NCBI GenBank assembly: GCA_017454915.1
Contig: JAFTCC010000064.1
Coordinates: 1 to 64,000 of the forward strand
Source: Paludibacteraceae bacterium
GTDB lineage: Bacteria; Bacteroidota; Bacteroidia; Bacteroidales; Paludibacteraceae
Direction of reading: 5' to 3'
DNA: 64,000 bases
The translations under genes were made by a program, and so were the position numbers. The notes below the pieces were generated by a model. The model made no database searches, was not told the DNA's origin, and saw nothing but the letters and a program-made list of their open reading frames with translations. Shown one piece after another: positions 1 through 64,000 of the stretch. Positions within the stretch are counted from its first letter, which is position 1. The number at the start of each line of letters is the position of its first letter.

Positions 1-203
1 CCGTGGGTGGAACCCACGGAACTCGGACACGTCCATTTAATTTAGCCCCGTAGGGGCGACACAGAATTAGCCGTGGGTGGAACCCACGGAACTCGGACAC
101 GTCCATTTAATTTAGCCCCGTAGGGGCGACACAGAATTAGCCGTGGGTGGAACCCACGGAACTCGGACACGTCCATTTGATTTAGCCCCGTAGGGGCGAC
201 ACA
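1..203. repeat. REP-like 70-bp tandem repeat, about 2.9 copies
   Basis: A 70-bp unit repeats head to tail, starting at 1, 71 and 141; the first two copies look identical and the third is truncated after the second palindrome. Each unit holds two palindromes: CCGTGGGT-gga-ACCCACGG and GCCCC-gta-GGGGC. The same palindromes recur at 30.6-31.4 kb and near 59.2 kb, so this is a dispersed intergenic family. The array runs off the left edge. No gene lies between it and position 246. Confidence 0.85.
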
Positions 204-245
204 AAAAAACTAACGCGGTTTATTATTTTCAAATAATTGTAGAAC

Positions 246-1664
246 ATGCGAAAACAAATACTGACACTTCTCACGCTGGCGTTCACCATGCTTGCCGGTG
301 CGCAGCATCCTGCTGTGAACACTCTGACCTCAACCACTAACCTCAAGCACGCTAACATAAGCCTTATGGTCAGGGACATCACCAACAACACTGTTGTGGC
401 GGAATACCGCCCCGATGCACTCACACCGCCAGCGTCGGTCATGAAAACCATAACGACAGCCACGGCACTTGAAATCTTCGGACCTAACTACCTCTACAAG
501 ACGCGCATCGAAACCGACGGCGAAATTAACGCCAGCGGAGTGCTCAACGGCAACATCTACATCGTCGGATGTGGAGACCCCACCATGGGCAGCAAATTTC
601 TCGGCAACGGAGCGTTCCTCAGACTGTGGTGCGACAAAATAGCCGAAAAAGGCATTAAAAAAATCAACGGCAGAGTCATAGCCGACATCTCGCGCTTCGA
701 CATCGAAAACATCAATCCTTTCTGGCTCTGGGAAGACATCGGAAACTACTATGCGCCAGGGGTGTTTGCCATCGCATATTGCGACAACAGCATGGCTATT
801 CACCTGCGCACACAAGGTAACGGCAAACCCGTCATCATCGAATCAATAGCTCCTGAAATCGACTCGCTATCGTTTGTAAACAACATAACCTGCAATGCCA
901 GCCTTCCCACTACCAACATATATGTCCGCGGACTGCCACTCGTCAACACTCGTGTGCTGACTGGCAATGCAAGCGACTTAAAGGAAACTTTCTCCGTCTC
1001 GGGCGACCTGCCTAACCCCGCGCTGCTTCTCGCATCCGACTTCACAAAAGCCCTGCGAGAGAGAAACATTGGCATCACCGGCAAACCCACGTACACACAA
1101 ACAGCTGACACAGCAAAGCATCAGCTGCTCTTTATTCACGCCTCGCCATCACTGGCGGAAATAGCCAAACTCACCAACTTCAAGAGCAACAACATGTACG
1201 CTGAACATATTTTCCGTCTCATAGGCAGCCGTGGCGTTGACATATCCACCCAAGCCAATGCCGCCGGAACCATTATCAACTACTGGAAGGGTAAAGTGCC
1301 ATCCATGCAGTGGAACAACATCTGCGACGGCTCGGGACTGTCGCCGGTGGACAGGGTCAGCGCTGCCAGCATCGTCGATATGCTTGTATATATGACCAAC
1401 AGCAACAAATATGAGGCGTTCTTCAACTCTCTGCCGCTTGCCGGAAAAGACGGGACGGTGCGCAACTTCCTCTCACAAACACCGCTTACTAAACGCGTCA
1501 GGTGCAAGTCTGGCACCACGAGCCGCATTAAAAGCTACGCCGGTTATGCCGACGGACCAAGCGGACACAAATACGCGTTTGCTGTAATCATCGCCGACCC
1601 CGACTGCAAGACCAACGCCGTAACCAAATACATCGAACAACTGCTCGTCAGTACCTGCAAATAA
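246..1664 (+). CDS. dacB: D-alanyl-D-alanine carboxypeptidase/endopeptidase, PBP4 family (peptidase S13)
   Basis: This is a 472-residue low-molecular-weight penicillin-binding protein that trims or opens peptidoglycan cross-links in the periplasm. An N-terminal signal peptide (residues 1-20, ending LAGAQ) exports it. The three active-site motifs of serine DD-peptidases are visible: SxxK as S64-V-M-K67, SxN as S314-N-N316, and KTG-like K421-S-G-T424. The long insert between the first two motifs is typical of the S13 family. The ATG at 246 is directly followed by the signal peptide, so the start is secure. It is a monocistronic gene facing the amylase gene, with a shared hairpin terminator between them. 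No clear TAnnTTTG promoter is visible in the short stretch after the REP array. Confidence 0.93.
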   Translation: MRKQILTLLTLAFTMLAGAQHPAVNTLTSTTNLKHANISLMVRDITNNTVVAEYRPDALTPPASVMKTITTATALEIFGPNYLYKTRIETDGEINASGVLNGNIYIVGCGDPTMGSKFLGNGAFLRLWCDKIAEKGIKKINGRVIADISRFDIENINPFWLWEDIGNYYAPGVFAIAYCDNSMAIHLRTQGNGKPVIIESIAPEIDSLSFVNNITCNASLPTTNIYVRGLPLVNTRVLTGNASDLKETFSVSGDLPNPALLLASDFTKALRERNIGITGKPTYTQTADTAKHQLLFIHASPSLAEIAKLTNFKSNNMYAEHIFRLIGSRGVDISTQANAAGTIINYWKGKVPSMQWNNICDGSGLSPVDRVSAASIVDMLVYMTNSNKYEAFFNSLPLAGKDGTVRNFLSQTPLTKRVRCKSGTTSRIKSYAGYADGPSGHKYAFAVIIADPDCKTNAVTKYIEQLLVSTCK

Positions 1665-1707
1665 ATTCTCCCTTTAGGTTATATAACCGATTTTGACAAC
1701 GCGAAAC

Positions 1708-1740
1708 AACGCGGGGCTGCCTGATTGGCAGCCCCGCGTT
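1708..1740. terminator. Bidirectional intrinsic terminator between dacB and the amylase gene
   Basis: A perfect 13-bp GC-rich stem (AACGCGGGGCTGC, 1708-1720, with its complement at 1728-1740) closes a 7-base loop. It is followed by TTTCA on the plus strand and TTGTTT on the minus strand. It sits between two convergent stop codons, so it probably ends both transcripts. Confidence 0.8.
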
Positions 1741-1746
1741 TCATGT

Positions 1747-4578
1747 TCACATCACTATGACTTTTCGTGTCGCTGTTGCTGTGCGGACCAGATATATGCC
1801 GCGCGTCAGTGTGAGTGTCAGTTCCTGTGTCCAGTGCGACACTCCGACAGCGCGCCCCGAGGCGTCGTAAACAGCCACGGACTGCGGTTGCGCAATTTCT
1901 ATGCTTAGCACGTTGCCTGACACGCTCACTGTCAACCCGTCGGCGACGTCAGCACCGTCAAGCGCAGTAATCTCACCGCTGCTTGCCCAACGCTCCACAA
2001 TGTCCTCTTTGCTGTACGTGCGGTTAGTCACATCGCTGCCGTCCGACTTTAGTTCCACGCATTTCCAATCTGCGCAGCACGAGTACTTATAAACCATGTC
2101 TGTTGTGGTGCTCTCAAGCGTTATAGAATATTTGCGTTCCCCTACTTGCTGCATTGGCGTGAAGGTGTTCCAGTTCCATTCTCCGGCTATGTAGCACGCC
2201 GCGGTGCCTTGCGGCACGCTAACTGTGTAAGTTACGCCAGTGGGCAAGGGCTTGCCGGCACCTTCTATAACTATGCGGCGGTGGGCAATGCTGATGCTGA
2301 CTTCCTGCGCTTCCAACACGTGAAGCAACACATTGCCGTCGGCGTCACCTTCCGCAAAAATGGTCTCACCCTTTACGGCCCCGAGGTCGGCATACCCGAA
2401 ATTGGTGTCCCAAGTGCCTGTGGTAATCTTAAAGGTGTATATTCCGGCGTTTAAGTTCTTGAACGTGTACTTGCCATCAGACATTAGCAGCGCATCGGGT
2501 TCCCAACTGCCTGCAAGGTCCTTGCCGGTGAGGTAGTACTGCGTGGTCTGCGGCAGGTCGCCCACGGTTACGGATTTGGGCACATAAACGCGGTACCCGT
2601 AACCTTCTGCGGCTATCTTATAGTCGCTGCCGGGCTCATGACCATAGATGTCGGCGCCAACGCGAAGTATCAGATAGCCTTTGGTGCCTTGTATCGCTGC
2701 GCGATAGGTGTTGTCGCCTGTCTCCGAATCATCGACGGCACTCGTGCTGTTGACGCCTACGGCATGGCGGGCGTCTATTAGCGCGTTTATCTCGGTGGGG
2801 AAGGATTTCCAGTGCGGGTAGAACACACAAGGCACGCCGGGCATTGACAACAGGTAAGCGTACGCCTGCATGATTTTGTGCTTACCGTCGCCCACCTTGG
2901 CAAGGCAGCTGCCGTTGCGGTAGGTGTCGTGGTTATCAACGAAGGTTACGGCATACCGCGCGTTGCCGGCTCCAAGCATGCCTTTGCCACGCAGGTTCTC
3001 AAACGCTGCCGCGCCTACACCTTCGTTTATGGCTTGGTATTTTGTGGCAAAGTCGAAGAGCATGGAGCCGGGGTTGGCGGCGTCCCACGGCTTGTCATAG
3101 TCGCCCGACGGACGGCAGTACTTCAAAAAGTCGGCAAGCACGCCCTCATTGCCCTCCCACATCTCTATCACTGACATATAGGGGTCGGAAACGTAGTTGT
3201 ACTCGTTGAAATACGTGGGCGAGAAGCCTTTGCCCATGTCCCAGCGCCATGCGTCATAGCCTATCACATTCTTAAGCCACAGCAGGTAGGCTTTCACGTC
3301 GTTGCGCACGTAGTGGCTGGTGTGGTCAAGGTCGCGCGCTCCGGACCATGCGCCCCACACGCCGTCAACTTGGTCTACGCCCTGATAGCCGGTGTCGTTG
3401 TTGCCCGTGGCGCGGCAACCGTTGTTACCTTTGTTGACCTCGTCGTCTTTGCAGATATGTTCCGCTGTCAGCTGAAACGAGCCGTAATCGCCAAAATCAT
3501 CGGGGTAGAAGTCACACCAAGTGGACTTGTTGTCGCGGTGGTTGACGACGATGTCTGCCATCACTTTCACGCCCTGGGAATGCAGGTCACCTATGAGTTT
3601 CTTGAGCTGTGCCGACGAGCCCCACTCGCTGTTCTGATTGCTCCACTGTTTGGGGTGATAGCCAGTGCCGGCACCCATAGCAGAGGGTGGCAGCCACACG
3701 ATGTCGAAACGGCTCAAGGCAGCGGCTTGCGCGTCAAGGGTCTCCCATTTGGTGTTATAACTGAACTCTGCTTCCGAACCACCATAGCCGTCGTAGTAGA
3801 ATCCCTGAAGCATCACATCGCGCATAGCGGGTTTGACATAATAGCAGCCCACATTGCCGCCCATGCCGCCGCAGTTTGGCCTGCCGCCCGGAACACTCAC
3901 GCTGATTTTGCCGCCCACGAACGAAATCGTCACATCTGCGGCTTCCGAAAGGGTGAAACTGATGTTGCCGCCATACTCGCCCGACTCCTCACACGCTATC
4001 GTCGTGGACCGGCAGTCGAGCGACTCATAGCCAAACGACACATCCCACGTGCCGGCGGTGATTTTGAACTCATATTTGCCCGAGGCGAGGGCGGTGTAAG
4101 TGTGAGAGCCGTCAATGAGTTCGTCGCCCTTCACGTTCCAGCCGTTCATTGTCCCTGCCACGTAATAACGCTTGCTGCCCGACCCGTCGTCATAATAACT
4201 CCATGCGCTTGTCGCGCCGTCCCATACGCCCGAGGGCACCGTGAAGAGGTTGTTCACGCCGTCGTAGGTCAGGTCACCGGTCTGGTTCCACTTGTTGTCC
4301 CAGTTGTTCGACGTAGTGCTGCCGTTCATGCGGCAGAAAATCACTTTGTCCCAACTGCCCGAGGGAGCTGTGGCAAGATAATACGACGTGCCGCTCACTG
4401 TGGACATCCCAACCCAGGCGTTGACGCTGCCGCTGAAAAAATATGCCGCAAAACGAGCATTGTCCTTCTTCCAGTCGCTGCTCGGAGAGAGGTACAAATT
4501 CGTGCCGCCCGGTATCGACACGCCAAAGACATGGAAATATGCGAAAAAAGACAACAGGGTAAATAAAAAACGTTTCAT
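1747..4578 (-). CDS. Secreted GH13 alpha-amylase with starch-binding modules and a T9SS sorting domain
   Basis: This is a 943-residue secreted starch hydrolase. After a signal peptide (about residues 1-19) come N-terminal beta-sandwich modules; the one near residues 138-195 (YYVAGTMNGW) closely resembles another after the catalytic domain (YYLTGKDLAGSWEP), so the modules were duplicated. A third, CBM20-like module (CYIAGEWNWNTF) follows. The (beta/alpha)8 catalytic domain spans about residues 250-640 and carries the GH13 residues: nucleophile D447 (DAWRWDMG), acid/base E472 (SVIEMWEG) and D551 in VDNHDTYRNG. The last 75 or so residues (VYDASGRAVG ... GIYLVRTATATRKVIVM) form a type A T9SS C-terminal domain, so export through the type IX system and cell-surface or extracellular action are expected. 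Exact polymer preference cannot be read from the sequence. A long open frame antisense to it is a coding shadow. Confidence 0.93.
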   Translation of the reverse strand: MKRFLFTLLSFFAYFHVFGVSIPGGTNLYLSPSSDWKKDNARFAAYFFSGSVNAWVGMSTVSGTSYYLATAPSGSWDKVIFCRMNGSTTSNNWDNKWNQTGDLTYDGVNNLFTVPSGVWDGATSAWSYYDDGSGSKRYYVAGTMNGWNVKGDELIDGSHTYTALASGKYEFKITAGTWDVSFGYESLDCRSTTIACEESGEYGGNISFTLSEAADVTISFVGGKISVSVPGGRPNCGGMGGNVGCYYVKPAMRDVMLQGFYYDGYGGSEAEFSYNTKWETLDAQAAALSRFDIVWLPPSAMGAGTGYHPKQWSNQNSEWGSSAQLKKLIGDLHSQGVKVMADIVVNHRDNKSTWCDFYPDDFGDYGSFQLTAEHICKDDEVNKGNNGCRATGNNDTGYQGVDQVDGVWGAWSGARDLDHTSHYVRNDVKAYLLWLKNVIGYDAWRWDMGKGFSPTYFNEYNYVSDPYMSVIEMWEGNEGVLADFLKYCRPSGDYDKPWDAANPGSMLFDFATKYQAINEGVGAAAFENLRGKGMLGAGNARYAVTFVDNHDTYRNGSCLAKVGDGKHKIMQAYAYLLSMPGVPCVFYPHWKSFPTEINALIDARHAVGVNSTSAVDDSETGDNTYRAAIQGTKGYLILRVGADIYGHEPGSDYKIAAEGYGYRVYVPKSVTVGDLPQTTQYYLTGKDLAGSWEPDALLMSDGKYTFKNLNAGIYTFKITTGTWDTNFGYADLGAVKGETIFAEGDADGNVLLHVLEAQEVSISIAHRRIVIEGAGKPLPTGVTYTVSVPQGTAACYIAGEWNWNTFTPMQQVGERKYSITLESTTTDMVYKYSCCADWKCVELKSDGSDVTNRTYSKEDIVERWASSGEITALDGADVADGLTVSVSGNVLSIEIAQPQSVAVYDASGRAVGVSHWTQELTLTLTRGIYLVRTATATRKVIVM

Positions 4579-4628
4579 GGCAGTGAAATTATGTGAACTT
4601 AAAAAGGTTATTACATCAGCTCCATCCG

Positions 4629-4867
4629 TTCAACCCGCGAACCGCAATTTTCGTTTCATCCGTTCAATCCGCGAACCTAAATATTCGTTTCATTCGTTCA
4701 ACCCGCGAACCTAAATATCAGCTCAATCCGTGAACCGCAATATTCGTTTCATTCGTTAAATCCGCGAACCGCAATATTCGTTTCATTCGTTCAATCCGCG
4801 AACCGCAATATTCGTTTCATCCGTTCAACCCGCGAACCTGAATATCAGCTCAACCCGCGAACCGCAA
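4629..4867. repeat. 34-bp tandem repeat array, about 8 units
   Basis: Imperfect head-to-tail units of about 34 bp share the core CCGCGAACC followed by an A/T-rich stretch and TTCGTTTCATTCGTT. Two units are shortened to about 29 bp and carry ATCAGCTC in place of the TTCGTTTCATTC end. The array lies upstream of the amylase start codon (4578) and may be in or near its promoter region. There are no unique spacers. The 746-bp interval 4579-5324 otherwise holds a CTAG array and a tRNA gene. Confidence 0.85.
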
Positions 4868-4947
4868 AGATAGAAAAAAGTTTCCAAACTCCGCAAAACT
4901 ATGCTCCAAACATCATTATTTCAACGACTAACAGCAAATTTACCCAA

Positions 4948-5083
4948 CTAGAAAAACTAGCCCAACTAGAATTACTAGAATTACTAGCCAAACTAGAAAA
5001 ACTAGAATTACTAGAAAAACTAAAATTACTAGAAAAACTAGCCAAACTAGAAAAACTAGCCAAACTAGAAAAACTAGCCAAAC
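4948..5083. repeat. CTAG-rich tandem array
   Basis: An array built from 8-9-bp words such as AAACTAGCC, AAAACTAG and ATTACTAG; about 14 CTAG tetranucleotides occur in 136 bp. Similar arrays lie near 16870-16912, 17627-17665 and 19948-20012. The array lies just beyond the tRNA terminator. The open frame it creates on the minus strand (Ser/Ala/Phe repeats) is an artefact of the repeat. Confidence 0.85.
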
Positions 5084-5087
5084 ACAA

Positions 5088-5120
5088 AAAGGCGAGCACT
5101 TTTTTCAAGTGTTCGCCTTT
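5088..5120 (-). terminator. Intrinsic terminator of the tRNA-Pro gene
   Basis: Arms at 5088-5101 and 5107-5120 pair over 14 positions with one A-C mismatch on the minus strand. On that strand the hairpin is followed by TTTTTGTG. It lies 9 bp beyond the 3' end of the tRNA. Confidence 0.8.
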
Positions 5121-5128
5121 CGCTTCAG

Positions 5129-5202
5129 TCGGGATGACAGGATTTGAACCTGCGACAACACGCCCCCCAGACGTGGACTCTACCGGGCTGAGCTACATCC
5201 CG
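5129..5202 (-). tRNA. tRNA-Pro (anticodon GGG)
   Basis: Read on the minus strand, the 74-nt gene starts CGGGATG and ends CATCCCG-A, giving a perfect 7-bp acceptor stem and discriminator A. The anticodon arm is CACGT-CTGGGGG-GCGTG, so the 7-base loop has T33, anticodon GGG and G37, as in proline tRNAs. The T arm contains GGTTCAAATCC. The 3' CCA is not encoded. A Bacteroidota promoter precedes it and a terminator follows, so it is an independent single-tRNA transcript. Confidence 0.95.
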
Positions 5203-5230
5203 AATACCAAGACTTTTCGTTTTGGGACTG

Positions 5231-5262
5231 CAAAGTTAACACTTTTTTCTAATTCCGCCAAA
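5231..5262 (-). promoter_or_regulatory. Promoter of tRNA-Pro
   Basis: On the minus strand a -33 TTTG (complement of 5259-5262) lies 20 bp before a -7 TAACTTTG (complement of 5231-5238). This matches the Bacteroidota primary sigma consensus and predicts a start near 5224, about 20 nt before the mature tRNA. Confidence 0.8.
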
Positions 5263-5324
5263 CTTTTTTACAAAAAAAAGTGGCACATTGTTTGATTGAC
5301 AAAAGGGAAAGGACAAAGAGCATC

Positions 5325-5912
5325 ATGTATCGCGCATTTTTAATATGGTTGCTTGCCCTCACGGCTTTTTTACCGGCCATGGCGGACGACGACATCAGCC
5401 AAGACCTCGTCAGGTGCGTCGTGCACAACGGCGACACCATGCCATACGTGCAACTCAAGCCCATATACTGCTTCGGACCGCTCAAATTCAAAAACAAAAG
5501 GCAGGAAAAATTCTACTGGCGAACCGTACGCGACGTGAAAAAAACGCTACCATACGCCAAAATCATCAGCATCGAGTACCAACGGGTAGAAAAAGACCTC
5601 GCTAACATTAAAACTGAGCGGGAACGCAAAAAATACCTCAACGAGTTCGAAAAAGACCTGCTCCGGAAATACAAGCCAGCCTTGAGCAACTTCTCCGCAA
5701 AACAAGGGCAAATGCTCATGAAACTCGTGGACAGGGAGTGCCACATCACAAGTTACGAACTCATCAAACTCTACCGAGGCAAAATAGCCGCAGGATTCTG
5801 GCAGGGACTCGCAAAACTCTTCGGCAACGACCTCAAGGAAGAGTATGACGGAAAGGACAAAGACCAAATCGTCGAGCGAGTCATCATCCTCGTCGAAAAC
5901 GGACAATTGTAA
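5325..5912 (+). CDS. DUF4294 family exported protein
   Basis: A 195-residue protein resembling DUF4294, a family of unknown function restricted to Bacteroidota. The ATG at 5325 begins a signal peptide (MYRAFLIWLLALTAFLPAMA) followed by DDDISQDL, so this start is preferred over an in-frame GTG at 5280. The mature part has the family pattern: a beta-rich start (VHNGDTMPYVQLKPIYCFG), a highly charged helical middle rich in Lys/Arg/Glu with coiled-coil potential, and a helical end (LYRGKIAAGFWQGLAKLFG). It is probably periplasmic. It stands alone between the tRNA and repeat-rich DNA. The DUF4294 assignment is from memory of the family pattern. Confidence 0.8.
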   Translation: MYRAFLIWLLALTAFLPAMADDDISQDLVRCVVHNGDTMPYVQLKPIYCFGPLKFKNKRQEKFYWRTVRDVKKTLPYAKIISIEYQRVEKDLANIKTERERKKYLNEFEKDLLRKYKPALSNFSAKQGQMLMKLVDRECHITSYELIKLYRGKIAAGFWQGLAKLFGNDLKEEYDGKDKDQIVERVIILVENGQL

Positions 5913-5919
5913 AAAAGAT

Positions 5920-6018
5920 TTCCCGTTTTCCTGCCCTTCGATTCCTCGATTATCCGATTTCCCCTTTTCCCGATTTCCCGTTTTCCCGTTTTTTCGATTT
6001 CCCGATTTCCCGTTTTTC
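5920..6018. repeat. Degenerate pyrimidine-rich repeat (GATTTCCCGTTTTCCCG-like)
   Basis: About 100 bp immediately after the DUF4294 stop codon consist of short words TTTCCCG, TTTTCCCG and CGATTTCC in irregular order, all C/T-rich on this strand. It abuts the ordered 40-bp array that follows. The whole 597-bp gap 5913-6509 holds these repeats, then a promoter and a long leader. Confidence 0.7.
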
Positions 6019-6020
6019 AG

Positions 6021-6180
6021 CCCACTCCATTCCTCCATTCCTCCGTAGAACCTTTCCCGCCCCACTCCATTACTCCATTCCTCCGTAGAACCTTTTCAGC
6101 CCCACTCCATTCCTCCACCACTCCGTAGAACCTTTCCCGCCCCACTCCATTCCTCCATTCCTCCGTAGAGCATTTGCCGA
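6021..6180. repeat. Four 40-bp tandem repeats
   Basis: Four head-to-tail units of exactly 40 bp start at 6021, 6061, 6101 and 6141. The consensus opens CCCACTCCATTCCTCCATTC and continues CTCCGTAGAACCTTTCCCGC. Differences are single substitutions plus a short changed block in unit 3. The array lies 60 bp upstream of the promoter of the giant surface protein gene. No coding potential is credible. Confidence 0.9.
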
Positions 6181-6240
6181 GGCATTTGCTTGTAAGATGT
6201 GGAAATTTTGACTCCGCGATGTAAATTTTTCGCCAAAAGT

Positions 6241-6271
6241 TTTGCCGTATAAATAATATTGTGTAACTTTG
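6241..6271 (+). promoter_or_regulatory. Promoter of the giant T9SS cargo gene
   Basis: TTTG at 6241-6244 and TAACTTTG at 6264-6271, separated by 19 bp, match the Bacteroidota promoter. Transcription should start near 6278, leaving a leader of about 230 nt. Confidence 0.8.
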
Positions 6272-6277
6272 CGTATT

Positions 6278-6509
6278 AATGCTATGCTATTGCTGTGCAA
6301 AAACGTGAGATACCGGCGATTAACAGAAGTTCACGCGGAGTTGCATGTTATTGCAGAAAGTTGATAATTAGATTGTTATTCGCCCCACCGCAAGTCGCTG
6401 GCGCGACATGCGGTTACAACATAGACGACCGCTTCACGGTCGCTCATACGGTTATCAATCGAAAACCGCTATGCGGTAATAATAAAAAAATAAAAAAATA
6501 TAAAATATT
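6278..6509 (+). promoter_or_regulatory. Long 5' leader with hairpins
   Basis: The leader contains two short perfect stems near its 3' end, CGACCG-cttca-CGGTCG (about 6424-6440) and ACCGC-tat-GCGGT (about 6466-6478), followed by an A-rich stretch directly before the ATG. A-rich sequence before the start is typical for efficient translation without Shine-Dalgarno pairing in this phylum. A regulatory role for the hairpins is inference. Confidence 0.4.
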
Positions 6510-9500
6510 ATGAAAGCAAATTTACTTTCTTCAACATTGAGAGGCTGGGGCAGGGCGCTCCGCGGCCTCCTCACCCCGGCCACATACCGCACAGCGGGCG
6601 GCACACACGTCACCACGGGCGGCACAGGGGCATCGTTCTCGCACACCGCGCGCCACACGTTGCGCGCGCTCCTCGTGCTGGCAACACTCGCACTCACAAC
6701 AACAACGGCGTGGTCGCAGACGACTGTGTTCAGCGATGATTTTAGTAATTGCACTGCTACTAATACTGGTACAGCAATAACCACAAGAACTGGTTGGAGC
6801 GCATTTACCTATGTGTACCAGCACTTCGGTTCTGCTAGATTTGGAACTAGTAAAAAATCAGGAAGCATTACTACCAGCACATTAGGCGCAACGGCTAATG
6901 GAAAAACCGTTACATTAACTTTCCATGCTGCATGTTGGAATACTGACGGAGGAAACTTAAATGTTACAGTTTCAGGTGGCGGCACAATATCTGGTAACAC
7001 GACAATTAGCGGTAGCACATATAAAACAACAAGTACTTCGGGAGCGGTAAATTGGTCTGGTGCGACAACATTCACTTGTACCATTTCCAATTGCACATCT
7101 TCCACAACTGTTACGTTTGCAAGTAGTAAAAAACGTTTCATCATTGATGATGTCTTAATTACCGTGCCAGGTGGCACCGTCGATGTCACGGGTGTGTCGC
7201 TTAACCCGACGAGTAAGACCTTCACTTGCCCGACTGGCACGCAGACTATAACCGCTACCGTGTCGCCATCTGACGCATCCAACAAGACGGTAACATGGTC
7301 GTCGAGCAACACCTCTGTCGCCACCGTTAGCAGCGCCGGTGTCGTTACCGCCGTCAGCGCGGGCACTGCCACCATCACCGCCACAGCCACCAACGGCACA
7401 GAGGCCACCACGGACGACAAGACCGCCACCTGCTCTGTCACCGTGCAGGACACTAAAGTAACTTCGCTGTCGCTCAGCAGCAGTACACTATCGCTGACCT
7501 GCGGAGGCAGCACCTCAACGCTGACTGCCACAGCAACGCCGTCTGGCGCCTGCAACAAGAACGTTACATGGTCGTCAAGCAACACCTCAGTTGCCACCGT
7601 TAGCACTGCCGGTGTCGTAACACCAGTGGCGGCCGGCACAGCCAACATCACCGCCACTGCTGCCGACGGCAGCGGCAAGACTGCCACATGCAACGTCACT
7701 GTCAACAGCGCAGGCACATGCGCCACGCCGACTTTCTCCGTTGCGGCAGGGACATATACCTCTGTTCAGAGCGTCACGCTCGCATGCGCTACATCAGGGG
7801 CGACAATACGTTATACCACCAACGGCACCAACCCAACGGCTACAACAGGCACAGTATATTCCGGAGCCATAACGGTCAGCAGCACGCAGACCATTAAGGC
7901 AATAGCATATAAGAGTTGTTACAACAACTCCTCCGTGGCTTCCGCTGCATATACCATCAACCTGCCCTCTTACACCGTAAAATGGTATGTGGGCAACGAC
8001 AGCGGCACGGCGGAAAAATCAGAAACGGTTGTGTCTGGCAACACCTCAACGCCGCCCACAGTCGCCGACGGCGCGCTGGGAGGCACATGCTCCGCCAAGG
8101 TATTCATGGGCTGGACGGAAACATGGATAGGCTCCACAGGCACTAACACGGTTCCCTCCGACCTCAGCCTCTGGACCACACCGCCCACCATAACATCCGA
8201 CAGAACCTTCTACGCCGTATTCGCAACGGAAACGACAACTCCAGGAAGTGAGGAAGAAGTTTCTAATGAGTTGACGTTCTCGGGTACAAATGGAGAAGTT
8301 TATACAAGTTACACTGTTACTACTGGAGTAACAATAAGTGCTACCAAGGGCGGAACTAATGATCCCAAGTTTTATACTTCCGATAATACATGGCGTTTCT
8401 ATAACGGTGGTACTTGTACAGTTACGTCTACTGTTGGCAATATCACGAAAATTGAATTCACGGCTTCTGCTATATATTTGGGTAATCCTGATTCAGGAAC
8501 ATATTCTAACAAGGTTTGGACAGGAGATGCTAGTTCAGTTACTTTCTCAAATACAGGTACTACCAAGCTTACAAAAGTTAAAGTAACTTATAAAACAGGT
8601 ACTCCATCCACCACGACCTATTCCGACTATATCACTTCCTGCGCGGCTCCGACCTGCACGGCAGCTCCTACAGTTGCGACTGGCAGTTACAGCGGTCTCT
8701 CGGCAACTGGCGTGACGCTGACGAACACCGGCGGCATCACGAGCCTTGGCACCGGCACCTGCTCCATAACTTCATACGGCTGGGTTTACGGCACTTCGGC
8801 AGACCCGGCTATCGGCGGAACGGGCGTTACGCAAATTGAGAAAGGCATGTCATACACCACCGTTAACACCTCTTTTGGCAACTCCACCGCCATTACGGGA
8901 CTTGTGCCCGGCACGACATACCATGTGCGCACCTACGCCACCAACGGTGCCGGCACAGGCTACGGCGATGACTACACCTTCACCACCACGGCATACACCG
9001 TCACCCTCAACGCCGGCAGCGGCACTGTGACAGGCTCACCGCTCTCGACCGTCAACGGCACGGTAACACTGCTGCCGGCAACGCCAACAAGCGCATGCTC
9101 AGGCTCGCCATTCAACTGGACGTTCGCGGGTTGGTCAACAGATAGCATTGCGGCCAATACAACTACCGAACCCTCGCTCATCGCTTCCGGCTCATACACG
9201 CCCACAGGCAATACCATCCTCTACGCGGTTTACACGCGGACGGTGACAACAACTGGCGGTTCTGGCAACTATGAGCTTGTGGAGAGCGACCTTGGTACTG
9301 CATGGGCAGGTGATTACCTGATTGCCTACAGCAGCACTATTTTTGCGGACGGACGTGTCAATGGTACAGGAACCGGTGCACTTGGTGCGCAAAATACGTA
9401 CGTTAATCCCGGCTCAAACCTCAGTGGCAAGACGGTAGCTGCAACGTGGGGTGACACATATAATGTAACCCTTGAGGAAATTACTTCCGGAAGCAACACC

Positions 9501-12500
9501 TATGTGCTGAAGACTAAAGACGGATACTACAACTATCAAGCAAGCAATAGTAATGGCCTAGCATCGACGAATGCAAAGGCTACTGCGGCTAATCATCCAA
9601 TTTCGGTTACATTTAACTCGTCATCAGATATAGATCTTGCCCTGACATACGGCACTGTGTTCCATTATAATACTCAAGGTTATTTCCGCTTCTACAAAGA
9701 TGGTGGTCAAGCAAATGTTTACCTCTACAAAAAGAACAGCGGTACTTCCACCACCTACTGGCAAACGGCTCCTGTCTGCGAGCTTATTGACGTTACCGGC
9801 GTGACGCTCAACAAGAACACGCTGACCGTTGAGTGCGGCGATGAGGACGACACTCTCGAAGCCACCGTGGCCCCAGCCACCGCCACCGACAAGACCGTAA
9901 CATGGTCATCAAGCGACACCTCTGTCGCCACCGTTGACAGCGAGGGTAAGGTTACCGCCGTAAGCCCCGGCACGGCGACTATAACCGCCACCGCCACCAA
10001 CGGCACCGCGGCGACAACGGACGACTTCTCGGCTACCTGCACCGTCACCGTGCCGTCATACACCATCACCCTGCACCTCGGCGCGGGCACCATGACGGGC
10101 ATGACGACAGTTAACAACGTGCACTTCAAGACGCTCACCGGCTCGCCCTGCGCGGAGGTGGACCTCGGCACGGCCACGCCGTCAGCGGCATGCTCGGCGC
10201 TCGGATGGTCGTTCGCCGGATGGGCCACGGACAGCATCGCTGCAGGAACGACGAGCAGCGTGACGACAGTGTCTTCCGTCACTCCCACGGCCAACACCAA
10301 CCTCTACGCTGTTTACACCAGCGTGGTTGACGACGGCGGCGGCACCGCGGAATACACCAAGGTAACATCAACCGACGACATCACCAGCGGACAGTACCTG
10401 ATAGCCTCTGGCACGACGGTTCTGGATGGCAGTCAGACAGACCTCGGAGCGGCAAACATGTCAATTACGGTAACCATAACCAACGATAAAATTACGGCAA
10501 CGTCTGCCACCGAGGCTGCCGAGTTCACCATCAACGCTACTGCCAAAACGATAAAGTCCGCCAGCGGTAAATATATCAACCGCACCAGCGGAACATCAGG
10601 CGGCGCTATGAACATTCTTGATTCGGAGAGTGCCCATGAGTCGCTGACCATCAGCAGTGGCAACTTTGTTGCTGAAGCTGCAAACGGTCATGAACTGAGG
10701 TATAACTCCTCGGCTTACATGTTCCGCTACTACGCATCCGGCCAGACCGCCATCCAACTCTATAAGAAAGGCGGCGGCGGAACCACATATTACGAGTCCG
10801 ATCCGAACTGCTCGGGCGAGGCCAGCGTGACCTACGACGCCAACGGTGCAACCAGCGGCACGGCTCCCGTGGACAGCAACAACCCCTACAGCGTGGGTGA
10901 CGAGGTAACGGTATTGGGCAAGGGCGACCTTGTCAAGACCGGCTACGCCTTCGGAGGCTGGCGCATGCACAACGCCACCACCGGTGCCCTCAAGCAGCCC
11001 GGAGCGACATTCAACATAGCCACCAACACCACCCTCTACGCGCAGTGGGTTGAACAGTACACCGTCACCCTCATAGACAACGGCCTGACCACCACCGCCG
11101 AGGTCAACAGCGGCTCGACCTACACCCTGCCGGCAGCCGGAACCTCGGTCTGCGACGGAGCAGTGTTCAAAGGATGGCACTTGGGCGAATACACCGACCA
11201 CCTCACCGGTGCGTCAGCCAACCCGGGCGTAGTGGCAAGCAACGAGGTTACCGTAACCGCTAATGTGACCTACGTGGCTGTATATCAATACGCCGAGGGC
11301 GGCACGGGTACAGCGGGCACATACACCCTTGACTATACCACCGACATATCCGGCTCTTACACCATTGATTACGGCAGTGAGGTTACCGTTGATGCCTCTG
11401 ACGGCAGCGAGTGGGTCGTTAAGGCTTACCCCAACGCCGGCATGCAGGTCAACAGTTCAAAGGATGCCAGCATCAAACTGCCGGACTGCCCCAGCGACAT
11501 AAGCAAAGTGGTGATAACGTGCGGCACATACAAAAACAAAATAACCTTCGGCGATTCCGACCAAGACGACGACGTGGTGACTGCCTCGTCGGCATCAGCC
11601 ACGCAGACGCTCAACATACCGGCGGGCCACACCACCGGTTATCTCTACTCCACCAGCGGAGCCTCGGTTCTCGCAACTATTGTAGTAACCTACGGCGGCG
11701 GCACCACCATATATACCTCGAAGCCCATCTGCTGCACCAAGCCCGACCCGAAGCTCTCGATAGCGGCCGACGTAACAACTTTCATATCGTCGAAGACCGA
11801 CCCGCAGGTCATCAACCTCACGGTTGCAGGCGGCAACGGACAGGACACCATCTGGACCGTAGTTGACAAAAACGGCACCAACAGGAAGTCGTGGCTGACC
11901 GAGGTTGAGGGCGGAGCAACGCTCACCATACCCAAAAACCAGACCACCAACACCATAACGGTGAAAATCACCCAAGACGACAAGGAATTGGACGAATCGA
12001 CCGTCTGCGGCGGTGCCGACTCGGTGAAAATCATCGTAAGGGCAAGATATAACATCACGTTCAAGTTCAAGAATAGCAAAGGCAATTGGGAAACCTACAG
12101 CACGCTGACCGACCTGCTCGACGGCGAGGAATACACCCTGCCCGACATCAGCGAGAACTTCGACTGCGAAAGCGGCCACGCCTTTGCAGGCTGGGCATCG
12201 GCGCAGGATGCCACGGCAGTGGAGAAGGCGCCGCTCAGCACCGATATCGTTACCGCCGGCAAGACATGGTATGCCGTGTTCAGCCACCCGGCATCAACCA
12301 CCACCGTAACGCGCGACAAATATGTGCTCGTGACGGCGGCAAGCCAGCTGGTAAACAACAATATTTATGTGCTTGCCGTGGCGTCGAAGGGCAAAGGCTT
12401 AGCCGAAATGACAACCTCGTCTGACATAGGCCCGCTCGGCAATGTCAACATGGCCGCCGACGGCTCATACCTCACCTTTGAGGACAGCGAGAGCATCATG

Positions 12501-15500
12501 CCGCTGACGCTCAAGAGCAGCTCAGGCTCATGGAAGTTCAACTGCGCCACATTGGGCTCGACATACTATCTGCAGTCTGGAAGCAAGAAATTGTATATTG
12601 CCACAACCGCCGCCGAAGGCACCGCATGGACGATAGCCGTGGATTCTGAAACAGGCGACGCCACCATATCCGCTGATGACATGTCAGGCTACGACCTTGT
12701 GTATAATCCGTCAAGCCCGCGCTTCGCCTGCTACTCCAGCAGCCAGACCGAGCCGCAGCTCTACCGCAAAAACGGCACCGTGAGCGTCACGGTATCGTCA
12801 GGCACGGTTTCCTACAGCACCGACCTTGGCGACTGCGGCACCGACCCCGTAATACGCATTAACGAGGGACAATGGATAACATCGTCCAGTGGCCAGACCG
12901 TAAGGTCAGACACTATAGTAGGCTCACTGAAGAACTTCACGAAGGCGTCAGAACTGTCTGTGGTCAGCAGCAACGAGCACTTCACCGCCACGGTGCAAAA
13001 GAAAGGCACCGGCAACAACCCGGCGATAGCGCTTGTCGTGGAATACACTCCAGTGGCCGCCAACATCACCGAGTCGGCGGACATAACCATCACCGCCACT
13101 AACGCCACCGATGGCGAAGTTACAAAGACCATCCGCGTCCTCGGCCGCTCGCTGCCTGACGAGTTCGTGATTATCAGCCTCAAAAACGGTAAGTGGTACG
13201 CCGTGCCGGCCAACATGAGCAGCGAGGGCGTTCACGACGGCATCGTGGTAGTGCCTAATGCCGAACTCACACTCGTGCCTGTGGCACCGTCCATCACCAT
13301 CTACTCGCACAGCGCTGTCGATGCGTCACGCTATACCGGCAGCGGCAACCTCTCGCGCCTCGCCGGCAACGGCAACAAGTGCCTCTGGGCCACCACGGAA
13401 ACAGGACAGAGCGGAATACGCAACCTCTCGACGCTCGCCGCTTCGGCTGACGCACACTATGAGTGGAAACTCGCCACAACTGACGGCACGGACTATAAGA
13501 TTACCCTGCCGGCAAACGCTGAAACGGTATCAGGGCGGCAACTGGCCAACAACAACCTCAACCAGTACGGCTACCTCAAGTCGGAGTGCACATTCCTCAT
13601 CCTGCCGGTAGGCTGCTCGTCGAAGCCCACCAACGTCGATGTCAGCGCAAAGCGTGTTGACGCCACTTTCTCGTGGAACAGCAACGCCAGCGAAATGGTC
13701 ATCAACATCTACGAGAAGTCAGCGCCCACCGTGCTCGTCAAGACAGCGACTGTAACAGAGTCGCCCGCAACGGTAACAGGCCTGAGCGAACTCACCGAAT
13801 ATGTGTTCACCCTCGTGCCTGACGGCTCCGCCGACTGCTCCGTGAGCGGTGAGTTCACCACCACGGGTCCGACTATCGACATCGTGGAATGGATGGAGGA
13901 AGCCATCATCATACAGGTTGACAAAGATGAAGCCCTGCACCCGAAGGTTCTCTTCGCCGGTGAGGAGGAGCACGGCGTTGACCACATAGCCAGCGAGCTG
14001 TTCTTCAGCAAATACTTCGAGGGCGAAGGCTCAATGAAACTGCTTGCCGTCTATAACGGCACGCCCAACGACATCAGCCTCGAGGGCTACGAAATCCGCG
14101 AGCGAGGCTGCAACAGCAGCAATGCCGTCAAATCGGATTCCGACAATCCGCGCTACGACCTGAGCGTGCTCGGCTCAATCAAGGCCGGGCAGGAAATCAT
14201 ACTATTCTCGCGCCCGCTGGCATCAGAAACAGGCGTGTATGCCTGCTCCGGAACATTCCTTGACGGAGTGGCGGCGAAGAGCGGAGCCGGCGAGAACCCC
14301 CGCTGGATACAGTGCGAAACAGGCAACGAATGGGGCTTCCCCAAGATGCAGTTCAGCGGCAACGACGCCATGCTGCTCATGAAGGACGGCGCAATTCTTG
14401 ACGTGTTCGGCGCGCTGACAGACGCGGCTGGCGAACCCGTGTCGCCGCCTGAAGAAAAGAACTGCCGAAGCGAGTATTCATGGCTTGGCACCGTCAAGAA
14501 CATGGACTACGGCAAGACCGGAGCCGACTTCTCGGATTACACAGGCACCACCGATGACGAATTTGAGGCATTCTGCGCTGCCAACTCAATCGACGTGTCG
14601 AACGAATACCTCGATATGTACACCGCGCGCTGCGTGCTCTACCGCAACAACGACGTCACCAGCGGTGAAGACGCATATTCATCCAACCTCAACGACTTCA
14701 CGTCACTTGAAACTGAATGGTACGGACGCTCGCTCTGCCTCAACGGACCTGTAACGGGCGGACCGACTTGCCACTCCTACATCGAACTCGGCGAATTCGA
14801 CTTCGACCGCTACTACCGCACTTATAGCGAACCGACAATGGTTGAGTTGGAAAAAAGCGTATGGAACTCCGAAGAACACCTCTACAAGATTGACGTGCCA
14901 GGCCTCGTGAAGTACTCGTGCCTTGACATGCGCCTGCAACTCACACCGCCTGACGACACCGAGACAGTGCTGACCGAGACGCACAACCAAGTGCCTATCA
15001 TAGTTCCAGATAACAGACTGACCACCGACACATTGTTCACACAAGTTGTTAGGAGCCCGGAAATCATAGGTGAAGGTACTCAGTATTCAGCCAGCGTTGA
15101 ACGCTGCAAAACATGTAATGTTGTGGTACTGAGCGATGCGTCACTGACCAAGGCGGCTGACAACGCGGCAACCGATGTTGACGAGGTTTACAACCTTAAG
15201 GTATATCCGCGCGGCAGACTGGTTATTCCGTCAGGAACTAACTACCATGTTAACAGTCTTGCGTTCCGCGTACAGGAAGACACGATATCAACCGCAGACA
15301 TCAAGGGTAACCTGAAAATCAAAGGTACCAACCACGCACTTGCTGAACCTTTGACCAAGAAGTCTGTATATCTTGACATACGTATCAACCCGACCAACTG
15401 GCACTACATCACACTGCCATTCGACTGCAACGTTGACGATATAACATACGTTGACGGAACATCACTCAAACTGGGAACCGACTACCTGCTCAAGTGGTAC

Positions 15501-16787
15501 GACGGTGCATACCGCGCAGAGAACAAGACTGGCGGCTGGACAATGGTTGAGGCAGGCTCAACACTTCAGAAAGGTAAAGGCTACATCGTGGCATTCCCGG
15601 GCAGCGGCAAGGTTAAACACGAACTGCGCTTCCCGATGAGTTCACTTGCCGTTGACGACGAAAAAGAAGCCAAGACAGTCGGCGAACTCTACGCTTACGG
15701 AGCTAACAAGAGTGAAGAAGAACTCAAATGGAACCACCGCGGATGGAACATGATAGGCAACCCCTACATGAACTACTACAGCGGCTCAAGCGTAACCACC
15801 CCACTTCTACAAGGCACACTCGAAAAAGAAATGAGCGATAAAGGAAACTGGACAGGACACTGGGTACTCAACACCGAAAGCGGCAAGAACCTGCGCTACG
15901 TAGTGGCACCGTATAACCACGGATGGGGAGCTTATACCCAACGCACCATAGGCAACAACCTCGAGCCCTTCACCTGCTACTTCGTTCAAATAGCCGGCGA
16001 CGACCCAGCAACAGCTCTTGGCATCAACTTCACCACTGCCAACTTGCATAACTACTCAGCAGCACCGGCTTACCTCCGCGCTCCAGAAGTAGGAAGCGAG
16101 CAAATCGTATGGTTCGGCGTCAAACTCACCAACGACAAGAATGAGAGCGATGAAACCACACTCCTCATCTCCAACAACTTCACCAACGGCTACGACGCTA
16201 TGGACGACCTTATAAAGATGCGTGGTGACTACTACAAGTACTACACGAACCCCGTCATAGCCAGCCGCAACGACGAAGGCGAAATGGCGTTCAACGCTCT
16301 GCCTGACAATAGCGCGGCAGCAGGAGTACCGCTCAACTACTTCGCCGGCAAACAAGGTGAATACGTGATCGCCATTAACAACGAATACCCGACAGACGGA
16401 GTAGAAGAAGCCTACCTGCACGACATCAACGAAGGCGTATGGCACAACCTGTTGCTCGGTGAATACCGCTTCGTATCTGCAAAAGGCGACAACAAGACAC
16501 GATTCGAACTCGTCGTTAATGTCAACCGCAAGCCACAGAGCACTACAGCAATAGAAGACATCGACTACGTCAACGGCGTGCGCCTGATAACCGACGGACA
16601 ACGCATCTACATCAACGGCATCGCCGAAGGAGCGTCAGTTCACGTCTTCTACGCCGACGGTAAACTCCTGAGCCGCAACAACAACGTCAAGGGCGGACAA
16701 CTCGCCATCGACGCTCCGGCTACCGGCGTTTACACCGTAAGGGTAAGCGGCACGCAGAACGCAATGCTCAAATGCGTCATTAAATAA
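6510..16787 (+). CDS. Giant modular T9SS-secreted surface protein (Ig-like BIG2, InlB-type and other repeats)
   Basis: A 3425-residue extracellular protein of unknown binding target. Its N-terminus has a long 50-residue pre-region, then a hydrophobic core and likely cleavage near AWS-QTT (residue 70). Modules in order: beta-sandwich (about 73-225); two BIG2 Ig-like domains (about 224-311, 314-400; TVTWSSSNTSVATVS); a chitobiase C-terminal-like repeat (about 404-475; ATIRYTTNGTNPT); InlB-like modules (about 487-573, 829-911, 1184-1270, 1440-1595; FAGWSTDS...LYAVY); a second beta-sandwich (about 585-700); an FN3-like module (about 710-830); two related DYLIAYSS/QYLIASG modules; a third BIG2 (about 1092-1180); a lamin-tail-like region near 2495; and a T9SS type A sorting domain at the end (about 3349-3425). 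No catalytic motif was recognised; adhesin or glycan-binding scaffold is inference. Module positions are approximate. A/T-richer stretches coincide with particular modules. Confidence 0.9.
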   Translation: MKANLLSSTLRGWGRALRGLLTPATYRTAGGTHVTTGGTGASFSHTARHTLRALLVLATLALTTTTAWSQTTVFSDDFSNCTATNTGTAITTRTGWSAFTYVYQHFGSARFGTSKKSGSITTSTLGATANGKTVTLTFHAACWNTDGGNLNVTVSGGGTISGNTTISGSTYKTTSTSGAVNWSGATTFTCTISNCTSSTTVTFASSKKRFIIDDVLITVPGGTVDVTGVSLNPTSKTFTCPTGTQTITATVSPSDASNKTVTWSSSNTSVATVSSAGVVTAVSAGTATITATATNGTEATTDDKTATCSVTVQDTKVTSLSLSSSTLSLTCGGSTSTLTATATPSGACNKNVTWSSSNTSVATVSTAGVVTPVAAGTANITATAADGSGKTATCNVTVNSAGTCATPTFSVAAGTYTSVQSVTLACATSGATIRYTTNGTNPTATTGTVYSGAITVSSTQTIKAIAYKSCYNNSSVASAAYTINLPSYTVKWYVGNDSGTAEKSETVVSGNTSTPPTVADGALGGTCSAKVFMGWTETWIGSTGTNTVPSDLSLWTTPPTITSDRTFYAVFATETTTPGSEEEVSNELTFSGTNGEVYTSYTVTTGVTISATKGGTNDPKFYTSDNTWRFYNGGTCTVTSTVGNITKIEFTASAIYLGNPDSGTYSNKVWTGDASSVTFSNTGTTKLTKVKVTYKTGTPSTTTYSDYITSCAAPTCTAAPTVATGSYSGLSATGVTLTNTGGITSLGTGTCSITSYGWVYGTSADPAIGGTGVTQIEKGMSYTTVNTSFGNSTAITGLVPGTTYHVRTYATNGAGTGYGDDYTFTTTAYTVTLNAGSGTVTGSPLSTVNGTVTLLPATPTSACSGSPFNWTFAGWSTDSIAANTTTEPSLIASGSYTPTGNTILYAVYTRTVTTTGGSGNYELVESDLGTAWAGDYLIAYSSTIFADGRVNGTGTGALGAQNTYVNPGSNLSGKTVAATWGDTYNVTLEEITSGSNTYVLKTKDGYYNYQASNSNGLASTNAKATAANHPISVTFNSSSDIDLALTYGTVFHYNTQGYFRFYKDGGQANVYLYKKNSGTSTTYWQTAPVCELIDVTGVTLNKNTLTVECGDEDDTLEATVAPATATDKTVTWSSSDTSVATVDSEGKVTAVSPGTATITATATNGTAATTDDFSATCTVTVPSYTITLHLGAGTMTGMTTVNNVHFKTLTGSPCAEVDLGTATPSAACSALGWSFAGWATDSIAAGTTSSVTTVSSVTPTANTNLYAVYTSVVDDGGGTAEYTKVTSTDDITSGQYLIASGTTVLDGSQTDLGAANMSITVTITNDKITATSATEAAEFTINATAKTIKSASGKYINRTSGTSGGAMNILDSESAHESLTISSGNFVAEAANGHELRYNSSAYMFRYYASGQTAIQLYKKGGGGTTYYESDPNCSGEASVTYDANGATSGTAPVDSNNPYSVGDEVTVLGKGDLVKTGYAFGGWRMHNATTGALKQPGATFNIATNTTLYAQWVEQYTVTLIDNGLTTTAEVNSGSTYTLPAAGTSVCDGAVFKGWHLGEYTDHLTGASANPGVVASNEVTVTANVTYVAVYQYAEGGTGTAGTYTLDYTTDISGSYTIDYGSEVTVDASDGSEWVVKAYPNAGMQVNSSKDASIKLPDCPSDISKVVITCGTYKNKITFGDSDQDDDVVTASSASATQTLNIPAGHTTGYLYSTSGASVLATIVVTYGGGTTIYTSKPICCTKPDPKLSIAADVTTFISSKTDPQVINLTVAGGNGQDTIWTVVDKNGTNRKSWLTEVEGGATLTIPKNQTTNTITVKITQDDKELDESTVCGGADSVKIIVRARYNITFKFKNSKGNWETYSTLTDLLDGEEYTLPDISENFDCESGHAFAGWASAQDATAVEKAPLSTDIVTAGKTWYAVFSHPASTTTVTRDKYVLVTAASQLVNNNIYVLAVASKGKGLAEMTTSSDIGPLGNVNMAADGSYLTFEDSESIMPLTLKSSSGSWKFNCATLGSTYYLQSGSKKLYIATTAAEGTAWTIAVDSETGDATISADDMSGYDLVYNPSSPRFACYSSSQTEPQLYRKNGTVSVTVSSGTVSYSTDLGDCGTDPVIRINEGQWITSSSGQTVRSDTIVGSLKNFTKASELSVVSSNEHFTATVQKKGTGNNPAIALVVEYTPVAANITESADITITATNATDGEVTKTIRVLGRSLPDEFVIISLKNGKWYAVPANMSSEGVHDGIVVVPNAELTLVPVAPSITIYSHSAVDASRYTGSGNLSRLAGNGNKCLWATTETGQSGIRNLSTLAASADAHYEWKLATTDGTDYKITLPANAETVSGRQLANNNLNQYGYLKSECTFLILPVGCSSKPTNVDVSAKRVDATFSWNSNASEMVINIYEKSAPTVLVKTATVTESPATVTGLSELTEYVFTLVPDGSADCSVSGEFTTTGPTIDIVEWMEEAIIIQVDKDEALHPKVLFAGEEEHGVDHIASELFFSKYFEGEGSMKLLAVYNGTPNDISLEGYEIRERGCNSSNAVKSDSDNPRYDLSVLGSIKAGQEIILFSRPLASETGVYACSGTFLDGVAAKSGAGENPRWIQCETGNEWGFPKMQFSGNDAMLLMKDGAILDVFGALTDAAGEPVSPPEEKNCRSEYSWLGTVKNMDYGKTGADFSDYTGTTDDEFEAFCAANSIDVSNEYLDMYTARCVLYRNNDVTSGEDAYSSNLNDFTSLETEWYGRSLCLNGPVTGGPTCHSYIELGEFDFDRYYRTYSEPTMVELEKSVWNSEEHLYKIDVPGLVKYSCLDMRLQLTPPDDTETVLTETHNQVPIIVPDNRLTTDTLFTQVVRSPEIIGEGTQYSASVERCKTCNVVVLSDASLTKAADNAATDVDEVYNLKVYPRGRLVIPSGTNYHVNSLAFRVQEDTISTADIKGNLKIKGTNHALAEPLTKKSVYLDIRINPTNWHYITLPFDCNVDDITYVDGTSLKLGTDYLLKWYDGAYRAENKTGGWTMVEAGSTLQKGKGYIVAFPGSGKVKHELRFPMSSLAVDDEKEAKTVGELYAYGANKSEEELKWNHRGWNMIGNPYMNYYSGSSVTTPLLQGTLEKEMSDKGNWTGHWVLNTESGKNLRYVVAPYNHGWGAYTQRTIGNNLEPFTCYFVQIAGDDPATALGINFTTANLHNYSAAPAYLRAPEVGSEQIVWFGVKLTNDKNESDETTLLISNNFTNGYDAMDDLIKMRGDYYKYYTNPVIASRNDEGEMAFNALPDNSAAAGVPLNYFAGKQGEYVIAINNEYPTDGVEEAYLHDINEGVWHNLLLGEYRFVSAKGDNKTRFELVVNVNRKPQSTTAIEDIDYVNGVRLITDGQRIYINGIAEGASVHVFYADGKLLSRNNNVKGGQLAIDAPATGVYTVRVSGTQNAMLKCVIK

Positions 16788-16825
16788 AAAATCTAACCAT
16801 CTAACTTTATAGTCCTAGGATATCT

Positions 16826-16871
16826 GGTAATTTTAGTAATCCCGGAAAACAACGGGAATACTAAAATTACC
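16826..16871. other. Large stem-loop after the giant gene
   Basis: Arms of 19 nt (16826-16844 and 16853-16871; GGTAATTTTAGTAATCCCG with its near-complement) pair with a single mismatch around an 8-base loop. It lies 38 bp after the stop codon of the giant gene. No U-tract follows, so it looks more like an mRNA-stabilising 3' structure than a classical terminator. CTAG words flank it (about 16815-16912). Confidence 0.65.
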
Positions 16872-16912
16872 GGAAAAACTAGAAAACAAAATACTAGCAA
16901 TGCTAGGGTATC
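16870..16912. repeat. CTAG-containing repeat, short copy
   Basis: Words AAAAACTAGAAAAC, ATACTAGC and ATGCTAGG follow each other just before the next gene, resembling the arrays at 4948, 17627 and 19948. CCTAGGATATC upstream (16815) and GCTAGGGTATC downstream (16902) form a near direct repeat flanking the stem-loop. Confidence 0.5.
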
Positions 16913-16929
16913 TTATTAAGAGGTAAATC

Positions 16930-17541
16930 ATGAATAAACGGTTGTTAATTGCCGTAATGGCAACCCTACTCATGTCGCCAGTAATAATGATGGCGTCAGT
17001 CAAAAACTCAAACATGGCATCCGCCCCCACCGCGGTGTCAGTAACCCCACAGAGCGTTACCGTCAGCGCCCCGAACGCGGCGGTACAACCTGTTGGCGGG
17101 AACAATGTATTCACCAACCACACCCGCCGCAATGGCGGGGCTATGCCCGTCATCTCAGCAGGACAACAGAGCATAGGGGTCGGTAATGTTTATTCCAGCG
17201 GACAATTGGGCAAAATGTCCGAACCCTTTGTACCACAAGGCGGGGGAATGCCACAACTGGGAGGTTTCAGCAGCTCATCAGCACATAGTCAAAACAACTA
17301 TGCCACTGCCGCGTCTAACAGCAGAGTGCCGATGCTGATGCCTAACGCATCTTTCTCAAGCAGCAAAAGCCGCTATACGTCCAACGTAACAACGCAGCAG
17401 GACTACCCTGAAGCCACCGAAATTTCAAGGCATCAGGTAAACTCTGACCCGACGATACCTTTCCCCGACCCCATCACAGGCGAATGGATACTGCTCTTGC
17501 TTGCAGCGGCTACAACAGCCATCAGAAGAAAAAAGAAATAA
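16930..17541 (+). CDS. Exported Ser/Asn/Gly-rich protein with C-terminal PID-CTERM-like tail
   Basis: A 203-residue protein of unknown function. It has an N-terminal signal peptide (about residues 1-22), a low-complexity middle rich in Ser, Asn, Gly, Val and Ala with no recognisable fold, and a striking C-terminus: FPDPITGEW, then a hydrophobic run ILLLLAAATTA, then IRRKKK. This tripartite motif-membrane-basic layout is that of protein-sorting tails (LPXTG, PEP-CTERM and the Bacteroidota PID-CTERM class). It therefore probably remains attached to, or is processed at, a membrane. The gene follows the giant T9SS protein after a stem-loop, on the same strand, and ends at a strong terminator, so the two may be co-transcribed. 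A functional partnership is inference. Confidence 0.75.
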   Translation: MNKRLLIAVMATLLMSPVIMMASVKNSNMASAPTAVSVTPQSVTVSAPNAAVQPVGGNNVFTNHTRRNGGAMPVISAGQQSIGVGNVYSSGQLGKMSEPFVPQGGGMPQLGGFSSSSAHSQNNYATAASNSRVPMLMPNASFSSSKSRYTSNVTTQQDYPEATEISRHQVNSDPTIPFPDPITGEWILLLLAAATTAIRRKKK

Positions 17542-17561
17542 AGCAAAAATAAATATTTACT

Positions 17562-17606
17562 AAAAACACCAACAGCACGCCACGGCAGCGTGCTGTTGGT
17601 GTTTTT
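17562..17606 (+). terminator. Strong intrinsic terminator
   Basis: A perfect 19-bp stem (AAAAACACCAACAGCACGC at 17562-17580 with its complement at 17588-17606) around a 7-base loop ends in TTTTT-ATTTT. It lies 20 bp after the stop codon of the preceding gene and, being symmetric with A5/T5 arms, may also stop leftward transcription of the TPR gene. Confidence 0.9.
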
Positions 17607-17626
17607 ATTTTAAGTTTTTATAGGCT

Positions 17627-17665
17627 TACTAGTCTTACTAGGCATTCTAGTAATTCTAGTTCTAA
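17627..17665. repeat. CTAG-rich repeat, short copy
   Basis: Four CTAG-containing words (TTACTAGTC, TTACTAGGC, TTCTAGTAA, TTCTAGTTC) occur in succession between the terminator and the stop codon of the TPR gene. It belongs to the same intergenic family as the array at 4948-5083. Confidence 0.6.
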
Positions 17666-17674
17666 ACTTCTCCC

Positions 17675-19939
17675 CTACAACGCCTCATACATTGCTGCAT
17701 CGACAAGAAAATGCAGTTGGGCTTGGTCGCTGGGAAAGTCAGTATGGGGGAAAAACATTTCTGCTGTGCTGTCAAATAGTATCTTAAACTTAAGCAGCAC
17801 TCTCACGGGGTCAGCCACTCGATTGGCATTTCCTGCAGCCGTGAGCCGGTATGCCTTGTGGTAGAATGCTATGGCACGGTTAGTGTCGCGTGCAGCAAGC
17901 GCGAGATGCCCGGCAATGAGCAGCGTCTCAGGCGTCTCATCAATGGCGAGCAGTTCCTCCGCACTCTCTTTTGCCTGCTCATAGCGTTGGAGCCGAAGCT
18001 GACTCAACGTCATGTAGTAGTGAGCCCACACAGCAGGTGCTGCATCATCGGCTAAACCGGCAAGATATTGCTCGCAGCTGCCGAGCGACTGCGCATATTC
18101 GCCTATGCGGTAATATGACTCAGCAGCCGTTTGAGCAAGGTCGTCAACGGGCAGAAACATATCGCACATCTGCTCATAGACGCTTATCGCCATCGCATGG
18201 TTGTCGAGATGATGATGGCACAGCACCATGCGCTTCATCGTCCATGCGTCCTGCGGTTGCTGAAGATCAGCGCGCTCGTAAAACGACAAAGCCTCACGGA
18301 ATTTCTTGACCTGCTCAAAAAGATAACCCAACTGCTGAAGCAAGGAAGAATCAGTATCAGCGTCTATCAGACGCGCAAAAGATGTCACATCAACAGGCGG
18401 CGTGAGGTTGACAAAACTGAAAGATATGTCCATCAGGTTCTGATTGAAGTCGGTGAGAACGCTCTGCAATATGGGCTTGAGGTATTCGAGACACTGATGC
18501 AGGCTATCAACATCAAACGGATTGAGGGTAAGCGCATCAACGCCAATCAGAGCGTGGCACGATGGTTCACCCTCGCGCTCACCGCGCTTGACGGCATAAA
18601 GTGTCATAAATCGGAAAAAGTCGTGGATATAATACGTCATCTCCGACGACTTGTCAATCATTTCCAATTCAGCACGACCGTCCATCACATCGCCCATCTG
18701 CTCCTTCACCTGCTGTTTAATGCCGTTTATGACATTCTGCGGCAGCCGGGTAAGCTGAAGCACGATGGATTTGTAGTGCGTTTCAGGACAAAACGACTGT
18801 TGCATAATCATCTGCAACAAAGTTTTGTTTGAGCTGTCAGCAAAAACATTGTTGAACTCCGGATCTTCAGTATAGAAAGGTGTGAACCAGCGGTACTCGC
18901 TATTCCAATACGGCATGGAAACCTGACTGCGGAACGAAGAATAATGAAGGTCATAACCCTCTTTCGCTATCTTTATCACATCCTCCATCTTGTCAGCAAG
19001 CACACTCTCTATATTATTCATCCACACAGGATTACCTTCATGCGCAACATCGTCGCGTTTTTCTGCTCCTTGGGCCTTGTCATTGCGCATTGCCATGCGT
19101 ATTGCCGAACCCAAAGTTTTGTCCATCTCGTCAGCCATGCGCGGCCCTGACAGTCCGAAACATATCATTCTGAAAGCGTGCATAAGATTGTCATAGCACT
19201 CCTCTACCTGCTCCAGCAGTTTCATAGTGCCGCTGAAATGCGGTGTAAGGCGCAACACGTCGAAATTGCACACGAGGTTAAACGCCACGCCCGCTAAAGC
19301 GCGCGGCATGAGGTCGCCGTGATAGGTCGCAATCTCTACCAGCATGTCGAAAGTGCGGGGATTAAAATAGCGCAATGAGTTGACAGTGAGCGCACTGACA
19401 AGCGTCTTACGGGCAGCGATGTGACACGACGGGTCGTTGATTATCGCCGCAGCGCCCTCATATTGCACCTGCGAGAGCTCGGTGCCAAAAGCTAAATCCT
19501 CATAAGCCTCACGCAGCGCGTCATCAAAAGCCTTGTGCCTATTATAGTCCTCACCGGCATCAAGCAAAGTGTCGTGGCACTGCTGCCACTGCTCGGAGGT
19601 CATGTAACCACGACGCGCCTGCAACATAATATCACGCAACAGCGGGGAACGGGGGTCGGTTAGCATCACGCGCCATGTCAGACGGCGGACCACATCCACA
19701 AGGTCATACTTCAACGAGCGTGTAACGTCGTCGCGCGAAGGGTCTGAAACGCCCTCCGACAACGCACGAAGCAGCATTCGGTAGTTGTTGTCTATGACGC
19801 TCAACCGGTCATAGAGGTCACTAACCGGAACACGGCACTGCAATGCGGCATCTTCCACAAGGCTATATGCAAGCGTTATGCCGCGCTTGAGCGACACATC
19901 GGCAAGAAAAACTATGTCAGGATATATGTTCTTATTCAT
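17675..19939 (-). CDS. Large TPR-containing protein, function unknown
   Basis: A 754-residue cytoplasmic protein; no signal peptide or membrane segment is evident. The N-terminal two thirds are helical and unassigned, with a phrase (NKNIYPDIVFLADVSLKRG) I do not recognise from any characterised family. The C-terminal part (about 540-715) holds tetratricopeptide repeats with the usual pattern of small and aromatic residues (LGYLFEQVKKFREALSFYER, AESYYRIGEYAQSLGSCEQY, AGHLALAARDTNRAIAFYHK), implying a protein-protein interaction role. It is the most distal gene of a minus-strand trio after rfbC and a Crp/Fnr regulator, separated from rfbC by a CTAG array. Function is unknown. Confidence 0.85.
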   Translation of the reverse strand: MNKNIYPDIVFLADVSLKRGITLAYSLVEDAALQCRVPVSDLYDRLSVIDNNYRMLLRALSEGVSDPSRDDVTRSLKYDLVDVVRRLTWRVMLTDPRSPLLRDIMLQARRGYMTSEQWQQCHDTLLDAGEDYNRHKAFDDALREAYEDLAFGTELSQVQYEGAAAIINDPSCHIAARKTLVSALTVNSLRYFNPRTFDMLVEIATYHGDLMPRALAGVAFNLVCNFDVLRLTPHFSGTMKLLEQVEECYDNLMHAFRMICFGLSGPRMADEMDKTLGSAIRMAMRNDKAQGAEKRDDVAHEGNPVWMNNIESVLADKMEDVIKIAKEGYDLHYSSFRSQVSMPYWNSEYRWFTPFYTEDPEFNNVFADSSNKTLLQMIMQQSFCPETHYKSIVLQLTRLPQNVINGIKQQVKEQMGDVMDGRAELEMIDKSSEMTYYIHDFFRFMTLYAVKRGEREGEPSCHALIGVDALTLNPFDVDSLHQCLEYLKPILQSVLTDFNQNLMDISFSFVNLTPPVDVTSFARLIDADTDSSLLQQLGYLFEQVKKFREALSFYERADLQQPQDAWTMKRMVLCHHHLDNHAMAISVYEQMCDMFLPVDDLAQTAAESYYRIGEYAQSLGSCEQYLAGLADDAAPAVWAHYYMTLSQLRLQRYEQAKESAEELLAIDETPETLLIAGHLALAARDTNRAIAFYHKAYRLTAAGNANRVADPVRVLLKFKILFDSTAEMFFPHTDFPSDQAQLHFLVDAAMYEAL

Positions 19940-19947
19940 TGACCAAG

Positions 19948-20012
19948 TTCAAAAAAAACTAGAAAAACTAGCCAAACTAGAAAAACTAGCCAAACTAGAA
20001 AAACTAGTTTTA
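19948..20012. repeat. CTAG-rich tandem array
   Basis: A regular array alternating AAAAACTAG and CCAAACTAG, with 6 CTAG words in about 65 bp. It fills the space between the TPR gene start and the rfbC stop codon (20010-20012) and matches the array at 4948-5083 nearly word for word. Confidence 0.85.
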
Positions 20013-20552
20013 TAGTTTAAGCTCTTCAAATGCCGGATGCCGGGTGTCTTTGTCAGACAATATCCACTTGTCGCGCGGCACGCGCCAGTCTATGCCGAGC
20101 AAGGCGTCGTCAAGCCTAATGCCGGCTTCTGCCTCGGGGTGATAAAAATTGTCGCACTTATAGGCGAAAACCGCAGTGTCAGAAAGCACCGAAAAGCCGT
20201 GGGCGAAGCCTCGGGGGATGAAAAACTGGCGGTGGTTTTCTGCCGTGAGTTCCACTGAATGCCACTGACCATAGGTGGGAGAGCTGGGACGAATGTCAAC
20301 TGCCACATCAAGCACGGAACCGGACAGACAGGTAACAAGTTTAGCTTGCGCCCAATCGCCGCACTGGAAATGCAGACCGCGAACTACTCCGTAGGACGAA
20401 CACGACTGGTTGTCCTGAACAAATTCGGCTGTTATGCCGGCTGCAAAATAACGCTCACGGTTATATGTCTCACAAAAATAGCCCCGCGAATCATTAAACA
20501 GCCGCGGGGTTATGATTTTCAATCCTTCAATAGGGGTTGTTTCTATTGTCAT
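20010..20552 (-). CDS. rfbC: dTDP-4-dehydrorhamnose 3,5-epimerase
   Basis: This 180-residue enzyme epimerises dTDP-4-keto-6-deoxyglucose at C3 and C5, the third step of dTDP-L-rhamnose synthesis for surface polysaccharides. Length and cupin fold match the RmlC family. Catalytic His is H61 in VRGLHFQ; the acid Tyr is Y131 in AYKCDNFYHPE; the substrate phosphate/nucleotide loop SRGYFCETYN is near residue 22. The rmlA, rmlB and rmlD partners are not in this window, so the rhamnose operon is split. It sits downstream of a Crp/Fnr-type regulator on the same strand, 61 bp away. Confidence 0.95.
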   Translation of the reverse strand: MTIETTPIEGLKIITPRLFNDSRGYFCETYNRERYFAAGITAEFVQDNQSCSSYGVVRGLHFQCGDWAQAKLVTCLSGSVLDVAVDIRPSSPTYGQWHSVELTAENHRQFFIPRGFAHGFSVLSDTAVFAYKCDNFYHPEAEAGIRLDDALLGIDWRVPRDKWILSDKDTRHPAFEELKL

Positions 20553-20613
20553 ATCTTTTAGTTTGTCGGAATAATCTGAGTTTTCTGAGAATTTTCTTTT
20601 TTAGCATTTTTTC

Positions 20614-21315
20614 CTACCCCACTCTTGACAGGCGTTCGAGTTCGGGAAGGTTGAGTATTTTTATTTTCCTGCCGTCGATATTGAGCAGACCCTCGCTTGA
20701 GAACTGACTGAGCGTCCTTATGGCATTCGACGTGGTCATGTTGCTGAGGTTGGCAAGATCCTCTCGGCTCATCATCATTGAAATCGTAGCACCATCATCT
20801 TCCAAGCCGTAGTTGTTTTTGAGCTCAAGCAGCGCCTCCGCCAGCCTTCCGCGGATATGTTTCTGACTGATATTGACAGTTTTGGTATCCGAGGCACCAA
20901 GCAGACGACAGGCTTCTTGCAAAAAACAGAATGCAAAAGCCGAGTTTGCGCGCACAATGGTAAGGAACACCTCTTTCTTGATTTGGCACACGACAGAGGT
21001 CTCAAAAGCGCTGACGGTAGTATTATACGTGCCTCCAATAACCACAGAACGGTAGCTAAACGATTCAAAAGGCTTAAGCATTCGGATAATCTGGTGTTTA
21101 GCGCTACTATGCTTATACACGCGCAGTTTACCCTGCATCAGCACCATAACATGAGTTGGCGTATCGCCCTCCGACTGCACTATCTCGCGTTTGCGGAAGG
21201 TCTTGTAAGTACAGTTCTCGCGCACATAATCGCGTTCATCCTCACTAAGCATCGCCCAAACCGGAGAATGGTCCCAGATTTCGCCTATTCCATCTAATAA
21301 TGATTTACGTGCCAT
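20614..21315 (-). CDS. Crp/Fnr family transcriptional regulator
   Basis: A 233-residue regulator: an N-terminal cyclic-nucleotide-binding-like beta-roll (about residues 15-130, with REIVQSEGDTPTHVMVLMQG), a dimerisation helix, and a C-terminal winged helix-turn-helix (MMMSREDLANLSNMTTSNAIRTL, beginning about residue 178). The DNA-recognition helix lies in NMTTSNAIRTLSQF. No CxxC/cysteine cluster of FNR is visible near the N-terminus, so oxygen sensing by an Fe-S cluster is unlikely; the effector is unknown. It has its own promoter and is divergent from murC; their promoters sit about 55 bp apart, so this protein could affect both, which is inference. Confidence 0.9.
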   Translation of the reverse strand: MARKSLLDGIGEIWDHSPVWAMLSEDERDYVRENCTYKTFRKREIVQSEGDTPTHVMVLMQGKLRVYKHSSAKHQIIRMLKPFESFSYRSVVIGGTYNTTVSAFETSVVCQIKKEVFLTIVRANSAFAFCFLQEACRLLGASDTKTVNISQKHIRGRLAEALLELKNNYGLEDDGATISMMMSREDLANLSNMTTSNAIRTLSQFSSEGLLNIDGRKIKILNLPELERLSRVG

Positions 21316-21436
21316 AAAAAAATTTGAGCATAAAATACCTTAAAAACAGAACGTTTTCGATTATTTTTCATCCACACACGTCCGCGCAACAAACTGAATA
21401 AAACCTCGATGCGGACACTTTCATACCTTTCGACCA

Positions 21437-21468
21437 CAAAGTTAAAAAAAAACTTTCAAAGCGGCAAA
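21437..21468 (-). promoter_or_regulatory. Promoter of the Crp/Fnr regulator gene
   Basis: On the minus strand, TTTG (complement of 21465-21468) is 20 bp before TAACTTTG (complement of 21437-21444). Transcription would start near 21430 and give a leader of about 115 nt. Confidence 0.8.
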
Positions 21469-21498
21469 ATATAACCCTAATTTCTGCTTTTTTTTTCA

Positions 21499-21506
21499 TA
21501 ACTTTG
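21499..21506 (+). promoter_or_regulatory. -7 element of the murC promoter
   Basis: TAACTTTG at 21499-21506 matches the -7 consensus. No TTTG is present 19-20 bp upstream, so the -33 element is weak. The predicted start lies about 21512-21513, on or next to the murC initiation codon, suggesting a leaderless or near-leaderless mRNA. Confidence 0.6.
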
Positions 21507-21511
21507 CACTT

Positions 21512-22891
21512 GTGAAAAACTCCGAAAACTATACGAGTTATTATTTTTTGGGAATAGGCGGCATCGGCATGAGCGCCTTGGCCCGCTATTTCCGTGCAAA
21601 AGGCTATGCAGTAGCCGGTTACGATCGCATCATAAGCCAGTTGTGTATTGACTTGGAAGCCGAAGGCATACTCGTGAGCAACGACGAGAGCGTGCAGGCC
21701 GTGCCAGAGCAGATGCTTGACAAATGTCATACTCTGGTTGTGATTACGCCTGCCGTACCTGCCGACCACCCCCAGCTGATGATGTTCAGAGCCCAAGGCT
21801 TCACGATTAAAAAGCGCAGCGAGGTGTTGGGAATGCTCACGCAAGACTTGAAGGCCCTGTGCGTGGCAGGCACACACGGCAAAACGACCACAAGCACCAT
21901 ACTGGCGCACCTGCTACACCAGTCTGAAACAGGGTGCAACGCCTTCCTCGGCGGCATCAGCAACAACTACAACAGCAACCTGCTCACCGACCCTGACAGC
22001 AACCTCGTGGTTGTTGAGGCGGACGAGTACGACCGCAGTTTCCTGCATCTAACGCCCTACATGGCCATCGTTACAAGCCGCGACCCCGACCATCTCGACA
22101 TTTACGGCACAGCGGAGGAATACAGGAAGGGATTTGTCGATTTTGTCAAACTAATCAAAAAAGGTGGCATACTATTGGCAAAAAAAGGCGTGTTTGAGGA
22201 CGCTGAGCTCAAAGACATCAACGCCACGGTGTACACCTACTCCACCGACTCGGAGGCTGACTTCTATGCCGACAACATCAACATTGCTGCCGGCGAGATA
22301 CGTTTCGACTTCCATACGCCGACCGAAACGATTACGGATCTTAAACTGGGTGTGCCCGTGAAAATCAACATCGAGAACAGCGTGGCTGCCATGGCAATAG
22401 CATGGCTCAACGGCGTTACCCTACATGAACTCCGCTCTGGGCTGAGTTCCTATTCGGGCATCTACCGCCGTTTCAACGTTCTGTGCTCCAAGGGCCGCAA
22501 CATCGTCATTGACGACTATGCCCACCACCCTGCCGAAATCCACGCCAGCATCGACTCGGTACGCACCGCATTCGCCGACAAGAAAATCATAGGTGTTTTC
22601 CAGCCGCATCTCTACACACGCACACGGGATTTCGCCGACGGCTTTGCCAAAGAGCTCAGCAAACTCGACGAAGTGATACTTCTGCCCATTTATCCTGCGC
22701 GTGAACTGCCTATAGACGGCGTGGACAGCAAAATGCTGCTTGACAAAATCACCTTACAGAGCAAACAACTGTGCCAGAAAAATGAGCTTACAGAACGGCT
22801 GAAGCAATATAACGGATGCGTGATACTGATGCTCGGAGCCGGAGACATCGACAGGCTCTCGCCAGTTGTGGCAAAAGAGATGAAGATATAA
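21512..22891 (+). CDS. murC: UDP-N-acetylmuramate--L-alanine ligase
   Basis: This 459-residue cytoplasmic enzyme adds L-Ala to UDP-MurNAc with ATP, the first step of peptidoglycan stem-peptide synthesis. Visible motifs: the Rossmann-like UDP-binding start FLGIGGIGMSALARYF, the P-loop GTHGKTTTS (residues 120-128), the Mur ligase centre EADEYDRSFLHL, and the C-terminal domain signature DDYAHHPAEI. The start codon is GTG at 21512; no ATG or other credible start lies between it and the conserved glycine-rich motif. The gene opens the 3' part of the division cluster; murG and the genes that usually precede it are not upstream, where a divergent regulator is found instead. Confidence 0.97.
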   Translation: MKNSENYTSYYFLGIGGIGMSALARYFRAKGYAVAGYDRIISQLCIDLEAEGILVSNDESVQAVPEQMLDKCHTLVVITPAVPADHPQLMMFRAQGFTIKKRSEVLGMLTQDLKALCVAGTHGKTTTSTILAHLLHQSETGCNAFLGGISNNYNSNLLTDPDSNLVVVEADEYDRSFLHLTPYMAIVTSRDPDHLDIYGTAEEYRKGFVDFVKLIKKGGILLAKKGVFEDAELKDINATVYTYSTDSEADFYADNINIAAGEIRFDFHTPTETITDLKLGVPVKINIENSVAAMAIAWLNGVTLHELRSGLSSYSGIYRRFNVLCSKGRNIVIDDYAHHPAEIHASIDSVRTAFADKKIIGVFQPHLYTRTRDFADGFAKELSKLDEVILLPIYPARELPIDGVDSKMLLDKITLQSKQLCQKNELTERLKQYNGCVILMLGAGDIDRLSPVVAKEMKI

Positions 22892-22928
22892 CCTAACCGG
22901 CTAAAACAACAGAAAACAACAGACCATT

Positions 22929-23660
22929 TTGTCAAAACTACAATACATATTTGCCGGCATCGGCATAACTCTATGCACTCTCTATGTGCTGTGGGCTATG
23001 CTGTTCGTCCGCAGCAGCCGCGGTGACCTTACGTGTGCGCATTTTGACGTTGTGGTGACCGACAGCACCGAGTCGTCGTTTGTGAACCGCGCCGCCATCA
23101 AGTCGTACATCGCGCGTTGCGGCGAGGACCCCACAGGCCGCAAAATGAGCGAGGTCAACACCGACACCATAGAACGCCTGCTGGGCGACTATGCCATGAT
23201 ACGCGACGCACAGTGCTACAAAACCAATGGCGACCGTGTGAAACTCGTCATAAGACAGCGAAAACCTAAGTTCCGTTTCGTAGGCTCAACCAACTACTAC
23301 GTTGACACCGAACGGAAAATCATGCCCGTGAGCACCTCATACTCGGCATACGTGCCTGTCGTAACCGGACTTAACGACCACAAACTGGCGCAAACGGTCA
23401 TCTACGACTTCGTGGACTACGTGTCGGACGACGAGTTCTGGAATGCTCAAATTGAACAGATAGTCGTCAACGCTGACACCACCATAACAATAGTGCCGCG
23501 CGTCGGCAACCACACCATCCTGCTCGGGAAACCCGAACGCTATGAACAAAAACTTGACAAGATGATGCAACTCTATCAGAAAGGTTTTGCCATTATGGGA
23601 TGGCCTGACTATAAGACCATAGACCTGAGCATCAAGAACCAAATAATCTGCAAGAAATGA
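22929..23660 (+). CDS. ftsQ: Cell division protein FtsQ/DivIB
   Basis: A 243-residue bitopic division protein that links early and late divisome components. A short cytoplasmic tail precedes one membrane segment (about residues 6-26, YIFAGIGITLCTLYVLWAMLF), followed by a periplasmic POTRA-like region (about 38-105) and a beta domain. Sequence is divergent, as is normal for FtsQ; order between murC and ftsA supports the call. Initiation is at TTG (22929): the next in-frame Met lies inside the membrane segment. The stop codon overlaps the ftsA start by 4 bp (ATGA), indicating translational coupling. Confidence 0.9.
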   Translation: MSKLQYIFAGIGITLCTLYVLWAMLFVRSSRGDLTCAHFDVVVTDSTESSFVNRAAIKSYIARCGEDPTGRKMSEVNTDTIERLLGDYAMIRDAQCYKTNGDRVKLVIRQRKPKFRFVGSTNYYVDTERKIMPVSTSYSAYVPVVTGLNDHKLAQTVIYDFVDYVSDDEFWNAQIEQIVVNADTTITIVPRVGNHTILLGKPERYEQKLDKMMQLYQKGFAIMGWPDYKTIDLSIKNQIICKK

Positions 23661-25024
23661 ACGAAACCATCAATCATATAGCCCCCGGGCAGACCATCAT
23701 AGCCGTTGACTTGGGCACAACCTCGGTGCGCGCCATCGCCGCCGAAATAACCGCCCATGAGCGTCTGAGGCTGCTGGGCATGGAAACCGAGCCTTGTCCT
23801 GCCAACACGATGAGATACGGGACAGTAACCGACACTTCTGAAGTCGCTCTCTGCGTCAACACCTGTCTGCGAAAACTGCGCAACTCCGTCAAAAACAAGA
23901 TGAACCGCGACATTGACATCTCGCACGTCTTCGTCAGCCTCGGAAGCCGGCACTCCACAGTACACGCTGCTAAAGTCAACAAAAAACTCACAAACAGGCT
24001 GGTGTCGAAAGACAAATTGAACGACCTGCAAGAAAAAGTGAAGAACGACTTCGCCAGCAAAAACGATGAGGCGCACATATACAACATAACGTGTTACCGC
24101 ACCGTGCTTGACAACAGCACAGAACTGTCGCTTGAGGACGCCATCAACAGTAAAGCCGAGAACATCGAAATGGACTTTTTCTTCATTGTTGACAAGGAGA
24201 ACAAGCACAAATACATGGAACGGATATTCCTGCAAACGGGCTCGGTGCGCCACACCGCGTTCAGCAAAGCGGAAGCCCTGTCAGCCGCTGTGCTCACCGA
24301 CGAGGACAAACAAAACGGGTGCGCGATAATAGACTTCGGGGCACAAACCACGACGCTCATCGTGTACCACAACAACAAAATCACACACCTCAAAGTAGTA
24401 AGGCTTGGGGGTGACAATATCACCCGCGACATAGCCGAATTCAACATAGCCACACCAATGGCGGAAGCCATCAAGCAGCGGTTTATTGACATCTCGGGAA
24501 GAAGGAAAAACAGCCGCCTGAAAGTAATAAACTGCATTAACGGACAACCGCAGCACATTGACACCAACCTGCTCGAACACGTGGCACGCTGCCGCATAGA
24601 CGAGATTATGGAGCCACTGCTTCATGTCATTAACGAGGAAGCGGACTTCAGCGGCGGCAAAGTGTACATCACCGGCAAAGGCTCACACTTACAGGGCATT
24701 GACGAATACCTGCAAAAGCATACCGATATGACCGTGGAATACGGCAACCACGACGCATGGCTTGCCGCCGACACGGCAGAGGACTTCAGCGACCCTGCTT
24801 TGTCGATGATGATAGGAACGCTGGCATGCGCCATTGAACACATAAAACAACAGCAGCCCGGCGACACGGCAAAAGCAGGCAAAGACGGTAAAACGCAGAA
24901 AAGAAATACCGCAAAAGGCGGACTGACCGGCATATTCGGCAAAGTCGGGGATTGGGTACAAAAAGAAATGGACGGCCTGTTCCAAGATGCCGACGATGAG
25001 CCACAACAACGCAGAACCAAGTAA
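23657..25024 (+). CDS. ftsA: Cell division protein FtsA
   Basis: A 455-residue actin-like ATPase that tethers FtsZ to the membrane. It begins with the phosphate-1 motif IIAVDLGTTSVRAIAA (about residues 14-29); a second phosphate-binding stretch, AIIDFGAQTTTLIVYH, lies around residues 223-240, and an adenosine motif VYITGKGSHLQGIDEYL near 336-352. The C-terminal end (FGKVGDWVQKEMDGLFQD) is an amphipathic helix preceded by a Lys/Gln-rich linker, fitting the membrane-targeting helix. It overlaps ftsQ by 4 bp and is 23 bp from ftsZ. Confidence 0.96.
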   Translation: MNETINHIAPGQTIIAVDLGTTSVRAIAAEITAHERLRLLGMETEPCPANTMRYGTVTDTSEVALCVNTCLRKLRNSVKNKMNRDIDISHVFVSLGSRHSTVHAAKVNKKLTNRLVSKDKLNDLQEKVKNDFASKNDEAHIYNITCYRTVLDNSTELSLEDAINSKAENIEMDFFFIVDKENKHKYMERIFLQTGSVRHTAFSKAEALSAAVLTDEDKQNGCAIIDFGAQTTTLIVYHNNKITHLKVVRLGGDNITRDIAEFNIATPMAEAIKQRFIDISGRRKNSRLKVINCINGQPQHIDTNLLEHVARCRIDEIMEPLLHVINEEADFSGGKVYITGKGSHLQGIDEYLQKHTDMTVEYGNHDAWLAADTAEDFSDPALSMMIGTLACAIEHIKQQQPGDTAKAGKDGKTQKRNTAKGGLTGIFGKVGDWVQKEMDGLFQDADDEPQQRRTK

Positions 25025-25047
25025 ATCAACACCAAAAACAGAAAGTT

Positions 25048-26361
25048 ATGAATAGCACGATAAACATCGATGTTCCGATAAGCGAGAAAGTCGAAAGCCC
25101 GTCGATAATCAAAGTAATGGGTATAGGCGGTGGCGGCGGCAATGCCGTCAACAACATGTTCCGCCTTGGCATCAAAGACGTGTCATTTGCTGTTTGCAAC
25201 ACCGACTACCAGGCTTTGAAGGCCTCGCCCGTCCCATGCAAAATCCGCATAGGCGACCTCGGGGCAGGCAGCGACCCCAAAGAAGCCGAGAGGGCTGCGT
25301 TAGCCAACGAGAACAGCATCAGAGAAGCACTCGATGACGGCACAAAAATGCTCTTCATCACCGCCACCATGGGCGGCGGCACAGGCACCGGCGCATCACC
25401 CATCGTGGCAAGGATAGCGCAAGAACTCGGAATACTCACTGTCGGCATCGTTACCATACCTTTCGCATTTGAGGGCGAGGATAAGATTATACAGGCCCTG
25501 AAAGGTGTGGACGCGCTCTCGGAATACGTGGATGCGCTGCTGCTCATCAACAACGAAAAACTGCTTGAGCTCTACAAGGGCATACCAGTGTCGGAGGCAT
25601 TCAAAAAAGCCGACGAGGTACTCAGCAACGCCGCTAAATCCATAGCCGAAATCATAACCATCAACGGCTACATCAACGTGGACTTCGCCGATGTCTATAC
25701 AACACTGAAAAACGGCAACATCGCCATCATGAACGTGGGACAAGCGTCGGGCGAAAACCGTGTCACAAAAGCACTGGACAACGCACTCTATTCGCCGCTG
25801 GTAAGTTCCAACGACATCAAGGGAGCCAAGAAAATACTGTTCAACCTCTACTGCTCACATTCCGCTGAAATAATGCCTGAAGAGTTCAGCGAGATACACG
25901 AGTTTATGCGCAAGGTGGGCGGCAAAGGCATAAAAGTGATATGGGGCATCACGTTTGACGACGAATTAGGCGAAAGCGTTAAGGTCACTCTCATTGCCAC
26001 AGGCTACGAAATGACAGAAATACCCGGAATGCCAATAAAAATTTTCGGCAAACGGAATCCCGAAGAGAGCCGCATAAACGACGAGGCAGACGAAGCTATC
26101 GACCTTACACGCGGGGTTAATAACGCGACGGCGACGGCAGATGACGAACCACAGCCAGTTGACGGCAACGACAATAAACAGCCGGTAACCGACAACGAAA
26201 ACAAGGAAAAAGACTATGCCAACGCCATTCAGGAGTTCTACGGGAAATCGACAACCACAGGCGTCCCATTCTCGGCTTCGGGCGGAGACACAATTGACCT
26301 GACATCGCTCAGCCAAGAGGACATAGAAAACATACCGGCTTGGAAAAGAAAGAGAAACTAA
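25048..26361 (+). CDS. ftsZ: Cell division protein FtsZ
   Basis: A 437-residue tubulin-like GTPase that forms the Z ring. It has GIGGGGGNAVNNM at the start, the tubulin signature GGGTGTG (residues 109-115), and the synergy-loop region (NVDFADVYTTLKNGNIAIMN). A variable acidic linker (about 330-415) separates the GTPase core from the conserved C-terminal peptide ENIPAWKRKRN, which binds FtsA. All expected functional parts are present and length is typical for Bacteroidales. Confidence 0.98.
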   Translation: MNSTINIDVPISEKVESPSIIKVMGIGGGGGNAVNNMFRLGIKDVSFAVCNTDYQALKASPVPCKIRIGDLGAGSDPKEAERAALANENSIREALDDGTKMLFITATMGGGTGTGASPIVARIAQELGILTVGIVTIPFAFEGEDKIIQALKGVDALSEYVDALLLINNEKLLELYKGIPVSEAFKKADEVLSNAAKSIAEIITINGYINVDFADVYTTLKNGNIAIMNVGQASGENRVTKALDNALYSPLVSSNDIKGAKKILFNLYCSHSAEIMPEEFSEIHEFMRKVGGKGIKVIWGITFDDELGESVKVTLIATGYEMTEIPGMPIKIFGKRNPEESRINDEADEAIDLTRGVNNATATADDEPQPVDGNDNKQPVTDNENKEKDYANAIQEFYGKSTTTGVPFSASGGDTIDLTSLSQEDIENIPAWKRKRN

Positions 26362-26408
26362 ATAATACGAAGCCATAAATCATAAAAAACAATAAAAAAA
26401 CATAAACC

Positions 26409-26858
26409 ATGACATTGTTTGAGACCGTAAGCGAGGACATCAAAAAAGCGATGCTCGCCAAGGACCGTGTGGCACTCGACGCGCTGCGCGGCATTAAGAA
26501 AGAATTTTTGGAAGCCAAGACAGCCAAGGGCACAGACGGTGAACTGCACGACGACGTCGCCCTCAAGATATTGCAAAAAATGATAAAGCAGCGCAAAGAA
26601 AGCGCCGAGATGTATATCGCCGGAAACCGCCAAGACTTGGCTGACGCGGAACTGGCGCAAGCAAAAGTTATAGAGCAGTATCTGCCCAAACAAATGACGG
26701 AAGAGGAAATCAAAGCCGCCGTCAAAGACATAATAGCGCAAACAGGCGCCTCGTCAATGGCCGACATGGGCAAAGTGATGGGAGCCGCCACAAAAGCACT
26801 TGCAGGTAAGGCAGACGGAAAAGCCATCTCACTAATCGTCAAACAACTGCTGGGATAA
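26409..26858 (+). CDS. GatB/YqeY domain protein
   Basis: A 149-residue soluble helical protein matching stand-alone YqeY: an N-terminal helical bundle (FETVSEDIKKAMLAKDRVALDALRGIKKE) and the C-terminal tRNA-binding-like domain (EYLP-type QYLPKQMTEEEI, then GKVMGAATKALAGKADGK). It resembles the C-terminal domain of GatB, suggesting a link to tRNA, but the biological role is not established. It follows ftsZ by 47 bp and precedes the next gene by 2 bp, so it is probably in the same operon. Confidence 0.9.
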   Translation: MTLFETVSEDIKKAMLAKDRVALDALRGIKKEFLEAKTAKGTDGELHDDVALKILQKMIKQRKESAEMYIAGNRQDLADAELAQAKVIEQYLPKQMTEEEIKAAVKDIIAQTGASSMADMGKVMGAATKALAGKADGKAISLIVKQLLG

Positions 26859-26860
26859 GG

Positions 26861-28123
26861 ATGGACGACCGCCAGTACTGGGAAAGCAACGACAATGAGC
26901 TACTCTGGAAGCATATACGCGACGTGTATGCCGACTTCATTGTGTACTGCCAACTCAAGAAAACTGACGACCCCAACGCCTCTGCACCACAGATGACTGA
27001 AGACACTCTTGGCAGCATCATCAAGATGTCGTGGAACGAGGGACGAAAAGACATATACAACGAGGCATTGCGCTTCGCCCGGGACAACTATGACAACCAA
27101 GACTTCGTAACCGAATCACTCGCGTGGATAGCAGAATGCGAGGGCAAACTCAGCAAAGCCATAAAACTCATGGAAAGCATTGAGGGTGGCAAGGACCTGG
27201 TGTACACCGACATCCTGAGGATGAAACGAGCCGGGAAACGCAACAATTTGCTCGAGGAATTTGAAATAGGGAAAAAAATATGGCAGGCGATGATAAACGA
27301 TGACTGCCAAGACGCAAATTTCGCTCTCCAACTGGCGGATATCTGCAACCAGAACGGCGACAAACACGCCACACTATACTTCGTAAAAGAGGCACTGTTT
27401 ATCGAACCCGCAAACACGGCTGCATTATTCCACCTTGCCACTTGGGAATTTGACATAGAACTATTCGACCTATGCCGGCAGACACTCAACAAACTGCTTG
27501 ACATTGACTCGTTTAACATACCGGCATGGAATCAACTTGGCGTCGTATCGCGCATACTTAATGACGACGAGGGAGCGCTACACGCTTTTGAATACAGCCT
27601 GTCTATCGACCCTAACTACCTGCCTCCGTTGGGATACAGCGGATACATAAGATTCTTGCACAAAGACTTCAAAAAAGCCAAGGAAACTTTTGAAAAATTA
27701 GAGGCGCAAAACAAACAAAACAATAACATCTTTGACGATTTAGTAACGCTCTCCGCACCTTTCATGGGCTTCATACTGCTCAGGGAACACCGCACCGAAG
27801 AAGCCTTAAAAAAATTCAAAGAAGGAATGGCTGGGGCACATTGCTGGATTTCACTGTTGGGTATTATTTACTTGAAAACCATAAAAGTAAAAATCACAGA
27901 CATACACCTGCCGCTTGCCAGACGGATTTTGCTCGACACTCCGGCAGGGAAAAGACAGGACGTCCAGCAACTTATTAATAAACCCGACGCTAAAGACCCT
28001 AAACTGCTCGACAAATTTATAGAAGTCATCGTGCACCCCAAAAACGATGACGGAGAATTTGACAGTTCCATCAGAGAGGACATCTCGCAAATCGACTGGA
28101 ACACCATGTTCAACGCTTTTTAG
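26861..28123 (+). CDS. TPR-repeat protein, function unknown
   Basis: A 420-residue soluble protein, probably cytoplasmic as no signal peptide is seen. Repeats of helix-turn-helix pairs occupy most of it (FALQLADICNQNGDKHATLYFVKEALFIEPAN, AWNQLGVVSRILNDDEGALHAFEYSLSIDPNYLPPLGYSG), the second being a textbook TPR. The start is 2 bp after the YqeY stop codon, so the two are translationally linked. Adaptor function is inferred only from the fold. Confidence 0.85.
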   Translation: MDDRQYWESNDNELLWKHIRDVYADFIVYCQLKKTDDPNASAPQMTEDTLGSIIKMSWNEGRKDIYNEALRFARDNYDNQDFVTESLAWIAECEGKLSKAIKLMESIEGGKDLVYTDILRMKRAGKRNNLLEEFEIGKKIWQAMINDDCQDANFALQLADICNQNGDKHATLYFVKEALFIEPANTAALFHLATWEFDIELFDLCRQTLNKLLDIDSFNIPAWNQLGVVSRILNDDEGALHAFEYSLSIDPNYLPPLGYSGYIRFLHKDFKKAKETFEKLEAQNKQNNNIFDDLVTLSAPFMGFILLREHRTEEALKKFKEGMAGAHCWISLLGIIYLKTIKVKITDIHLPLARRILLDTPAGKRQDVQQLINKPDAKDPKLLDKFIEVIVHPKNDDGEFDSSIREDISQIDWNTMFNAF

Positions 28124-28157
28124 GCATGACCCTATACTTATAAATTATAAAAATAAA

Positions 28158-28961
28158 ATGTCATTTCGCTTAACAATTGTAATGCTGCTGTGCGCCATTG
28201 TCTGCATGGGACAGCCAACGTCAGACACCGCCGGTTACGTTCAGCCTCACGAAGTTCTAAAGCCCGCCGAAGCAGAGCCTCTGCCTCCAACAACACAGCC
28301 CAAGAAATCGCTTCTCGAAGAAGTGGAGGACTGGTATAGCGACAACATGAACTATTGGAGCATTGCCGGACTGATGGCCATCGAGAGTTCGTTCATACCT
28401 TTTCCTTCAGAAGTGGTGATACCTCCGGCCGCGTACGTGGCATCGCGTGAGGACAGCACATTGCATGTCAGCGACTCTTACGCCATCAACCTGCTGCTCA
28501 TCATACTTGCCGGCACCATAGGCGCACTGCTTGGAGCAATCATCAACTACGTGCTCTCGCTGCTGCTCGGACGCCCCATTATCTACGCCTTCGCCAACAG
28601 CAAAATAGGGCACTTGTGCCTGCTAAGCGCTGAAAAAATTGAAAAAGCCGAACAATACTTCAACGAGCATGGCAGGATGTCCACCTTTGTCGGCAGACTT
28701 ATTCCCGCTATCCGACAACTCATATCCATCCCTGCCGGACTGTCGAAAATGAACTTTGGCATATTCATAGCCTATACCTCGCTTGGAGCGGCAGTGTGGA
28801 ACACCGTACTCGCACTGCTTGGATACATTGCCAACGGCCAGATGGAACGAATACACAAATATAGCCAAGAGCTGTCATACGCCATACTCGCAGTTGTGGC
28901 ACTCGCCGCCTTGTATTTCGCAATCAGATATTTCCGCAGGAAAAAGACCGAAGCAAAATGA
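28158..28961 (+). CDS. DedA family (VTT domain) membrane protein
   Basis: A 267-residue inner-membrane protein of the DedA/SNARE-associated family, whose characterised members translocate undecaprenyl phosphate or phospholipids. An N-terminal signal-like segment (MSFRLTIVMLLCAIVCMGQ) precedes about five hydrophobic segments. Family motifs: FIPFPSEVVIPPAAYVAS near residue 82, GTIGALLGAIINYVLSLLLGRP, and FVGRLIPAIRQLISIPAGLSKMNFGIF, with the conserved Arg-x-x-P-x-x-R. ATG at 28158 is chosen because an upstream in-frame start (28047) would overlap the TPR gene and hide the signal. The stop overlaps the next gene by 4 bp (ATGA). Confidence 0.93.
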   Translation: MSFRLTIVMLLCAIVCMGQPTSDTAGYVQPHEVLKPAEAEPLPPTTQPKKSLLEEVEDWYSDNMNYWSIAGLMAIESSFIPFPSEVVIPPAAYVASREDSTLHVSDSYAINLLLIILAGTIGALLGAIINYVLSLLLGRPIIYAFANSKIGHLCLLSAEKIEKAEQYFNEHGRMSTFVGRLIPAIRQLISIPAGLSKMNFGIFIAYTSLGAAVWNTVLALLGYIANGQMERIHKYSQELSYAILAVVALAALYFAIRYFRRKKTEAK

Positions 28962-29917
28962 ATAAATTGCTGATTATAGTTCTGATAGCCGCCGTCATGC
29001 ACTCCTGCGCCCAAAAGCCTCAAAGCGTTAGCAAACCCCAAGAGCACATCAGCGTGGCATTTGACGCTGACAGCGCATACCACTTTGCCGCAGAGCAGGT
29101 GTCGTTCGGTCCGCGCGTACCAGGCAGCACAAGCCACCGTCTCTGCGCCGAATACCTCGAACACACACTGCAGCGCTTTGCCGACACAGTCATCGTACAG
29201 CACGGCTCCATGCCGTCATACAACGGCACCCCGATGCCTGTCCGCAACATCATAGCGGCATTCAACCCCAGCGCCACACCGCGCGTCATGCTCAGCGCAC
29301 ACTACGACACACGCCCGTGGGCCGACCAGGAGCAAGAACAAGAGAAATGGCACACCCCAATCGACGGAGCCAACGATGGGGCCAGCGGAGTGGCTGTGCT
29401 GCTCGAGATAGCGCGGCAACTGCGAGAGATGAACACCACTAAAGGGATTGACATAATGCTGTGGGACGCGGAAGACAGCGGTACACCACAGTTTGAATAT
29501 AGCGCAAACCACGACAGCTGGTGCCTCGGCTCACAATACTGGGCACTGCACAAGCACAAAGCCGGATATGAAGCGCAGTGCGGCATACTGCTCGACATGG
29601 TGGGAGCGCCCGACGCGCAGTTTCAACTGGAGCAACACTCACGGCAATATGCCAACCACATCCTCAAGGAAGTATGGAAAACAGCACGGCGGTTGGGATA
29701 TGGCGACATCTTCACTGACAAGCACGCCTACCCCATCACCGACGACCACTACTACCTCAACCAAGCCGGCATACCAACCATTGACATCATACACTACGAC
29801 GACATTAGGGGTTTTGGCAGCTATTGGCACACCACAAGCGACAACATGGACCACATCAGCCGCCATACACTCGGGGCGGTTGGCACTACCGTGTTGGACT
29901 TCATCACCAACCGTTGA
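28958..29917 (+). CDS. M28-family lipoprotein, glutaminyl cyclase-like
   Basis: A 319-residue lipoprotein: the N-terminus MNKLLIIVLIAAVMHSC ends in a lipobox with Cys17. The fold is that of zinc aminopeptidases (M28). The metal-site motifs read HYDTRPWAD, GANDGASG (D140), DAEDSG (E172) and DIIHYDD (H279). A single D/E/H site plus the wording of the motifs matches bacterial glutaminyl-peptide cyclotransferases, which form N-terminal pyroglutamate; aminopeptidase activity remains possible. In Bacteroidota such cyclases cap Gln exposed after signal-peptide cleavage of envelope proteins, which is knowledge of the family and not seen here. It is coupled to dedA by a 4-bp overlap. Confidence 0.88.
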   Translation: MNKLLIIVLIAAVMHSCAQKPQSVSKPQEHISVAFDADSAYHFAAEQVSFGPRVPGSTSHRLCAEYLEHTLQRFADTVIVQHGSMPSYNGTPMPVRNIIAAFNPSATPRVMLSAHYDTRPWADQEQEQEKWHTPIDGANDGASGVAVLLEIARQLREMNTTKGIDIMLWDAEDSGTPQFEYSANHDSWCLGSQYWALHKHKAGYEAQCGILLDMVGAPDAQFQLEQHSRQYANHILKEVWKTARRLGYGDIFTDKHAYPITDDHYYLNQAGIPTIDIIHYDDIRGFGSYWHTTSDNMDHISRHTLGAVGTTVLDFITNR

Positions 29918-29920
29918 GCG

Positions 29921-30604
29921 ATGGTGCTGTTCGATTTCATAGACAGCTATCTGTTCCCGAGCGTGTGCCACGTTTGTGGCAGACAATTGGTAGCCGGCGA
30001 AGACCGGGTATGCCTCCACTGCCTTGACGCATTGCCACGCACCGACTTTCTCAACCGCAGCGACAATCCGCTTCTCCAACGCTATTCACGACAACCAAAT
30101 ATAGTGAGCGCCACGGCATTGCTGCACTACGGCAACGACACGCGCCTGCTCGTGCATGACCTCAAATACCACAACTTCCCGCAACTCGGCAACACACTTG
30201 GAACTCTAATGGCTGACGAAGGCCTGCAGCACGGCATCTTCAGCGTCGATTTGCTCGTGCCTGTTCCGCTGCACTGGTTAAGGAGACTGAGCAGAGGATA
30301 CAACCAGAGCCTAAAACTTTGTGAGGGAATAAGCCGGAGGACAGGTACAGAAATCAGCACCGAAAACCTTGTTCGTACACGTAATAACCGCTCACAAACA
30401 GCACTGTCACACACCGATAGACAGAAAAACAAACAAGGACTTTTCAGACTTAAGCATCCCGAAATGTGGAACGGAAAGCACATCATGATAATTGATGACG
30501 TGTTCACCACCGGAGCCACCATAGAAGCGTGCATCCACGCCATAAGCCAACAAACAAGCGATACCAAAATCAGCATCTACACCCTTGCATACGCCGGTGT
30601 ATAG
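29921..30604 (+). CDS. ComF family phosphoribosyltransferase-like protein
   Basis: A 227-residue ComF-type protein. It begins with a CxxC zinc motif pair (CHVCGRQLVAGEDRVCLHC, residues 16-34) and ends with a PRTase domain whose PRPP loop is IMIIDDVFTTGATIEAC (about 188-204); the flexible-loop segment RGYNQSLKLCEGI is also typical. ComF is needed for DNA uptake in competent bacteria; in Bacteroidales its role is not known. It starts 3 bp after the cyclase stop codon and ends the run of tightly spaced genes begun at murC. REP DNA follows. Confidence 0.93.
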   Translation: MVLFDFIDSYLFPSVCHVCGRQLVAGEDRVCLHCLDALPRTDFLNRSDNPLLQRYSRQPNIVSATALLHYGNDTRLLVHDLKYHNFPQLGNTLGTLMADEGLQHGIFSVDLLVPVPLHWLRRLSRGYNQSLKLCEGISRRTGTEISTENLVRTRNNRSQTALSHTDRQKNKQGLFRLKHPEMWNGKHIMIIDDVFTTGATIEACIHAISQQTSDTKISIYTLAYAGV

Positions 30605-30790
30605 CAACTAATATTAGGTCATTTTACCCCTTAAGCCGTGGATAAACAGCCCCACAGGGGCGGAATAAATATAGCCGTGGGTGAAGCGAAGCGGAACCCA
30701 CGGAACACGGAAAACACCAATTTTATTAGCCCCGTAGGGGCGGCACAAATATAGCCGTGGATAAAACCCACGGAACACAGAAACCATCCA

Positions 30791-30983
30791 TTTTATTAGC
30801 CCCGTAGGGGCGGCACAGAAAAGCAAAAAGGTTGTGACGCCGCTAACGCGGCTTGAATATGATGGTGCGATGCGTACCGCGGGTTACGTTCGCTGACGCT
30901 CACTTCACCCACGGCTAACATTGTGTCACCGCTAACGCGGTTTTCGACGCAAACAACAAATCTATTCCAGCCCCACAGGGGCG
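30791..30983 (+). repeat. 193-bp direct repeat, copy A
   Basis: From TTTTATTAGCCCCG to CCCCACAGGGGCG this segment is nearly identical to 31113-31305; by eye only a few substitutions are present (for example CTGACGCTCACTTCAC against CTGGCGCTCACTGCAC). It comprises two palindromes flanking a CGCTAACGCG-rich core. The offset is 322 bp, so recombination between copies would delete or duplicate 322 bp. Confidence 0.85.
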
Positions 30984-31112
30984 GCACAAAAATAGCCGTG
31001 GGAGAAAACCCACAGAACACGGAAACCACCCATTTTATTAGCCCCGTAGGGGCGGAACATAATTAGCCGTGGGTGAAGCGAAGCGGAACCCACGGAACAC
31101 AGAAAACACCAA

Positions 31113-31305
31113 TTTTATTAGCCCCGTAGGGGCGGCACAGAAAAGCAAAAAGGTTGTGACGCCGCTAACGCGGCTTGAATATGATGGTGCGATGCGTACC
31201 GCGGGTTACGTTCGCTGGCGCTCACTGCACCCACGGCTAACATTGTGTCACCGCTAACGCGGTTTTCGACGCAAACAACAAATCTATTCCAGCCCCACAG
31301 GGGCG
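31113..31305 (+). repeat. 193-bp direct repeat, copy B
   Basis: Second copy of the repeat at 30791-30983, in the same orientation, differing at a few positions. Together the copies form a composite REP unit larger than the simple palindromes, suggesting a recent local duplication. Confidence 0.85.
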
Positions 31306-31447
31306 AAACAAATATAGCCGTGGGTGAAAAACCACGGGACACGGAAAAAACCAATTTTATTTAGCCCCACAGGGGCGGCATAAATGCAAAAAAAAATTAC
31401 GCCCCGAAGCATTATGCTTGAAAGTATAATGGAAAAACATAAAATAT

Positions 31448-31478
31448 TTTGCGAAAACAAAAAAAGTCATTATATTTG
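31448..31478 (+). promoter_or_regulatory. Promoter of leader RNA copy 1
   Basis: TTTG at 31448-31451, 19 bp, then TATATTTG at 31471-31478, a full match to the Bacteroidota consensus. Transcription should start near 31485. Confidence 0.85.
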
Positions 31479-31484
31479 CAAAAA

Positions 31485-31708
31485 ATAATACGCTATGACG
31501 TAGATACGATACAAATAGAACGACAGATATAAATAAAGCGTTAGCTTTGTTCTCACTTAGTAAAAATCGCCAATTTTTATAACGCAGATGAGAAGTAAAG
31601 TTCAACGCTCACATCACACTTGATGTGGGCTTTACTTTTTGTTCATCTGCAGCGGTGTTTGGCGATACCTTTACTAAGTGGACTAAAAAGTTTGGTCCAC
31701 TTTTTTTA
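31485..31708 (+). ncRNA. Structured leader RNA with terminator, copy 1
   Basis: About 224 nt between a consensus promoter and an intrinsic terminator. Nested helices: P1 CTTAGTAAA/TTTACTAAG (31556-31564 with 31670-31678), P2 ATCGCCAA/TTGGCGAT (31566-31573 with 31659-31666), P3 GCAGATGA/TCATCTGC (31584-31591 with 31643-31650), P4 AAGTAAAG/CTTTACTT (31593-31600 with 31630-31637), P5 CACATC/GATGTG (31610-31615 with 31622-31627). The P1 3' strand overlaps the terminator 5' arm by 3 nt. A close relative lies at 52852-53099. Similarity continues beyond the terminator toward the start codon of the next gene, favouring a cis-acting attenuator over a free sRNA. It may belong to a catalogued Bacteroidales RNA motif; I cannot confirm which. 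Confidence 0.8.
31676..31707 (+). terminator. Intrinsic terminator ending leader RNA copy 1
   Basis: AAGTGGAC (31676-31683) pairs with GTCCACTT (31695-31702), followed by a run of seven T from 31701. It lies 106 bp before the start codon of the first downstream gene, so read-through is required for that gene unless a second promoter exists. Confidence 0.85.
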
Positions 31709-31813
31709 TGCCATAGCGCGACAACGGACCGGTGACACGCCGAAAAACCACAACAGAGTAGGCACCAACACATTTCCTCCGCAAGTGGCGGCGGACAAAC
31801 CGCCACACAACAC

Positions 31814-32521
31814 ATGAAAAAACTATTTTCACTTTTCGCAGCACTGCTCATAGGTGGTGCTGTATGCTTGGCAGAAGATGTAGAGCTCACATCGGGCGAC
31901 GTGCATTTCTTCAAAGATCCCGCTAACTACGCAATTTTGGAGATTGACTGGTCAAAAACACATGTAGTGGAATTCGGAGCCAACAACAAGGTTAAGAACG
32001 ACTTGGGCAGCATTGACGAGTTCAACCGCTCGCAAGGCGAAGACTGGGTTCGCGACTGGCCCGCTGTTCAGGCTTCGGTGCTACTGTCAAACACTATGAA
32101 GAAATTTTTCTTCAACAAAGCCAACAAGAAAGGCATGCATATCGTAGCCCCGCAGCAGGTATGGGATGCATACAACAACGGCACTCTGGTAGGGAAAAAC
32201 CGCACCTCAACCGAGAAAAACTACTACCTGATAGACCCTGCCACAGCACAATACAAGATTGTAGTACACATAGACCTCGTTGACATGGGCAACACAGGAG
32301 CCTCTATTGTGTTCGGCGGCGGACTGGCCAGCAAGGCAGGCGGAGCAAAAATAATGGGGTACATTGACTGCATCGACCTGCGGACGAACAAGAGCGCAGC
32401 ACAATTCGTAATCAACGACACACGCGGTGAAGGTGGCTGGACTCAAGCCATTAGGCTCGGCAACGTCATCGCACAATGCCTCGGCGTGGAAGTCATGAAA
32501 ATTATTAAGAAAACAAAATAG
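31814..32521 (+). CDS. Exported protein of unknown function, first gene after leader RNA copy 1
   Basis: A 235-residue protein with a signal peptide (MKKLFSLFAALLIGGAVCLA, cleavage before EDVELT). I do not recognise the family with certainty. The mature part has alternating beta and helical segments, with a glycine-rich stretch (VFGGGLASKAGGAKIMGYIDCIDLRTN) of the kind seen in envelope proteins of the DUF4410/curli-assembly-like type; this resemblance is weak. It starts at ATG 31814 and is followed 18 bp later by the first of three paralogues on the same strand, so it likely leads an operon controlled by the structured leader upstream. Confidence 0.85.
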   Translation: MKKLFSLFAALLIGGAVCLAEDVELTSGDVHFFKDPANYAILEIDWSKTHVVEFGANNKVKNDLGSIDEFNRSQGEDWVRDWPAVQASVLLSNTMKKFFFNKANKKGMHIVAPQQVWDAYNNGTLVGKNRTSTEKNYYLIDPATAQYKIVVHIDLVDMGNTGASIVFGGGLASKAGGAKIMGYIDCIDLRTNKSAAQFVINDTRGEGGWTQAIRLGNVIAQCLGVEVMKIIKKTK

Positions 32522-32539
32522 ACACAAACAGGTAAAAAT

Positions 32540-33274
32540 ATGAGAAAAGCAGCGTCCTTTTTCTTTGTTTTCTTTTTTGCCTTCGCCTCTGCAGTCACAG
32601 CACAGGATGTGTTAGTCATGAGAGATGGGAACAGCGTGAACGGCAAGGTGATTGAGATTTCTGATGTTAGTGTCAAATACCAATCCCAAACTGCAGACGC
32701 ACAAACTATAACAATAAACGCCGAAAACATTGAAAGCATAGTTTTCAGCAACGGCACCGTGAAAGTCTTTACTCATGCTCAGACTGAACAATCATTAGCC
32801 GCATCACCTCAAAAGATTGCTTACATAGACAAGTTCAGCGACCACTACCTGATGGGGGACAAACGCATGAACGAGGATGAGTACATGAAATTCCTGAAGC
32901 AGCATTGCCCCGAAGCGTACAAAAGCCACGAAAGCGGCAAAAAGTTGGCCAAGGCTGGCTGGGTATGTTTAGGCATAGGGGGCGGCATAGGTGTAGTGGG
33001 AAGCGTATTGTGGGGAGCATATTTCAACAGTGCCGAAGGCTGGTACTGGGGCGACTACAAAAGAGGAAGCAAAGAAAAGGTACTGGCAGGCGTGGCGCTC
33101 ACGTCTGCCGGAACAGCAATACTTACTGTCAGCGTGCCATTGCTGACAGTGGGATACGCCAGAAAGAACAAGTCGCACGTAATATATAACAACTATTGCG
33201 CGCGGCAAAACACTCCTGTCGCTCTCACACTCAAGGCAAAGACTGACGGAATGGCGGTAGCAATAAATTTCTAA
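32540..33274 (+). CDS. Paralogue 1 of a tandem trio of exported membrane proteins
   Basis: A 244-residue protein of unknown function. After a signal peptide (cleaved near AVTAQ-DVL) comes a small beta domain (VMRDGNSVNGKVIEISDVSVKYQ ... VFSNGTVKVF, about 20-78), a common Bacteroidales module without known role. A charged linker (DKFSDHYLMGDKRMNEDEYMKFLKQHCPEAY) leads to two hydrophobic segments (WVCLGIGGGIGVVGSVLWGAY and LTSAGTAILTVSVPLLTVGY) and a short basic/polar tail. The C-terminal half is almost identical to paralogue 2, while the N-terminal domain differs clearly from both neighbours. It lies 18 bp after the preceding exported-protein gene. Confidence 0.88.
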   Translation: MRKAASFFFVFFFAFASAVTAQDVLVMRDGNSVNGKVIEISDVSVKYQSQTADAQTITINAENIESIVFSNGTVKVFTHAQTEQSLAASPQKIAYIDKFSDHYLMGDKRMNEDEYMKFLKQHCPEAYKSHESGKKLAKAGWVCLGIGGGIGVVGSVLWGAYFNSAEGWYWGDYKRGSKEKVLAGVALTSAGTAILTVSVPLLTVGYARKNKSHVIYNNYCARQNTPVALTLKAKTDGMAVAINF

Positions 33275-33305
33275 CAGATAACCAACTTTCTAATTCTAAA
33301 CAAAT

Positions 33306-34046
33306 ATGAGCAAGAGGACTCTAACAACAGCAGTTTCATTGCTCCTGTGTGCGCTATACATAGCCGCACAGGATGTCATCATCACGCTTGACGAGAAGCG
33401 CATAGAGGCCAAAATCACCGAGGTGTCGGACACAGAAATCAAATACCGCGACCCCAATATCCCTGGCGGACCGCAGTTCGTAATGGGAGTGGACAAACTC
33501 AATACCATTATCTACAGCAACGGCACCGTGAAAGTCTTTACTCATGCTCAGACTGAACAACCAGCAGCCGCCTCACCGCAAAAGACTGTTTACATAGACA
33601 AGTTCAGCGACCACTACCTGATGGGTGACAAACGCATGAACGAGGATGAGTACATGAAATTCCTGAAGCAGCATTGCCCCGAAGCATACAAAAGCCACGA
33701 AAGCGGCAAAAAGTTGGCTAAAGCGGGCTGGGTATGCTTAGGCACTGGCGCAGTCTTGGGCGTAGTGGGAAGTGCGCTGTGGGCAACATCTTACGATCAC
33801 AGTTACGGCGGAGCATGGATATGGGGTGAATATGATAAGCACCAAGGCAAAGGGCTGACCGGCGTGGTGTTCACGTCTGCCGGAGCCGCATTACTTACTA
33901 TCAGCGTGCCGCTGCTGGCAGTGGGATATGCCAGAAAGAACAAGTCGCACGTGATATATAACAACTATTGCGCGCGGCAAAACACTCCTGTCGCTCTCAC
34001 ACTCAAGGCAAAGACTGACGGAATGGCGGTAGCAATAAATTTCTAA
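33306..34046 (+). CDS. Paralogue 2 of the trio, apparently chimeric
   Basis: A 246-residue protein with the same architecture: signal peptide, beta module (ITLDEKRIEAKITEVSDTEIKYR), charged linker, two hydrophobic segments. Its first 77 residues match paralogue 3 (MSKRT-TTA-SLLLC-LYI-AQD, EVSDTEIKYRD), whereas everything after NGTVKVF matches paralogue 1, including a nearly identical 3' end of the gene. The switch falls in a stretch shared by all three (AGCAACGGCACCGTGAAAG, about 33516-33534), as expected from recombination or gene conversion. It was probably made by unequal exchange between its neighbours. Confidence 0.88.
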   Translation: MSKRTLTTAVSLLLCALYIAAQDVIITLDEKRIEAKITEVSDTEIKYRDPNIPGGPQFVMGVDKLNTIIYSNGTVKVFTHAQTEQPAAASPQKTVYIDKFSDHYLMGDKRMNEDEYMKFLKQHCPEAYKSHESGKKLAKAGWVCLGTGAVLGVVGSALWATSYDHSYGGAWIWGEYDKHQGKGLTGVVFTSAGAALLTISVPLLAVGYARKNKSHVIYNNYCARQNTPVALTLKAKTDGMAVAINF

Positions 34047-34077
34047 CATATAACCAACTTTCTAATCCTAAACGAAT

Positions 34078-34833
34078 ATGAGCAAGAGAACTTTTACAAC
34101 AGCAATTTCACTACTTCTGTGTGTGCTATACATAACCGCACAGGACATCATAGTCACGCGCGAGGAAAAGCGCATAGAGGCCAAAATCACCGAAGTGTCG
34201 GACACGGAAATCAAGTACCGTGACGCCAACAACCCTGACGGACCACTGTTTGTGATGGGTGTGGACAAAATCAGCACCATCATCTACAGCAACGGCACCG
34301 TGAAAGTCTTTGAGCAGGCGCAAGCACCTGCCATTAGCAGCCGCCCGCCCATGAGCGCACAATATCAGGCATCGCTCAACCGCGGACAGCAGACCCAGAT
34401 GGGCGGCACGGAAATGATAAGCCGCTATGACGAATACTACATAATGGGCAACGAACGCATGAACGAAGATCAGTACTTGCGCTTCGTCCAGCAAACATGC
34501 CCGGCAGCCTATGCAAGCTATCAGAAAGGCAAGAAACTCTGGGGCATGGGCTGGGGGTTCTTCGCAGCAAGCCTCGCATGCCTTGCCGGGGGCAGCACCA
34601 TGTACAGCATAGGCCGTAACGAAGGAACACCGGGACTGGCGATACCAGGCGCAGCACTGATTGGCGCAGGATCCGGATTCTTCTGTGCATCCATTCCTTG
34701 CATGGTAGTGGGAAAAATCAGAAAAGACAATTCTCACGAAATCTACAACTCCGCTTGCGTTAGAAAAAGCAACCCCTACTCGCTTAACATCGGTTACGGG
34801 GGCAACGGAGTCGGACTTGCCTTTGCATGGTAA
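34078..34833 (+). CDS. Paralogue 3 of the trio
   Basis: A 251-residue protein: signal peptide (cleaved near YITAQ-DII), the same beta module (VTREEKRIEAKITEVSDTEIKYRD), then a longer Gln/Ser-rich linker than its neighbours, a related charged motif (YDEYYIMGNERMNEDQYLRFVQQTCPAAY), and two hydrophobic segments (MGWGFFAASLACLAGGSTMY, ALIGAGSGFFCASIPCMVVG). The C-terminal half is more diverged than that of paralogues 1 and 2. The spacer before it (about 31 bp) is nearly the same as that before paralogue 2, so gene plus spacer were duplicated together. Function unknown. Confidence 0.88.
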   Translation: MSKRTFTTAISLLLCVLYITAQDIIVTREEKRIEAKITEVSDTEIKYRDANNPDGPLFVMGVDKISTIIYSNGTVKVFEQAQAPAISSRPPMSAQYQASLNRGQQTQMGGTEMISRYDEYYIMGNERMNEDQYLRFVQQTCPAAYASYQKGKKLWGMGWGFFAASLACLAGGSTMYSIGRNEGTPGLAIPGAALIGAGSGFFCASIPCMVVGKIRKDNSHEIYNSACVRKSNPYSLNIGYGGNGVGLAFAW

Positions 34834-34907
34834 AACAGTTGTAATAAAATGGCAAACCGATTGTAATAAAAATGTGGCAGATATGGCAGTTATGAAAAAA
34901 AAACTGC

Positions 34908-34915
34908 TATATTTG
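34908..34915 (+). promoter_or_regulatory. Possible -7 element before the zinc-domain lipoprotein
   Basis: TATATTTG fits the -7 consensus TAnnTTTG and would start transcription near 34922, about 59 nt before the ATG at 34981. No TTTG stands at the proper -33 distance, so the call is tentative. Confidence 0.45.
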
Positions 34916-34980
34916 CTACATAATACTATCAGGATGCACGCTAATATCAAATTGTATTTTGTATCATAAAAGCTAATAAC

Positions 34981-35634
34981 ATGAAAATCAGCAAAAACTT
35001 AACATTGGCAATGCTATTATTGTCAGGTTTACTATTTGTTGGCTGCGGAGGCAGCAAAGACGAGCCCTCGGGCAGCGGTTCATCATCGGGTTCCGGCAAT
35101 AATTCCGGCAGCGGCTCGTCATCGTCGGGTGACGGGGTAATTCTGTATAACGTTTATAGCGTGAGCTGCCTAAAAATAGTGGCAGTAAACACCAGTTCCA
35201 CGGGCGACTGGTACTCCGAACTGCGCTATATCTGGCATGACAATATCAGCAACAAGGATTATCTGTGCACAAACAGCTACTCGTTTAACATGATAGGCTC
35301 GGTGAACAGCAACACCTATTCGACCTTTAACGGCTACAACGTAAAGTCGTATAAATACTACACTAAAGACCCCGGTATTAGTGTAAGTACCTATTACTTC
35401 TACAACGACGGCAATTTTGTCGGGTACATTTATCCTACCGGCGGCGGCAGTTCGTCAGGGGACAGCGGAAGCGGCAGCAGTAGCAGCAGCACCTGCGGAC
35501 TGTGCCGCGGAAGTGGGAAATGCTCTTTGTGCTACGGCAGCGGCCGCATAGGCACAAGTACGTTTGGCACAACCTGCTCAATGTGCAAAGGGACGGGCAA
35601 ATGCACGTCATGCGACGGCAAAGGTTATTATTAG
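34981..35634 (+). CDS. Lipoprotein with a DnaJ-type zinc-binding domain at the C-terminus
   Basis: A 217-residue lipoprotein: signal sequence with lipobox LFVGC (Cys near residue 22), then a Ser/Gly-rich flexible linker (about 30-52) that would extend it from the membrane. The middle (about 55-150) is Tyr/Asn/Ser-rich and unassigned. The end holds four CxxCxGxG motifs (CGLCRGSG, CSLCYGSG, CSMCKGTG, CTSCDGKG), the pattern that binds two zinc ions in the DnaJ/Hsp40 cysteine-rich domain. There is no J-domain, so it is not a DnaJ co-chaperone. A protein-folding or thiol role at the cell surface or periplasm is inference. It lies downstream of the paralogue trio, probably with its own promoter. 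Confidence 0.88.
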   Translation: MKISKNLTLAMLLLSGLLFVGCGGSKDEPSGSGSSSGSGNNSGSGSSSSGDGVILYNVYSVSCLKIVAVNTSSTGDWYSELRYIWHDNISNKDYLCTNSYSFNMIGSVNSNTYSTFNGYNVKSYKYYTKDPGISVSTYYFYNDGNFVGYIYPTGGGSSSGDSGSGSSSSSTCGLCRGSGKCSLCYGSGRIGTSTFGTTCSMCKGTGKCTSCDGKGYY

Positions 35635-35707
35635 ACAATAGACCGATACACTGTTAGACCGCCTTCGGCTGATAGAACAAAGACGCTCAATTAGGGGTTT
35701 GAATAAT

Positions 35708-35751
35708 TACCCCGTGGGGATTTCCTATAATTGGGAAATGCCTACGGGGTA
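35708..35751 (+). terminator. Long imperfect hairpin, possible terminator
   Basis: Arms TACCCCGT-gGG-g-ATTTCC and GGAAAT-g-CC-t-ACGGGGTA pair around a short A/T loop with one mismatch and one G-U pair; GTTTGTGG follows. It is 73 bp after the lipoprotein stop codon. It could end that transcript or be another palindromic repeat type. Confidence 0.5.
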
Positions 35752-35831
35752 GTTTGTGGATATGGGTATATGACTTGTCCTAACAAGCGATGTCCGGATT
35801 AAGTCCAAAGCAGTTATTAGAATTTGGGTTA

Positions 35832-36029
35832 AACCCAAATCGGTCATTAGACCGAATGTGGTTCTTTAGCGACATTGCTATGTATTCTATTTTGTATATT
35901 TTTTTTCTTTTTGGCATCTTTTTGCTTGTCGCTCGGTCGTTATGCCCGCATAACTCCCTCACTCCAAGACAAAAATCCGCTCAAAAATAAAAAGAACTCT
36001 AAACAAAATTCTAATGACCGATTTGGGTT
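35832..36029. mobile_element. MITE-like element with perfect 20-bp terminal inverted repeats
   Basis: The 198-bp element begins AACCCAAATCGGTCATTAGA (35832-35851) and ends with its exact reverse complement (36010-36029). A third, internal copy of the CGGTCGTTA core lies near 35935. It has no open frame able to encode a transposase. The right end touches the stop codon (36028-36030) of the minus-strand barrel gene. A degenerate relative is at 62594-62715, sharing internal words such as GCCCGCATAA and AAGACAAAAATC. The 393-bp gap 35635-36027 holds this element, the hairpin at 35708 and a palindrome at 35821-35840. Confidence 0.65.
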
Positions 36030-37428
36030 AAAAACTAAACTTGGTCATAAACTGTACACGGTGGTTAGTAATCCAGTGGAGGTTTTTCTCCGCAAGTCCG
36101 TTCTTGGGGCTAATGCCACCATCGCCGTACTGCGCCGATGTAATCTCATATTCAAGCCCGAGCTGGAACATTCCGATGTTCCACACCACAGTAGGCGACA
36201 GCCGCCATAAGCGGTTGAGATTTGAAAAGCTGTTCTTGCTGAACCAAAAGCCGGTTATGCTCCCATCTTCGTTAACGGCAAGCGACTCCTTGGTGCCAAA
36301 ATTGCGGACATAGCCCGCAAACAGTATGCCCTTGACGGCTTTGCCGTAAGTGATGCTTAACCATGACGACAAGTTACGCGTGGGCGTGTATTGCCATGAG
36401 CCGTCGCCGTTGACCTTGCTCACACCATAGCCGCCATTGAGGTTGACATGTTCGCCAGCCTCGGCAAACACCGCCTTGGCCTTAAGCGAAAAATCACCGT
36501 GCTTGTACTGGAAGTAGAGGAAAGGCGAGAAAGTGGTAATACGCTCCTTAACCTTGACTTTGACATCGGCAGCCGCCTCACCATTGCCAACCTTTATTGT
36601 CGTCTCGTTGCGCGGCGCTATGCTCAACACGTCCACTCCGGCACGGAGCAGCACCCCGCTTTTGTGGCTGAAAGACAATCCGAGATAGCCCTCGGGGGTG
36701 CAGGAGTACTTGATATAGTTAGCAGACTGTCCGTCAGGCCCCGCCGAAGTGTACTGCATCTGCCACATCGCCGCCCCCGTAATGGTAAACCACTCTCCCA
36801 GCGTAGCGTCAAGTTTGACCTGCGGTGTGCGGCTGAAAGGCCCGAACGGCATTCCCGTGTTTAATGAAATGACATCGCACAAATCTGCGGCAAGCGGATG
36901 CCACGCCTGCCCCATGAGCAGACTTACGCGGGCTGTGGACTTATCATTGACCCGAAGGCTGTCCCAAGCCAAAGTGATGTAGGCAAGCCTAAGGCGGAGC
37001 AATGCGGCACCGGTAGAGCCATTAAGACCTGCATAGAAGTCGGCTTCGATTTTAGCCCCGAATTCCGTTTTGCCCCACTTGTAACCAGTAACGTCAAGTC
37101 CACCACGAGTTGTGAGCGAGAGGAAACGGAACGACGGCTTTGCGTTAAGGTCCTCGCGCCCGATACCCGAAACACGCGCCTCGTCAGCAGTCTGGTTCCA
37201 ATTGTTGTCACGAGGCAAATAATAAAACATTCCGCCTTGGCCGGACACGCTCTCGCGCGAATCGAAAATGAAATAGTTGCACACATAGCCATAAGGCTTA
37301 TAGTGCGCCTTGAGGTAAGCCTTCACCTGCTCTTTCCTCTCATTTTTGTCGCGCCGCGGGGCAGCACTTACAGAGAAAACGAGTTGCGAAAGAACACAAC
37401 AAAACAGAATTATACGAGTTAGTTTCAT
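36028..37428 (-). CDS. Outer-membrane beta-barrel (porin-like) protein, function unknown
   Basis: A 466-residue protein with a signal peptide (cleaved near VSA-APRR). The mature chain shows alternating hydrophobic/polar strands with aromatic girdles, and it ends in KFSF with terminal Phe, as expected for an outer-membrane barrel recognised by the BAM complex. Segments such as GGLDVTGYKWGKTEFGAKIEADFYAG and SFSHKSGVLLRAGVDVLSIAP look like barrel hairpins. Its substrate is unknown. ATG at 37428 is preceded by a consensus promoter. The stop codon lies at the border of a MITE-like element, which may have changed the original 3' end. Confidence 0.8.
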   Translation of the reverse strand: MKLTRIILFCCVLSQLVFSVSAAPRRDKNERKEQVKAYLKAHYKPYGYVCNYFIFDSRESVSGQGGMFYYLPRDNNWNQTADEARVSGIGREDLNAKPSFRFLSLTTRGGLDVTGYKWGKTEFGAKIEADFYAGLNGSTGAALLRLRLAYITLAWDSLRVNDKSTARVSLLMGQAWHPLAADLCDVISLNTGMPFGPFSRTPQVKLDATLGEWFTITGAAMWQMQYTSAGPDGQSANYIKYSCTPEGYLGLSFSHKSGVLLRAGVDVLSIAPRNETTIKVGNGEAAADVKVKVKERITTFSPFLYFQYKHGDFSLKAKAVFAEAGEHVNLNGGYGVSKVNGDGSWQYTPTRNLSSWLSITYGKAVKGILFAGYVRNFGTKESLAVNEDGSITGFWFSKNSFSNLNRLWRLSPTVVWNIGMFQLGLEYEITSAQYGDGGISPKNGLAEKNLHWITNHRVQFMTKFSF

Positions 37429-37471
37429 AATCGTAAAATAAAAGGGTGAAGGGAATGATGATTAGTATATG

Positions 37472-37503
37472 CAAAATTAGCGATAATTTTTCAAACGGAC
37501 AAA
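37472..37503 (-). promoter_or_regulatory. Promoter of the barrel protein gene
   Basis: On the minus strand TTTG (complement of 37500-37503) lies 20 bp before TAATTTTG (complement of 37472-37479); the start is predicted near 37465. The -33 element is formed by the last T residues of the terminator of the upstream gene and the following G. Confidence 0.7.
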
Positions 37504-37538
37504 AAAAAGAGTCGCCGGCTACATGCCGACAACTCTTT
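37500..37538 (-). terminator. Intrinsic terminator of the 113-residue protein gene
   Basis: On the minus strand arms complementary to 37525-37538 and 37506-37519 form a 14-bp stem (two G-U pairs) with a 5-base loop, followed by T8. It lies 34 bp after the stop codon. Its U-tract overlaps the -33 box of the next gene. Confidence 0.9.
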
Positions 37539-37572
37539 GATAAGTTGGAATTGAGAAGTTGTTAGGTTAGCG

Positions 37573-37914
37573 TTAATCTCCGCCGTTGTTATCACCGTTG
37601 TTTTGTGCGTCACGCCATAGTTTGGCGAAGATGTATCCGTTGAGTGTTTTGTAGGTGTGCTGCGCTTTGAATTTGCGCTTGAGTTCAGCATACTGCTCCG
37701 GGTCTGAAGTTGGCAGCGCGGCGACCTGTGCCTTGACGGTTTTGAACTTGAGGCGAATTTGCTTTTGCTCTTCTGTTGACGGACCATGGTAGGGATTGTC
37801 AACGCGCACCGCATAGGTTTCGCCGTAGAGTTTCTTGAAGTGGACTTTGTCAGAGTTGTTAACTCGGCCTTGAACCGAACGCACGATAGGTTGGAGGGTG
37901 TTAATTCTTGCCAT
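37573..37914 (-). CDS. Small conserved protein, function unknown
   Basis: A 113-residue basic, soluble protein with no signal peptide (MARINTLQPIVRSVQGRVNNSDKVHFKKLYGETYAVR...). The N-terminal 45 residues resemble a compact beta-rich nucleic-acid-associated segment, followed by a helical KQIRLKFKTVKAQVAAL region, an Asp/Asn/Gly tail and the motif YKTLNGYIFAKLW. I do not recognise a named family. It has its own promoter (37978-37985) and terminator, so it is a genuine monocistronic gene and not a chance reading frame. A nucleic-acid role is speculation based on charge alone. Confidence 0.75.
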   Translation of the reverse strand: MARINTLQPIVRSVQGRVNNSDKVHFKKLYGETYAVRVDNPYHGPSTEEQKQIRLKFKTVKAQVAALPTSDPEQYAELKRKFKAQHTYKTLNGYIFAKLWRDAQNNGDNNGGD

Positions 37915-37977
37915 GATAGAAATGTTTTTTTAGGATTTAACTTTTTGATTATCTGTTGTCTTTCGCGATTGACGATG

Positions 37978-37985
37978 CAAAGTTA
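37978..37985 (-). promoter_or_regulatory. -7 element for the 113-residue protein gene
   Basis: TAACTTTG on the minus strand (complement of 37978-37985) predicts a start near 37972 and a leader of about 58 nt. No TTTG is at the optimal distance upstream. Confidence 0.6.
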
Positions 37986-38037
37986 CGCCGCAAGGAACGG
38001 GCATATGTAACATTTGTGTCCTATTCTGTTCGATTGC

Positions 38038-38097
38038 GTTCACAATGGTTCCATTTCGTACTATTTAGGGCTATTTTGAGCCCAAGAGTTCACAATG
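38038..38097. promoter_or_regulatory. Paired GTTCACAATG direct repeats with a hairpin between, in a divergent promoter region
   Basis: GTTCACAATG occurs at 38038-38047 and at 38088-38097, exactly 50 bp apart. Between them is GGGCT-attttg-AGCCC (38068-38083). The 310-bp gap 37915-38224 contains these plus one promoter element for each divergent gene. Repeats spaced near five helical turns suggest a looping or cooperative regulator site; this is inference. Confidence 0.35.
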
Positions 38098-38160
38098 CGA
38101 TATTTTTGTCGTAACGTTGGCTTAGCCGAAGTTACTGTCACTCGGAAATGTTCGAATAAA

Positions 38161-38192
38161 TTTGGCATTTCTCTCGTTTTTCAGTAACTTTG
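38161..38192 (+). promoter_or_regulatory. Promoter of the DUF389 protein gene
   Basis: TTTG at 38161-38164, 20 bp, TAACTTTG at 38185-38192; transcription should start near 38199. This places the upstream in-frame start at 38162 outside the mRNA and fixes the ATG at 38225 as the start. Confidence 0.8.
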
Positions 38193-38224
38193 CGCAGAGT
38201 AGTAATCCACAGAATTGTAGTGAC

Positions 38225-39565
38225 ATGACATTGAAAGACCGTATCCGCTCATTTTTGGATGGGCATGTGTATTTTTCAGTAGATTCAGTTCGTCAGGCTG
38301 AATGCGTGAAATCAATAAGCGAAAGTTCGGTGTTTTCCGGTCCGAGCATTTGGGTGCTTGTTTTCGCGATATTCATTGCGTCGCTGGGTTTGAACGTAAA
38401 TTCTACAGCCGTGATAATCGGCGCGATGCTTATATCTCCTCTTATGGGTCCGATCATGGGCATGGGGTTGGCGTTGGGTATCAATGATTTTGACCTGCTC
38501 AAGCGCGCCGCCACAAATTTTGCTATAGCGGTAGTTGTGAGTATTCTGACCGCCACAGTCTTTTTTCTGCTATCGCCTCTTAAGGAGTCGCAGTCAGAGC
38601 TTCTTGCCCGCACGTCTCCCACGCTCTATGACGTGATGATCGCGTTTTTCGGCGGTGCGGCAGGCATAGTTGCGACAGCAAGTTTTGACAAGGGCAATAA
38701 TGTGATTCCCGGCGTGGCGATAGCGACCGCCCTAATGCCTCCTTTATGCACCGCCGGCTACGGGTTGGCAAACGCCAACTGGCACTTCTTTTTTGGTGCC
38801 TTCTACCTGTTTTTCATAAACACTGTTTTCATCTGCGGGGCAACATACATCGGCGTCAGACTGCTCGGTTTCAAATACGTTGGCAAGAGCACGTCTGGCA
38901 CAACAGTCCGCAATCGGCGCATCGCGTTAGGCATAGTGATTGCCACGCTGATACCTGCAGCCTACATCACCTACTGGATTGTGGAGGAGAGCGTGATAGA
39001 AAGGCGGTTTGAGAATTATTCGGCGAAACATCTGGACTTTGACGGCGCCCGCGTGATATCGAAAGAAATCGACCGCAACGCGCACACGGTAACCGTAGTA
39101 GCAATAGGCCGCGAGATAAGCGACGGTGAAATAAAGTCGGCAGAAAGCTCACTGCCCGATTTCGGATTCAACGGCTACGAGCTTCAACTCCTTCAGGGCA
39201 GCCGCTCCGACAGCATAATAGCCGCCAACACCAAATTATTGACAAACAGCGAGGAATACTTACGCAAGATAAAATCGCAGAAAAACAAAATCTCAGCCCT
39301 TGAGCAACGCGTGGAGCACTACGGTCGCTACGAGGCAATCGGATGCGACGTTCTGGATGAGCTGCAAACCTTATATCCCGAAGTAAGCACTCTGGCATTG
39401 TCAGAAGCCACGGAATGGACGCCCGACAGCGTAGGGGCGTACACACTCGCAATTGTTGGAGCACAAAACACCAAGCCCCTTGACACACAACGCATTGAGC
39501 AATGGCTATGCAGTAGGCTGAAGTGCAGAAAAGTAAAAGTGGTGGTAGAAAAAAAGGAACAATAA
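38225..39565 (+). CDS. DUF389 family membrane protein
   Basis: A 446-residue inner-membrane protein. Its N-terminal half has about six hydrophobic segments with the family signature (SLGLNVNSTAVIIGAMLISPLMGPIMGMGLALG, about residues 58-90; IPGVAIATALMPPLCTAGYGLA, about 172-193). The C-terminal half is soluble, charged and partly helical (EEYLRKIKSQKNKISALEQRVEHYG), probably facing the periplasm or cytosol. The transported substrate is unknown. The gene is preceded by a consensus promoter that determines the start and is followed directly by an intrinsic terminator, so it is a single-gene unit. Confidence 0.9.
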   Translation: MTLKDRIRSFLDGHVYFSVDSVRQAECVKSISESSVFSGPSIWVLVFAIFIASLGLNVNSTAVIIGAMLISPLMGPIMGMGLALGINDFDLLKRAATNFAIAVVVSILTATVFFLLSPLKESQSELLARTSPTLYDVMIAFFGGAAGIVATASFDKGNNVIPGVAIATALMPPLCTAGYGLANANWHFFFGAFYLFFINTVFICGATYIGVRLLGFKYVGKSTSGTTVRNRRIALGIVIATLIPAAYITYWIVEESVIERRFENYSAKHLDFDGARVISKEIDRNAHTVTVVAIGREISDGEIKSAESSLPDFGFNGYELQLLQGSRSDSIIAANTKLLTNSEEYLRKIKSQKNKISALEQRVEHYGRYEAIGCDVLDELQTLYPEVSTLALSEATEWTPDSVGAYTLAIVGAQNTKPLDTQRIEQWLCSRLKCRKVKVVVEKKEQ

Positions 39566-39566
39566 A

Positions 39567-39590
39567 ATGCGGCTTACCCGCATTTTTTTT
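39567..39590 (+). terminator. Intrinsic terminator after the DUF389 gene
   Basis: ATGCGG-cttac-CCGCAT (39567-39583) followed by T7. It begins one base after the stop codon. The final T residues together with G39591 form the -33 box of the galK promoter. Confidence 0.88.
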
Positions 39591-39618
39591 GTGCTTTGGA
39601 AAAAAAATCGTAACTTTG
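39588..39618 (+). promoter_or_regulatory. Promoter of the galK-led gene run
   Basis: TTTG at 39588-39591, 19 bp, TAACTTTG at 39611-39618; start near 39625 with a leader of about 100 nt. The -33 box overlaps the U-tract of the preceding terminator. Confidence 0.8.
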
Positions 39619-39724
39619 GAAAATTATTGTGGGGCGAATTAACAGTGGCAAAAAAACATCGTCGCCCATCAGGTTTTGAAAGTTTGAAAAACATCATCGT
39701 TAACCTACTAATACGAAAAAACTT

Positions 39725-40888
39725 ATGACTGTAAACGAACTAAAGCAATCATTCCAAGAGTCATTCGGACACGCCGCGTCCGCAGTATATTTTTCACCTG
39801 GCCGCGTCAACCTCATAGGCGAGCATACGGACTATAACGGAGGCAGCGTATTTCCCTGCGCATTGAGTTTCGGCACCTATCTTCTGGTGTCGCCAAATGA
39901 CAAAGGCGTTTTCCGCTTCAAGTCGCTCAACCAGCCTGCGATAGAGAGCGTATCACTCGACCGCCTGACAAGCCCTCTACCCAACAATTCTTGGATTAAC
40001 TATCCGCTGGGATGCATTGCACAGTTTGTGAAACGCGGTTTTGAAATCCGCAACGGCTATGATCTGCTGATTTGGGGTAACGTGCCCAACGGTGCAGGCT
40101 TAAGTTCGTCTGCGGCTCTGGAAGTCGTAACAGCGTACATGATGAACGACCAGCTTAATGCCGGCTATGACCGCACGGAACTCGCCAAGATAGGTCAATT
40201 GTCGGAGCACGAGTTCGCAGGCGTTAACTGCGGCATAATGGACCAGTTCGCTTCGGCGCAGGGCAAGAAAGACCACGCAATATACCTGAACTGCGACACG
40301 CTGGAGTTTGAACTTGTACCAATAAAACTTGACGGCGTGAAAGTTGTGATTAGCAACACACACTCGCCCCACAAGCTTGACAGCGGCGCCTACAACTCTC
40401 GCGTTGCTCAATGCCACACCGCCGTTGAGCAGTTGAGCCGCGTACGCCCCATCAAGCACCTTGCCGAATTAACAGAAGCTGAGTTTGAGAGCATCTCGTC
40501 AGCCATCACAGACCCTATAGCACTGAAGCGCGCTAAGCACGTTGTGGGCGAAGTACAGCGCACCACCGATGCCGTTGCAGCACTGAAGAAAGGCGACATA
40601 GCCACCTTCGGCCGCCTGATGTGCGAAAGCCATAAGAGCCTCAGAGACTATTATGAGGTAACAGGCGAGCAACTTGACACGATGGCAGAAGAGGCATGGA
40701 AAATTGACGGCGTAATCGGCAGCCGCATGACAGGAGGCGGATTTGGCGGGTGCACAGTGTCGTTGGTAAAAGACGAGGCAATAGACACTTTTGTCAAACA
40801 AGTCGGAGCCAACTATGAGCGCCGCACAGGCATCAAACCAGAGTTTTATATCGCTGAGATAGGCGACGGGGCAAGGCGCGTGGAATAA
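39725..40888 (+). CDS. galK: Galactokinase
   Basis: A 387-residue GHMP kinase that phosphorylates alpha-D-galactose with ATP, the entry step of the Leloir pathway. The galactokinase signature PGRVNLIGEHTDYNGG (residues 24-39), the ATP-binding GHMP motif PNGAGLSSSAALEV (about 121-134), the catalytic-base region NCGIMDQFASA, and the C-terminal motif GSRMTGGGFGGC are all present. Length matches GalK. No epimerase, uridylyltransferase or sugar transporter is adjacent. It leads a same-strand run of genes reaching to mutS with short gaps. Confidence 0.97.
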   Translation: MTVNELKQSFQESFGHAASAVYFSPGRVNLIGEHTDYNGGSVFPCALSFGTYLLVSPNDKGVFRFKSLNQPAIESVSLDRLTSPLPNNSWINYPLGCIAQFVKRGFEIRNGYDLLIWGNVPNGAGLSSSAALEVVTAYMMNDQLNAGYDRTELAKIGQLSEHEFAGVNCGIMDQFASAQGKKDHAIYLNCDTLEFELVPIKLDGVKVVISNTHSPHKLDSGAYNSRVAQCHTAVEQLSRVRPIKHLAELTEAEFESISSAITDPIALKRAKHVVGEVQRTTDAVAALKKGDIATFGRLMCESHKSLRDYYEVTGEQLDTMAEEAWKIDGVIGSRMTGGGFGGCTVSLVKDEAIDTFVKQVGANYERRTGIKPEFYIAEIGDGARRVE

Positions 40889-40910
40889 TTTCTACTGAAT
40901 AACAAGGGAT

Positions 40911-42431
40911 ATGGGCGTCATTCTGCAACAGAGCATCAAAGGCACGATAGTCACTTATCTGGGAACCTTCTTGGGTTTCCTGACCACGTTTTTTGTTCTG
41001 ACCCGCTTTTTGAGCCCGGCAGAAGTAGGTCTGTCGCGTGTGCTGATAGACACCGCCACACTTTTGATATCGCTTGCCCAACTTGGCGCGTCCACATCCA
41101 TCATCCGTTTTTTCCCGTACTTCAAAGACGAGGAGCACCAGCACTACGGTTTCTTTGGCTGGACAGTCATCATCCCCTTCGTAGGCTTTGTGTTCTTTGC
41201 TTCGTTGTTCGCATTGCTAAAAGGACCGTTAAGCAACATCTTCATCAGCAATTCGCCACTTTTCGTCAACTTCTATTATTTCGTGCTGCCATTGGCGTTT
41301 GCCATGCTGTACCAGATAATCTTCGAGACGAACATCAACGCCCTGATGCACGTGGTGTTTCCGCGTTTTGTGCGTGAAGTGCTTGTTCGGTTATGCATGC
41401 TAACCACCTATCTTCTCTACGCATTCCGCCACATCAGTCTGACAGGTTTCGTTAGCGCGATATGCATAACCTACGGCATAGCCGCGATAGCCAACATCGC
41501 CTATCTGCTGCACCTTGGCAAGTTCAAGTGGAAACCCGATTTGTCGTACATAACGCCAGAACTGCGCCGCAACTTCATGTTTTACACGCTGTTTCTGCTC
41601 ACGTCCGCATTGAGCGGCATACTTGCCCCGATGTTGAGCAGTTACTTCGTAACCGCCCAGATGGGGTTGAAAATGACCGGCATTTTTGCCATTGCCACCT
41701 ACATGGCCTCTATGATTGCCATGCCTTACCGAAGCCTTGGCGCGATTGCGACACCTCAGGTGGCGCAGGCGGTGAAAGACAACGACGAGGAGCAAGTAAG
41801 CACGTTGACACAAAAAGTAGCACTCAATCAGACCTTTGTGGGGATATTCGTTTTTCTCGCAATTTGGATTAACATAGACCTTATTTATGCTATCCTGCCC
41901 AACGGCGACCTCTACTCCACCGGCCGTAGCGCGCTATTTTATCTGCTGTGGGGGCAACTTGTAACGTCATCTCTGATGATATCAAATAACGTGCTCAACT
42001 ACTCGAAGTACTACTACCTGTCGCTACTGCTGACAGTCCTGCTGACAACAGCCACCCTCAGTCTCAACGCCATTATGCTTCCGCCGTGGGGCATGGCAGG
42101 GGCTGCTGCGGCAAGCACCTTGGCTTTCGTTATTTACTATGCTCTACAGCTTTGGGTCATCAAGCAGCTGCTCAACGTACAAGTAGTAACGTTCAACCAA
42201 CTGCGCCTTGGTGGGCTGCTGGTGCTGATAATCGCAATAGACTGGATCGCCAACCAATATCTGATTACACCGTCGTCTGACCTCATGGTACTGTTTATTG
42301 TGGCGGTAATCAAGAACATACTGCTGCTCGCCCTGCCAGCCTACTACTGCTACCGCAGCAAGATGTCAGAAGACGTGAACTATCTGATTGACATCATATT
42401 AGACAAAGTTAAAAGTTTTTTGAACAAATAA
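40911..42431 (+). CDS. Oligosaccharide/lipid flippase-like membrane protein (MOP superfamily, Wzx-like)
   Basis: A 506-residue integral membrane protein with about 14 hydrophobic segments and the polysaccharide-biosynthesis-protein start (LQQSIKGTIVTYLGTFLGFLTTFFVLTRFLSPAEVGLSRVL). Members flip lipid-linked saccharides across the inner membrane. It is not MurJ-like in length or motif as far as can be seen, so its lipid-linked substrate is open. It lies 22 bp after galK; no glycosyltransferase genes are adjacent, hence not part of an obvious polysaccharide locus. Confidence 0.88.
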   Translation: MGVILQQSIKGTIVTYLGTFLGFLTTFFVLTRFLSPAEVGLSRVLIDTATLLISLAQLGASTSIIRFFPYFKDEEHQHYGFFGWTVIIPFVGFVFFASLFALLKGPLSNIFISNSPLFVNFYYFVLPLAFAMLYQIIFETNINALMHVVFPRFVREVLVRLCMLTTYLLYAFRHISLTGFVSAICITYGIAAIANIAYLLHLGKFKWKPDLSYITPELRRNFMFYTLFLLTSALSGILAPMLSSYFVTAQMGLKMTGIFAIATYMASMIAMPYRSLGAIATPQVAQAVKDNDEEQVSTLTQKVALNQTFVGIFVFLAIWINIDLIYAILPNGDLYSTGRSALFYLLWGQLVTSSLMISNNVLNYSKYYYLSLLLTVLLTTATLSLNAIMLPPWGMAGAAAASTLAFVIYYALQLWVIKQLLNVQVVTFNQLRLGGLLVLIIAIDWIANQYLITPSSDLMVLFIVAVIKNILLLALPAYYCYRSKMSEDVNYLIDIILDKVKSFLNK

Positions 42432-42447
42432 CAGCCAACACTGCACA

Positions 42448-43257
42448 TTGACAATCTTCGGTCTTCCAATAGAATTGAGGGATGTGATTGACATCCTGTT
42501 GGTTACCACCCTTCTTTACGGCACCTACCGGCTTTTGAAAAATTATGGCGCCGCCACAGTGTTCCACGGCATAGTGCTGTTTTTCATGACGTGGTTTTTG
42601 GTGGTAGTAGTGTTCCGGCTCAAGTTGATGGGCAGCATACTAAACAACGTGTTGAGCATCGGCGCCTTAGCCTTGGTGATTATTTTTCAGGAAGAGATAC
42701 GGATGTTTTTCTCCCGCCTCGGCAACAGGTCGAGCAAGCGCTGGCTGCAACGCTTCAGCAAGATACTGAGCCGTGAAAAGGATAGCGAGGATAACCGCGA
42801 CGCCACACTTGTGCTGCCAATCGTGATGGCATGCAAAAACATGGCGAAAAGCAAGACCGGAGCCCTGATAGTCGTTAAGCGCAATGACAGCCTTGACACC
42901 TACGTGCAGTCGGGCGAACGACTCGAGGCAAAACCCAGCGCAAGGCTGTTGGAAAACATTTTCTGGAAGAACACCCCACTCCACGACGGTGCGGTGATAA
43001 TAACCGGACACCAGATTACCGCAGCCGCGTGCGTGCTGCCAGTGTCAAGAAACATGAAAATCCCGCAGCAGTTCGGACTTAGACACCGCGCCGCTCTTGG
43101 CATAAGCGAGAAAACAGACGCCATAGCAATTGTGGTGTCGGAAGAAACAGGGAAAATAGCGGTCGCAATACAGGGCAACATACAAGAAGACATTGCGCCA
43201 CAGCAGCTGGAGCAAATGCTGACCGACAACCTGCGGACACTTCAGGACAACAAATAG
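42448..43257 (+). CDS. cdaA: Diadenylate cyclase CdaA (c-di-AMP synthase)
   Basis: A 269-residue membrane-bound enzyme that joins two ATP into cyclic di-AMP. Three N-terminal membrane segments (about residues 12-75) precede the DAC domain, which carries the catalytic DGA motif (D180-G-A182 in LHDGAVIITG) and the RHR motif (R212-H-R214 in LRHRAALGIS). The start is TTG at 42448: it precedes the conserved first membrane segment by a few residues and no ATG fits. It is 16 bp from the flippase gene. The regulator CdaR, found beside CdaA in Firmicutes, is not here. Confidence 0.95.
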   Translation: MTIFGLPIELRDVIDILLVTTLLYGTYRLLKNYGAATVFHGIVLFFMTWFLVVVVFRLKLMGSILNNVLSIGALALVIIFQEEIRMFFSRLGNRSSKRWLQRFSKILSREKDSEDNRDATLVLPIVMACKNMAKSKTGALIVVKRNDSLDTYVQSGERLEAKPSARLLENIFWKNTPLHDGAVIITGHQITAAACVLPVSRNMKIPQQFGLRHRAALGISEKTDAIAIVVSEETGKIAVAIQGNIQEDIAPQQLEQMLTDNLRTLQDNK

Positions 43258-43290
43258 CAATTAACAATAAAAAAATAAAAAAATAAAACA

Positions 43291-43884
43291 ATGGAAGAGA
43301 ACAAACTTCAAAGCCTATTGGCTCAACTCAACGAAGAAGGTGTTGAGCGCGGCAACCAGAAAGCGTCTGAAATAATCAGTGCAGCAGAACGCAAAGCGCA
43401 AGAAATCATCGCAGCTGCCCGCCACGAGGCAGAACAGATTAACGCTGACGCCAAACGCAAAGCAGAAGAAACTGACACCAACACCCGTTCGGAACTCCGC
43501 CTTTTCGCCGGTCAGGCACTGTCTGCCCTGAAAACAGAGCTTACTGACATCCTCAACGACCGCCTTGCAAAAGACGCCGTAAAATCTGCCGACAACAATG
43601 GCGAACTTCTGCGCGAACTGCTCGTGCGCCTCACCGAACAATGGGCTAAAGACGGGCAAGTGAATATCAACGCCAAAGACGCTTCCGCGCTGACCGACTA
43701 CTTCAAGGCTCACGCAAAGGCACTGCTTGACAAAGGGGTGAAAATCAACGAAGTCAAAGGCATCAAGACCGATTTTGAGGTAGTACCTTCAAATGGCGGC
43801 TACAAGATAGCCTTTGGCGAACAAGAATTTGTCAACTACTTCAAGGAGTTTTTGCGCCCCCAACTCGTTGAAATGCTGTTCTAA
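43291..43884 (+). CDS. V-type ATP synthase subunit E
   Basis: A 197-residue peripheral-stalk subunit of the V/A-type ATPase. The N-terminal half is one long helix rich in Ala, Lys and Glu (residues about 15-90; AERKAQEIIAAARHEAEQINADAKRKAEE), ideal for the coiled-coil stalk with subunit G/H; the C-terminal half is the alpha/beta head (VRLTEQWAKDGQVNINAKD ... ISF-like GGYKIAFGEQEFVNYFKEFLRPQL). Its partner DUF2764 gene follows, but the A, B, D, I and K subunit genes expected next are absent. Confidence 0.88.
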   Translation: MEENKLQSLLAQLNEEGVERGNQKASEIISAAERKAQEIIAAARHEAEQINADAKRKAEETDTNTRSELRLFAGQALSALKTELTDILNDRLAKDAVKSADNNGELLRELLVRLTEQWAKDGQVNINAKDASALTDYFKAHAKALLDKGVKINEVKGIKTDFEVVPSNGGYKIAFGEQEFVNYFKEFLRPQLVEMLF

Positions 43885-43891
43885 CCGGATG

Positions 43892-43906
43892 TGGAGCAAC
43901 GCTCCA
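43892..43906 (+). other. Small hairpin between V-ATPase E and DUF2764 genes
   Basis: TGGAGC-aac-GCTCCA forms a 6-bp stem with a 3-base loop, followed by TTTAACG. It may adjust expression between the two genes; the T-tract is too short for a confident terminator. Confidence 0.4.
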
Positions 43907-43958
43907 TTTAACGAGTGACACACAGAGTTGAAGTAAAACTTTTTTCAGAAAAAACAAA

Positions 43959-44651
43959 ATGCATTATCATTATTTACTTGCAGGTCTTCCGAACCTTGAG
44001 AACGATTCCTCCAAGCCCGTTCCCGACCTTGAATGGCTCCGCGGCGAATTAGAAGAGCAGCTCACGGCCTCTGACTTGCGGCTCATTGACTTGGTCAGCG
44101 AAGACAGCGGCGATGTCCAGCTCACAGAAGAGCAACGGGCTTATGCCGACGAGCTGTCGGAACCCGCAAAGACAAATTTCCTTGCCGGGTTACACTATGC
44201 GCGCGGCCTTAAATCCGCCAACGGTTTCGTCCGCCAATGGTTTGAATATCTGCTCAACGTCAACAACATCATATCCGCCCTAACCTGCCGCAAACATGGC
44301 TGGGACATCAAACAGCAAATTGTTGGGGAAGGAGAGGTGGCTCAACTGTTGCGCACCAGCACCCTGCGGGACTTCGGCCTCAGCCCAATAATTGAAGACT
44401 ACGAGACGATAGCCGCAATAGCCGCCGATGATGACCTTTACAACCGCGAGCGCAAAATAGACGCGCTCAAATGGCAATGGCTCGAGGACCACAGTTTCAA
44501 TCACTACTTCGGCATCGAGCAAGTCATTGCCTACTGGCTGCAGGTCAAACTATTGACACGGTGGAAGCCCCTCACCATTGAGCAGGGCACAGAAACATTC
44601 CGCAGCCTGCTATCGGATCTCAAGCACGGCACCGAAAACGTTGAAATTTAG
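43959..44651 (+). CDS. DUF2764 family protein (V-ATPase-associated)
   Basis: A 230-residue soluble protein. The opening MHYHYLLAGLPNLENDSSKPV fits DUF2764, a Bacteroidota/Spirochaete family encoded within V-type ATPase operons between subunits E and A; it is partly similar to subunit C, and a stalk/assembly role is likely but unproven. The rest is helical and acidic (YDETIAAIAADDDLYNRERKIDALKWQWLE-like). Here the gene after it is porW/sprE rather than atpA, so the operon is broken. Confidence 0.82.
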   Translation: MHYHYLLAGLPNLENDSSKPVPDLEWLRGELEEQLTASDLRLIDLVSEDSGDVQLTEEQRAYADELSEPAKTNFLAGLHYARGLKSANGFVRQWFEYLLNVNNIISALTCRKHGWDIKQQIVGEGEVAQLLRTSTLRDFGLSPIIEDYETIAAIAADDDLYNRERKIDALKWQWLEDHSFNHYFGIEQVIAYWLQVKLLTRWKPLTIEQGTETFRSLLSDLKHGTENVEI

Positions 44652-44726
44652 TTATTAAGATTGCATAAGGGCATCCTATACCCGCATTTTCATTCAGTGA
44701 GACACTATAAAAGCCGCATAGATAAG

Positions 44727-47492
44727 ATGTTGCGGACGCTGGCATCGGCGTCCGCAGTGCTGTTTTGCGCAATGCCGCTGCTGTTCTCGTCTTGTTCTAC
44801 AAAGAAGAACACGCCTTTGCGTCGGGCATACCACGCCACCGTCACACGCTTTAACATCATGTACAACGGGCAGTTGGCATACAACGAAGGGCTCAACGCC
44901 ATCGACAAAGCCAACGTTGACAACTACACGCGCGTGCTGCCCATGTACACATCAAGCAACCATGAAGCGTTGAGCGCCGGCAAGGCGGGCATGGAACGCG
45001 CGCTTGAGAAATGCCGCAAATCCATCAAACTACACAGCATACAGAAAAAGCCCAAAATGAACCCCAAGAAGTCGCGCGACCCGGAATACCGCACTTGGTA
45101 TGAGCAGGAGGAGTTTAACCCTGCGCTCTACTTGGCATGGCTCATGCAAGGAAAGGCCGAGTTCCACACTGGCGATTTCCTCGGATGCGTAACCACGATG
45201 AACTACGTCGCCAAACACTACTCCAGCAACCGCGACGTAGTGGCACAAGCCCAACTGTGGGCCACGAGAGCATATCTCGAATTGGGGTGGATTTATGAGG
45301 CAGAAGACCAGCTCAAGAAAGTCAACCAAGACGAGCTGAAGCGCAAAAACGCATGGCTCTACAGTGCCGTCAGCGCTGACCTTCTTCTGCACAAAGGCGA
45401 GTACAAATCAGCTATCCCCTACCTGCGCCTCGCGTCAGAAAACGAGAAGAGGCGCATCGACCGGACGCGCATGACCTTCATACTCGGGCAACTGCATGAG
45501 CAGAACAACGACAAGTCATCAGCCATTGACTGCTACACGCGTGTCATCAAGGCTTTCAACACCGTTGACATGGAGTTCAACGCCCGCATGCGCCGCGCAA
45601 TACTGCAAGGCGATGACAAGGCCCTCAAAGAGCTCACCAGAATGTCGCGCGACTTTAAGAACCGCGAGCACCTTGAGCAAGTGTACGGAGCTATAGGCAA
45701 CATATACCTTAACCGCGGCGACACAGCACAAGCCCTGCTCAACTTCCGCACCGCCATCGATACCTGTAAGACCGCCGGCGCTGCAAAACTTCAAGTGCTG
45801 CTCACCGCTGCCGACATTTACTACAAACGCCAGGACTACCATAATGCGGAGCCGTGCTACAATGAGGCAGCCACGCTGATGAGCGCATCAGACCCTGACT
45901 ATGAACGCATTAACAAGAGGAGCCAAGCGCTCGGCAATCTGATAAAAGAATACGACATCGCCCAACTGCAAGACAGCCTGCAACGACTCTCCGCCATGAC
46001 AGAGGAAGAACAGCGAGCCGTAATCCAGCAAATGATAGAGGATATGCAAGCCGCCGAATTTGAGGCACAGCAAAGAGCTGCACAAGAGGCACGCGACCGC
46101 GAGAACAACACAGGCCTCGCATCCGTCAACAGCAGCAATATGCTTGGCGGTGGAGGTTCCGGCGACTGGTATTTCTACAACGCCAACCTCATGCGCCAAG
46201 GCAAACAAGAGTTTGTACGCCGTTGGGGAGCACGCAAACTCGAAGACGACTGGCGTCACAGCCAAAAGAGCCTTGTGGCATTCGGCAACGACGATGACAA
46301 CGATGATGACTACACCACCGACAACGACAGCGTACCATCTGCCGCAACAGATAGTGCGGCCATGGCGTCAAACGACCCCACAAGCGTTGAGTTCTACCTG
46401 CAGCAGATACCCTCTACACCCGAACAAATCGAAGCCTCAAACAAAGAATGGGCACAAGCCCTGTACAACATGGGGTATGTATATCTCGACCAGATTGAAG
46501 ACCGCCCGATGGCAATCAAGACCTTTGACGAGTTGCTTGAGCGCTTCCCTCTGTCAGCCCATACGCTCGACGCCTACTACACACGTTACATCATAGCCTT
46601 GCGCGACAGCGACAACGCCGAAGCGGAATTATGGCGTCAGCGCATAGTGCAGCAATATCCCGACAGCCGTCAGGGGCAAATGCTCGCCATACCCAACTAC
46701 ACCGAGCGACTGGCAAACATGCTCATCGAGCAAGACTCTGTTTATGAACAGACATACAACGCATACCGCCGCGGCGATTACTCAACAGTACGCAAAAACG
46801 TAGGCTACGCCCGCGACAACTATGCCATCAGCGACCTTATGCCACGATTCCTGTTCATCAACGCCCTTACGACAGCCAAAACAGGCAGCAAAGAGGCATT
46901 CGGTGATGACCTGCGGGAACTCATAGAACTTTATCCTCAGGAGCAAGTAAGCGCAATGGCAAAAGACATGCTTGCGCTGATGGGGCAAGGACTTGAGAAC
47001 CAACATGGTGACGCACACGGCACACTGATTGACAAGCACGAGGAAGAACTGGCAGAGGCACAACAGGAAAGCGAACAAGGATTCTCCGACGAAATCGACA
47101 CACGCTTCGTCCTGATGATAGTCATAAACAAGGCGCAAGACGGGGCAGCGCAAGAACAAGATAGCGACACGTCTGACAACGAGAGACTCAACAAACTGCT
47201 TTACAACGTAGCGGTTTACAACTTCTCGCAGTTCCTCATAAAAGATTTTGACCTTACCGCCCAACCAAGCGTTGACGCAACACATTGCGCTCTGTGCGTC
47301 AGCGGCCTCGACAGTTACCGCGAACTTGTGTGGTACATCGAGCAGATCACTTCTGACGCCGACTTGCGCAAGTTGTTCGACGAACTTGAGGCAAGACCTG
47401 TCGCCATTTCAGAAACAAACCTGCAAATCCTCAAACAAGGACATACACTCGAAGAATATGAAGCATTCTGGCAAGGCGTGCTTGATAATTGA
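44727..47492 (+). CDS. Type IX secretion system lipoprotein PorW/SprE
   Basis: A 921-residue TPR-rich lipoprotein. The lipobox LLFSSC lies close to the N-terminus when ATG 44727 is used; a TTG 66 bp upstream would add a non-signal-like extension. The first mature residues (STKKNTPLRRAYHATVTRFNIMYNGQLAYNEGL) and the following DNYTRVLPMY are the hallmark of the SprE/PorW family, which is required for T9SS secretion and gliding. Several TPRs fill residues about 120-400; a Gln/Glu/Arg-rich coiled-coil and a Gly/Ser linker occur around 430-480; more TPR-like helices follow. Its presence fits the T9SS cargo proteins in this window. Confidence 0.85.
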   Translation: MLRTLASASAVLFCAMPLLFSSCSTKKNTPLRRAYHATVTRFNIMYNGQLAYNEGLNAIDKANVDNYTRVLPMYTSSNHEALSAGKAGMERALEKCRKSIKLHSIQKKPKMNPKKSRDPEYRTWYEQEEFNPALYLAWLMQGKAEFHTGDFLGCVTTMNYVAKHYSSNRDVVAQAQLWATRAYLELGWIYEAEDQLKKVNQDELKRKNAWLYSAVSADLLLHKGEYKSAIPYLRLASENEKRRIDRTRMTFILGQLHEQNNDKSSAIDCYTRVIKAFNTVDMEFNARMRRAILQGDDKALKELTRMSRDFKNREHLEQVYGAIGNIYLNRGDTAQALLNFRTAIDTCKTAGAAKLQVLLTAADIYYKRQDYHNAEPCYNEAATLMSASDPDYERINKRSQALGNLIKEYDIAQLQDSLQRLSAMTEEEQRAVIQQMIEDMQAAEFEAQQRAAQEARDRENNTGLASVNSSNMLGGGGSGDWYFYNANLMRQGKQEFVRRWGARKLEDDWRHSQKSLVAFGNDDDNDDDYTTDNDSVPSAATDSAAMASNDPTSVEFYLQQIPSTPEQIEASNKEWAQALYNMGYVYLDQIEDRPMAIKTFDELLERFPLSAHTLDAYYTRYIIALRDSDNAEAELWRQRIVQQYPDSRQGQMLAIPNYTERLANMLIEQDSVYEQTYNAYRRGDYSTVRKNVGYARDNYAISDLMPRFLFINALTTAKTGSKEAFGDDLRELIELYPQEQVSAMAKDMLALMGQGLENQHGDAHGTLIDKHEEELAEAQQESEQGFSDEIDTRFVLMIVINKAQDGAAQEQDSDTSDNERLNKLLYNVAVYNFSQFLIKDFDLTAQPSVDATHCALCVSGLDSYRELVWYIEQITSDADLRKLFDELEARPVAISETNLQILKQGHTLEEYEAFWQGVLDN

Positions 47493-47538
47493 CAACAGAT
47501 ATTTGACATTGATTTATAATTTCTAAAAGGTTGAAACA

Positions 47539-50022
47539 ATGAAACGCTACCTCACGCTAATTATAGCCTCACTACTTCACGTAATGGCATTTTCATCCAC
47601 CTATTACTGCTCACCCGACGGTGGCGGCGATGGCAACTCACTGTCCTCTCCTTCAACGTTTGACGAGGCTTTCAGCAGACTCAAGGGCGGCGACACCCTG
47701 CTATGCAAGAGCGGTGTGTACTACCGCGACAACCGCATCACCATCGGCTCAGGCAAACAAGGCTATGCTGAACGGCGCACGCTGATAGCGGCGGCAGAAG
47801 GAGAGAAACCAATATTCGACTTCAGCAAAGAGCCATACGGCGAACGCGGGTTCGTCATCAGCAGCGGTGTGCAATATGTCCACCTGCGGGGAATTGTGGC
47901 ACGCTATACCGGAAAAAACGCGATATATAACCAAGGCAGCTACTGTCTGTTTGAAAATCTTGAGGCGTACGGCAACGGCGACACAGGCATACAGATGAAA
48001 GGCGGAGGATACAACACTATCCTCAACTGCGACAGCCACGACAACTTTGACTACCAAACCACTTCCGGCACAGCCATCAACTATGGAGGCAACGCCGACG
48101 GTTTTGCCGACAAGCAGTTCACCGGAGGACCAAACCACTACATAGGATGCCGTGCATGGAACAATTCAGACGACGGATGGGACTTCTTTCAGCGTGTCAC
48201 CAGCGGCGGACCAAACATACTGGAAAACTGCATCTGCTACCAGAGCGGTCCTGTGGAATATAACCTCAGCAATAATCCGCGCGTGCAAACCGACTATGCC
48301 ACATGGTTCAACAGTTTTCCGAAAGCTGTCACTGACCGTTATGGCAGAAACGTAACCGCCACGATTGAGCATTACCCCAACATAGGCAATGGCAATGGAT
48401 TCAAAATCGGTGGAGAAAGAACTCTCAATGACATCAAACTGATCAACTGCCTCGCCGTAGGCTGCGCCTACCGCGGCTTTGACCAAAACAACAACGGCGG
48501 CGCCATGACGGTGTATAACTGCACAGGCTACGACAACAACCCCAACTATGGTTTTCCAGGGGCAAACAGCAGCAGCCTTGACATCAAAAACTGCATCTCG
48601 TTTAGCAGCCGCCAAAGCGATAACTTCAACATACCACTGCTCACCAGCGACCACAACTCATGGAACACCGCTGGCGTTACGTGCGACAAGCAAGACTTCG
48701 CTTCGCTTGACACCGCAGCATATATACTTGCGCCGCGAAATTCTGATTTCTCACTACCCACCACGCCTTTGCTCAGGCTGCAAGAGACATCGGACATGAT
48801 TGACGCCGGCGTTAAAGTGGGCTTACCATATTCTGGCAGTGCGCCTGACCTCGGGTGCTACGAATTTGGCGACGCACTCTACTATCCTGGAACGCTCAGT
48901 GTCACCAAAGGACCGCAAGAGCAAACCATAGTGGCGGGCAACGACATAGCACCGGTTACACTCACGTGGGGCGGAGGGGCCGTCGGAGTAACAATAGACG
49001 AAACAATCCCCGACGGCATTATAATCAACATTGACCAGAACGCCAAAACAGTTACCGTCCAAGGCTCGATAGGCATTATGGGTATTTACAGCATAACGCT
49101 TACCACACAAGTTGAAAGTGATGTGGACGCCGAAGCCGTCACCCTCACGTTCTACGTAAAATCAGCAAGCGCAAAGCGAATAGCATATCTCACCATACCC
49201 AATTCAGCAGCCGACAGACCCATTCTCGACAAACTCAATAACGACCTGAATTTTAACGTAAGCATTGTGGACGCGAGCAACGCTGTCAACTCACTTTCCG
49301 ACTTTGAACTCCTGCTGATAAGTTCTGTGCCTTCAAGCACTGCCGCCGGCATGATGTCCGTCAAAGGAGCTCCACTGCCCACCATGCTCCTCAAACCCTT
49401 CCAACTCAAGTCCACCGCATGGAACTGGGGCAACGCCGTCAACACACAAGACCATGACATCAATGTTGTACAGCCTGGCCACCCCATATTCAGTGGAATT
49501 AACATCACTGACGGCAAGGCTACGCTATTCACTGCCCACGACCGCAATGCGGTAACGGCAATAGACAACTGGTTCCACAACACCACTGTCAATGTGCTTG
49601 CGACAGCCGCTTCTGGCGAGCAACTACAGGCTGTGGTTGAAATTGGGGCAGGAACGGAAATCGACGGCACTACCCTGTCTCACAAATTACTTATGATAGG
49701 TGTCAGCGAGTATTCCACCATCAACTTGAGCACCGACGGCACGCAACTTATCCACAATGCCTGCCAGTACCTGCTCGGTCAAAACATCAACACTGCCCTG
49801 ACAGAAAACAAAGATGACATCGCAGTGGAACGCACCGCGCACTCGCTTTCCGTCAACAGCAGTACGCCTATCACAAGCATCAAGCTGTTCACGCCTGACG
49901 GACTAACAGCGGCGCACTCACGCAACGGGATTATCATCACTGACCTGATGCCGGCAGGGGTGTACATAATAGTCATAACGACTGCCAACGGCAACACGAC
50001 AGCGCGGAAAATCATTTTGTAA
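47539..50022 (+). CDS. Secreted PL9-like pectate lyase with T9SS sorting domain
   Basis: An 827-residue secreted protein with signal peptide (residues 1-19). Residues about 20-440 form a right-handed parallel beta-helix. Candidate calcium ligands D187 (NADGFADK) and D211, D212, D215 (NSDDGWDFF) have the same spacing as those I recall for the PL9 enzyme Pel9A; K289 in NGNGFKIGGE is the likely catalytic base. Polygalacturonan lyase activity is therefore probable. An Ig-like module (about 450-540) and a ThuA/GATase-like fold (about 545-745; RIAYLTIPNSAAD...) follow. The last 75 or so residues (SIKLFTPDGL ... GVYIIVITTANGNTTARKIIL) are a T9SS type A domain. It is placed directly after porW/sprE. 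Confidence 0.85.
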   Translation: MKRYLTLIIASLLHVMAFSSTYYCSPDGGGDGNSLSSPSTFDEAFSRLKGGDTLLCKSGVYYRDNRITIGSGKQGYAERRTLIAAAEGEKPIFDFSKEPYGERGFVISSGVQYVHLRGIVARYTGKNAIYNQGSYCLFENLEAYGNGDTGIQMKGGGYNTILNCDSHDNFDYQTTSGTAINYGGNADGFADKQFTGGPNHYIGCRAWNNSDDGWDFFQRVTSGGPNILENCICYQSGPVEYNLSNNPRVQTDYATWFNSFPKAVTDRYGRNVTATIEHYPNIGNGNGFKIGGERTLNDIKLINCLAVGCAYRGFDQNNNGGAMTVYNCTGYDNNPNYGFPGANSSSLDIKNCISFSSRQSDNFNIPLLTSDHNSWNTAGVTCDKQDFASLDTAAYILAPRNSDFSLPTTPLLRLQETSDMIDAGVKVGLPYSGSAPDLGCYEFGDALYYPGTLSVTKGPQEQTIVAGNDIAPVTLTWGGGAVGVTIDETIPDGIIINIDQNAKTVTVQGSIGIMGIYSITLTTQVESDVDAEAVTLTFYVKSASAKRIAYLTIPNSAADRPILDKLNNDLNFNVSIVDASNAVNSLSDFELLLISSVPSSTAAGMMSVKGAPLPTMLLKPFQLKSTAWNWGNAVNTQDHDINVVQPGHPIFSGINITDGKATLFTAHDRNAVTAIDNWFHNTTVNVLATAASGEQLQAVVEIGAGTEIDGTTLSHKLLMIGVSEYSTINLSTDGTQLIHNACQYLLGQNINTALTENKDDIAVERTAHSLSVNSSTPITSIKLFTPDGLTAAHSRNGIIITDLMPAGVYIIVITTANGNTTARKIIL

Positions 50023-50063
50023 ACATTTATCAGACATTTCTTAAGCACACATAGCTAACACCA

Positions 50064-52676
50064 ATGAGCAATGCAGGCGATACCCCAATGATGCGGCAGT
50101 TCCGCGACGTGAAAAACAAGTATCCCGACGCCGTGGTACTGTTCCGTTGCGGCGACTTCTACGAAACCTATTGCGAGGATGCTGTGCTGGCATCACGCGT
50201 ACTGGGCATAACGCTCACTAAACGCAGCAACGGCGCCGCGTCAGACACAGAAATGGCGGGCTTCCCCTACCACGCACTCGACACATACCTGCCCAAACTC
50301 GTCCGCTCGGGACACCGCGTGGCTATTTGCGACCAGCTTGAAGACCCAAAACTGACAAAAAAACTCGTCAAACGCGGAGTAACAGAACTGGTAACCCCCG
50401 GGGTAAGCTATTCCGACACCACCATCAACACCCGCGAAAACAACTTCGTGGCGTGCATCGCATTCGACCGCTTACGGCGCTTAGGCATCGCTTTTCTTGA
50501 CATATCAACAGGTGAATTTATGGCTGCGGAGGGTGATGCTGACTACGCGCGAAAACTCATCACCAACCTTCAGCCCAAAGAAGTGCTCTATGAGCGCGGC
50601 AAACGCGATGTATTTGAGAACATCTTCGGCACTGCGCACTACACCTTTGAACTCGAAGACTGGATGATGACACAGACTTCGGCGCGCGAGCGGCTGCTGA
50701 AACATTTTGGCACTCAAAGCCTCAAAGGTTTCGGCATCGACGAGCAACACCTCGCCGTTACCGCTGCCGGAGCCATACTCCACTACCTTGACATGACGCA
50801 GCACCTCAAGACATCGCACATACAGACTTTGGCGCGCATTGAGGAAAACAACTACGTCTGGCTCGACCCGTTCACGGTTCGCAACCTTGAGCTGCTGCCC
50901 GACCCTACAGGACAACGGCACACGCTAACCGAAGTGCTCGACCACACCATCACACCCATGGGCGCAAGGCTCATACGCCGCTGGATTACACTGCCGCTCA
51001 AAACACCGCAAGATATAAGAGCACGTCACAACGTGGTGGACTTCTTCGTCCGCAATGTACAACTTCACGAGCCGGTGGGCGAATACCTGCGCAGCATAGG
51101 CGACTTGGAGAGGCTCATATCAAAAGTGTCATCAGGCCGCATCACTCCGCGCGAACTCTACCAAGTCTGCGTCGCCCTGCACACCCTTAAACCGCTTACC
51201 GACGCCCTCAACTCCACTGGCGACGAACAGATTATGCAACTCACTGCCGGCATAAAACCGTGCAGCAAAATCGCAGACACGATAAAACGTAACATAAGAC
51301 CCGACGCGCCATCAATCATCGGCAAAGGGGCTATCGTCAACGAAGGCGTGGACAGCGAACTCGACGAACTGCGGGGACTGTCAACACACGGACGCGAAAA
51401 ACTCTTGGAGATACAGCAGCGCGAGATAGCCAACACTGGCATCACGTCACTCAAAATAGGATTCAACAACGTCTTCGGCTACTATATCGAAGTCCGCAAC
51501 ACCTTCCGCAACCAAGTGCCACCGACGTGGATACGCCGTCAGACACTCGTCAGCGCGGAACGCTACATCACCGAAGAACTCAAAGAATACGAAGAAAAAA
51601 TCACAAGTGCTGAAGAGCGAATAGCAATCATCGAAAACCGCATCTTCAACGACACCGTCATCGAACTCAGCAACTACCTCGTTGACATACAGCGCAACGC
51701 TCACATCGTGGCGCAAATCGACTGCCTGCTCAACTTTGCAATACTGGCGCTCGACAACGACTACTCACGCCCCGACATCAACGACAGCCTCGCCATAAGC
51801 ATCGTAGCAGGACGGCATCCTGTCATAGAGCGTTTCATGCCTATCGGGGAACAATATGTGCCCAACGATGTGACGCTTGACAACGACAACCAGCAAATAG
51901 TCATCATCACAGGACCAAACATGGCTGGTAAATCAGCACTGCTGCGCCAGACGGCCCTCATCGTGCTAATGGCACAAATCGGCAGTTTCGTGCCCGCCAA
52001 AGAAGCGCACATCGGAGTCGTGGACCGCATTTTCACGCGCGTGGGCGCAAGCGACAACATCTCCTCCGGCGAATCCACATTCATGGTGGAGATGAACGAG
52101 TCGGCAAGCATTCTAAACAACCTCACCGACCGCAGCCTTGTGCTCTTCGACGAACTCGGCAGAGGAACATCAACCTACGACGGCATCTCAATAGCATGGT
52201 CAATCGTCGAGTACATCCACGAGGGCAGGCACCATGCCAAAACACTCTTCGCCACCCACTACCACGAACTCAACGAAATGGAGAAATCATTCGCCCGCAT
52301 CAAGAACTACAACGTTTCGGTACGTGAGGTGGGAGGCAAAATCATCTTCCTGCGCAAACTTGAGCGGGGCGGCAGTGAACACAGTTTTGGCATACACGTC
52401 GCAAAACTTGCCGGCATGCCCCAAAACATCATAAAACGCGCAAACATCATACTCGACCAACTGGAAAAAGAAAACCGCAACACCGGCATCCAACCCGGAG
52501 CAAACCGAGCGTCAGACTCCTCTGCGGACGGATTCCAGCTCAGCCTATTCCAACTTGACGACCCCGTGCTCTCGCAAATCCGCGACCAAATCCGCGACCT
52601 CGACATCAACAGCCTAACCCCGCTCGAGGCACTAAACAAACTCTCCGAAATCAAAAAAGCAGCACTCGGAAAATAA
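50064..52676 (+). CDS. mutS: DNA mismatch repair protein MutS
   Basis: An 870-residue mismatch-recognition ATPase. The mismatch-wedge motif F32-Y-E34 in GDFYETY, connector and lever domains, the Walker [14 protein letters not shown] (from G617), Walker [17 protein letters not shown] and the signature STFMVEM are intact, as is the ATHYHEL switch. Length matches MutS1. It is 41 bp after the pectate lyase gene and is the last gene of the run; no obvious terminator was found after it before the promoter at 52814. Confidence 0.98.
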
Positions 52677-52813
52677 GCAAATTCAATATAAAGTTGACAG
52701 AAGGTCGAGAGAAAAACTGAACTATATGACACCTCTACAATGATTCTTCAAACATAGTACCTAATTTTGCACTTTGATGTTGAATCTGCAATGTTGAATC
52801 TGCAACATGGCAA

Positions 52814-52845
52814 TTTGGTGAAAACAAAAAATATGTGTATCTTTG
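52814..52845 (+). promoter_or_regulatory. Promoter of leader RNA copy 2
   Basis: TTTG at 52814-52817, 20 bp, TATCTTTG at 52838-52845; start near 52852. It plays the same role as the promoter at 31448-31478 for copy 1. Confidence 0.82.
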
Positions 52846-52851
52846 CGAAAA

Positions 52852-53099
52852 TAAAAACGAAAAAATATAAGACAATGACATAGAAAACGTGAAATAATAC
52901 AAATAAATACAGATTTAAGCGTTAGCTTTGTTCTCGCATTCTAAAAAATCGCCAATTTTTTACAACAAAAAATGCAGATGAGAAGTAAAGTTCAACGCTC
53001 ACATCTTTTCGATGTGGGCTTTACTTGTTAGTTCATCTGCAATGGTGTTTGGCGATACCTTTAGAATGTGGGCTTAAAAAAGTTTAGTCCACTTTTTTT
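52852..53099 (+). ncRNA. Structured leader RNA with terminator, copy 2
   Basis: About 248 nt with the same plan as copy 1. The core GCGTTAGCTTTGTTCTC, ATCGCCAATTTTT, GCAGATGAGAAGTAAAG, TTCAACGCTCACATC and TTTGGCGATACCTTT are identical. P1 here is CATTCTAAA (52937-52945) with TTTAGAATG (53060-53068): compared with copy 1, three base pairs have changed on both sides. The P5 loop differs (ttttc against acactt). The terminator keeps pairing through a G-U. Downstream similarity (AGAGTAG...CAC.AACAC..., TCCGCA) continues toward the start codon. The 525-bp gap 52677-53201 holds this element, its promoter, and a duplicated TGTTGAATCTGCAA near 52780-52807. Confidence 0.8.
53068..53099 (+). terminator. 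Intrinsic terminator ending leader RNA copy 2
   Basis: GTGGGC (53068-53073) pairs with GTCCAC (53087-53092), one pair being G-U, followed by T7. It ends 103 bp before the next start codon, almost the same as in copy 1 (106 bp). Confidence 0.82.
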
Positions 53100-53201
53100 A
53101 TGCCCAAAGGACTCGCAGTAAGGCGAAAAATGCGTCAATAGAGTAGCCACAAACACTTAATCCGCAGTAATGTGTTCTGCGTGAAAATAACACATAAAGT
53201 T

Positions 53202-54023
53202 ATGAAGAAAACACTTTTAACAATTTTTGCCCTGTTTATGGTGTTGCTGCCCATGACAGCGCAGATTTCAGAGGGTGAACCCAACTCAACCGTAATTCCT
53301 CGCACGGGAAACCGTCCGCAGGCTGGTGACTGGGGTATCTACATTGGCGGTTCTGTTCGCCAAGTGATGGATCTTGTCAATGCCCATAAGGATGCTGGCA
53401 GTATTTTCATCGGTGACGTTCCTGGCGAGGTTGTAGACGGCTATGACTCTAACAACAATTGGTGGGGGCTACCAATCCTTAACCTCAAGTACTATGTAAC
53501 CAATCAGTGGGAAGTCCGTTTGGGCTTCGAATTCGCCAGCAAAACCTTGTCGAACAAGTATAAACTGGAAATCGGAGGCGACGACATTAAACGCAACAAC
53601 CGTGAGAGCCAGAACTTCACGCGCTTCCTTCCAGGTTTCGCCTACCACTTCAGCACCAAGAACCTTCTTGATGTTTACCTCGGCGCACAAATGCCTATTG
53701 GTTGGGATTCTTATCGTTCAAAACAGAAAGAGGATGCTGGCGGCGACGTTACCTACACCCGCAACACCTGCACACAGGCTGTTATCGGCGGTGGCGTATT
53801 CATCGGTCTGCAGGCTTTCATTGCCGACCTTCCGCTTGCCATTGGCGTGGAACTGGGATATTCTGGCCTCGCAAAAATAGGCGGCAACATGAAGACCACA
53901 CAAGACTTAGGTGACGGCAAGGAAGTATTCTACAACGACAATCCGAACCTTAAAAAGGCAATTTCAACTTCTGCCGAATGGGGTGCAGACGCCGCTATAA
54001 CTTTCTCATATTTCTTCCACTAA
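53202..54023 (+). CDS. Outer-membrane beta-barrel protein, first gene after leader RNA copy 2
   Basis: A 273-residue protein. ATG 53202 (MKKTLLTIFALFMVLLPMTAQ) starts a clear signal peptide; an in-frame ATG 30 bp upstream would spoil it. The mature part has glycine-rich and aromatic alternating strands (WGIYIGGSVRQV, YYVTNQWEVRLGFEFASK, VYLGAQMPIGWDSYRS, VIGGGVFIGLQAFIADLPLAIGVELGYSG) and ends ITFSYFFH, consistent with an 8- to 10-strand outer-membrane barrel of the OmpA-like/PorT-like size class. Function unknown. It begins an operon with two lipoprotein genes (spacing 21 and 4 bp). Confidence 0.82.
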   Translation: MKKTLLTIFALFMVLLPMTAQISEGEPNSTVIPRTGNRPQAGDWGIYIGGSVRQVMDLVNAHKDAGSIFIGDVPGEVVDGYDSNNNWWGLPILNLKYYVTNQWEVRLGFEFASKTLSNKYKLEIGGDDIKRNNRESQNFTRFLPGFAYHFSTKNLLDVYLGAQMPIGWDSYRSKQKEDAGGDVTYTRNTCTQAVIGGGVFIGLQAFIADLPLAIGVELGYSGLAKIGGNMKTTQDLGDGKEVFYNDNPNLKKAISTSAEWGADAAITFSYFFH

Positions 54024-54044
54024 TCACAAAAAAACTAACTCACA

Positions 54045-54488
54045 ATGAAACAGGTTAAAACACTAATGATGATGGCGTTGCTGCTACTGACTTCGTGCGT
54101 TAGTCAGCACACCATTAACCGTCACTCATACGGACCTGATGTCGTTCACCTAAAAATGACTATGGACGACTACGAGTATCTTGGCGACGTGACGGTTGAC
54201 ACCGAATACAAGGTTTACTTCGGCATATTCCGCAAGATACTTACGATAAACGGTGAGGCATACAACACAAGAAGCTACACCGCCACCCGTCTGACCTTAA
54301 CGCCCAAAACAAGAGTTTCGCGCAGAATCAACAGGGCACTTTACAAAGTCCTTGACACTTATCCTGATGCTGACTACATTGTCCCGTCAACCTACAAAAA
54401 GTCTGTTGACCACATGATTGGCGGACGCATCGTTCGCGAGCAACAAACTCTCAAAGTATATCGGCTAAAAGGAACTGCCAAAGAATGA
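54045..54488 (+). CDS. Small lipoprotein, function unknown
   Basis: A 147-residue lipoprotein with lipobox LLTSC (Cys18). The mature chain is beta-rich and basic (MDDYEYLGDVTVDTEYKVYFGIFRKI ... INRALYKVLDTYPDADYIVPSTY) and ends in a positively charged tail. The pattern 'YEYLGDVTVD ... ALYKALEKYPDADYVV' occurs in other Bacteroidales lipoproteins as I recall, but I know no assigned function. It lies between the barrel protein and a second lipoprotein, 21 bp and 4 bp away, so the three are probably co-transcribed and may form a complex in the outer membrane, which is inference. Confidence 0.85.
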   Translation: MKQVKTLMMMALLLLTSCVSQHTINRHSYGPDVVHLKMTMDDYEYLGDVTVDTEYKVYFGIFRKILTINGEAYNTRSYTATRLTLTPKTRVSRRINRALYKVLDTYPDADYIVPSTYKKSVDHMIGGRIVREQQTLKVYRLKGTAKE

Positions 54489-54492
54489 CAAC

Positions 54493-55335
54493 ATGAAACG
54501 TCTGAATACATTACTTATCCTGCTGCCGCTGTTTCTGCTCATAGCCTGCAACAAAGAAGACTCGTCGCCTCTCGTGGCCTTTTTCTCGGATATCTATGAT
54601 GCCGCTATCCCAATTGAAGGAAACAAAGAAATTTACCTCACCGTGACAGTAATCACCAATGGGGTGCACATCAACAAGATTACACTGGAGTCTAATGACA
54701 AGACATACGGCATTCAGCAGGTAATTGATTCCGTTCCTGACATCGGAACTAATGACACCCGCAAAATCAACCTCAAATACAAGACGCACTACTATGCGGA
54801 GGAAACTATGGTAACCCTTACATCCCGTGTGTTCACAGAAGAGGGTGAAATGATGGAAATTAAGAAATACCTTGCCGTCAAGCCATCTGACATCAGTTGG
54901 AACTTACAGGAAAGTGTAACCATGTATTCTGCCGGTTCAAGCAGAAAATATGGATTCAGCATTCCGCAGATGACAACCGTGTTTCCCGAAATAATTGACA
55001 ACGACACTCTCCTGTTCTACGACCGAGCGCATGAGGACGAGGAGCAGAAAGACGCTATGACCAACTCATGGGAATCCAGAACTGGCATATATTTCGCACG
55101 TTTTGAAAGCCTTGACTTCTCCAACTCAAACATTGCTGCCATTGAGCAAGCCTATAATTTGTCGGCACGCGACAATGTCATTCTCGACATTAAGGCCAAC
55201 GATCTACTCATATTTGGGTCAAAGAAGGATGTTTATGGACTTATCAAGGTGCTGCTTACAATTGATGATGAGGGGCATGAAAACGACAGGTATGTATTCA
55301 GCATCAAATGCCGCAAGGATATCTTTGTGGAATAG
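54493..55335 (+). CDS. Lipoprotein, function unknown
   Basis: A 280-residue lipoprotein with lipobox LLIAC (Cys19) followed by NKEDSSP, a common tethering sequence. The mature part looks like two beta-sandwich domains (about 30-125: LTVTVITNGVHINKITLESNDKTYGIQQVID; about 135-280), as in Bacteroidales surface lipoproteins such as DUF4625-like or SusE-like N-terminal modules; the resemblance is only general. It ends the operon that starts at 53202. No catalytic motif is visible. Confidence 0.82.
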   Translation: MKRLNTLLILLPLFLLIACNKEDSSPLVAFFSDIYDAAIPIEGNKEIYLTVTVITNGVHINKITLESNDKTYGIQQVIDSVPDIGTNDTRKINLKYKTHYYAEETMVTLTSRVFTEEGEMMEIKKYLAVKPSDISWNLQESVTMYSAGSSRKYGFSIPQMTTVFPEIIDNDTLLFYDRAHEDEEQKDAMTNSWESRTGIYFARFESLDFSNSNIAAIEQAYNLSARDNVILDIKANDLLIFGSKKDVYGLIKVLLTIDDEGHENDRYVFSIKCRKDIFVE

Positions 55336-55458
55336 CATTTACGGTTAACACATCTCTATTCAGCAGCCGCAGACACATTATGAGCGTTTGTGGCTGTTGT
55401 TTTTCATATTTTGCTGCATAAGGAGAGTTTTGCTTCCTAATGTGAGAAATCTTCTAAT

Positions 55459-55489
55459 TTTGCTATACGGCGTTTTTTTTGTACATTTG
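55459..55489 (+). promoter_or_regulatory. Promoter of the nitroreductase gene
   Basis: TTTG at 55459-55462, 19 bp, TACATTTG at 55482-55489; start near 55496, giving a leader of about 150 nt. The 310-bp gap 55336-55645 holds this promoter and the dyad below. Confidence 0.82.
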
Positions 55490-55539
55490 CAGAGCGGACA
55501 ATAGATAATCGTTGGCCGTTGGTTGTGCACCATGTAAAG

Positions 55540-55556
55540 GACATGACAGTCATGTC
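55540..55556 (+). promoter_or_regulatory. Perfect dyad in the nitroreductase leader
   Basis: GACATGAC-a-GTCATGTC is a perfect 17-bp inverted repeat about 45 nt downstream of the predicted transcript start. It could be a repressor operator or an mRNA hairpin with an unusually small loop. Confidence 0.45.
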
Positions 55557-55645
55557 ACTACAACAATTTTCGATTTAACGCACCTGCTTCGCTGCATAAC
55601 GGTAAAACCGCAAATGATTAAATAAATCGATAAATAAATGAATTA

Positions 55646-56185
55646 ATGGATAATTTTCTTGAACTGCTGCAACATCGCCGCAGCATACGCAAATACACGG
55701 CTCAACCCGTTGAGGAGGAGAAGATAGAGTGCCTGACCCGCGCCGCGCTGATGTCCCCCGCTGGCAAGCGGCTTAACCCGTGGCAGTTCGTAGTGGTTAC
55801 AGACCACGAGAAACTGTCGAAGATGTCTCAATGCCGCACCTACGGCAGCCAGATGCTCAACGAAGCCCCTCTTGGCATTGTCGTCTGCGCTGACGCAAGC
55901 CTGTCAGACACATGGCAATTCGACTGCGCCATTACAGCCGAAAACATTATGCTTGCCGCCCGCGACATGGGTTTGGGCTCATGCTGGGTACAGGTTTACG
56001 GCCGTGAGCACGACGACCCGGAAGGACGGTTTAACACCGCCGAGCAATGGGTGAGGCACCTGCTCTCAATCCCTGACAACATCACGGTGGTGTGCGTCGT
56101 CAGCATCGGATACCCCAACGAGGAACGGAAACCTTACGACTTCGACAAACTGCCTTACGATAAAATACACCGCGAAACATGGTGA
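55646..56185 (+). CDS. Nitroreductase family protein
   Basis: A 179-residue FMN-dependent oxidoreductase-like protein. It starts with the FMN-phosphate motif RRSIRKYTAQPVEEEKIE (residues 11-28) and has SPAGKRLNPWQFVVV (the Pro-Trp-x-Phe FMN contact, about 37-51), the helix AENIMLAARDMGLGSCWVQ and the C-terminal GYPNEERKPYD. Such enzymes use NAD(P)H to reduce nitro compounds, quinones or other acceptors; the natural substrate is unknown. It has a strong promoter and a 150-nt leader with a perfect dyad, and is followed 58 bp later by pdxA. Confidence 0.92.
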   Translation: MDNFLELLQHRRSIRKYTAQPVEEEKIECLTRAALMSPAGKRLNPWQFVVVTDHEKLSKMSQCRTYGSQMLNEAPLGIVVCADASLSDTWQFDCAITAENIMLAARDMGLGSCWVQVYGREHDDPEGRFNTAEQWVRHLLSIPDNITVVCVVSIGYPNEERKPYDFDKLPYDKIHRETW

Positions 56186-56243
56186 CAACGCAGAAAGAAC
56201 AAAGAGTAATGTCTTAACTTCTAAAATCCTAAACTTCATATAT

Positions 56244-57338
56244 ATGCAAAAACCAAAAATAGCCATTACGCCGGGTGACACCAACGGCATTGGATATGAG
56301 ATAATCCTTAAGACCCTCAACGAGCCTCACCTGCTTGAGCTCTGCACACCCGTCATATACGGTTCGCTCAAGACGCTGACCACACACCGCCACACCTTGC
56401 AGGAAATCATCGTCAACATCACGCCTGTCAACTCCGTGAGCGAGATACAGGACAAGAAAGTGTGCCTCGTTAACTGCACCAACGACGAGACTCCTGTCCA
56501 GTTTGGCATACCGACCCAAGAGAGTGCCAAAGCCGCCTACGATGCGCTCGGAGCGGCGTGCAAAGACCTCAAGGAGGGCAAAGTTGACCTGCTCGTTACC
56601 GCCCCAATCAACAAGCAGAACATGCAGCAGACCGACTTCCACTATCCGGGTCATACAGAGTTCCTTGCTGCCCAATTTGCCACCGACCGTGCCGAAAGCC
56701 TCATGATGCTCGTCAACAGGCTTATGCGTATTGCGCTGGTAACCAACCACCTGCCCATTTCACAAGTGGCACAAGCCATCACCGAAGAACGCATTATCGA
56801 CAAGCTTCGGCTGCTCAACGAGAGCCTGCAGCGCGATTTCCAGATACGCAAGCCGCGCATCGCAGTGCTCGCCCTTAACCCACATGCCGGTGACAACGGT
56901 TTCCTTGGAACCGAAGAAGTAGAAATCATAGAGCCAGCAATAGAAAAAGCCGCGCAGGCAGGCATTAACGCTTTCGGACCATTTGCCGCCGACGGCTTCT
57001 TCGGAGCACTGCGCTACCGCAGCTACGACGCTGTTCTTGCCATGTATCACGACCAAGGCCTCGCGCCTTTCAAGGCTCTTGACATGAGCGGCGTCAACTA
57101 CACCGCCGGACTGCCTATCGTCCGCACAAGCCCCGACCACGGAACCGCATACGAGATTGCCGGCAAAAACCTCGCCAACGAGGACTCGTTCCGCCAAGCT
57201 ATCTACACCGCTGTCGACATCTGGCAGCACAGGCTTTTTAACGACGAAATAAGCCGTAATCCGCTGGTGATAACCGACAAGCACCGCCCAAAAGAATACA
57301 AGCCCATGAAACCGTTTGAGCCCAAAAACGAAGAGTAA
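56244..57338 (+). CDS. pdxA: 4-hydroxythreonine-4-phosphate dehydrogenase
   Basis: A 364-residue enzyme that oxidises 4-phosphohydroxy-L-threonine in the DXP-dependent route to pyridoxal phosphate. Motifs: AITPGDTNGIGYEIILK (residues 6-22), TAPINKQNMQ (Lys of the active site, about 121), FHYPGHTEFLA (about 131; metal-binding His), ALNPHAGDNGFLGTEE (about 212) and YHDQGLAPFKAL (about 269). The C-terminus has a charged extension. pdxJ, its usual pathway partner, is not adjacent. Confidence 0.96.
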   Translation: MQKPKIAITPGDTNGIGYEIILKTLNEPHLLELCTPVIYGSLKTLTTHRHTLQEIIVNITPVNSVSEIQDKKVCLVNCTNDETPVQFGIPTQESAKAAYDALGAACKDLKEGKVDLLVTAPINKQNMQQTDFHYPGHTEFLAAQFATDRAESLMMLVNRLMRIALVTNHLPISQVAQAITEERIIDKLRLLNESLQRDFQIRKPRIAVLALNPHAGDNGFLGTEEVEIIEPAIEKAAQAGINAFGPFAADGFFGALRYRSYDAVLAMYHDQGLAPFKALDMSGVNYTAGLPIVRTSPDHGTAYEIAGKNLANEDSFRQAIYTAVDIWQHRLFNDEISRNPLVITDKHRPKEYKPMKPFEPKNEE

Positions 57339-57359
57339 GGGGAAAAGACTCCAAGCAAG

Positions 57360-58391
57360 ATGAAATTCCGCAATATCATATTAGCAGCGCTCACCGTTCT
57401 GACGCTCTGTGGCTGCTTCAGCAAAGACAAACTCCTGCCTAGCGTTACAGGCTCAAGCTACGAAGTCCTCGTGGTGATGAACAATGCTCCGTGGCAGTCC
57501 GCCGCCGGCGACACCGTGCGCAAACACCTTGAAGCTGACATGCCCTGCCTGCCGCAGGTGGAACCCATGCTCAGCATTTCCAGAACGCCATGGAACGAGT
57601 TCTCCGACATCCTCAAACCTGTCCGCAACATCGTTTTGGCAGACATTGACAGCTCCAAATACACCCAGCCTAAAGTCAAATATCTCCGCGACCGCTGGGC
57701 ACACCCTCAGGCTGTGGTTCAGATACAGGCACCTGACAACGCTTCGTTTGCGGAAGCATATTCACAGGCTGCGCAGCACATCACTAACTACTTCATCGAC
57801 TGCGAGTTGGAGCGTCAGCACGACTTCTACCGCAAACATTTCACCAACGCCGAGGCGCACAAGACACTGCTACGCAAATTCGATATTGACATACACATCC
57901 CTAACGACATGGCGGCATCCACCGACACCACCGACTTCTTTTGGATTACCGACACCAAAGGCCGTGTGCGCCGCGACATCATGATTTACACGCTACCATA
58001 CACCAGTGCTGACGACCTCACGCTGCAAGGGCTCATTAACAAGCGCGACTCCATCTGCCGCCTCTACATACACGGCCGCGACGACAGCTCTTACATCGCA
58101 ACCGAATGGAAACACATTCCGCCTATAATGAGGCAGATAACCGTTGACAGCGCCTATTGTGCCGAAGTGCGCGGACTATGGCGCATGGAGAACGGCGACG
58201 CCATGGGCGGACCATTTGTCATGAACGCCCGCATTACGCCTGACGGACGCAAAATCCTCGTTGCTGAAGGTTTCTGCTTCGGACCCGGGCAAAAAAAGCG
58301 CAACCCTTTGCGGCAACTCGAAGCCGTAATCAGAGGCATGAAATTCTTCAACAAGGACAATACTGCCGCTAAACAGGAAACGGAACAATAG
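57360..58391 (+). CDS. DUF4837 family lipoprotein
   Basis: A 343-residue lipoprotein with lipobox TLCGC (Cys19). The mature sequence (LPSVTGSSYEVLVVMNNAPWQSAAGDTVR ... MLSISRTPWNEFSDILKPVRNIV) matches DUF4837, a Bacteroidota-restricted family of unknown function; the C-terminal half contains the conserved RGLWRMENGDAMGGPFV and GFCFGPGQKKR-like phrases. It starts 21 bp after pdxA and is followed at 1 bp by the DUF2520 gene. The tight spacing suggests a common transcript, not necessarily a common pathway. Confidence 0.88.
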   Translation: MKFRNIILAALTVLTLCGCFSKDKLLPSVTGSSYEVLVVMNNAPWQSAAGDTVRKHLEADMPCLPQVEPMLSISRTPWNEFSDILKPVRNIVLADIDSSKYTQPKVKYLRDRWAHPQAVVQIQAPDNASFAEAYSQAAQHITNYFIDCELERQHDFYRKHFTNAEAHKTLLRKFDIDIHIPNDMAASTDTTDFFWITDTKGRVRRDIMIYTLPYTSADDLTLQGLINKRDSICRLYIHGRDDSSYIATEWKHIPPIMRQITVDSAYCAEVRGLWRMENGDAMGGPFVMNARITPDGRKILVAEGFCFGPGQKKRNPLRQLEAVIRGMKFFNKDNTAAKQETEQ

Positions 58392-58392
58392 C

Positions 58393-59157
58393 ATGAAAAT
58401 CGTCATTATAGGCTCGGGCAACGTTGCAAGCCACATCGCCCCTGCACTTCATCGCGCCGGTCACAACATAGTCCAGATTTTCAGCCCCACACCCGAGCAT
58501 GCCCAAACCCTTGCCGCAGTAACGGGGAGCGATGCCATAAGCGACATACGGAACATTGACACCACAGCCCAGTGCTATATCTACAGCGTGCTCGACGATG
58601 TCCTTCCTTCTGTCATCGGCGCCATGCCCGCACTGCCCAATGCGGTGCATCTGCACACAGCCGGCAGCATGGACATCAACCTGTTTGAAGGGTACCAGCA
58701 GCGCTACGGAGTGCTCTACCCCATGCAGACGTTCAGCAAAAACGTGGAAGTGGACCTATGCACAACGCCATTCTTCATTGAGGGTAACGACCAACAGACG
58801 CAGGACACCGCATTGCAACTCGCCCGACAACTCAGCCACAGAGTTATCTGCGCCACCACAGCACAGCGCACTCAACTGCACATCGGCGCAGTATTCGCCA
58901 GCAACTTCACAAACCATCTCTACGCAATGTGCCACGACATATTGGATGCTGCCGGACTGCCTTTTGACGTCATGCTGCCGCTCATTGACGCCACAGCAAA
59001 AAAAATCCATACCCTCGAACCGCACAAAGCCCAAACAGGGCCTGCCGCAAGGCACGACAAAAAAGTAATGGAAAAACACATCGCCGCACTCACCAACGAC
59101 ACACAGAAAAAAATATACAAACTACTTTCCGACTCTATCGAACAGAGCGCAGAATAA
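58393..59157 (+). CDS. Rossmann-fold/DUF2520 protein
   Basis: A 254-residue cytoplasmic protein. The N-terminal NAD(P)-binding motif KIVIIGSGNVASHIAPALHRAGH (residues 2-24) begins a Rossmann domain; the C-terminal helical domain (about 125-250; HIGAVFASNFTNHLYAMCHDIL ... LEPHKAQTGPAARHD) is DUF2520, related to 6-phosphogluconate- and ketopantoate-type dehydrogenases. The conserved PHKAQTGPA/RxD motif suggests a dehydrogenase active site; the substrate is not known. It is the last gene of the pdxA run; a REP-like repeat follows. Confidence 0.92.
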   Translation: MKIVIIGSGNVASHIAPALHRAGHNIVQIFSPTPEHAQTLAAVTGSDAISDIRNIDTTAQCYIYSVLDDVLPSVIGAMPALPNAVHLHTAGSMDINLFEGYQQRYGVLYPMQTFSKNVEVDLCTTPFFIEGNDQQTQDTALQLARQLSHRVICATTAQRTQLHIGAVFASNFTNHLYAMCHDILDAAGLPFDVMLPLIDATAKKIHTLEPHKAQTGPAARHDKKVMEKHIAALTNDTQKKIYKLLSDSIEQSAE

Positions 59158-59159
59158 CT

Positions 59160-59215
59160 GTGCCGCCCCTACGGGGCTATCCACCCACGCTAATTTGTGC
59201 CACCACTGCGTGGCT
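59160..59215. repeat. REP-like palindromic repeat, single copy
   Basis: GCCCC-tac-GGGGC and part of the CCACCC/GGGTGG palindrome lie directly after the DUF2520 stop codon in the orientation opposite to the copies at 1-203. A CCACGC palindromic word follows. Belongs to the family at 1-203 and 30640-31380. Confidence 0.75.
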
Positions 59216-59366
59216 GGAATTTATTTGAACATTAGAACGAAATAATAAGGGCTACATTGATCCGCAAAGGGAGTGCTGTAAACGATTACACCTCACAAAA
59301 CCATACAATTTTGCAGCATTAACGATACACTATTTTTGGAAAACTCTGAAAACCACATACATACAC

Positions 59367-59444
59367 AAAGTTGTCCAAATTTTTCCTTTAATACATTGAT
59401 TATCAGTAATAAGAAATTTTTTTTATAAAAAAAAGTTGTCCAAA
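59367..59444 (+). promoter_or_regulatory. Two AAAGTTGTCCAAA direct repeats upstream of nrdD
   Basis: AAAGTTGTCCAAA occurs at 59367-59379 and again at 59432-59444, 65 bp apart, in an otherwise A/T-rich upstream region. The second copy ends 24 bp before the -7 element, a good position for an activator or repressor. The sites do not match the NrdR box as I remember it. The 427-bp gap 59158-59584 contains a REP copy, these repeats, the -7 element and a leader hairpin. Confidence 0.5.
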
Positions 59445-59468
59445 AGGTATTATTTCAAAAACTTTTTA

Positions 59469-59476
59469 TAACTTTG
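59469..59476 (+). promoter_or_regulatory. -7 element of the nrdD promoter
   Basis: TAACTTTG matches the consensus; transcription would start near 59483, about 100 nt before the ATG. No TTTG lies at the normal -33 distance, consistent with a regulated promoter needing an activator. Confidence 0.65.
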
Positions 59477-59502
59477 CATCCGCTGTCGGGAAAGAAAAAG
59501 CG

Positions 59503-59524
59503 CCGGCACTGTATTCAGTACCGG
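59503..59524 (+). promoter_or_regulatory. Leader hairpin upstream of nrdD
   Basis: CCGG-c-ACTG-tatt-CAGT-a-CCGG forms an 8-bp stem with one internal mismatch and a 4-base loop, about 60 nt upstream of the nrdD start. It may stabilise or regulate the mRNA. Confidence 0.5.
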
Positions 59525-59584
59525 ATATGATAGACAGCCATGATAAATAACCTAACTCTTTTACCTTTATTTACCTGTAAAAAA

Positions 59585-61807
59585 ATGATTCAGACAGTTG
59601 TCAAACGCGACGGCCGCATTGTCGGCTACAACGAGGAGAAAATCGTTACGGCAATCCGTAAAGCCATGCTGCACACAGAGAAAGGCGAAGACATGGCGCT
59701 TATACACCAAATCACTGACCACATCACATTCCGCGGCGAGCCGCAAATGAGCGTTGAGGGCATTCAGGACATGGTGGAACTGGAGTTGATGAAGAGTGCC
59801 CGCAAAGACGTGGCAAAGGCCTACATCGCCTATCGTGACCAGCGCCGCATAGCGCGCAAAGCGAAAACCCGCGACATTTTCCAAGAAATCATCAACATCA
59901 AGAACAATGACATCACCCGCGAAAATGCCAACATGAACGCCGACACCCCTGCCGGCATGATGATGAAGTTCGCGTCAGAGGCCACAAAACCTTTCGTTGA
60001 CGACTATCTGCTGTCGGCTGACGTGCTTGACGCTGTCCGCAACAATTATCTTCACATCCACGATAAGGACTACTATCCGACCAAGTCCCTGACCTGCGTT
60101 CAGCACCCGCTTGACAACATCCTCAACGGCGGTTTCAGCGCCGGTCACGGCGAGTCACGCCCTGCAAAACGCATTGAAACGGCAAGCGTTTTGGCGTGCA
60201 TATCAATGGAGACAGCCCAGAACGAGATGCACGGTGGCCAGGCGATACCAGCGTTTGACTTCTATCTCGCACCGTTTGTGCGCACCTCGTTCATCGAAGA
60301 GTTGAAAAAACTCGAAGACTATAACGCCAAAGACTATTCACACCTTTACACCAAAGAGGTTGACGACTTCATCACCCGTCCATTAGAGGGTTTGACAGGC
60401 GAGGAGCGCGTGCTCCAGCATGCCATGAACAAAACCGTTGGGCGCGTTCACCAAGCCATGGAGGCATTCATACACAACATGAACACCATCCACAGCCGTG
60501 GCGGCAACCAAGTGGTATTCAGCTCCATCAACTACGGCACCGACACGTCAGCCGAAGGACGTTGCGTGATACGCGAGATTCTCAAGAGCACATACGAAGG
60601 CGTGGGCAATGGCGAAACTGCCATCTTCCCCATACAGATTTGGAAAAAGAAACGCGGCGTAAGCTATCTGCCAACCGACCGCAACTACGACCTGTATCAG
60701 TTGGCTTGCAAGGTTACCGCAAGACGCTTCTTCCCCAACTTCCTCAACCTTGACGCCACCTATAACCAAGACCCCGACTGGCGCGCTGACGACCCGAAGC
60801 GCTACATCCACGAGGTTGCGACGATGGGCTGCCGCACACGCGTGTTCGAAAACAGGTTCGGACCAAGAACATCTATCGGACGCGGAAACATCTCATTCTC
60901 GACCATCAATATCGTCAAACTTGCTATCGAGTGCATGAACATCGAGAACCAAGAGCAGCGCATCGCGGCTTTCTTCGCAAAACTTGACTACATGCTTGAA
61001 CTCGCCGCCAAACAGCTGCACGAGCGCTTTGAATTCCAAAAAACAGCTTTTGCCAAGCAGTTCCCGTTGCTGATGAAATCATTATGGATAGGCTGCGACA
61101 AACTTAAACCCAACGACACCATCGCGTCAGTCATAAACCAAGGCACGCTTGGAATCGGTTTCATCGGACTGGCAGAATGTCTTGTGGCTCTGACCGGCAA
61201 GCACCATGGCGAAGACGCTGCCGCTCAAGAACTCGGACTGAAAATAATAACCTACATGCGCGACCGCGTCAACGATTTCTCGGAGCGCTATCAGCACAAC
61301 TACTCTGTTCTCGCCACTCCAGCCGAGGGCTTGTCGGGCAAGTTCACACGCGTTGACCAGAAGACATTCGGGCGCATACCCGGCGTTACTGACCGCGACT
61401 ACTACACCAACTCGAACCACGTGCCTGTATATTACCACTGCTCGGCACGCCACAAAGCTGAGATTGAGGCACCGTACCACAACCTGACACGCGGCGGACA
61501 CATCTTCTATGTGGAGATAGACGGCGACGCAACACACAACCCGGAAGTTATCATGCGCGTTGTTGATATGATGGACCAACTCAACATTGGTTACGGGTCG
61601 GTCAACCACAACCGCAACCGCTGCATGGACTGCGGGTATGAGGATGCCACAGAAGGACTTGAGAAATGCCCTAAATGCGGCTCAACTAATATCGACAGGC
61701 TGCAGCGCATTACCGGCTACCTCGTGGGCACCACAGACCGCTGGAACCACGGCAAATTGTCGGAACTGCACGACCGCGTAACTCACATTCACGACAAAGA
61801 TTGCTAA
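59585..61807 (+). CDS. nrdD: Anaerobic (class III) ribonucleoside-triphosphate reductase
   Basis: A 740-residue glycyl-radical enzyme that reduces NTPs to dNTPs without oxygen. The N-terminal ATP-cone (IQTVVKRDGRIVGYNEEKIVTAIRKAML, residues 2-29) gives allosteric control. The zinc site is C680-x2-C683 and C695-x2-C698 (CMDCGY ... CPKC), and the radical glycine is G711 in RITGYLVGT. ATG 59585 matches the family start; an in-frame ATG at 59540 would add 15 non-conserved residues. nrdG, which activates it, follows after a 16-bp-stem hairpin. Confidence 0.96.
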   Translation: MIQTVVKRDGRIVGYNEEKIVTAIRKAMLHTEKGEDMALIHQITDHITFRGEPQMSVEGIQDMVELELMKSARKDVAKAYIAYRDQRRIARKAKTRDIFQEIINIKNNDITRENANMNADTPAGMMMKFASEATKPFVDDYLLSADVLDAVRNNYLHIHDKDYYPTKSLTCVQHPLDNILNGGFSAGHGESRPAKRIETASVLACISMETAQNEMHGGQAIPAFDFYLAPFVRTSFIEELKKLEDYNAKDYSHLYTKEVDDFITRPLEGLTGEERVLQHAMNKTVGRVHQAMEAFIHNMNTIHSRGGNQVVFSSINYGTDTSAEGRCVIREILKSTYEGVGNGETAIFPIQIWKKKRGVSYLPTDRNYDLYQLACKVTARRFFPNFLNLDATYNQDPDWRADDPKRYIHEVATMGCRTRVFENRFGPRTSIGRGNISFSTINIVKLAIECMNIENQEQRIAAFFAKLDYMLELAAKQLHERFEFQKTAFAKQFPLLMKSLWIGCDKLKPNDTIASVINQGTLGIGFIGLAECLVALTGKHHGEDAAAQELGLKIITYMRDRVNDFSERYQHNYSVLATPAEGLSGKFTRVDQKTFGRIPGVTDRDYYTNSNHVPVYYHCSARHKAEIEAPYHNLTRGGHIFYVEIDGDATHNPEVIMRVVDMMDQLNIGYGSVNHNRNRCMDCGYEDATEGLEKCPKCGSTNIDRLQRITGYLVGTTDRWNHGKLSELHDRVTHIHDKDC

Positions 61808-61846
61808 CTTGTCAAGGGAATTAGACCCGCAAGCATTTTGACAGAA

Positions 61847-61885
61847 AAATATACGGGCACGCAGTAACGGCGTGTCCGTATATTT
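61847..61885 (+). other. 16-bp perfect stem-loop between nrdD and nrdG
   Basis: Positions 61847-61862 pair with 61870-61885 over 16 bp (one G-U), with a 7-base loop. The 3' arm ends in TATTT and is followed by CACAAC, so it lacks a real U-tract. It likely attenuates transcription or protects the nrdD mRNA end, which would lower nrdG relative to nrdD. Confidence 0.7.
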
Positions 61886-61962
61886 CACAACAATATTTAT
61901 TCCGCGCGGTACTCCACACACACAGATTTATGCCGCGACAAGACACAGAAAGGTTTAACACG

Positions 61963-62472
61963 ATGAACATCTCACTGCTCAAGATAGAAGAAGACACCAC
62001 CGTTGACGGACCCGGTTTCCGCACCTCAATATACTGCGCCGGCTGCGAGAACGCATGCCCTGGCTGCCATAACCCGCAGTCGTGGGACATCAACAACGGC
62101 ACTCCCACACCCGTCGAGGACATTCTGAAAACCGTGCTCGCCGACCCCTATGCCGACGTCACTTTCACCGGAGGCGACCCAATGTTCAGCCCGGAAGGAT
62201 TTACCGAACTTGCCCGTCTGATAAAGCAGCATAGCGGCAAAAACATCTGGTGCTACACAGGCTACCGTTTCGAGGCGTTGAAAGACAAGAAGCCACAGCG
62301 CGAGCTGCTCGAACAGATTGACGTGCTCGTGGACGGGCCTTTCGTGGAACGGCTGAAAGACAAAGACCTGCTCTACCGCGGCAGCAGCAACCAACGTCTA
62401 ATTGACGTGCGCGCAAGCCTCGAAAGCGGAGAGACCGTGCTCTATGACTACCAGCCAATACCCGTGTTCTAA
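61963..62472 (+). CDS. nrdG: Anaerobic ribonucleoside-triphosphate reductase activating protein
   Basis: A 169-residue radical-SAM enzyme that uses a 4Fe-4S cluster and SAM to form the glycyl radical in NrdD. The cluster motif is CENACPGC (CxxxCxxC) within CAGCENACPGCHNPQSW; FTGGDPMFSPEG supplies the SAM-contact GGD/E motif. ATG 61963 (MNISLLKIEEDTTVDGPGFR) agrees with the family; an in-frame ATG at 61930 would add 11 residues. It ends at a strong terminator. Confidence 0.95.
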   Translation: MNISLLKIEEDTTVDGPGFRTSIYCAGCENACPGCHNPQSWDINNGTPTPVEDILKTVLADPYADVTFTGGDPMFSPEGFTELARLIKQHSGKNIWCYTGYRFEALKDKKPQRELLEQIDVLVDGPFVERLKDKDLLYRGSSNQRLIDVRASLESGETVLYDYQPIPVF

Positions 62473-62494
62473 AATAGGAAACGCTCTATTAAGC

Positions 62495-62534
62495 AAAAAT
62501 CCCTTCCGCGCCTGAATGCGCTGAAGGGATTTTT
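62495..62534 (+). terminator. Intrinsic terminator after nrdG
   Basis: AAAAATCCCTTC (62495-62506) pairs perfectly with GAAGGGATTTTT (62523-62534); GGTTTT follows. It is 22 bp after the nrdG stop codon. Confidence 0.9.
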
Positions 62535-62593
62535 GGTTTTAGGTCCACAAGTTTGGATTTTGCGACAAGAACTCCTATATTCACGATATCCAG

Positions 62594-62715
62594 AATCGGT
62601 CATTAGACCGGCGACGGGTGTAAATTAGCAAAAATTCCGCTCGGTCATTAAGCCCGCATAATCACCTTGCTAAAAGACAAAAATCTGCTAAAAAAACTCT
62701 GTATAATGACCGATT
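62594..62715. mobile_element. MITE-like element, degenerate second copy
   Basis: The 122-bp element starts AATCGGTCATTA and ends TAATGACCGATT (12-bp perfect inverted repeats) and has an internal copy CTCGGTCATTAAG. It shares GCCCGCATAA and AAAGACAAAAATC with the 198-bp element at 35832-36029 but is shorter. Its right end lies 10 bp from the stop codon of the esterase gene, mirroring the position of the first copy at a stop codon. Confidence 0.6.
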
Positions 62716-62725
62716 TGAGGTTATG

Positions 62726-63625
62726 CTACTCGGAGGCCAGTAAGAACTGGAGTGGGATGTCGAGGCGGGCACGCCAGTCGTCCTCGCAATGCGCAGCACC
62801 AGGAAAGAAACGGAACATAAAATGTTGCTCGTCCCATCCTGCCGCACGGAGCGTGTCGTTGATGGCGTTCTGCGCATAGGCATAATATTCGTCAAGCGTT
62901 TCATCTCCGCAGTCCATATAGAGCCTTGTTGAATCAGGTGCAGGGAGGTAGCGGCACAAATAGGAGCGGTATGCCGCAGCCACTTCACCGTCAACCTTTT
63001 GAGGCAGAGGATAAGCGAGTGTGCAGTGGGTTGACAGGCATGCGGCACCGCCAAACACATCGGGATATTTACAAAGCGCATAGGACGATATGAGCCCTCC
63101 GCAACTGCTGCCCATAACCCACGTGTGGCTACGCTCGGGAGAAGTCGAATAAACGCTGTCCACAAAAGGCTTGACCTCCTCCACAAGGAATTGAAGATAG
63201 GCATTGCCCTGCGACTGTATGCCATAATAAACAGGTTTTCCGGCTGTCATAAACTCCGTTATGTCATCAGGGCTGTACTCGCCAATACGCTCATCGGTAT
63301 TGTCAATGCCCACCACTATGCAGGGCCTAATCTTACCTGATGAAATCAGGCTGTCCATAGCCTCGTCCACTCCCCATTCCTGATGGTTCCATGCCACACG
63401 GCTATCGAAAAGCATCTGGCCATCATGCATATACAGCACGTCGTAGCGCTTGGCAGCGTCGTAGTCTGACGGAGTCCACACACGCACGGTGCGAGGTGTG
63501 ACATATTGCGAGGGGGAGGCAGGATAAGAATCCAAATGTCCTGCACTGACCTTAGGTTCGCCTTTGGGACCGCAGGCGGCAAACAGCAGGACTGCAAAAA
63601 AAAGGTTTAATACACGACGTCGCAT
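62726..63625 (-). CDS. Esterase-like lipoprotein (putative esterase, alpha/beta hydrolase)
   Basis: A 299-residue lipoprotein of the enterochelin-esterase/PF00756 type. Starting at ATG 63625 gives MRRRVLNLFFAVLLFAAC with lipobox LFAAC; a frame extending to 63784 adds a non-signal extension that overlaps the neighbouring gene. Motifs: VLYMHDGQMLFD (oxyanion region), the nucleophile elbow GSSCGG in WVMGSSCGGLISSYALCKYP, an Asp in DCGDETLDEYY and His in PGAAHCEDDW. These are the Ser-Asp-His triad candidates. Related enzymes remove acyl or feruloyl groups from glycans; the substrate here is unknown. A MITE-like element lies after the stop codon. Confidence 0.88.
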   Translation of the reverse strand: MRRRVLNLFFAVLLFAACGPKGEPKVSAGHLDSYPASPSQYVTPRTVRVWTPSDYDAAKRYDVLYMHDGQMLFDSRVAWNHQEWGVDEAMDSLISSGKIRPCIVVGIDNTDERIGEYSPDDITEFMTAGKPVYYGIQSQGNAYLQFLVEEVKPFVDSVYSTSPERSHTWVMGSSCGGLISSYALCKYPDVFGGAACLSTHCTLAYPLPQKVDGEVAAAYRSYLCRYLPAPDSTRLYMDCGDETLDEYYAYAQNAINDTLRAAGWDEQHFMFRFFPGAAHCEDDWRARLDIPLQFLLASE

Positions 63626-63662
63626 AACATTTATGAATAAAGTTGACACTCCGTAATTCGCA

Positions 63663-64000
63663 TCAGTAATCGTGCAAAATTTCCGTTTCACCACCACGGT
63701 GGTACACGAAATGCGATACTGTGAGTTCGGTGTTGATTTCGCCGTTGTAGCCGAAGACCAATAACACATACTTTTCGCCGTCAATCATACCGCTTACGCC
63801 CTCGTCAAGGTTGATGACCTTTTCGCCCGACTTCGTGAGGGCATTTACAAAGTCATAGTCTTCATACATTCTGACTGAACGTAAGGTGAAGTCGTCTGGT
63901 AAGTTTTCGTGTTCATACACGTAGTCAAACCTGTCAATTAGTGTGATGTAAGGGTCGGAATTTGACGGAGTGATTTTGATGTTGGTTCCGGAGTATGATA
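63663..64000 (-). CDS. Partial gene of unknown function, 5' end outside the window
   Basis: On the minus strand an open frame runs from the right edge to a stop codon at 63663, showing the last 112 or so residues. There is no stop between 63663 and 64000, so the true start lies beyond the window. Visible phrases: NIKITPSNSDPYITLIDRFDY, SGEKVINLDEGVSGMIDGEKYVLLVFGYNGE and FVYHRGGETEILHDY. The alternating hydrophobic pattern suggests beta structure. It is co-directional with the esterase and ends 37 bp before it. No family is recognised. Confidence 0.6.
   Translation of the reverse strand, partial: SYSGTNIKITPSNSDPYITLIDRFDYVYEHENLPDDFTLRSVRMYEDYDFVNALTKSGEKVINLDEGVSGMIDGEKYVLLVFGYNGEINTELTVSHFVYHRGGETEILHDY

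Follow-up and report, generated by a model that had tools for sequence, protein, structure and literature searches.

A Structured Leader RNA of Bacteroidota with Mutually Exclusive Helices: A Probable Conditional Transcription Terminator

Two Leader RNAs in a Paludibacteraceae Contig

The window, which is the whole 64,000-nt stretch analyzed here (Paludibacteraceae bacterium, contig JAFTCC010000064.1), carries two copies of a structured RNA, both encoded with their associated features on the plus strand. Upstream of copy 1 lies a Bacteroidota-type promoter (31448–31478), composed of TTTG at 31448–31451 and of the −7 element TATATTTG, which matches TAnnTTTG, at 31471–31478. A two-codon mini-ORF, ATG ACG TAG (31495–31503), recognized by its sequence and its enrichment in homologs, is located near the predicted 5′ end, and the RNA itself extends from 31535 to 31707. 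The first gene downstream (31814–32521) begins 106 nt past the U-tract and encodes an exported protein with no Pfam match. Three tandem paralogous exported proteins sharing the motif NGTVKVF, also without Pfam match, are encoded at 32540–34833; similar-looking proteins follow other leader copies of this genome (L071 and L073). Just 5′ of the promoter, positions 31000–31380 contain repeated palindromic units (agccccgtaggggcgg and variants). On the minus strand, there are weak matches to Acido-Lenti-1 (RF01687) that stay below threshold.

Copy 1 is predicted to form a long rod, whose closing helices are P1 (31554–31564 with 31670–31680), P2 (31567–31573 with 31659–31665), and P3 (31584–31591 with 31643–31650). 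Each P2 strand sits in the loop of a local hairpin, X (AAAAUCGCCAAUUUUU) for the 5′ strand and Y (GGU..ACC, 31654–31669) for the 3′ strand. Four strands have alternative partners or share one. Strand 1 (A, 31538–31554) has strand 2 as its partner in the predicted terminated fold, as indicated by covariation. Strand 2 (31590–31615), consisting of A′ (31590–31608) and the apical 5′ strand (31607–31615), has strand 1 or strand 3 as its partner, and strand 3 (B, 31622–31635), consisting of the apical 3′ strand (31622–31630) and the P4 3′ strand (31630–31635), has strand 2 or strand 4. Strand 4 (T, 31694–31700), which the U-tract follows up to position 31707, pairs with B and, in this copy, also with a local arm starting at 31678, positions 31678–31680 being common to this arm and to the 3′ strand of P1. 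The fold has a z-score of −6.9 relative to 200 dinucleotide shuffles, none of which was as stable. A first-pass annotation of the same DNA had described the consensus promoter, five nested helices (P1 to P5) followed by an intrinsic terminator, the 3 nt that P1 shares with this terminator, and the exported-protein ORF 106 nt further on; all of these were recovered in our analysis.

Copy 2 has the same organization. Its promoter and mini-ORF occupy 52814–52883, with TTTG at 52814–52817, TATCTTTG at 52838–52845, and ATG ACA TAG at 52875–52883. The RNA (52916–53099) comprises strand 1 (52919–52935), strand 2 from 52980, strand 3 from 53011, strand 4 (53086–53092), and a U-tract (53093–53099). The gene that follows (53202–54023) encodes an outer-membrane beta-barrel-like protein with a weak Pfam match.

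An RNA Family Widespread in Bacteroidota and Absent from Rfam

Both copies are members of one RNA family that has no counterpart in Rfam 15. By BLAST, we found three copies in this genome and matches in 12 other genomes among 60 relatives. A covariance model built from 15 sequences comprises 33 rod pairs, 21 of which show compensatory changes even in this small set. With this model, 11 copies were identified in the genome at E ≤ 1e-3, so that the conservation previously noticed at two envelope operons is real, the number two being too low. Within the host's own family, the model matched 112 of 150 genomes, and relatives carry up to 36–38 copies per genome once more candidates are scored. Under strict filters, the RNA is present in 33 of 149 genomes of a class-level sample and in 35 of 296 of a phylum-level sample.

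The exact 17-mer GGTGTTTGGCGATACCT occurs at no fewer than 119 loci in GTDB contigs, at least 110 of which carry the whole RNA. Among the matches listed, the loci with the whole RNA belong nearly all to Bacteroidota, including the genera Prevotella, Bacteroides, Alistipes, Phocaeicola, Flavobacterium, and Tenacibaculum, and one lies on a contig labeled Ignavibacteria; five listed loci labeled Pseudomonadota or Acidobacteriota lack the RNA. The carriers include the species Phocaeicola massiliensis and Bacteroides timonensis. The 17-mer was also found on 17 IMG/VR viral contigs. A mobile repeat or a plasmid or phage element was rejected as an explanation, as blastn gave no match in plasmid or phage collections, though at least 15 IMG/VR contigs carry copies. 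On the viral contigs (L273–L289), leaders precede genes; by eye, the product of the gene in L283 resembles restriction-system subunits. Elsewhere, two leader copies stand in tandem (L111, 201–362 and 564–727), their starts about 360 nt apart. In L065, L067–L070, and L073, we observed a divergent subtype with a low model score, in which strand 1 reads GGCGTTTATTGACGC and the apical part is longer.

The possibility had been raised that this is a catalogued Bacteroidales RNA such as Bacteroidales-1, and the Rfam scan does not bear it out. Over the rod, no Rfam 15 model reached its gathering threshold in copy 1 or the homologs, none had E < 1 in copy 1, and none matched the other copies. We thus discarded 6S-flavo, Bacteroidales-1, T-box, and all other Rfam 15 families. 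An overlap with Flavo-1 was likewise rejected: the copies from other families of the phylum have no Rfam match. Transcriptome papers on Bacteroides and Flavobacterium, in the portions available to us, refer to 5′ UTRs that are long or structured, to leader peptides, and to Flavo-1, and these portions describe no such RNA family (PMC7366714, PMC9723704). As a survey of the human microbiome contains thousands of anonymous structured RNAs (PMC8040213), parts of the RNA may be among its unnamed entries.

The elements of the leader are unequally conserved. The sequence of P2 varies completely among copies, with complementarity maintained (UCGCCAA/UUGGCGA, UUUGGCG/CGCCAAA, UUGGGGA/UCCCCAA, CUAGGAA/UUCCUAG), and its strands are flanked by the conserved GAAA..UUU of X and GGU..ACC of Y. 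Among 96 distinct sequences, 99.6% of the cells of the Y stem are paired, six of them being double changes. TAnnTTTG precedes 116 of 163 homologs, versus 5 of 164 in a downstream control window, and a U-tract directly follows strand 4 in 123 of 128 and 109 of 117 copies. ACATA is found ahead of strand 1 in 89 of 164 leaders (15 in a control window).

The mini-ORF is carried by 58 of 163 leaders. In the own-family set, AUG-NNN-stop occurs in 42 cases, versus eight and two in the neighboring frames and 13 in shuffles; GCCUAUG-NNN-UAA is a frequent form. Its AUG lies at a median of 26 nt past the −7 element, near the 5′ UTR lengths that are normal for Bacteroides (PMC7366714). The stop codon is located at a median of 35 nt 5′ of strand 1, which is further than a ribosome footprint.

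Three Helices Conserved between Competing Partners

In our alignment (A3), the strands of 1:2 and 3:4 shift by one or two columns. We therefore used partner-swap tests for these helices rather than column-wise counts, comparing the duplex energy of a strand with its own partner to that with partners from other sequences. With 94 dereplicated sequences, own-partner pairing was far better for 1:2 (z −18), 2:3 (z −19), and 3:4 (z −19), with 0 of 5,000 permutations reaching the observed value; the permutation preserves base composition and removes relatedness only partly, and the strand windows were defined by a hairpin heuristic on sequences from which related ones had been only partly removed. 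No own-partner advantage was found for 1:3, 1:4, or 2:4 in the same 94 sequences, and because these control pairs are flat, we argue that relatedness is not the cause of the signal. A second set of 73 sequences, whose sources were GTDB and viral contigs as well as further families of the phylum, repeated the result (1:2, z −16; 2:3, z −23; 3:4, z −16). The predicted helices 1:2, 2:3, and 3:4 and their topology are those of a classical 1-2-3-4 attenuator.

Fold predictions on 167 dereplicated sequences show how these helices combine. When 3:4 is forced, 1:2 remains in 159 sequences, and when strand 4 is blocked, the 2:3 rod forms in 162. As copy 1 is transcribed, 1:2 is predicted to appear before the apical hairpin, and the rod last. 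According to the nearest-neighbor model, which does not count a kissing contact, the rod is favored by a median of 7 to 10 kcal/mol; termination may therefore be the minority state unless a factor intervenes.

The switch had initially been placed in the overlap of P1 with the terminator. The overlap geometry itself was confirmed, and its role as the main switch was not: the terminator 3′ arm has B (31622–31635 in copy 1) as its conserved partner, and B is the stronger one in 163 of the 167 sequences. A switch relying solely on P1 overlapping a local terminator hairpin, for which the overlap in copy 1 and the weak swap signal of the local arm with T (z −5 and −4 in the two sets) can be cited, is highly improbable given this preference for B and given that no more than 17 of 167 sequences, copy 1 among them, have a strong local hairpin. 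In copy 1 and some relatives, this strong hairpin can coexist with a slightly shortened P1. In such copies, the P1 overlap may add a second layer of control.

Genes Located Downstream of the Leader

In 93 of 94 cases, the leader is followed by an ORF on the same strand, at a median of 76 nt past the U-tract. Among leaders having an ORF, TAnnTTTG is located 5′ of the RNA in 107 of 150 and between the U-tract and the ORF in eight of 150. With promoters sitting 5′ of the RNA and hardly ever in the gap from terminator to gene, the downstream genes most likely depend on read-through. By a crude rule, 70 of 93 downstream proteins look exported. Pfam searches on 139 of these proteins identified BspA-type LRR (11), TM2, HTH, LytTR, T9SS tails, PKD, and other domains, and no pathway common to the genes was found among them; PADLOC detected two type III methyltransferases. 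The proposed assignment to envelope operons thus holds insofar as most of the proteins look exported, but the leader is not confined to the envelope, as HTH regulators, methyltransferases, and LytTR proteins are also found downstream.

A Proposed Two-Fold Switch and Its Alternatives

The helices 1:2, 2:3, and 3:4 and the positions of the terminator and of the promoter are established computationally. On this comparative and thermodynamic basis, we consider it likely that the leader acts in cis to terminate transcription conditionally, by means of two folds that compete with each other. Fold I would contain 1:2 and 3:4, and the latter helix, which adjoins the U-tract, would act as the terminator. 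Fold II would instead contain 2:3, as the apical hairpin of a long rod that P3, P2, and P1 close; strand 4 would be left without a partner, and RNA polymerase would continue into the gene, fold II presumably being the one that switches it on. In the predicted course of transcription, 1:2 is the first of these helices to arise, and the rod would then displace it. As hairpins X and Y persist and hold the P2 strands in their loops, these loops may kiss in the terminated fold; P2 could start from such a contact and trigger the change of fold. In copies with a strong local terminator hairpin, such as copy 1, fold II would antiterminate only with P1 fully paired. A cellular signal, possibly a ligand, a protein, or translation of the mini-ORF, would set the balance between the folds. 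The role of termination-control leader proposed in the first-pass annotation is supported by the covarying, mutually exclusive helices and by the promoters placed 5′ of the RNA.

The promoter and intrinsic terminator would also suit a stand-alone small RNA gene preceding other genes by chance; in that case, termination would yield a stable RNA some 200 nt long. We consider this very unlikely, since a same-strand ORF lies close downstream in nearly all cases, a promoter between terminator and gene is almost absent, and the mutually exclusive helices involve the terminator strand.

Two further proposals are refinements of the two-fold terminator and concern the signal. In one, which has the same topology, a putative ligand bound at the P1/X/Y core would stabilize fold II, as in a metabolite riboswitch. 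The conserved flanks around freely varying P2 strands and the presence of up to 38 copies per genome speak for this possibility, but the lack of a common pathway downstream leaves it doubtful. In the other, translation of AUG-NNN-stop, or ribosomes released there, would govern access to strand 1. The in-frame enrichment of the mini-ORF and the near-normal distance of its AUG from the −7 element are in its favor; the limited number of leaders that carry the mini-ORF, its distance from strand 1, and the lack of a preferred second codon make this coupling unlikely. Amino-acid attenuation was rejected, as the second codon is mixed and shows no preference for one amino acid.

Bacteroidota is a dominant gut phylum in which few regulatory RNAs are known. 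We tentatively propose that the two-fold terminator represents a new, phylum-wide switch class, either an orphan riboswitch or a factor-controlled attenuator, that would coregulate dozens of surface, regulatory, and defense genes per genome, with AUG-codon-stop possibly serving as a translation sensor in some lineages. If so, one common RNA switch would govern many exported and accessory proteins of Bacteroidota through early termination. This would define a new RNA family, provide a sequence-level test of its mechanism, account for some of the long structured 5′ UTRs of the phylum, and make it possible to look directly for the ligand, protein, or translational cue.

Comparison with Known Systems

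Like the leader, classical attenuators of the trp type oppose 1:2 and a terminator 3:4 to an antiterminator 2:3 ahead of a regulated gene. In contrast to them, the antiterminator of the leader is embedded in the P1-P2-P3 rod, a peptide rich in one amino acid is lacking, and many copies per genome stand ahead of unrelated genes. A leader peptide with regulatory codons over strand 1 was not found, the mini-ORF being present in a subset of leaders and ending before that strand. The leader has no Rfam match to the model of Bacteroid-trp (RF01692), from the same phylum. It shares with riboswitches using terminator expression platforms a conserved structured core combined with an exclusive terminator and antiterminator, as well as many copies before different genes, but the genes it would regulate have no common metabolic theme. 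6S RNA and 6S-flavo (RF01685) also form a long rod with internal loops in Bacteroidetes; unlike them, the leader has no Rfam match, reaches tens of copies per genome instead of a single one, lies upstream of genes, and has an alternative fold with a terminator.

A DUF805b-Like Element Past the Terminator

A DUF805b-like element (RF02914) is located at 31729–31764 on the plus strand. DUF805b was reportedly defined by Weinberg in 2017. It is a separate 35-nt module that sits directly past the terminator of some leaders, including copy 1. The score in copy 1 (31.1 bits, E 5e-7) is below the gathering threshold of 35.6, which the homolog L018 reaches in its tail only, not in the rod. The GCC:GGC pair covaries, with 15 of 19 full pairs versus six in shuffles. 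The element forms the 3′ tail at the six best leader sites of this genome and follows about 17 of 165 leaders, or about a tenth. That it is generally a fixed 3′ tail of the leader was rejected: 25 of 29 DUF805b loci found across the order have no leader RNA. In L006, L070, L073, and L061, as in the window, the element looks like a small pseudoknot formed by GGA:UCC and GCC:GGC. It lies near start codons and also occurs alone in many Bacteroidales genomes.

Follow-up and report, generated by a model that had tools for sequence, protein, structure and literature searches.

The window, as we call the whole stretch of 64,000 nt analysed here, from a contig of a Paludibacteraceae bacterium, carries two copies of a structured leader element on the plus strand; a third, closely similar one is found at another place in the source genome. 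Copy 2 (52814-53201) extends from its promoter to the base before a gene start at 53202, and copy 1 occupies 31447-31813. Their parts, with the kind of evidence behind each in brackets, are as follows.

52814-52845, plus strand: Bacteroidota-type promoter of copy 2, -33 box TTTG at 52814-52817 and -7 box TATCTTTG at 52838-52845 (sequence)
52875-52883, plus strand: mini-ORF ATG-ACA-TAG between promoter and element (sequence)
52918-52935, plus strand: segment a (AGCGTTAGCTTTGTTCTC), the 5' arm, partner of b in the alternative fold (a:b covariation)
52937-52945, plus strand: P1 5' strand (CATTCTAAA), partner 53060-53068 (covariation)
52949-52955, plus strand: P2 5' strand TCGCCAA, partner 53049-53055 (covariation)
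flanking 52949-52955, plus strand: P5, a weak hairpin, AAAA..TTTT on either side of the P2 5' strand (25/10000 shuffles)
52974-52981, plus strand: P3 5' strand, partner 53032-53040 (covariation)
52980-52999, plus strand: segment b (GAGAAGTAAAGTTCAACGCT), partner of a or c (covariation)
52997-53019, plus strand: central hairpin H, GCTCACATC / GATGTGGGC, forming the upper part of b:c; its U.G wobble is conserved (covariation)
53011-53026, plus strand: segment c (GATGTGGGCTTTACTT), partner of b or d (covariation)
53032-53040, plus strand: P3 3' strand (covariation)
53044-53059, plus strand: hairpin P4, GGT 53044-53046 with ACC 53057-53059, its loop displaying the P2 3' strand TTGGCGA 53049-53055
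53060-53068, plus strand: P1 3' strand (TTTAGAATG) (covariation)
53068-53092, plus strand: local terminator hairpin GTGGGCTTAAAAAAGTTTAGTCCAC (fold, sequence)
53076-53092, plus strand: segment d, also the 3' strand of the local terminator hairpin
53093-53099, plus strand: U-tract (sequence)
53141-53146, plus strand: GAGTAG box of a second, lineage-restricted leader motif (sequence)
53202-54023, plus strand: first gene 3' of copy 2, encoding a 273-aa secreted protein
31447-31707, plus strand: copy 1, promoter to U-tract (sequence comparison)
31537-31554, plus strand: segment a of copy 1
31556-31564 and 31670-31678, plus strand: P1 strands of copy 1 (CTTAGTAAA and TTTACTAAG)
31590-31609, plus strand: segment b of copy 1
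31607-31630, plus strand: hairpin H of copy 1
31701-31707, plus strand: U-tract of copy 1
31814-34833, plus strand: array of four paralogous genes 3' of copy 1

The RNA of copy 2 would start near 52850. The 273-aa protein behind it is possibly a β-barrel, given a weak match to the outer-membrane family PF13505 (E 0.0021, below the Pfam cut-off), and the four-paralogue array behind copy 1 has no Pfam match. Repeats are found elsewhere in the window: clustered units that contain AGCCCCGTAGGGGCG hairpins (families D3, D7 and D9) at 11-221 and 30600-31400, one such cluster lying directly 5' of copy 1; 9-bp tandem repeats of the AACTAGAAA/GCCAAACTAG type at 4923-5095, adjoining a minus-strand tRNA gene (5129-5202), and at 19934-20025; and, at 6510-16787, a single ORF of 3425 aa with internal repeats of ~190 nt (family D4).

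Between the two copies, exactly three P1 pairs are changed on both sides (T-A to A-T, A-T to T-A and G-C to C-G), just as a reading from the sequence alone had proposed. The similarity that it described as picking up again 3' of the terminator is likewise present. Its near-equal distance from terminator to start codon holds in substance: measured from the U-tract to the start codon, the spacing is 106 nt in copy 1, as reported, and 102 rather than 103 nt in copy 2. Beyond the U-tract and shortly 5' of the start codon lies a second conserved leader motif, approximately CGGACT..GAGnAACCGAAAAnCCG.....GAGTAGG (53105-53150 and 31720-31765 in the window), which also occurs at other loci, including L029, L020, L019, L026, L064, L124 and L186; the GAGTAGG box accompanies 15 of 137 copies of the element, nearly all from the window's own family. 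Both window copies fold far better than their dinucleotide shuffles (z -7.3 and -7.9, with 0/200 shuffles as good). Two copies alone are nevertheless insufficient to prove selection, for which the covariation of homologues is needed.

Covariation across homologues, which had been set beforehand as the test of the structure, proved very strong. We used a partner-shuffle test, in which strands are cut by position and the pairing energy of true partners is compared with that of partners re-dealt among copies, such that co-variation and not mere conservation is sensed. In the main set of 31 non-redundant copies (<72% identity), none of 5000 shuffles matched the true partners for P1 (z -21.8), P2 (-13.9), P3 (-16.8), H (-9.2), the lower b:c stem (-5.9), P4 (-4.4), a:b (-11.5) or c:d (-9.3), whilst seven control pairings stayed at z -0.3 or above. 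The result was repeated in a held-out set of 19 copies, fetched after the idea had formed and <72% identical to the main set: all seven re-tested helices (P4 was not among them) beat every shuffle (for instance a:b at z -8.6 with 0/5000 shuffles, P3 at -10.8 and c:d at -9.0), and four controls were flat. P4 gave 0-11 of 10000 shuffles in a further test, and support for P5 is moderate (25 of 10000). Shuffling leaves some effect of relatedness, and the controls nevertheless remain flat. No pairing of a with d was found in either set; the 5' strands of P1 and P3 paired with each other at 20/5000 shuffles, and a candidate closing helix P0, joining the 5' end to the U-tract, was set aside as weakly supported (85/5000).

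Column counts in one alignment (A4) agree, with 97.4% of cells paired against 71.3% when shuffled and 35-44% when slid; double changes occur in 20 of 24 pairs, and all eight P1 pairs are changed on both sides. Fitting of the alignments relied on P1, P2 and H, a bias in favour of these helices that does not extend to a:b, c:d, P3, P4 or P5. A first RNAalifold consensus on the raw alignment had recovered H alone because P1-P3 are divergent. Furthermore, G.U pairs outnumber A.C mismatches both in P1-P3 (13 against 2) and in H (44 against 1), which implies that selection acts on the plus-strand RNA. The U.G wobble of H is kept in 28 of 33 copies; it sits where c:d would form a Watson-Crick pair, and would thereby help to balance the two folds.

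Comparison of the homologous sequences thus demonstrates covariation in a:b, in b:c (H together with its lower stem) and in c:d, in the bracing helices P1, P2, P3 and P4, and, more weakly, in P5. The structure-level selection proposed from two copies is thereby established, and the simple picture of a P1 helix followed by a terminator gives way to an alternative fold of four segments. Two pairings in this fold had gone unnoticed: a:b, joining the 5' arm to the left half of the hairpin, and c:d, joining the right half to the strand that precedes the U-tract. What had been taken for a nearly invariant unpaired core consists mostly of strands that pair in this alternative fold (a:b, c:d, P4 and P5), including the P4 strands GGGU..ACCU around the P2 3' strand.

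The element is far from being a peculiarity of one genome. With blastn, relatives were found in 22 of 120 related genomes; a covariance model built from 17 of these (R1; helices P1, P2 and H) matched 173 of 298 relatives (~58%), or 70 of 151 genera, and 29 of 296 genomes sampled from the phylum. A second model, R2, derived from 33 divergent copies, matched 41 of these 296, in several families and classes, and none of 149 Bacillota genomes. Deep scans counted 15 copies in the source genome and 3-44 in 19 others; Rikenellaceae bacterium SIG180 has nine. Blastn of the element gave no match in phages or plasmids, and a 17-mer DNA-pattern scan of genome contigs returned mostly chance sites, the two Bacteroidota matches that were inspected lacking the element. 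It is also seen on some viral-classed IMG/VR contigs (L213, L218, L204, L209, L219, L222, L208, L226 and L206), nearly always followed by co-directional genes, several of which encode lipoproteins. Twin copies occur as a tandem pair 5' of one gene, a pair 5' of near-identical genes, or a divergent pair (L144 2727-2871 and 2939-3072; L138 1096 and 2997; L143 1965 and 2672). The complete genome G392:C1 has several similar copies (31238, 1268234 and 4350466; L277, L278 and L280), two of them preceding near-identical proteins of 187-197 aa; these copies are probably recent, and suggest a recent duplication of leader and gene together.

A consistent relation to downstream genes, the second point to be checked across homologues, was likewise seen. 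Of 128 copies, 124 are followed by a first ORF that runs in the same direction, and so are all 49 non-redundant copies, at a median gap of ~100 nt, whereas the strand of the upstream gene is near random (69:56). For 101 of 137 copies there is a TAnnTTTG promoter box in the 150 nt upstream, and a run of at least four T follows the element in 46 of 50 non-redundant copies. As to which gene families follow the element, they are diverse: the 94 downstream proteins fall into 54 Pfam families, the commonest accounting for six, and include T9SS sorting domains, Lcl_C, BspA-type LRR, BACON, TM2, ECF sigma factors and DNA methylases. Most, however, appear to be secreted proteins or lipoproteins, with a signal peptide or lipobox, called by a simple rule, in 88 of 124 against 125 of 406 other ORFs at the same loci (Fisher p 4e-15). 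One genome group, belonging to a different family of the class, has downstream proteins that are mutually similar and, judged by their sequence features, look like SusC-type receptors. The proposal that the leader acts in cis on the operon behind it therefore stands as regards its fixed position; the leader would presumably control expression, and the idea of a single gene family or operon type is not borne out.

Taken together, the sharing of b and c among three covarying pairings, the U-tract, and a position between promoter box and co-directional gene strongly suggest attenuation. We consider it probable that the element is a cis-acting transcription attenuator, forming the 5' leader of the downstream gene and working through mutually exclusive helices. 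As the RNA is transcribed, the 5' arm a would pair with b first. Were a:b to hold, c would be free for d, and c:d, standing beside the U-tract, would serve as a terminator at which transcription stops; were c instead to capture b, with P3, P2 and P1 zipping up, d would be left without a partner and RNA polymerase would read on. P2 probably begins when the loops of hairpins P5 and P4 touch in a kissing contact, which could seed the conversion of the two hairpins into one long duplex.

Folding energetics are broadly consistent with this scheme. Folds of the growing transcript of both window copies form a:b first, then b:c with P3, then P2 and finally P1, under an energy model that ignores pseudoknots and kissing loops. 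The c:d pairing averages -17.7 kcal/mol, and 17 of 28 non-redundant copies have almost no local terminator hairpin; as a strong one exists in seven of the 28 only, window copy 1 among them, c:d emerges as the general terminator partner. Its loop is long for an intrinsic terminator (~50-60 nt), although P4 would bring its ends closer. An additional partner is open to d in the window's subfamily, namely the strand immediately 5' of it, with which it may form the local terminator. At equilibrium, both window copies fold P1-P3 and this local terminator together, so the on/off logic is less clear for this subfamily.

The choice between the two folds would most likely be set by a putative trans-acting signal that bears on refolding, be it an RNA-binding protein, a chaperone, or a ligand that binds the P2/P4/P5 element; no pathway common to the downstream genes points to its nature. 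Could the element be a riboswitch for a metabolite or second messenger, with P1, P2 and P4 as a pseudoknotted aptamer and c:d as its expression platform? We regard this as possible yet unlikely. The compact P1-P2-P4/P5 core with its conserved GAAA, GGGU and ACCU strands speaks in its favour, as do the many copies per genome 5' of unrelated, often surface-protein genes. Second-messenger riboswitches precede unrelated genes, often for surface proteins, in many copies per genome, and riboswitches of the signalling type need no common downstream pathway. However, when the strands of P4, P5, a:b and c:d are taken as paired, few conserved nucleotides are left; the helices vary freely in sequence, and the common downstream pathway expected of a metabolite riboswitch is lacking.

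Less probable is attenuation by a leader peptide, in which a ribosome on a tiny upstream ORF (ATG-NNN-stop) would decide whether a:b forms, as in trp attenuation or tetQ-type leaders. The helix logic is the same, and of 59 leaders in the window's own family 36 contain an ATG followed by 0-2 codons and a stop, where 15.0 would be expected and the highest count among 500 shuffles was 26; the context is often TTTGCCTATGNNNTAA, and each window copy has such a mini-ORF (52875-52883 and 31495-31503). Others are at L121, L122, L124 and L267; the mini-ORF has the look of a start-stop element. In other families, however, there is no clear enrichment (26 of 72 against 18.8), and the codon before the stop varies. 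With the ATG of the mini-ORF at a median distance of 41 nt upstream of a, a ribosome positioned at the stop would leave that segment uncovered, and many copies in other classes have their -7 box only ~21-25 nt upstream of a, which leaves no room for a mini-ORF. The element does not fit a trp-type leader-peptide attenuator, as no conserved leader ORF overlaps or abuts segment 1. Masking of a by a ribosome is thus disfavoured, and a protein, chaperone or ligand acting on refolding would in general be more likely than a ribosome at the mini-ORF.

It is very unlikely, in our view, that the element is an independent trans-acting small RNA that merely happens to lie 5' of genes: it does have its own promoter and U-tract, and a quarter of the copies (7/28) a strong local terminator hairpin, but a co-directional gene follows all 49 non-redundant copies at a median of 100 nt, and c:d complementarity is selected though most copies lack a local terminator. 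Least credible of all is a DNA-level element, such as a REP-like palindrome or a recombination or transposon site whose inverted repeats mimic RNA covariation, since, for all that the element is near-palindromic (hence a weak match of the model to the minus strand), multi-copy and at times in tandem, the lack of G.U preference expected of such palindromes is contradicted on the plus strand (13 G.U against 2 A.C in P1-P3), the U-tract stands on one side only, and promoter and gene keep a fixed orientation.

A cis-acting attenuator thus remains our preferred reading, and it invites a bolder one, to which we give somewhat less than even credence: that the element represents an undescribed, phylum-wide class of Bacteroidota attenuators, in which kissing-loop hairpins convert to one duplex, a single signal is shared, and the regulon takes in up to ~40 mostly secreted-protein genes per genome. 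Were this true, it would rank among the most copied cis-regulatory RNAs known in any phylum. Bacteroidota are dominant in the animal gut and in many soils and waters, and to our knowledge few of their cis-regulatory RNAs have been described; a leader present in ~58% of the related genomes searched, in up to 44 copies per genome 5' of genes for secreted or surface proteins, suggests that a large regulon lies hidden here. Should all copies answer to one signal, its discovery would account for the co-ordinated control of many surface proteins. The architecture yields precise predictions as to which strands to break and which compensating changes should rescue them, and the element could serve as a compact natural model in which to study co-transcriptional refolding, and possibly as a genetic part for use in gut bacteria.

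How does the element compare with known systems? Among Rfam 15 families, tRNA alone reaches its gathering threshold in the window and 20 diverse homologous loci, and a search of the element with E up to 10 gave nothing relevant. Structured RNAs already catalogued from the same phylum, namely Bacteroid-trp (RF01692), Bacteroidales-1 (RF01693), Bacteroides-1 (RF01694), Flavo-1 (RF01705) and 6S-Flavo (RF01685) (PMC2864571), do not match the window or the 20 loci at gathering score. The L20_leader (RF00558), likewise a pseudoknotted attenuator leader, was considered and rejected: its match is weak and partial (20.5 bits, E 0.16, against a cut-off of 58.7 bits), and the downstream genes do not encode ribosomal proteins. 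FopS RNAs of Bacteroides thetaiotaomicron, trans-acting molecules of ~65-70 nt, have one terminator hairpin each (PMC11697453); FopS/GibS are, like our element, a multi-copy Bacteroidota RNA family tied to surface-protein genes, but a small RNA of this type does not fit a multi-helix element of ~180-250 nt that lies in cis.

A metagenome-wide survey of the human microbiome lists 3161 candidate structured RNAs, including palindromic and 5'-UTR candidates from Bacteroidetes (PMC8040213), and some copies of the element could be among these entries; the passages of its text compared here describe no phylum-wide multi-copy attenuator of this kind. Nothing recognisable as the element appears in the available portions of work on structured 5' regions of F. 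psychrophilum and on the B. thetaiotaomicron transcriptome. Nor does any passage found in a flavobacterial transcriptome, in the work on FopS or in two surveys of motifs describe it; this search ran largely without subscription papers, preprints and supplements, and a prior description is possible.

The closest parallel lies with the trp/his-type attenuators, in which regions 1:2, 2:3 and 3:4 compete. The opposition of a:b and c:d to b:c resembles that of 1:2 and 3:4 to 2:3, with all three competing pairings of the element under selection, and both systems have four segments whose pairings exclude one another, the final pairing being formed beside a U-tract, between an upstream promoter and a co-directional downstream gene. 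Unlike these attenuators, the element has no phylum-wide leader peptide, precedes unrelated genes mostly for secreted proteins, and has long, mutually complementary loops (P1, P2 and P3) that carry hairpins of their own (P4 and P5).
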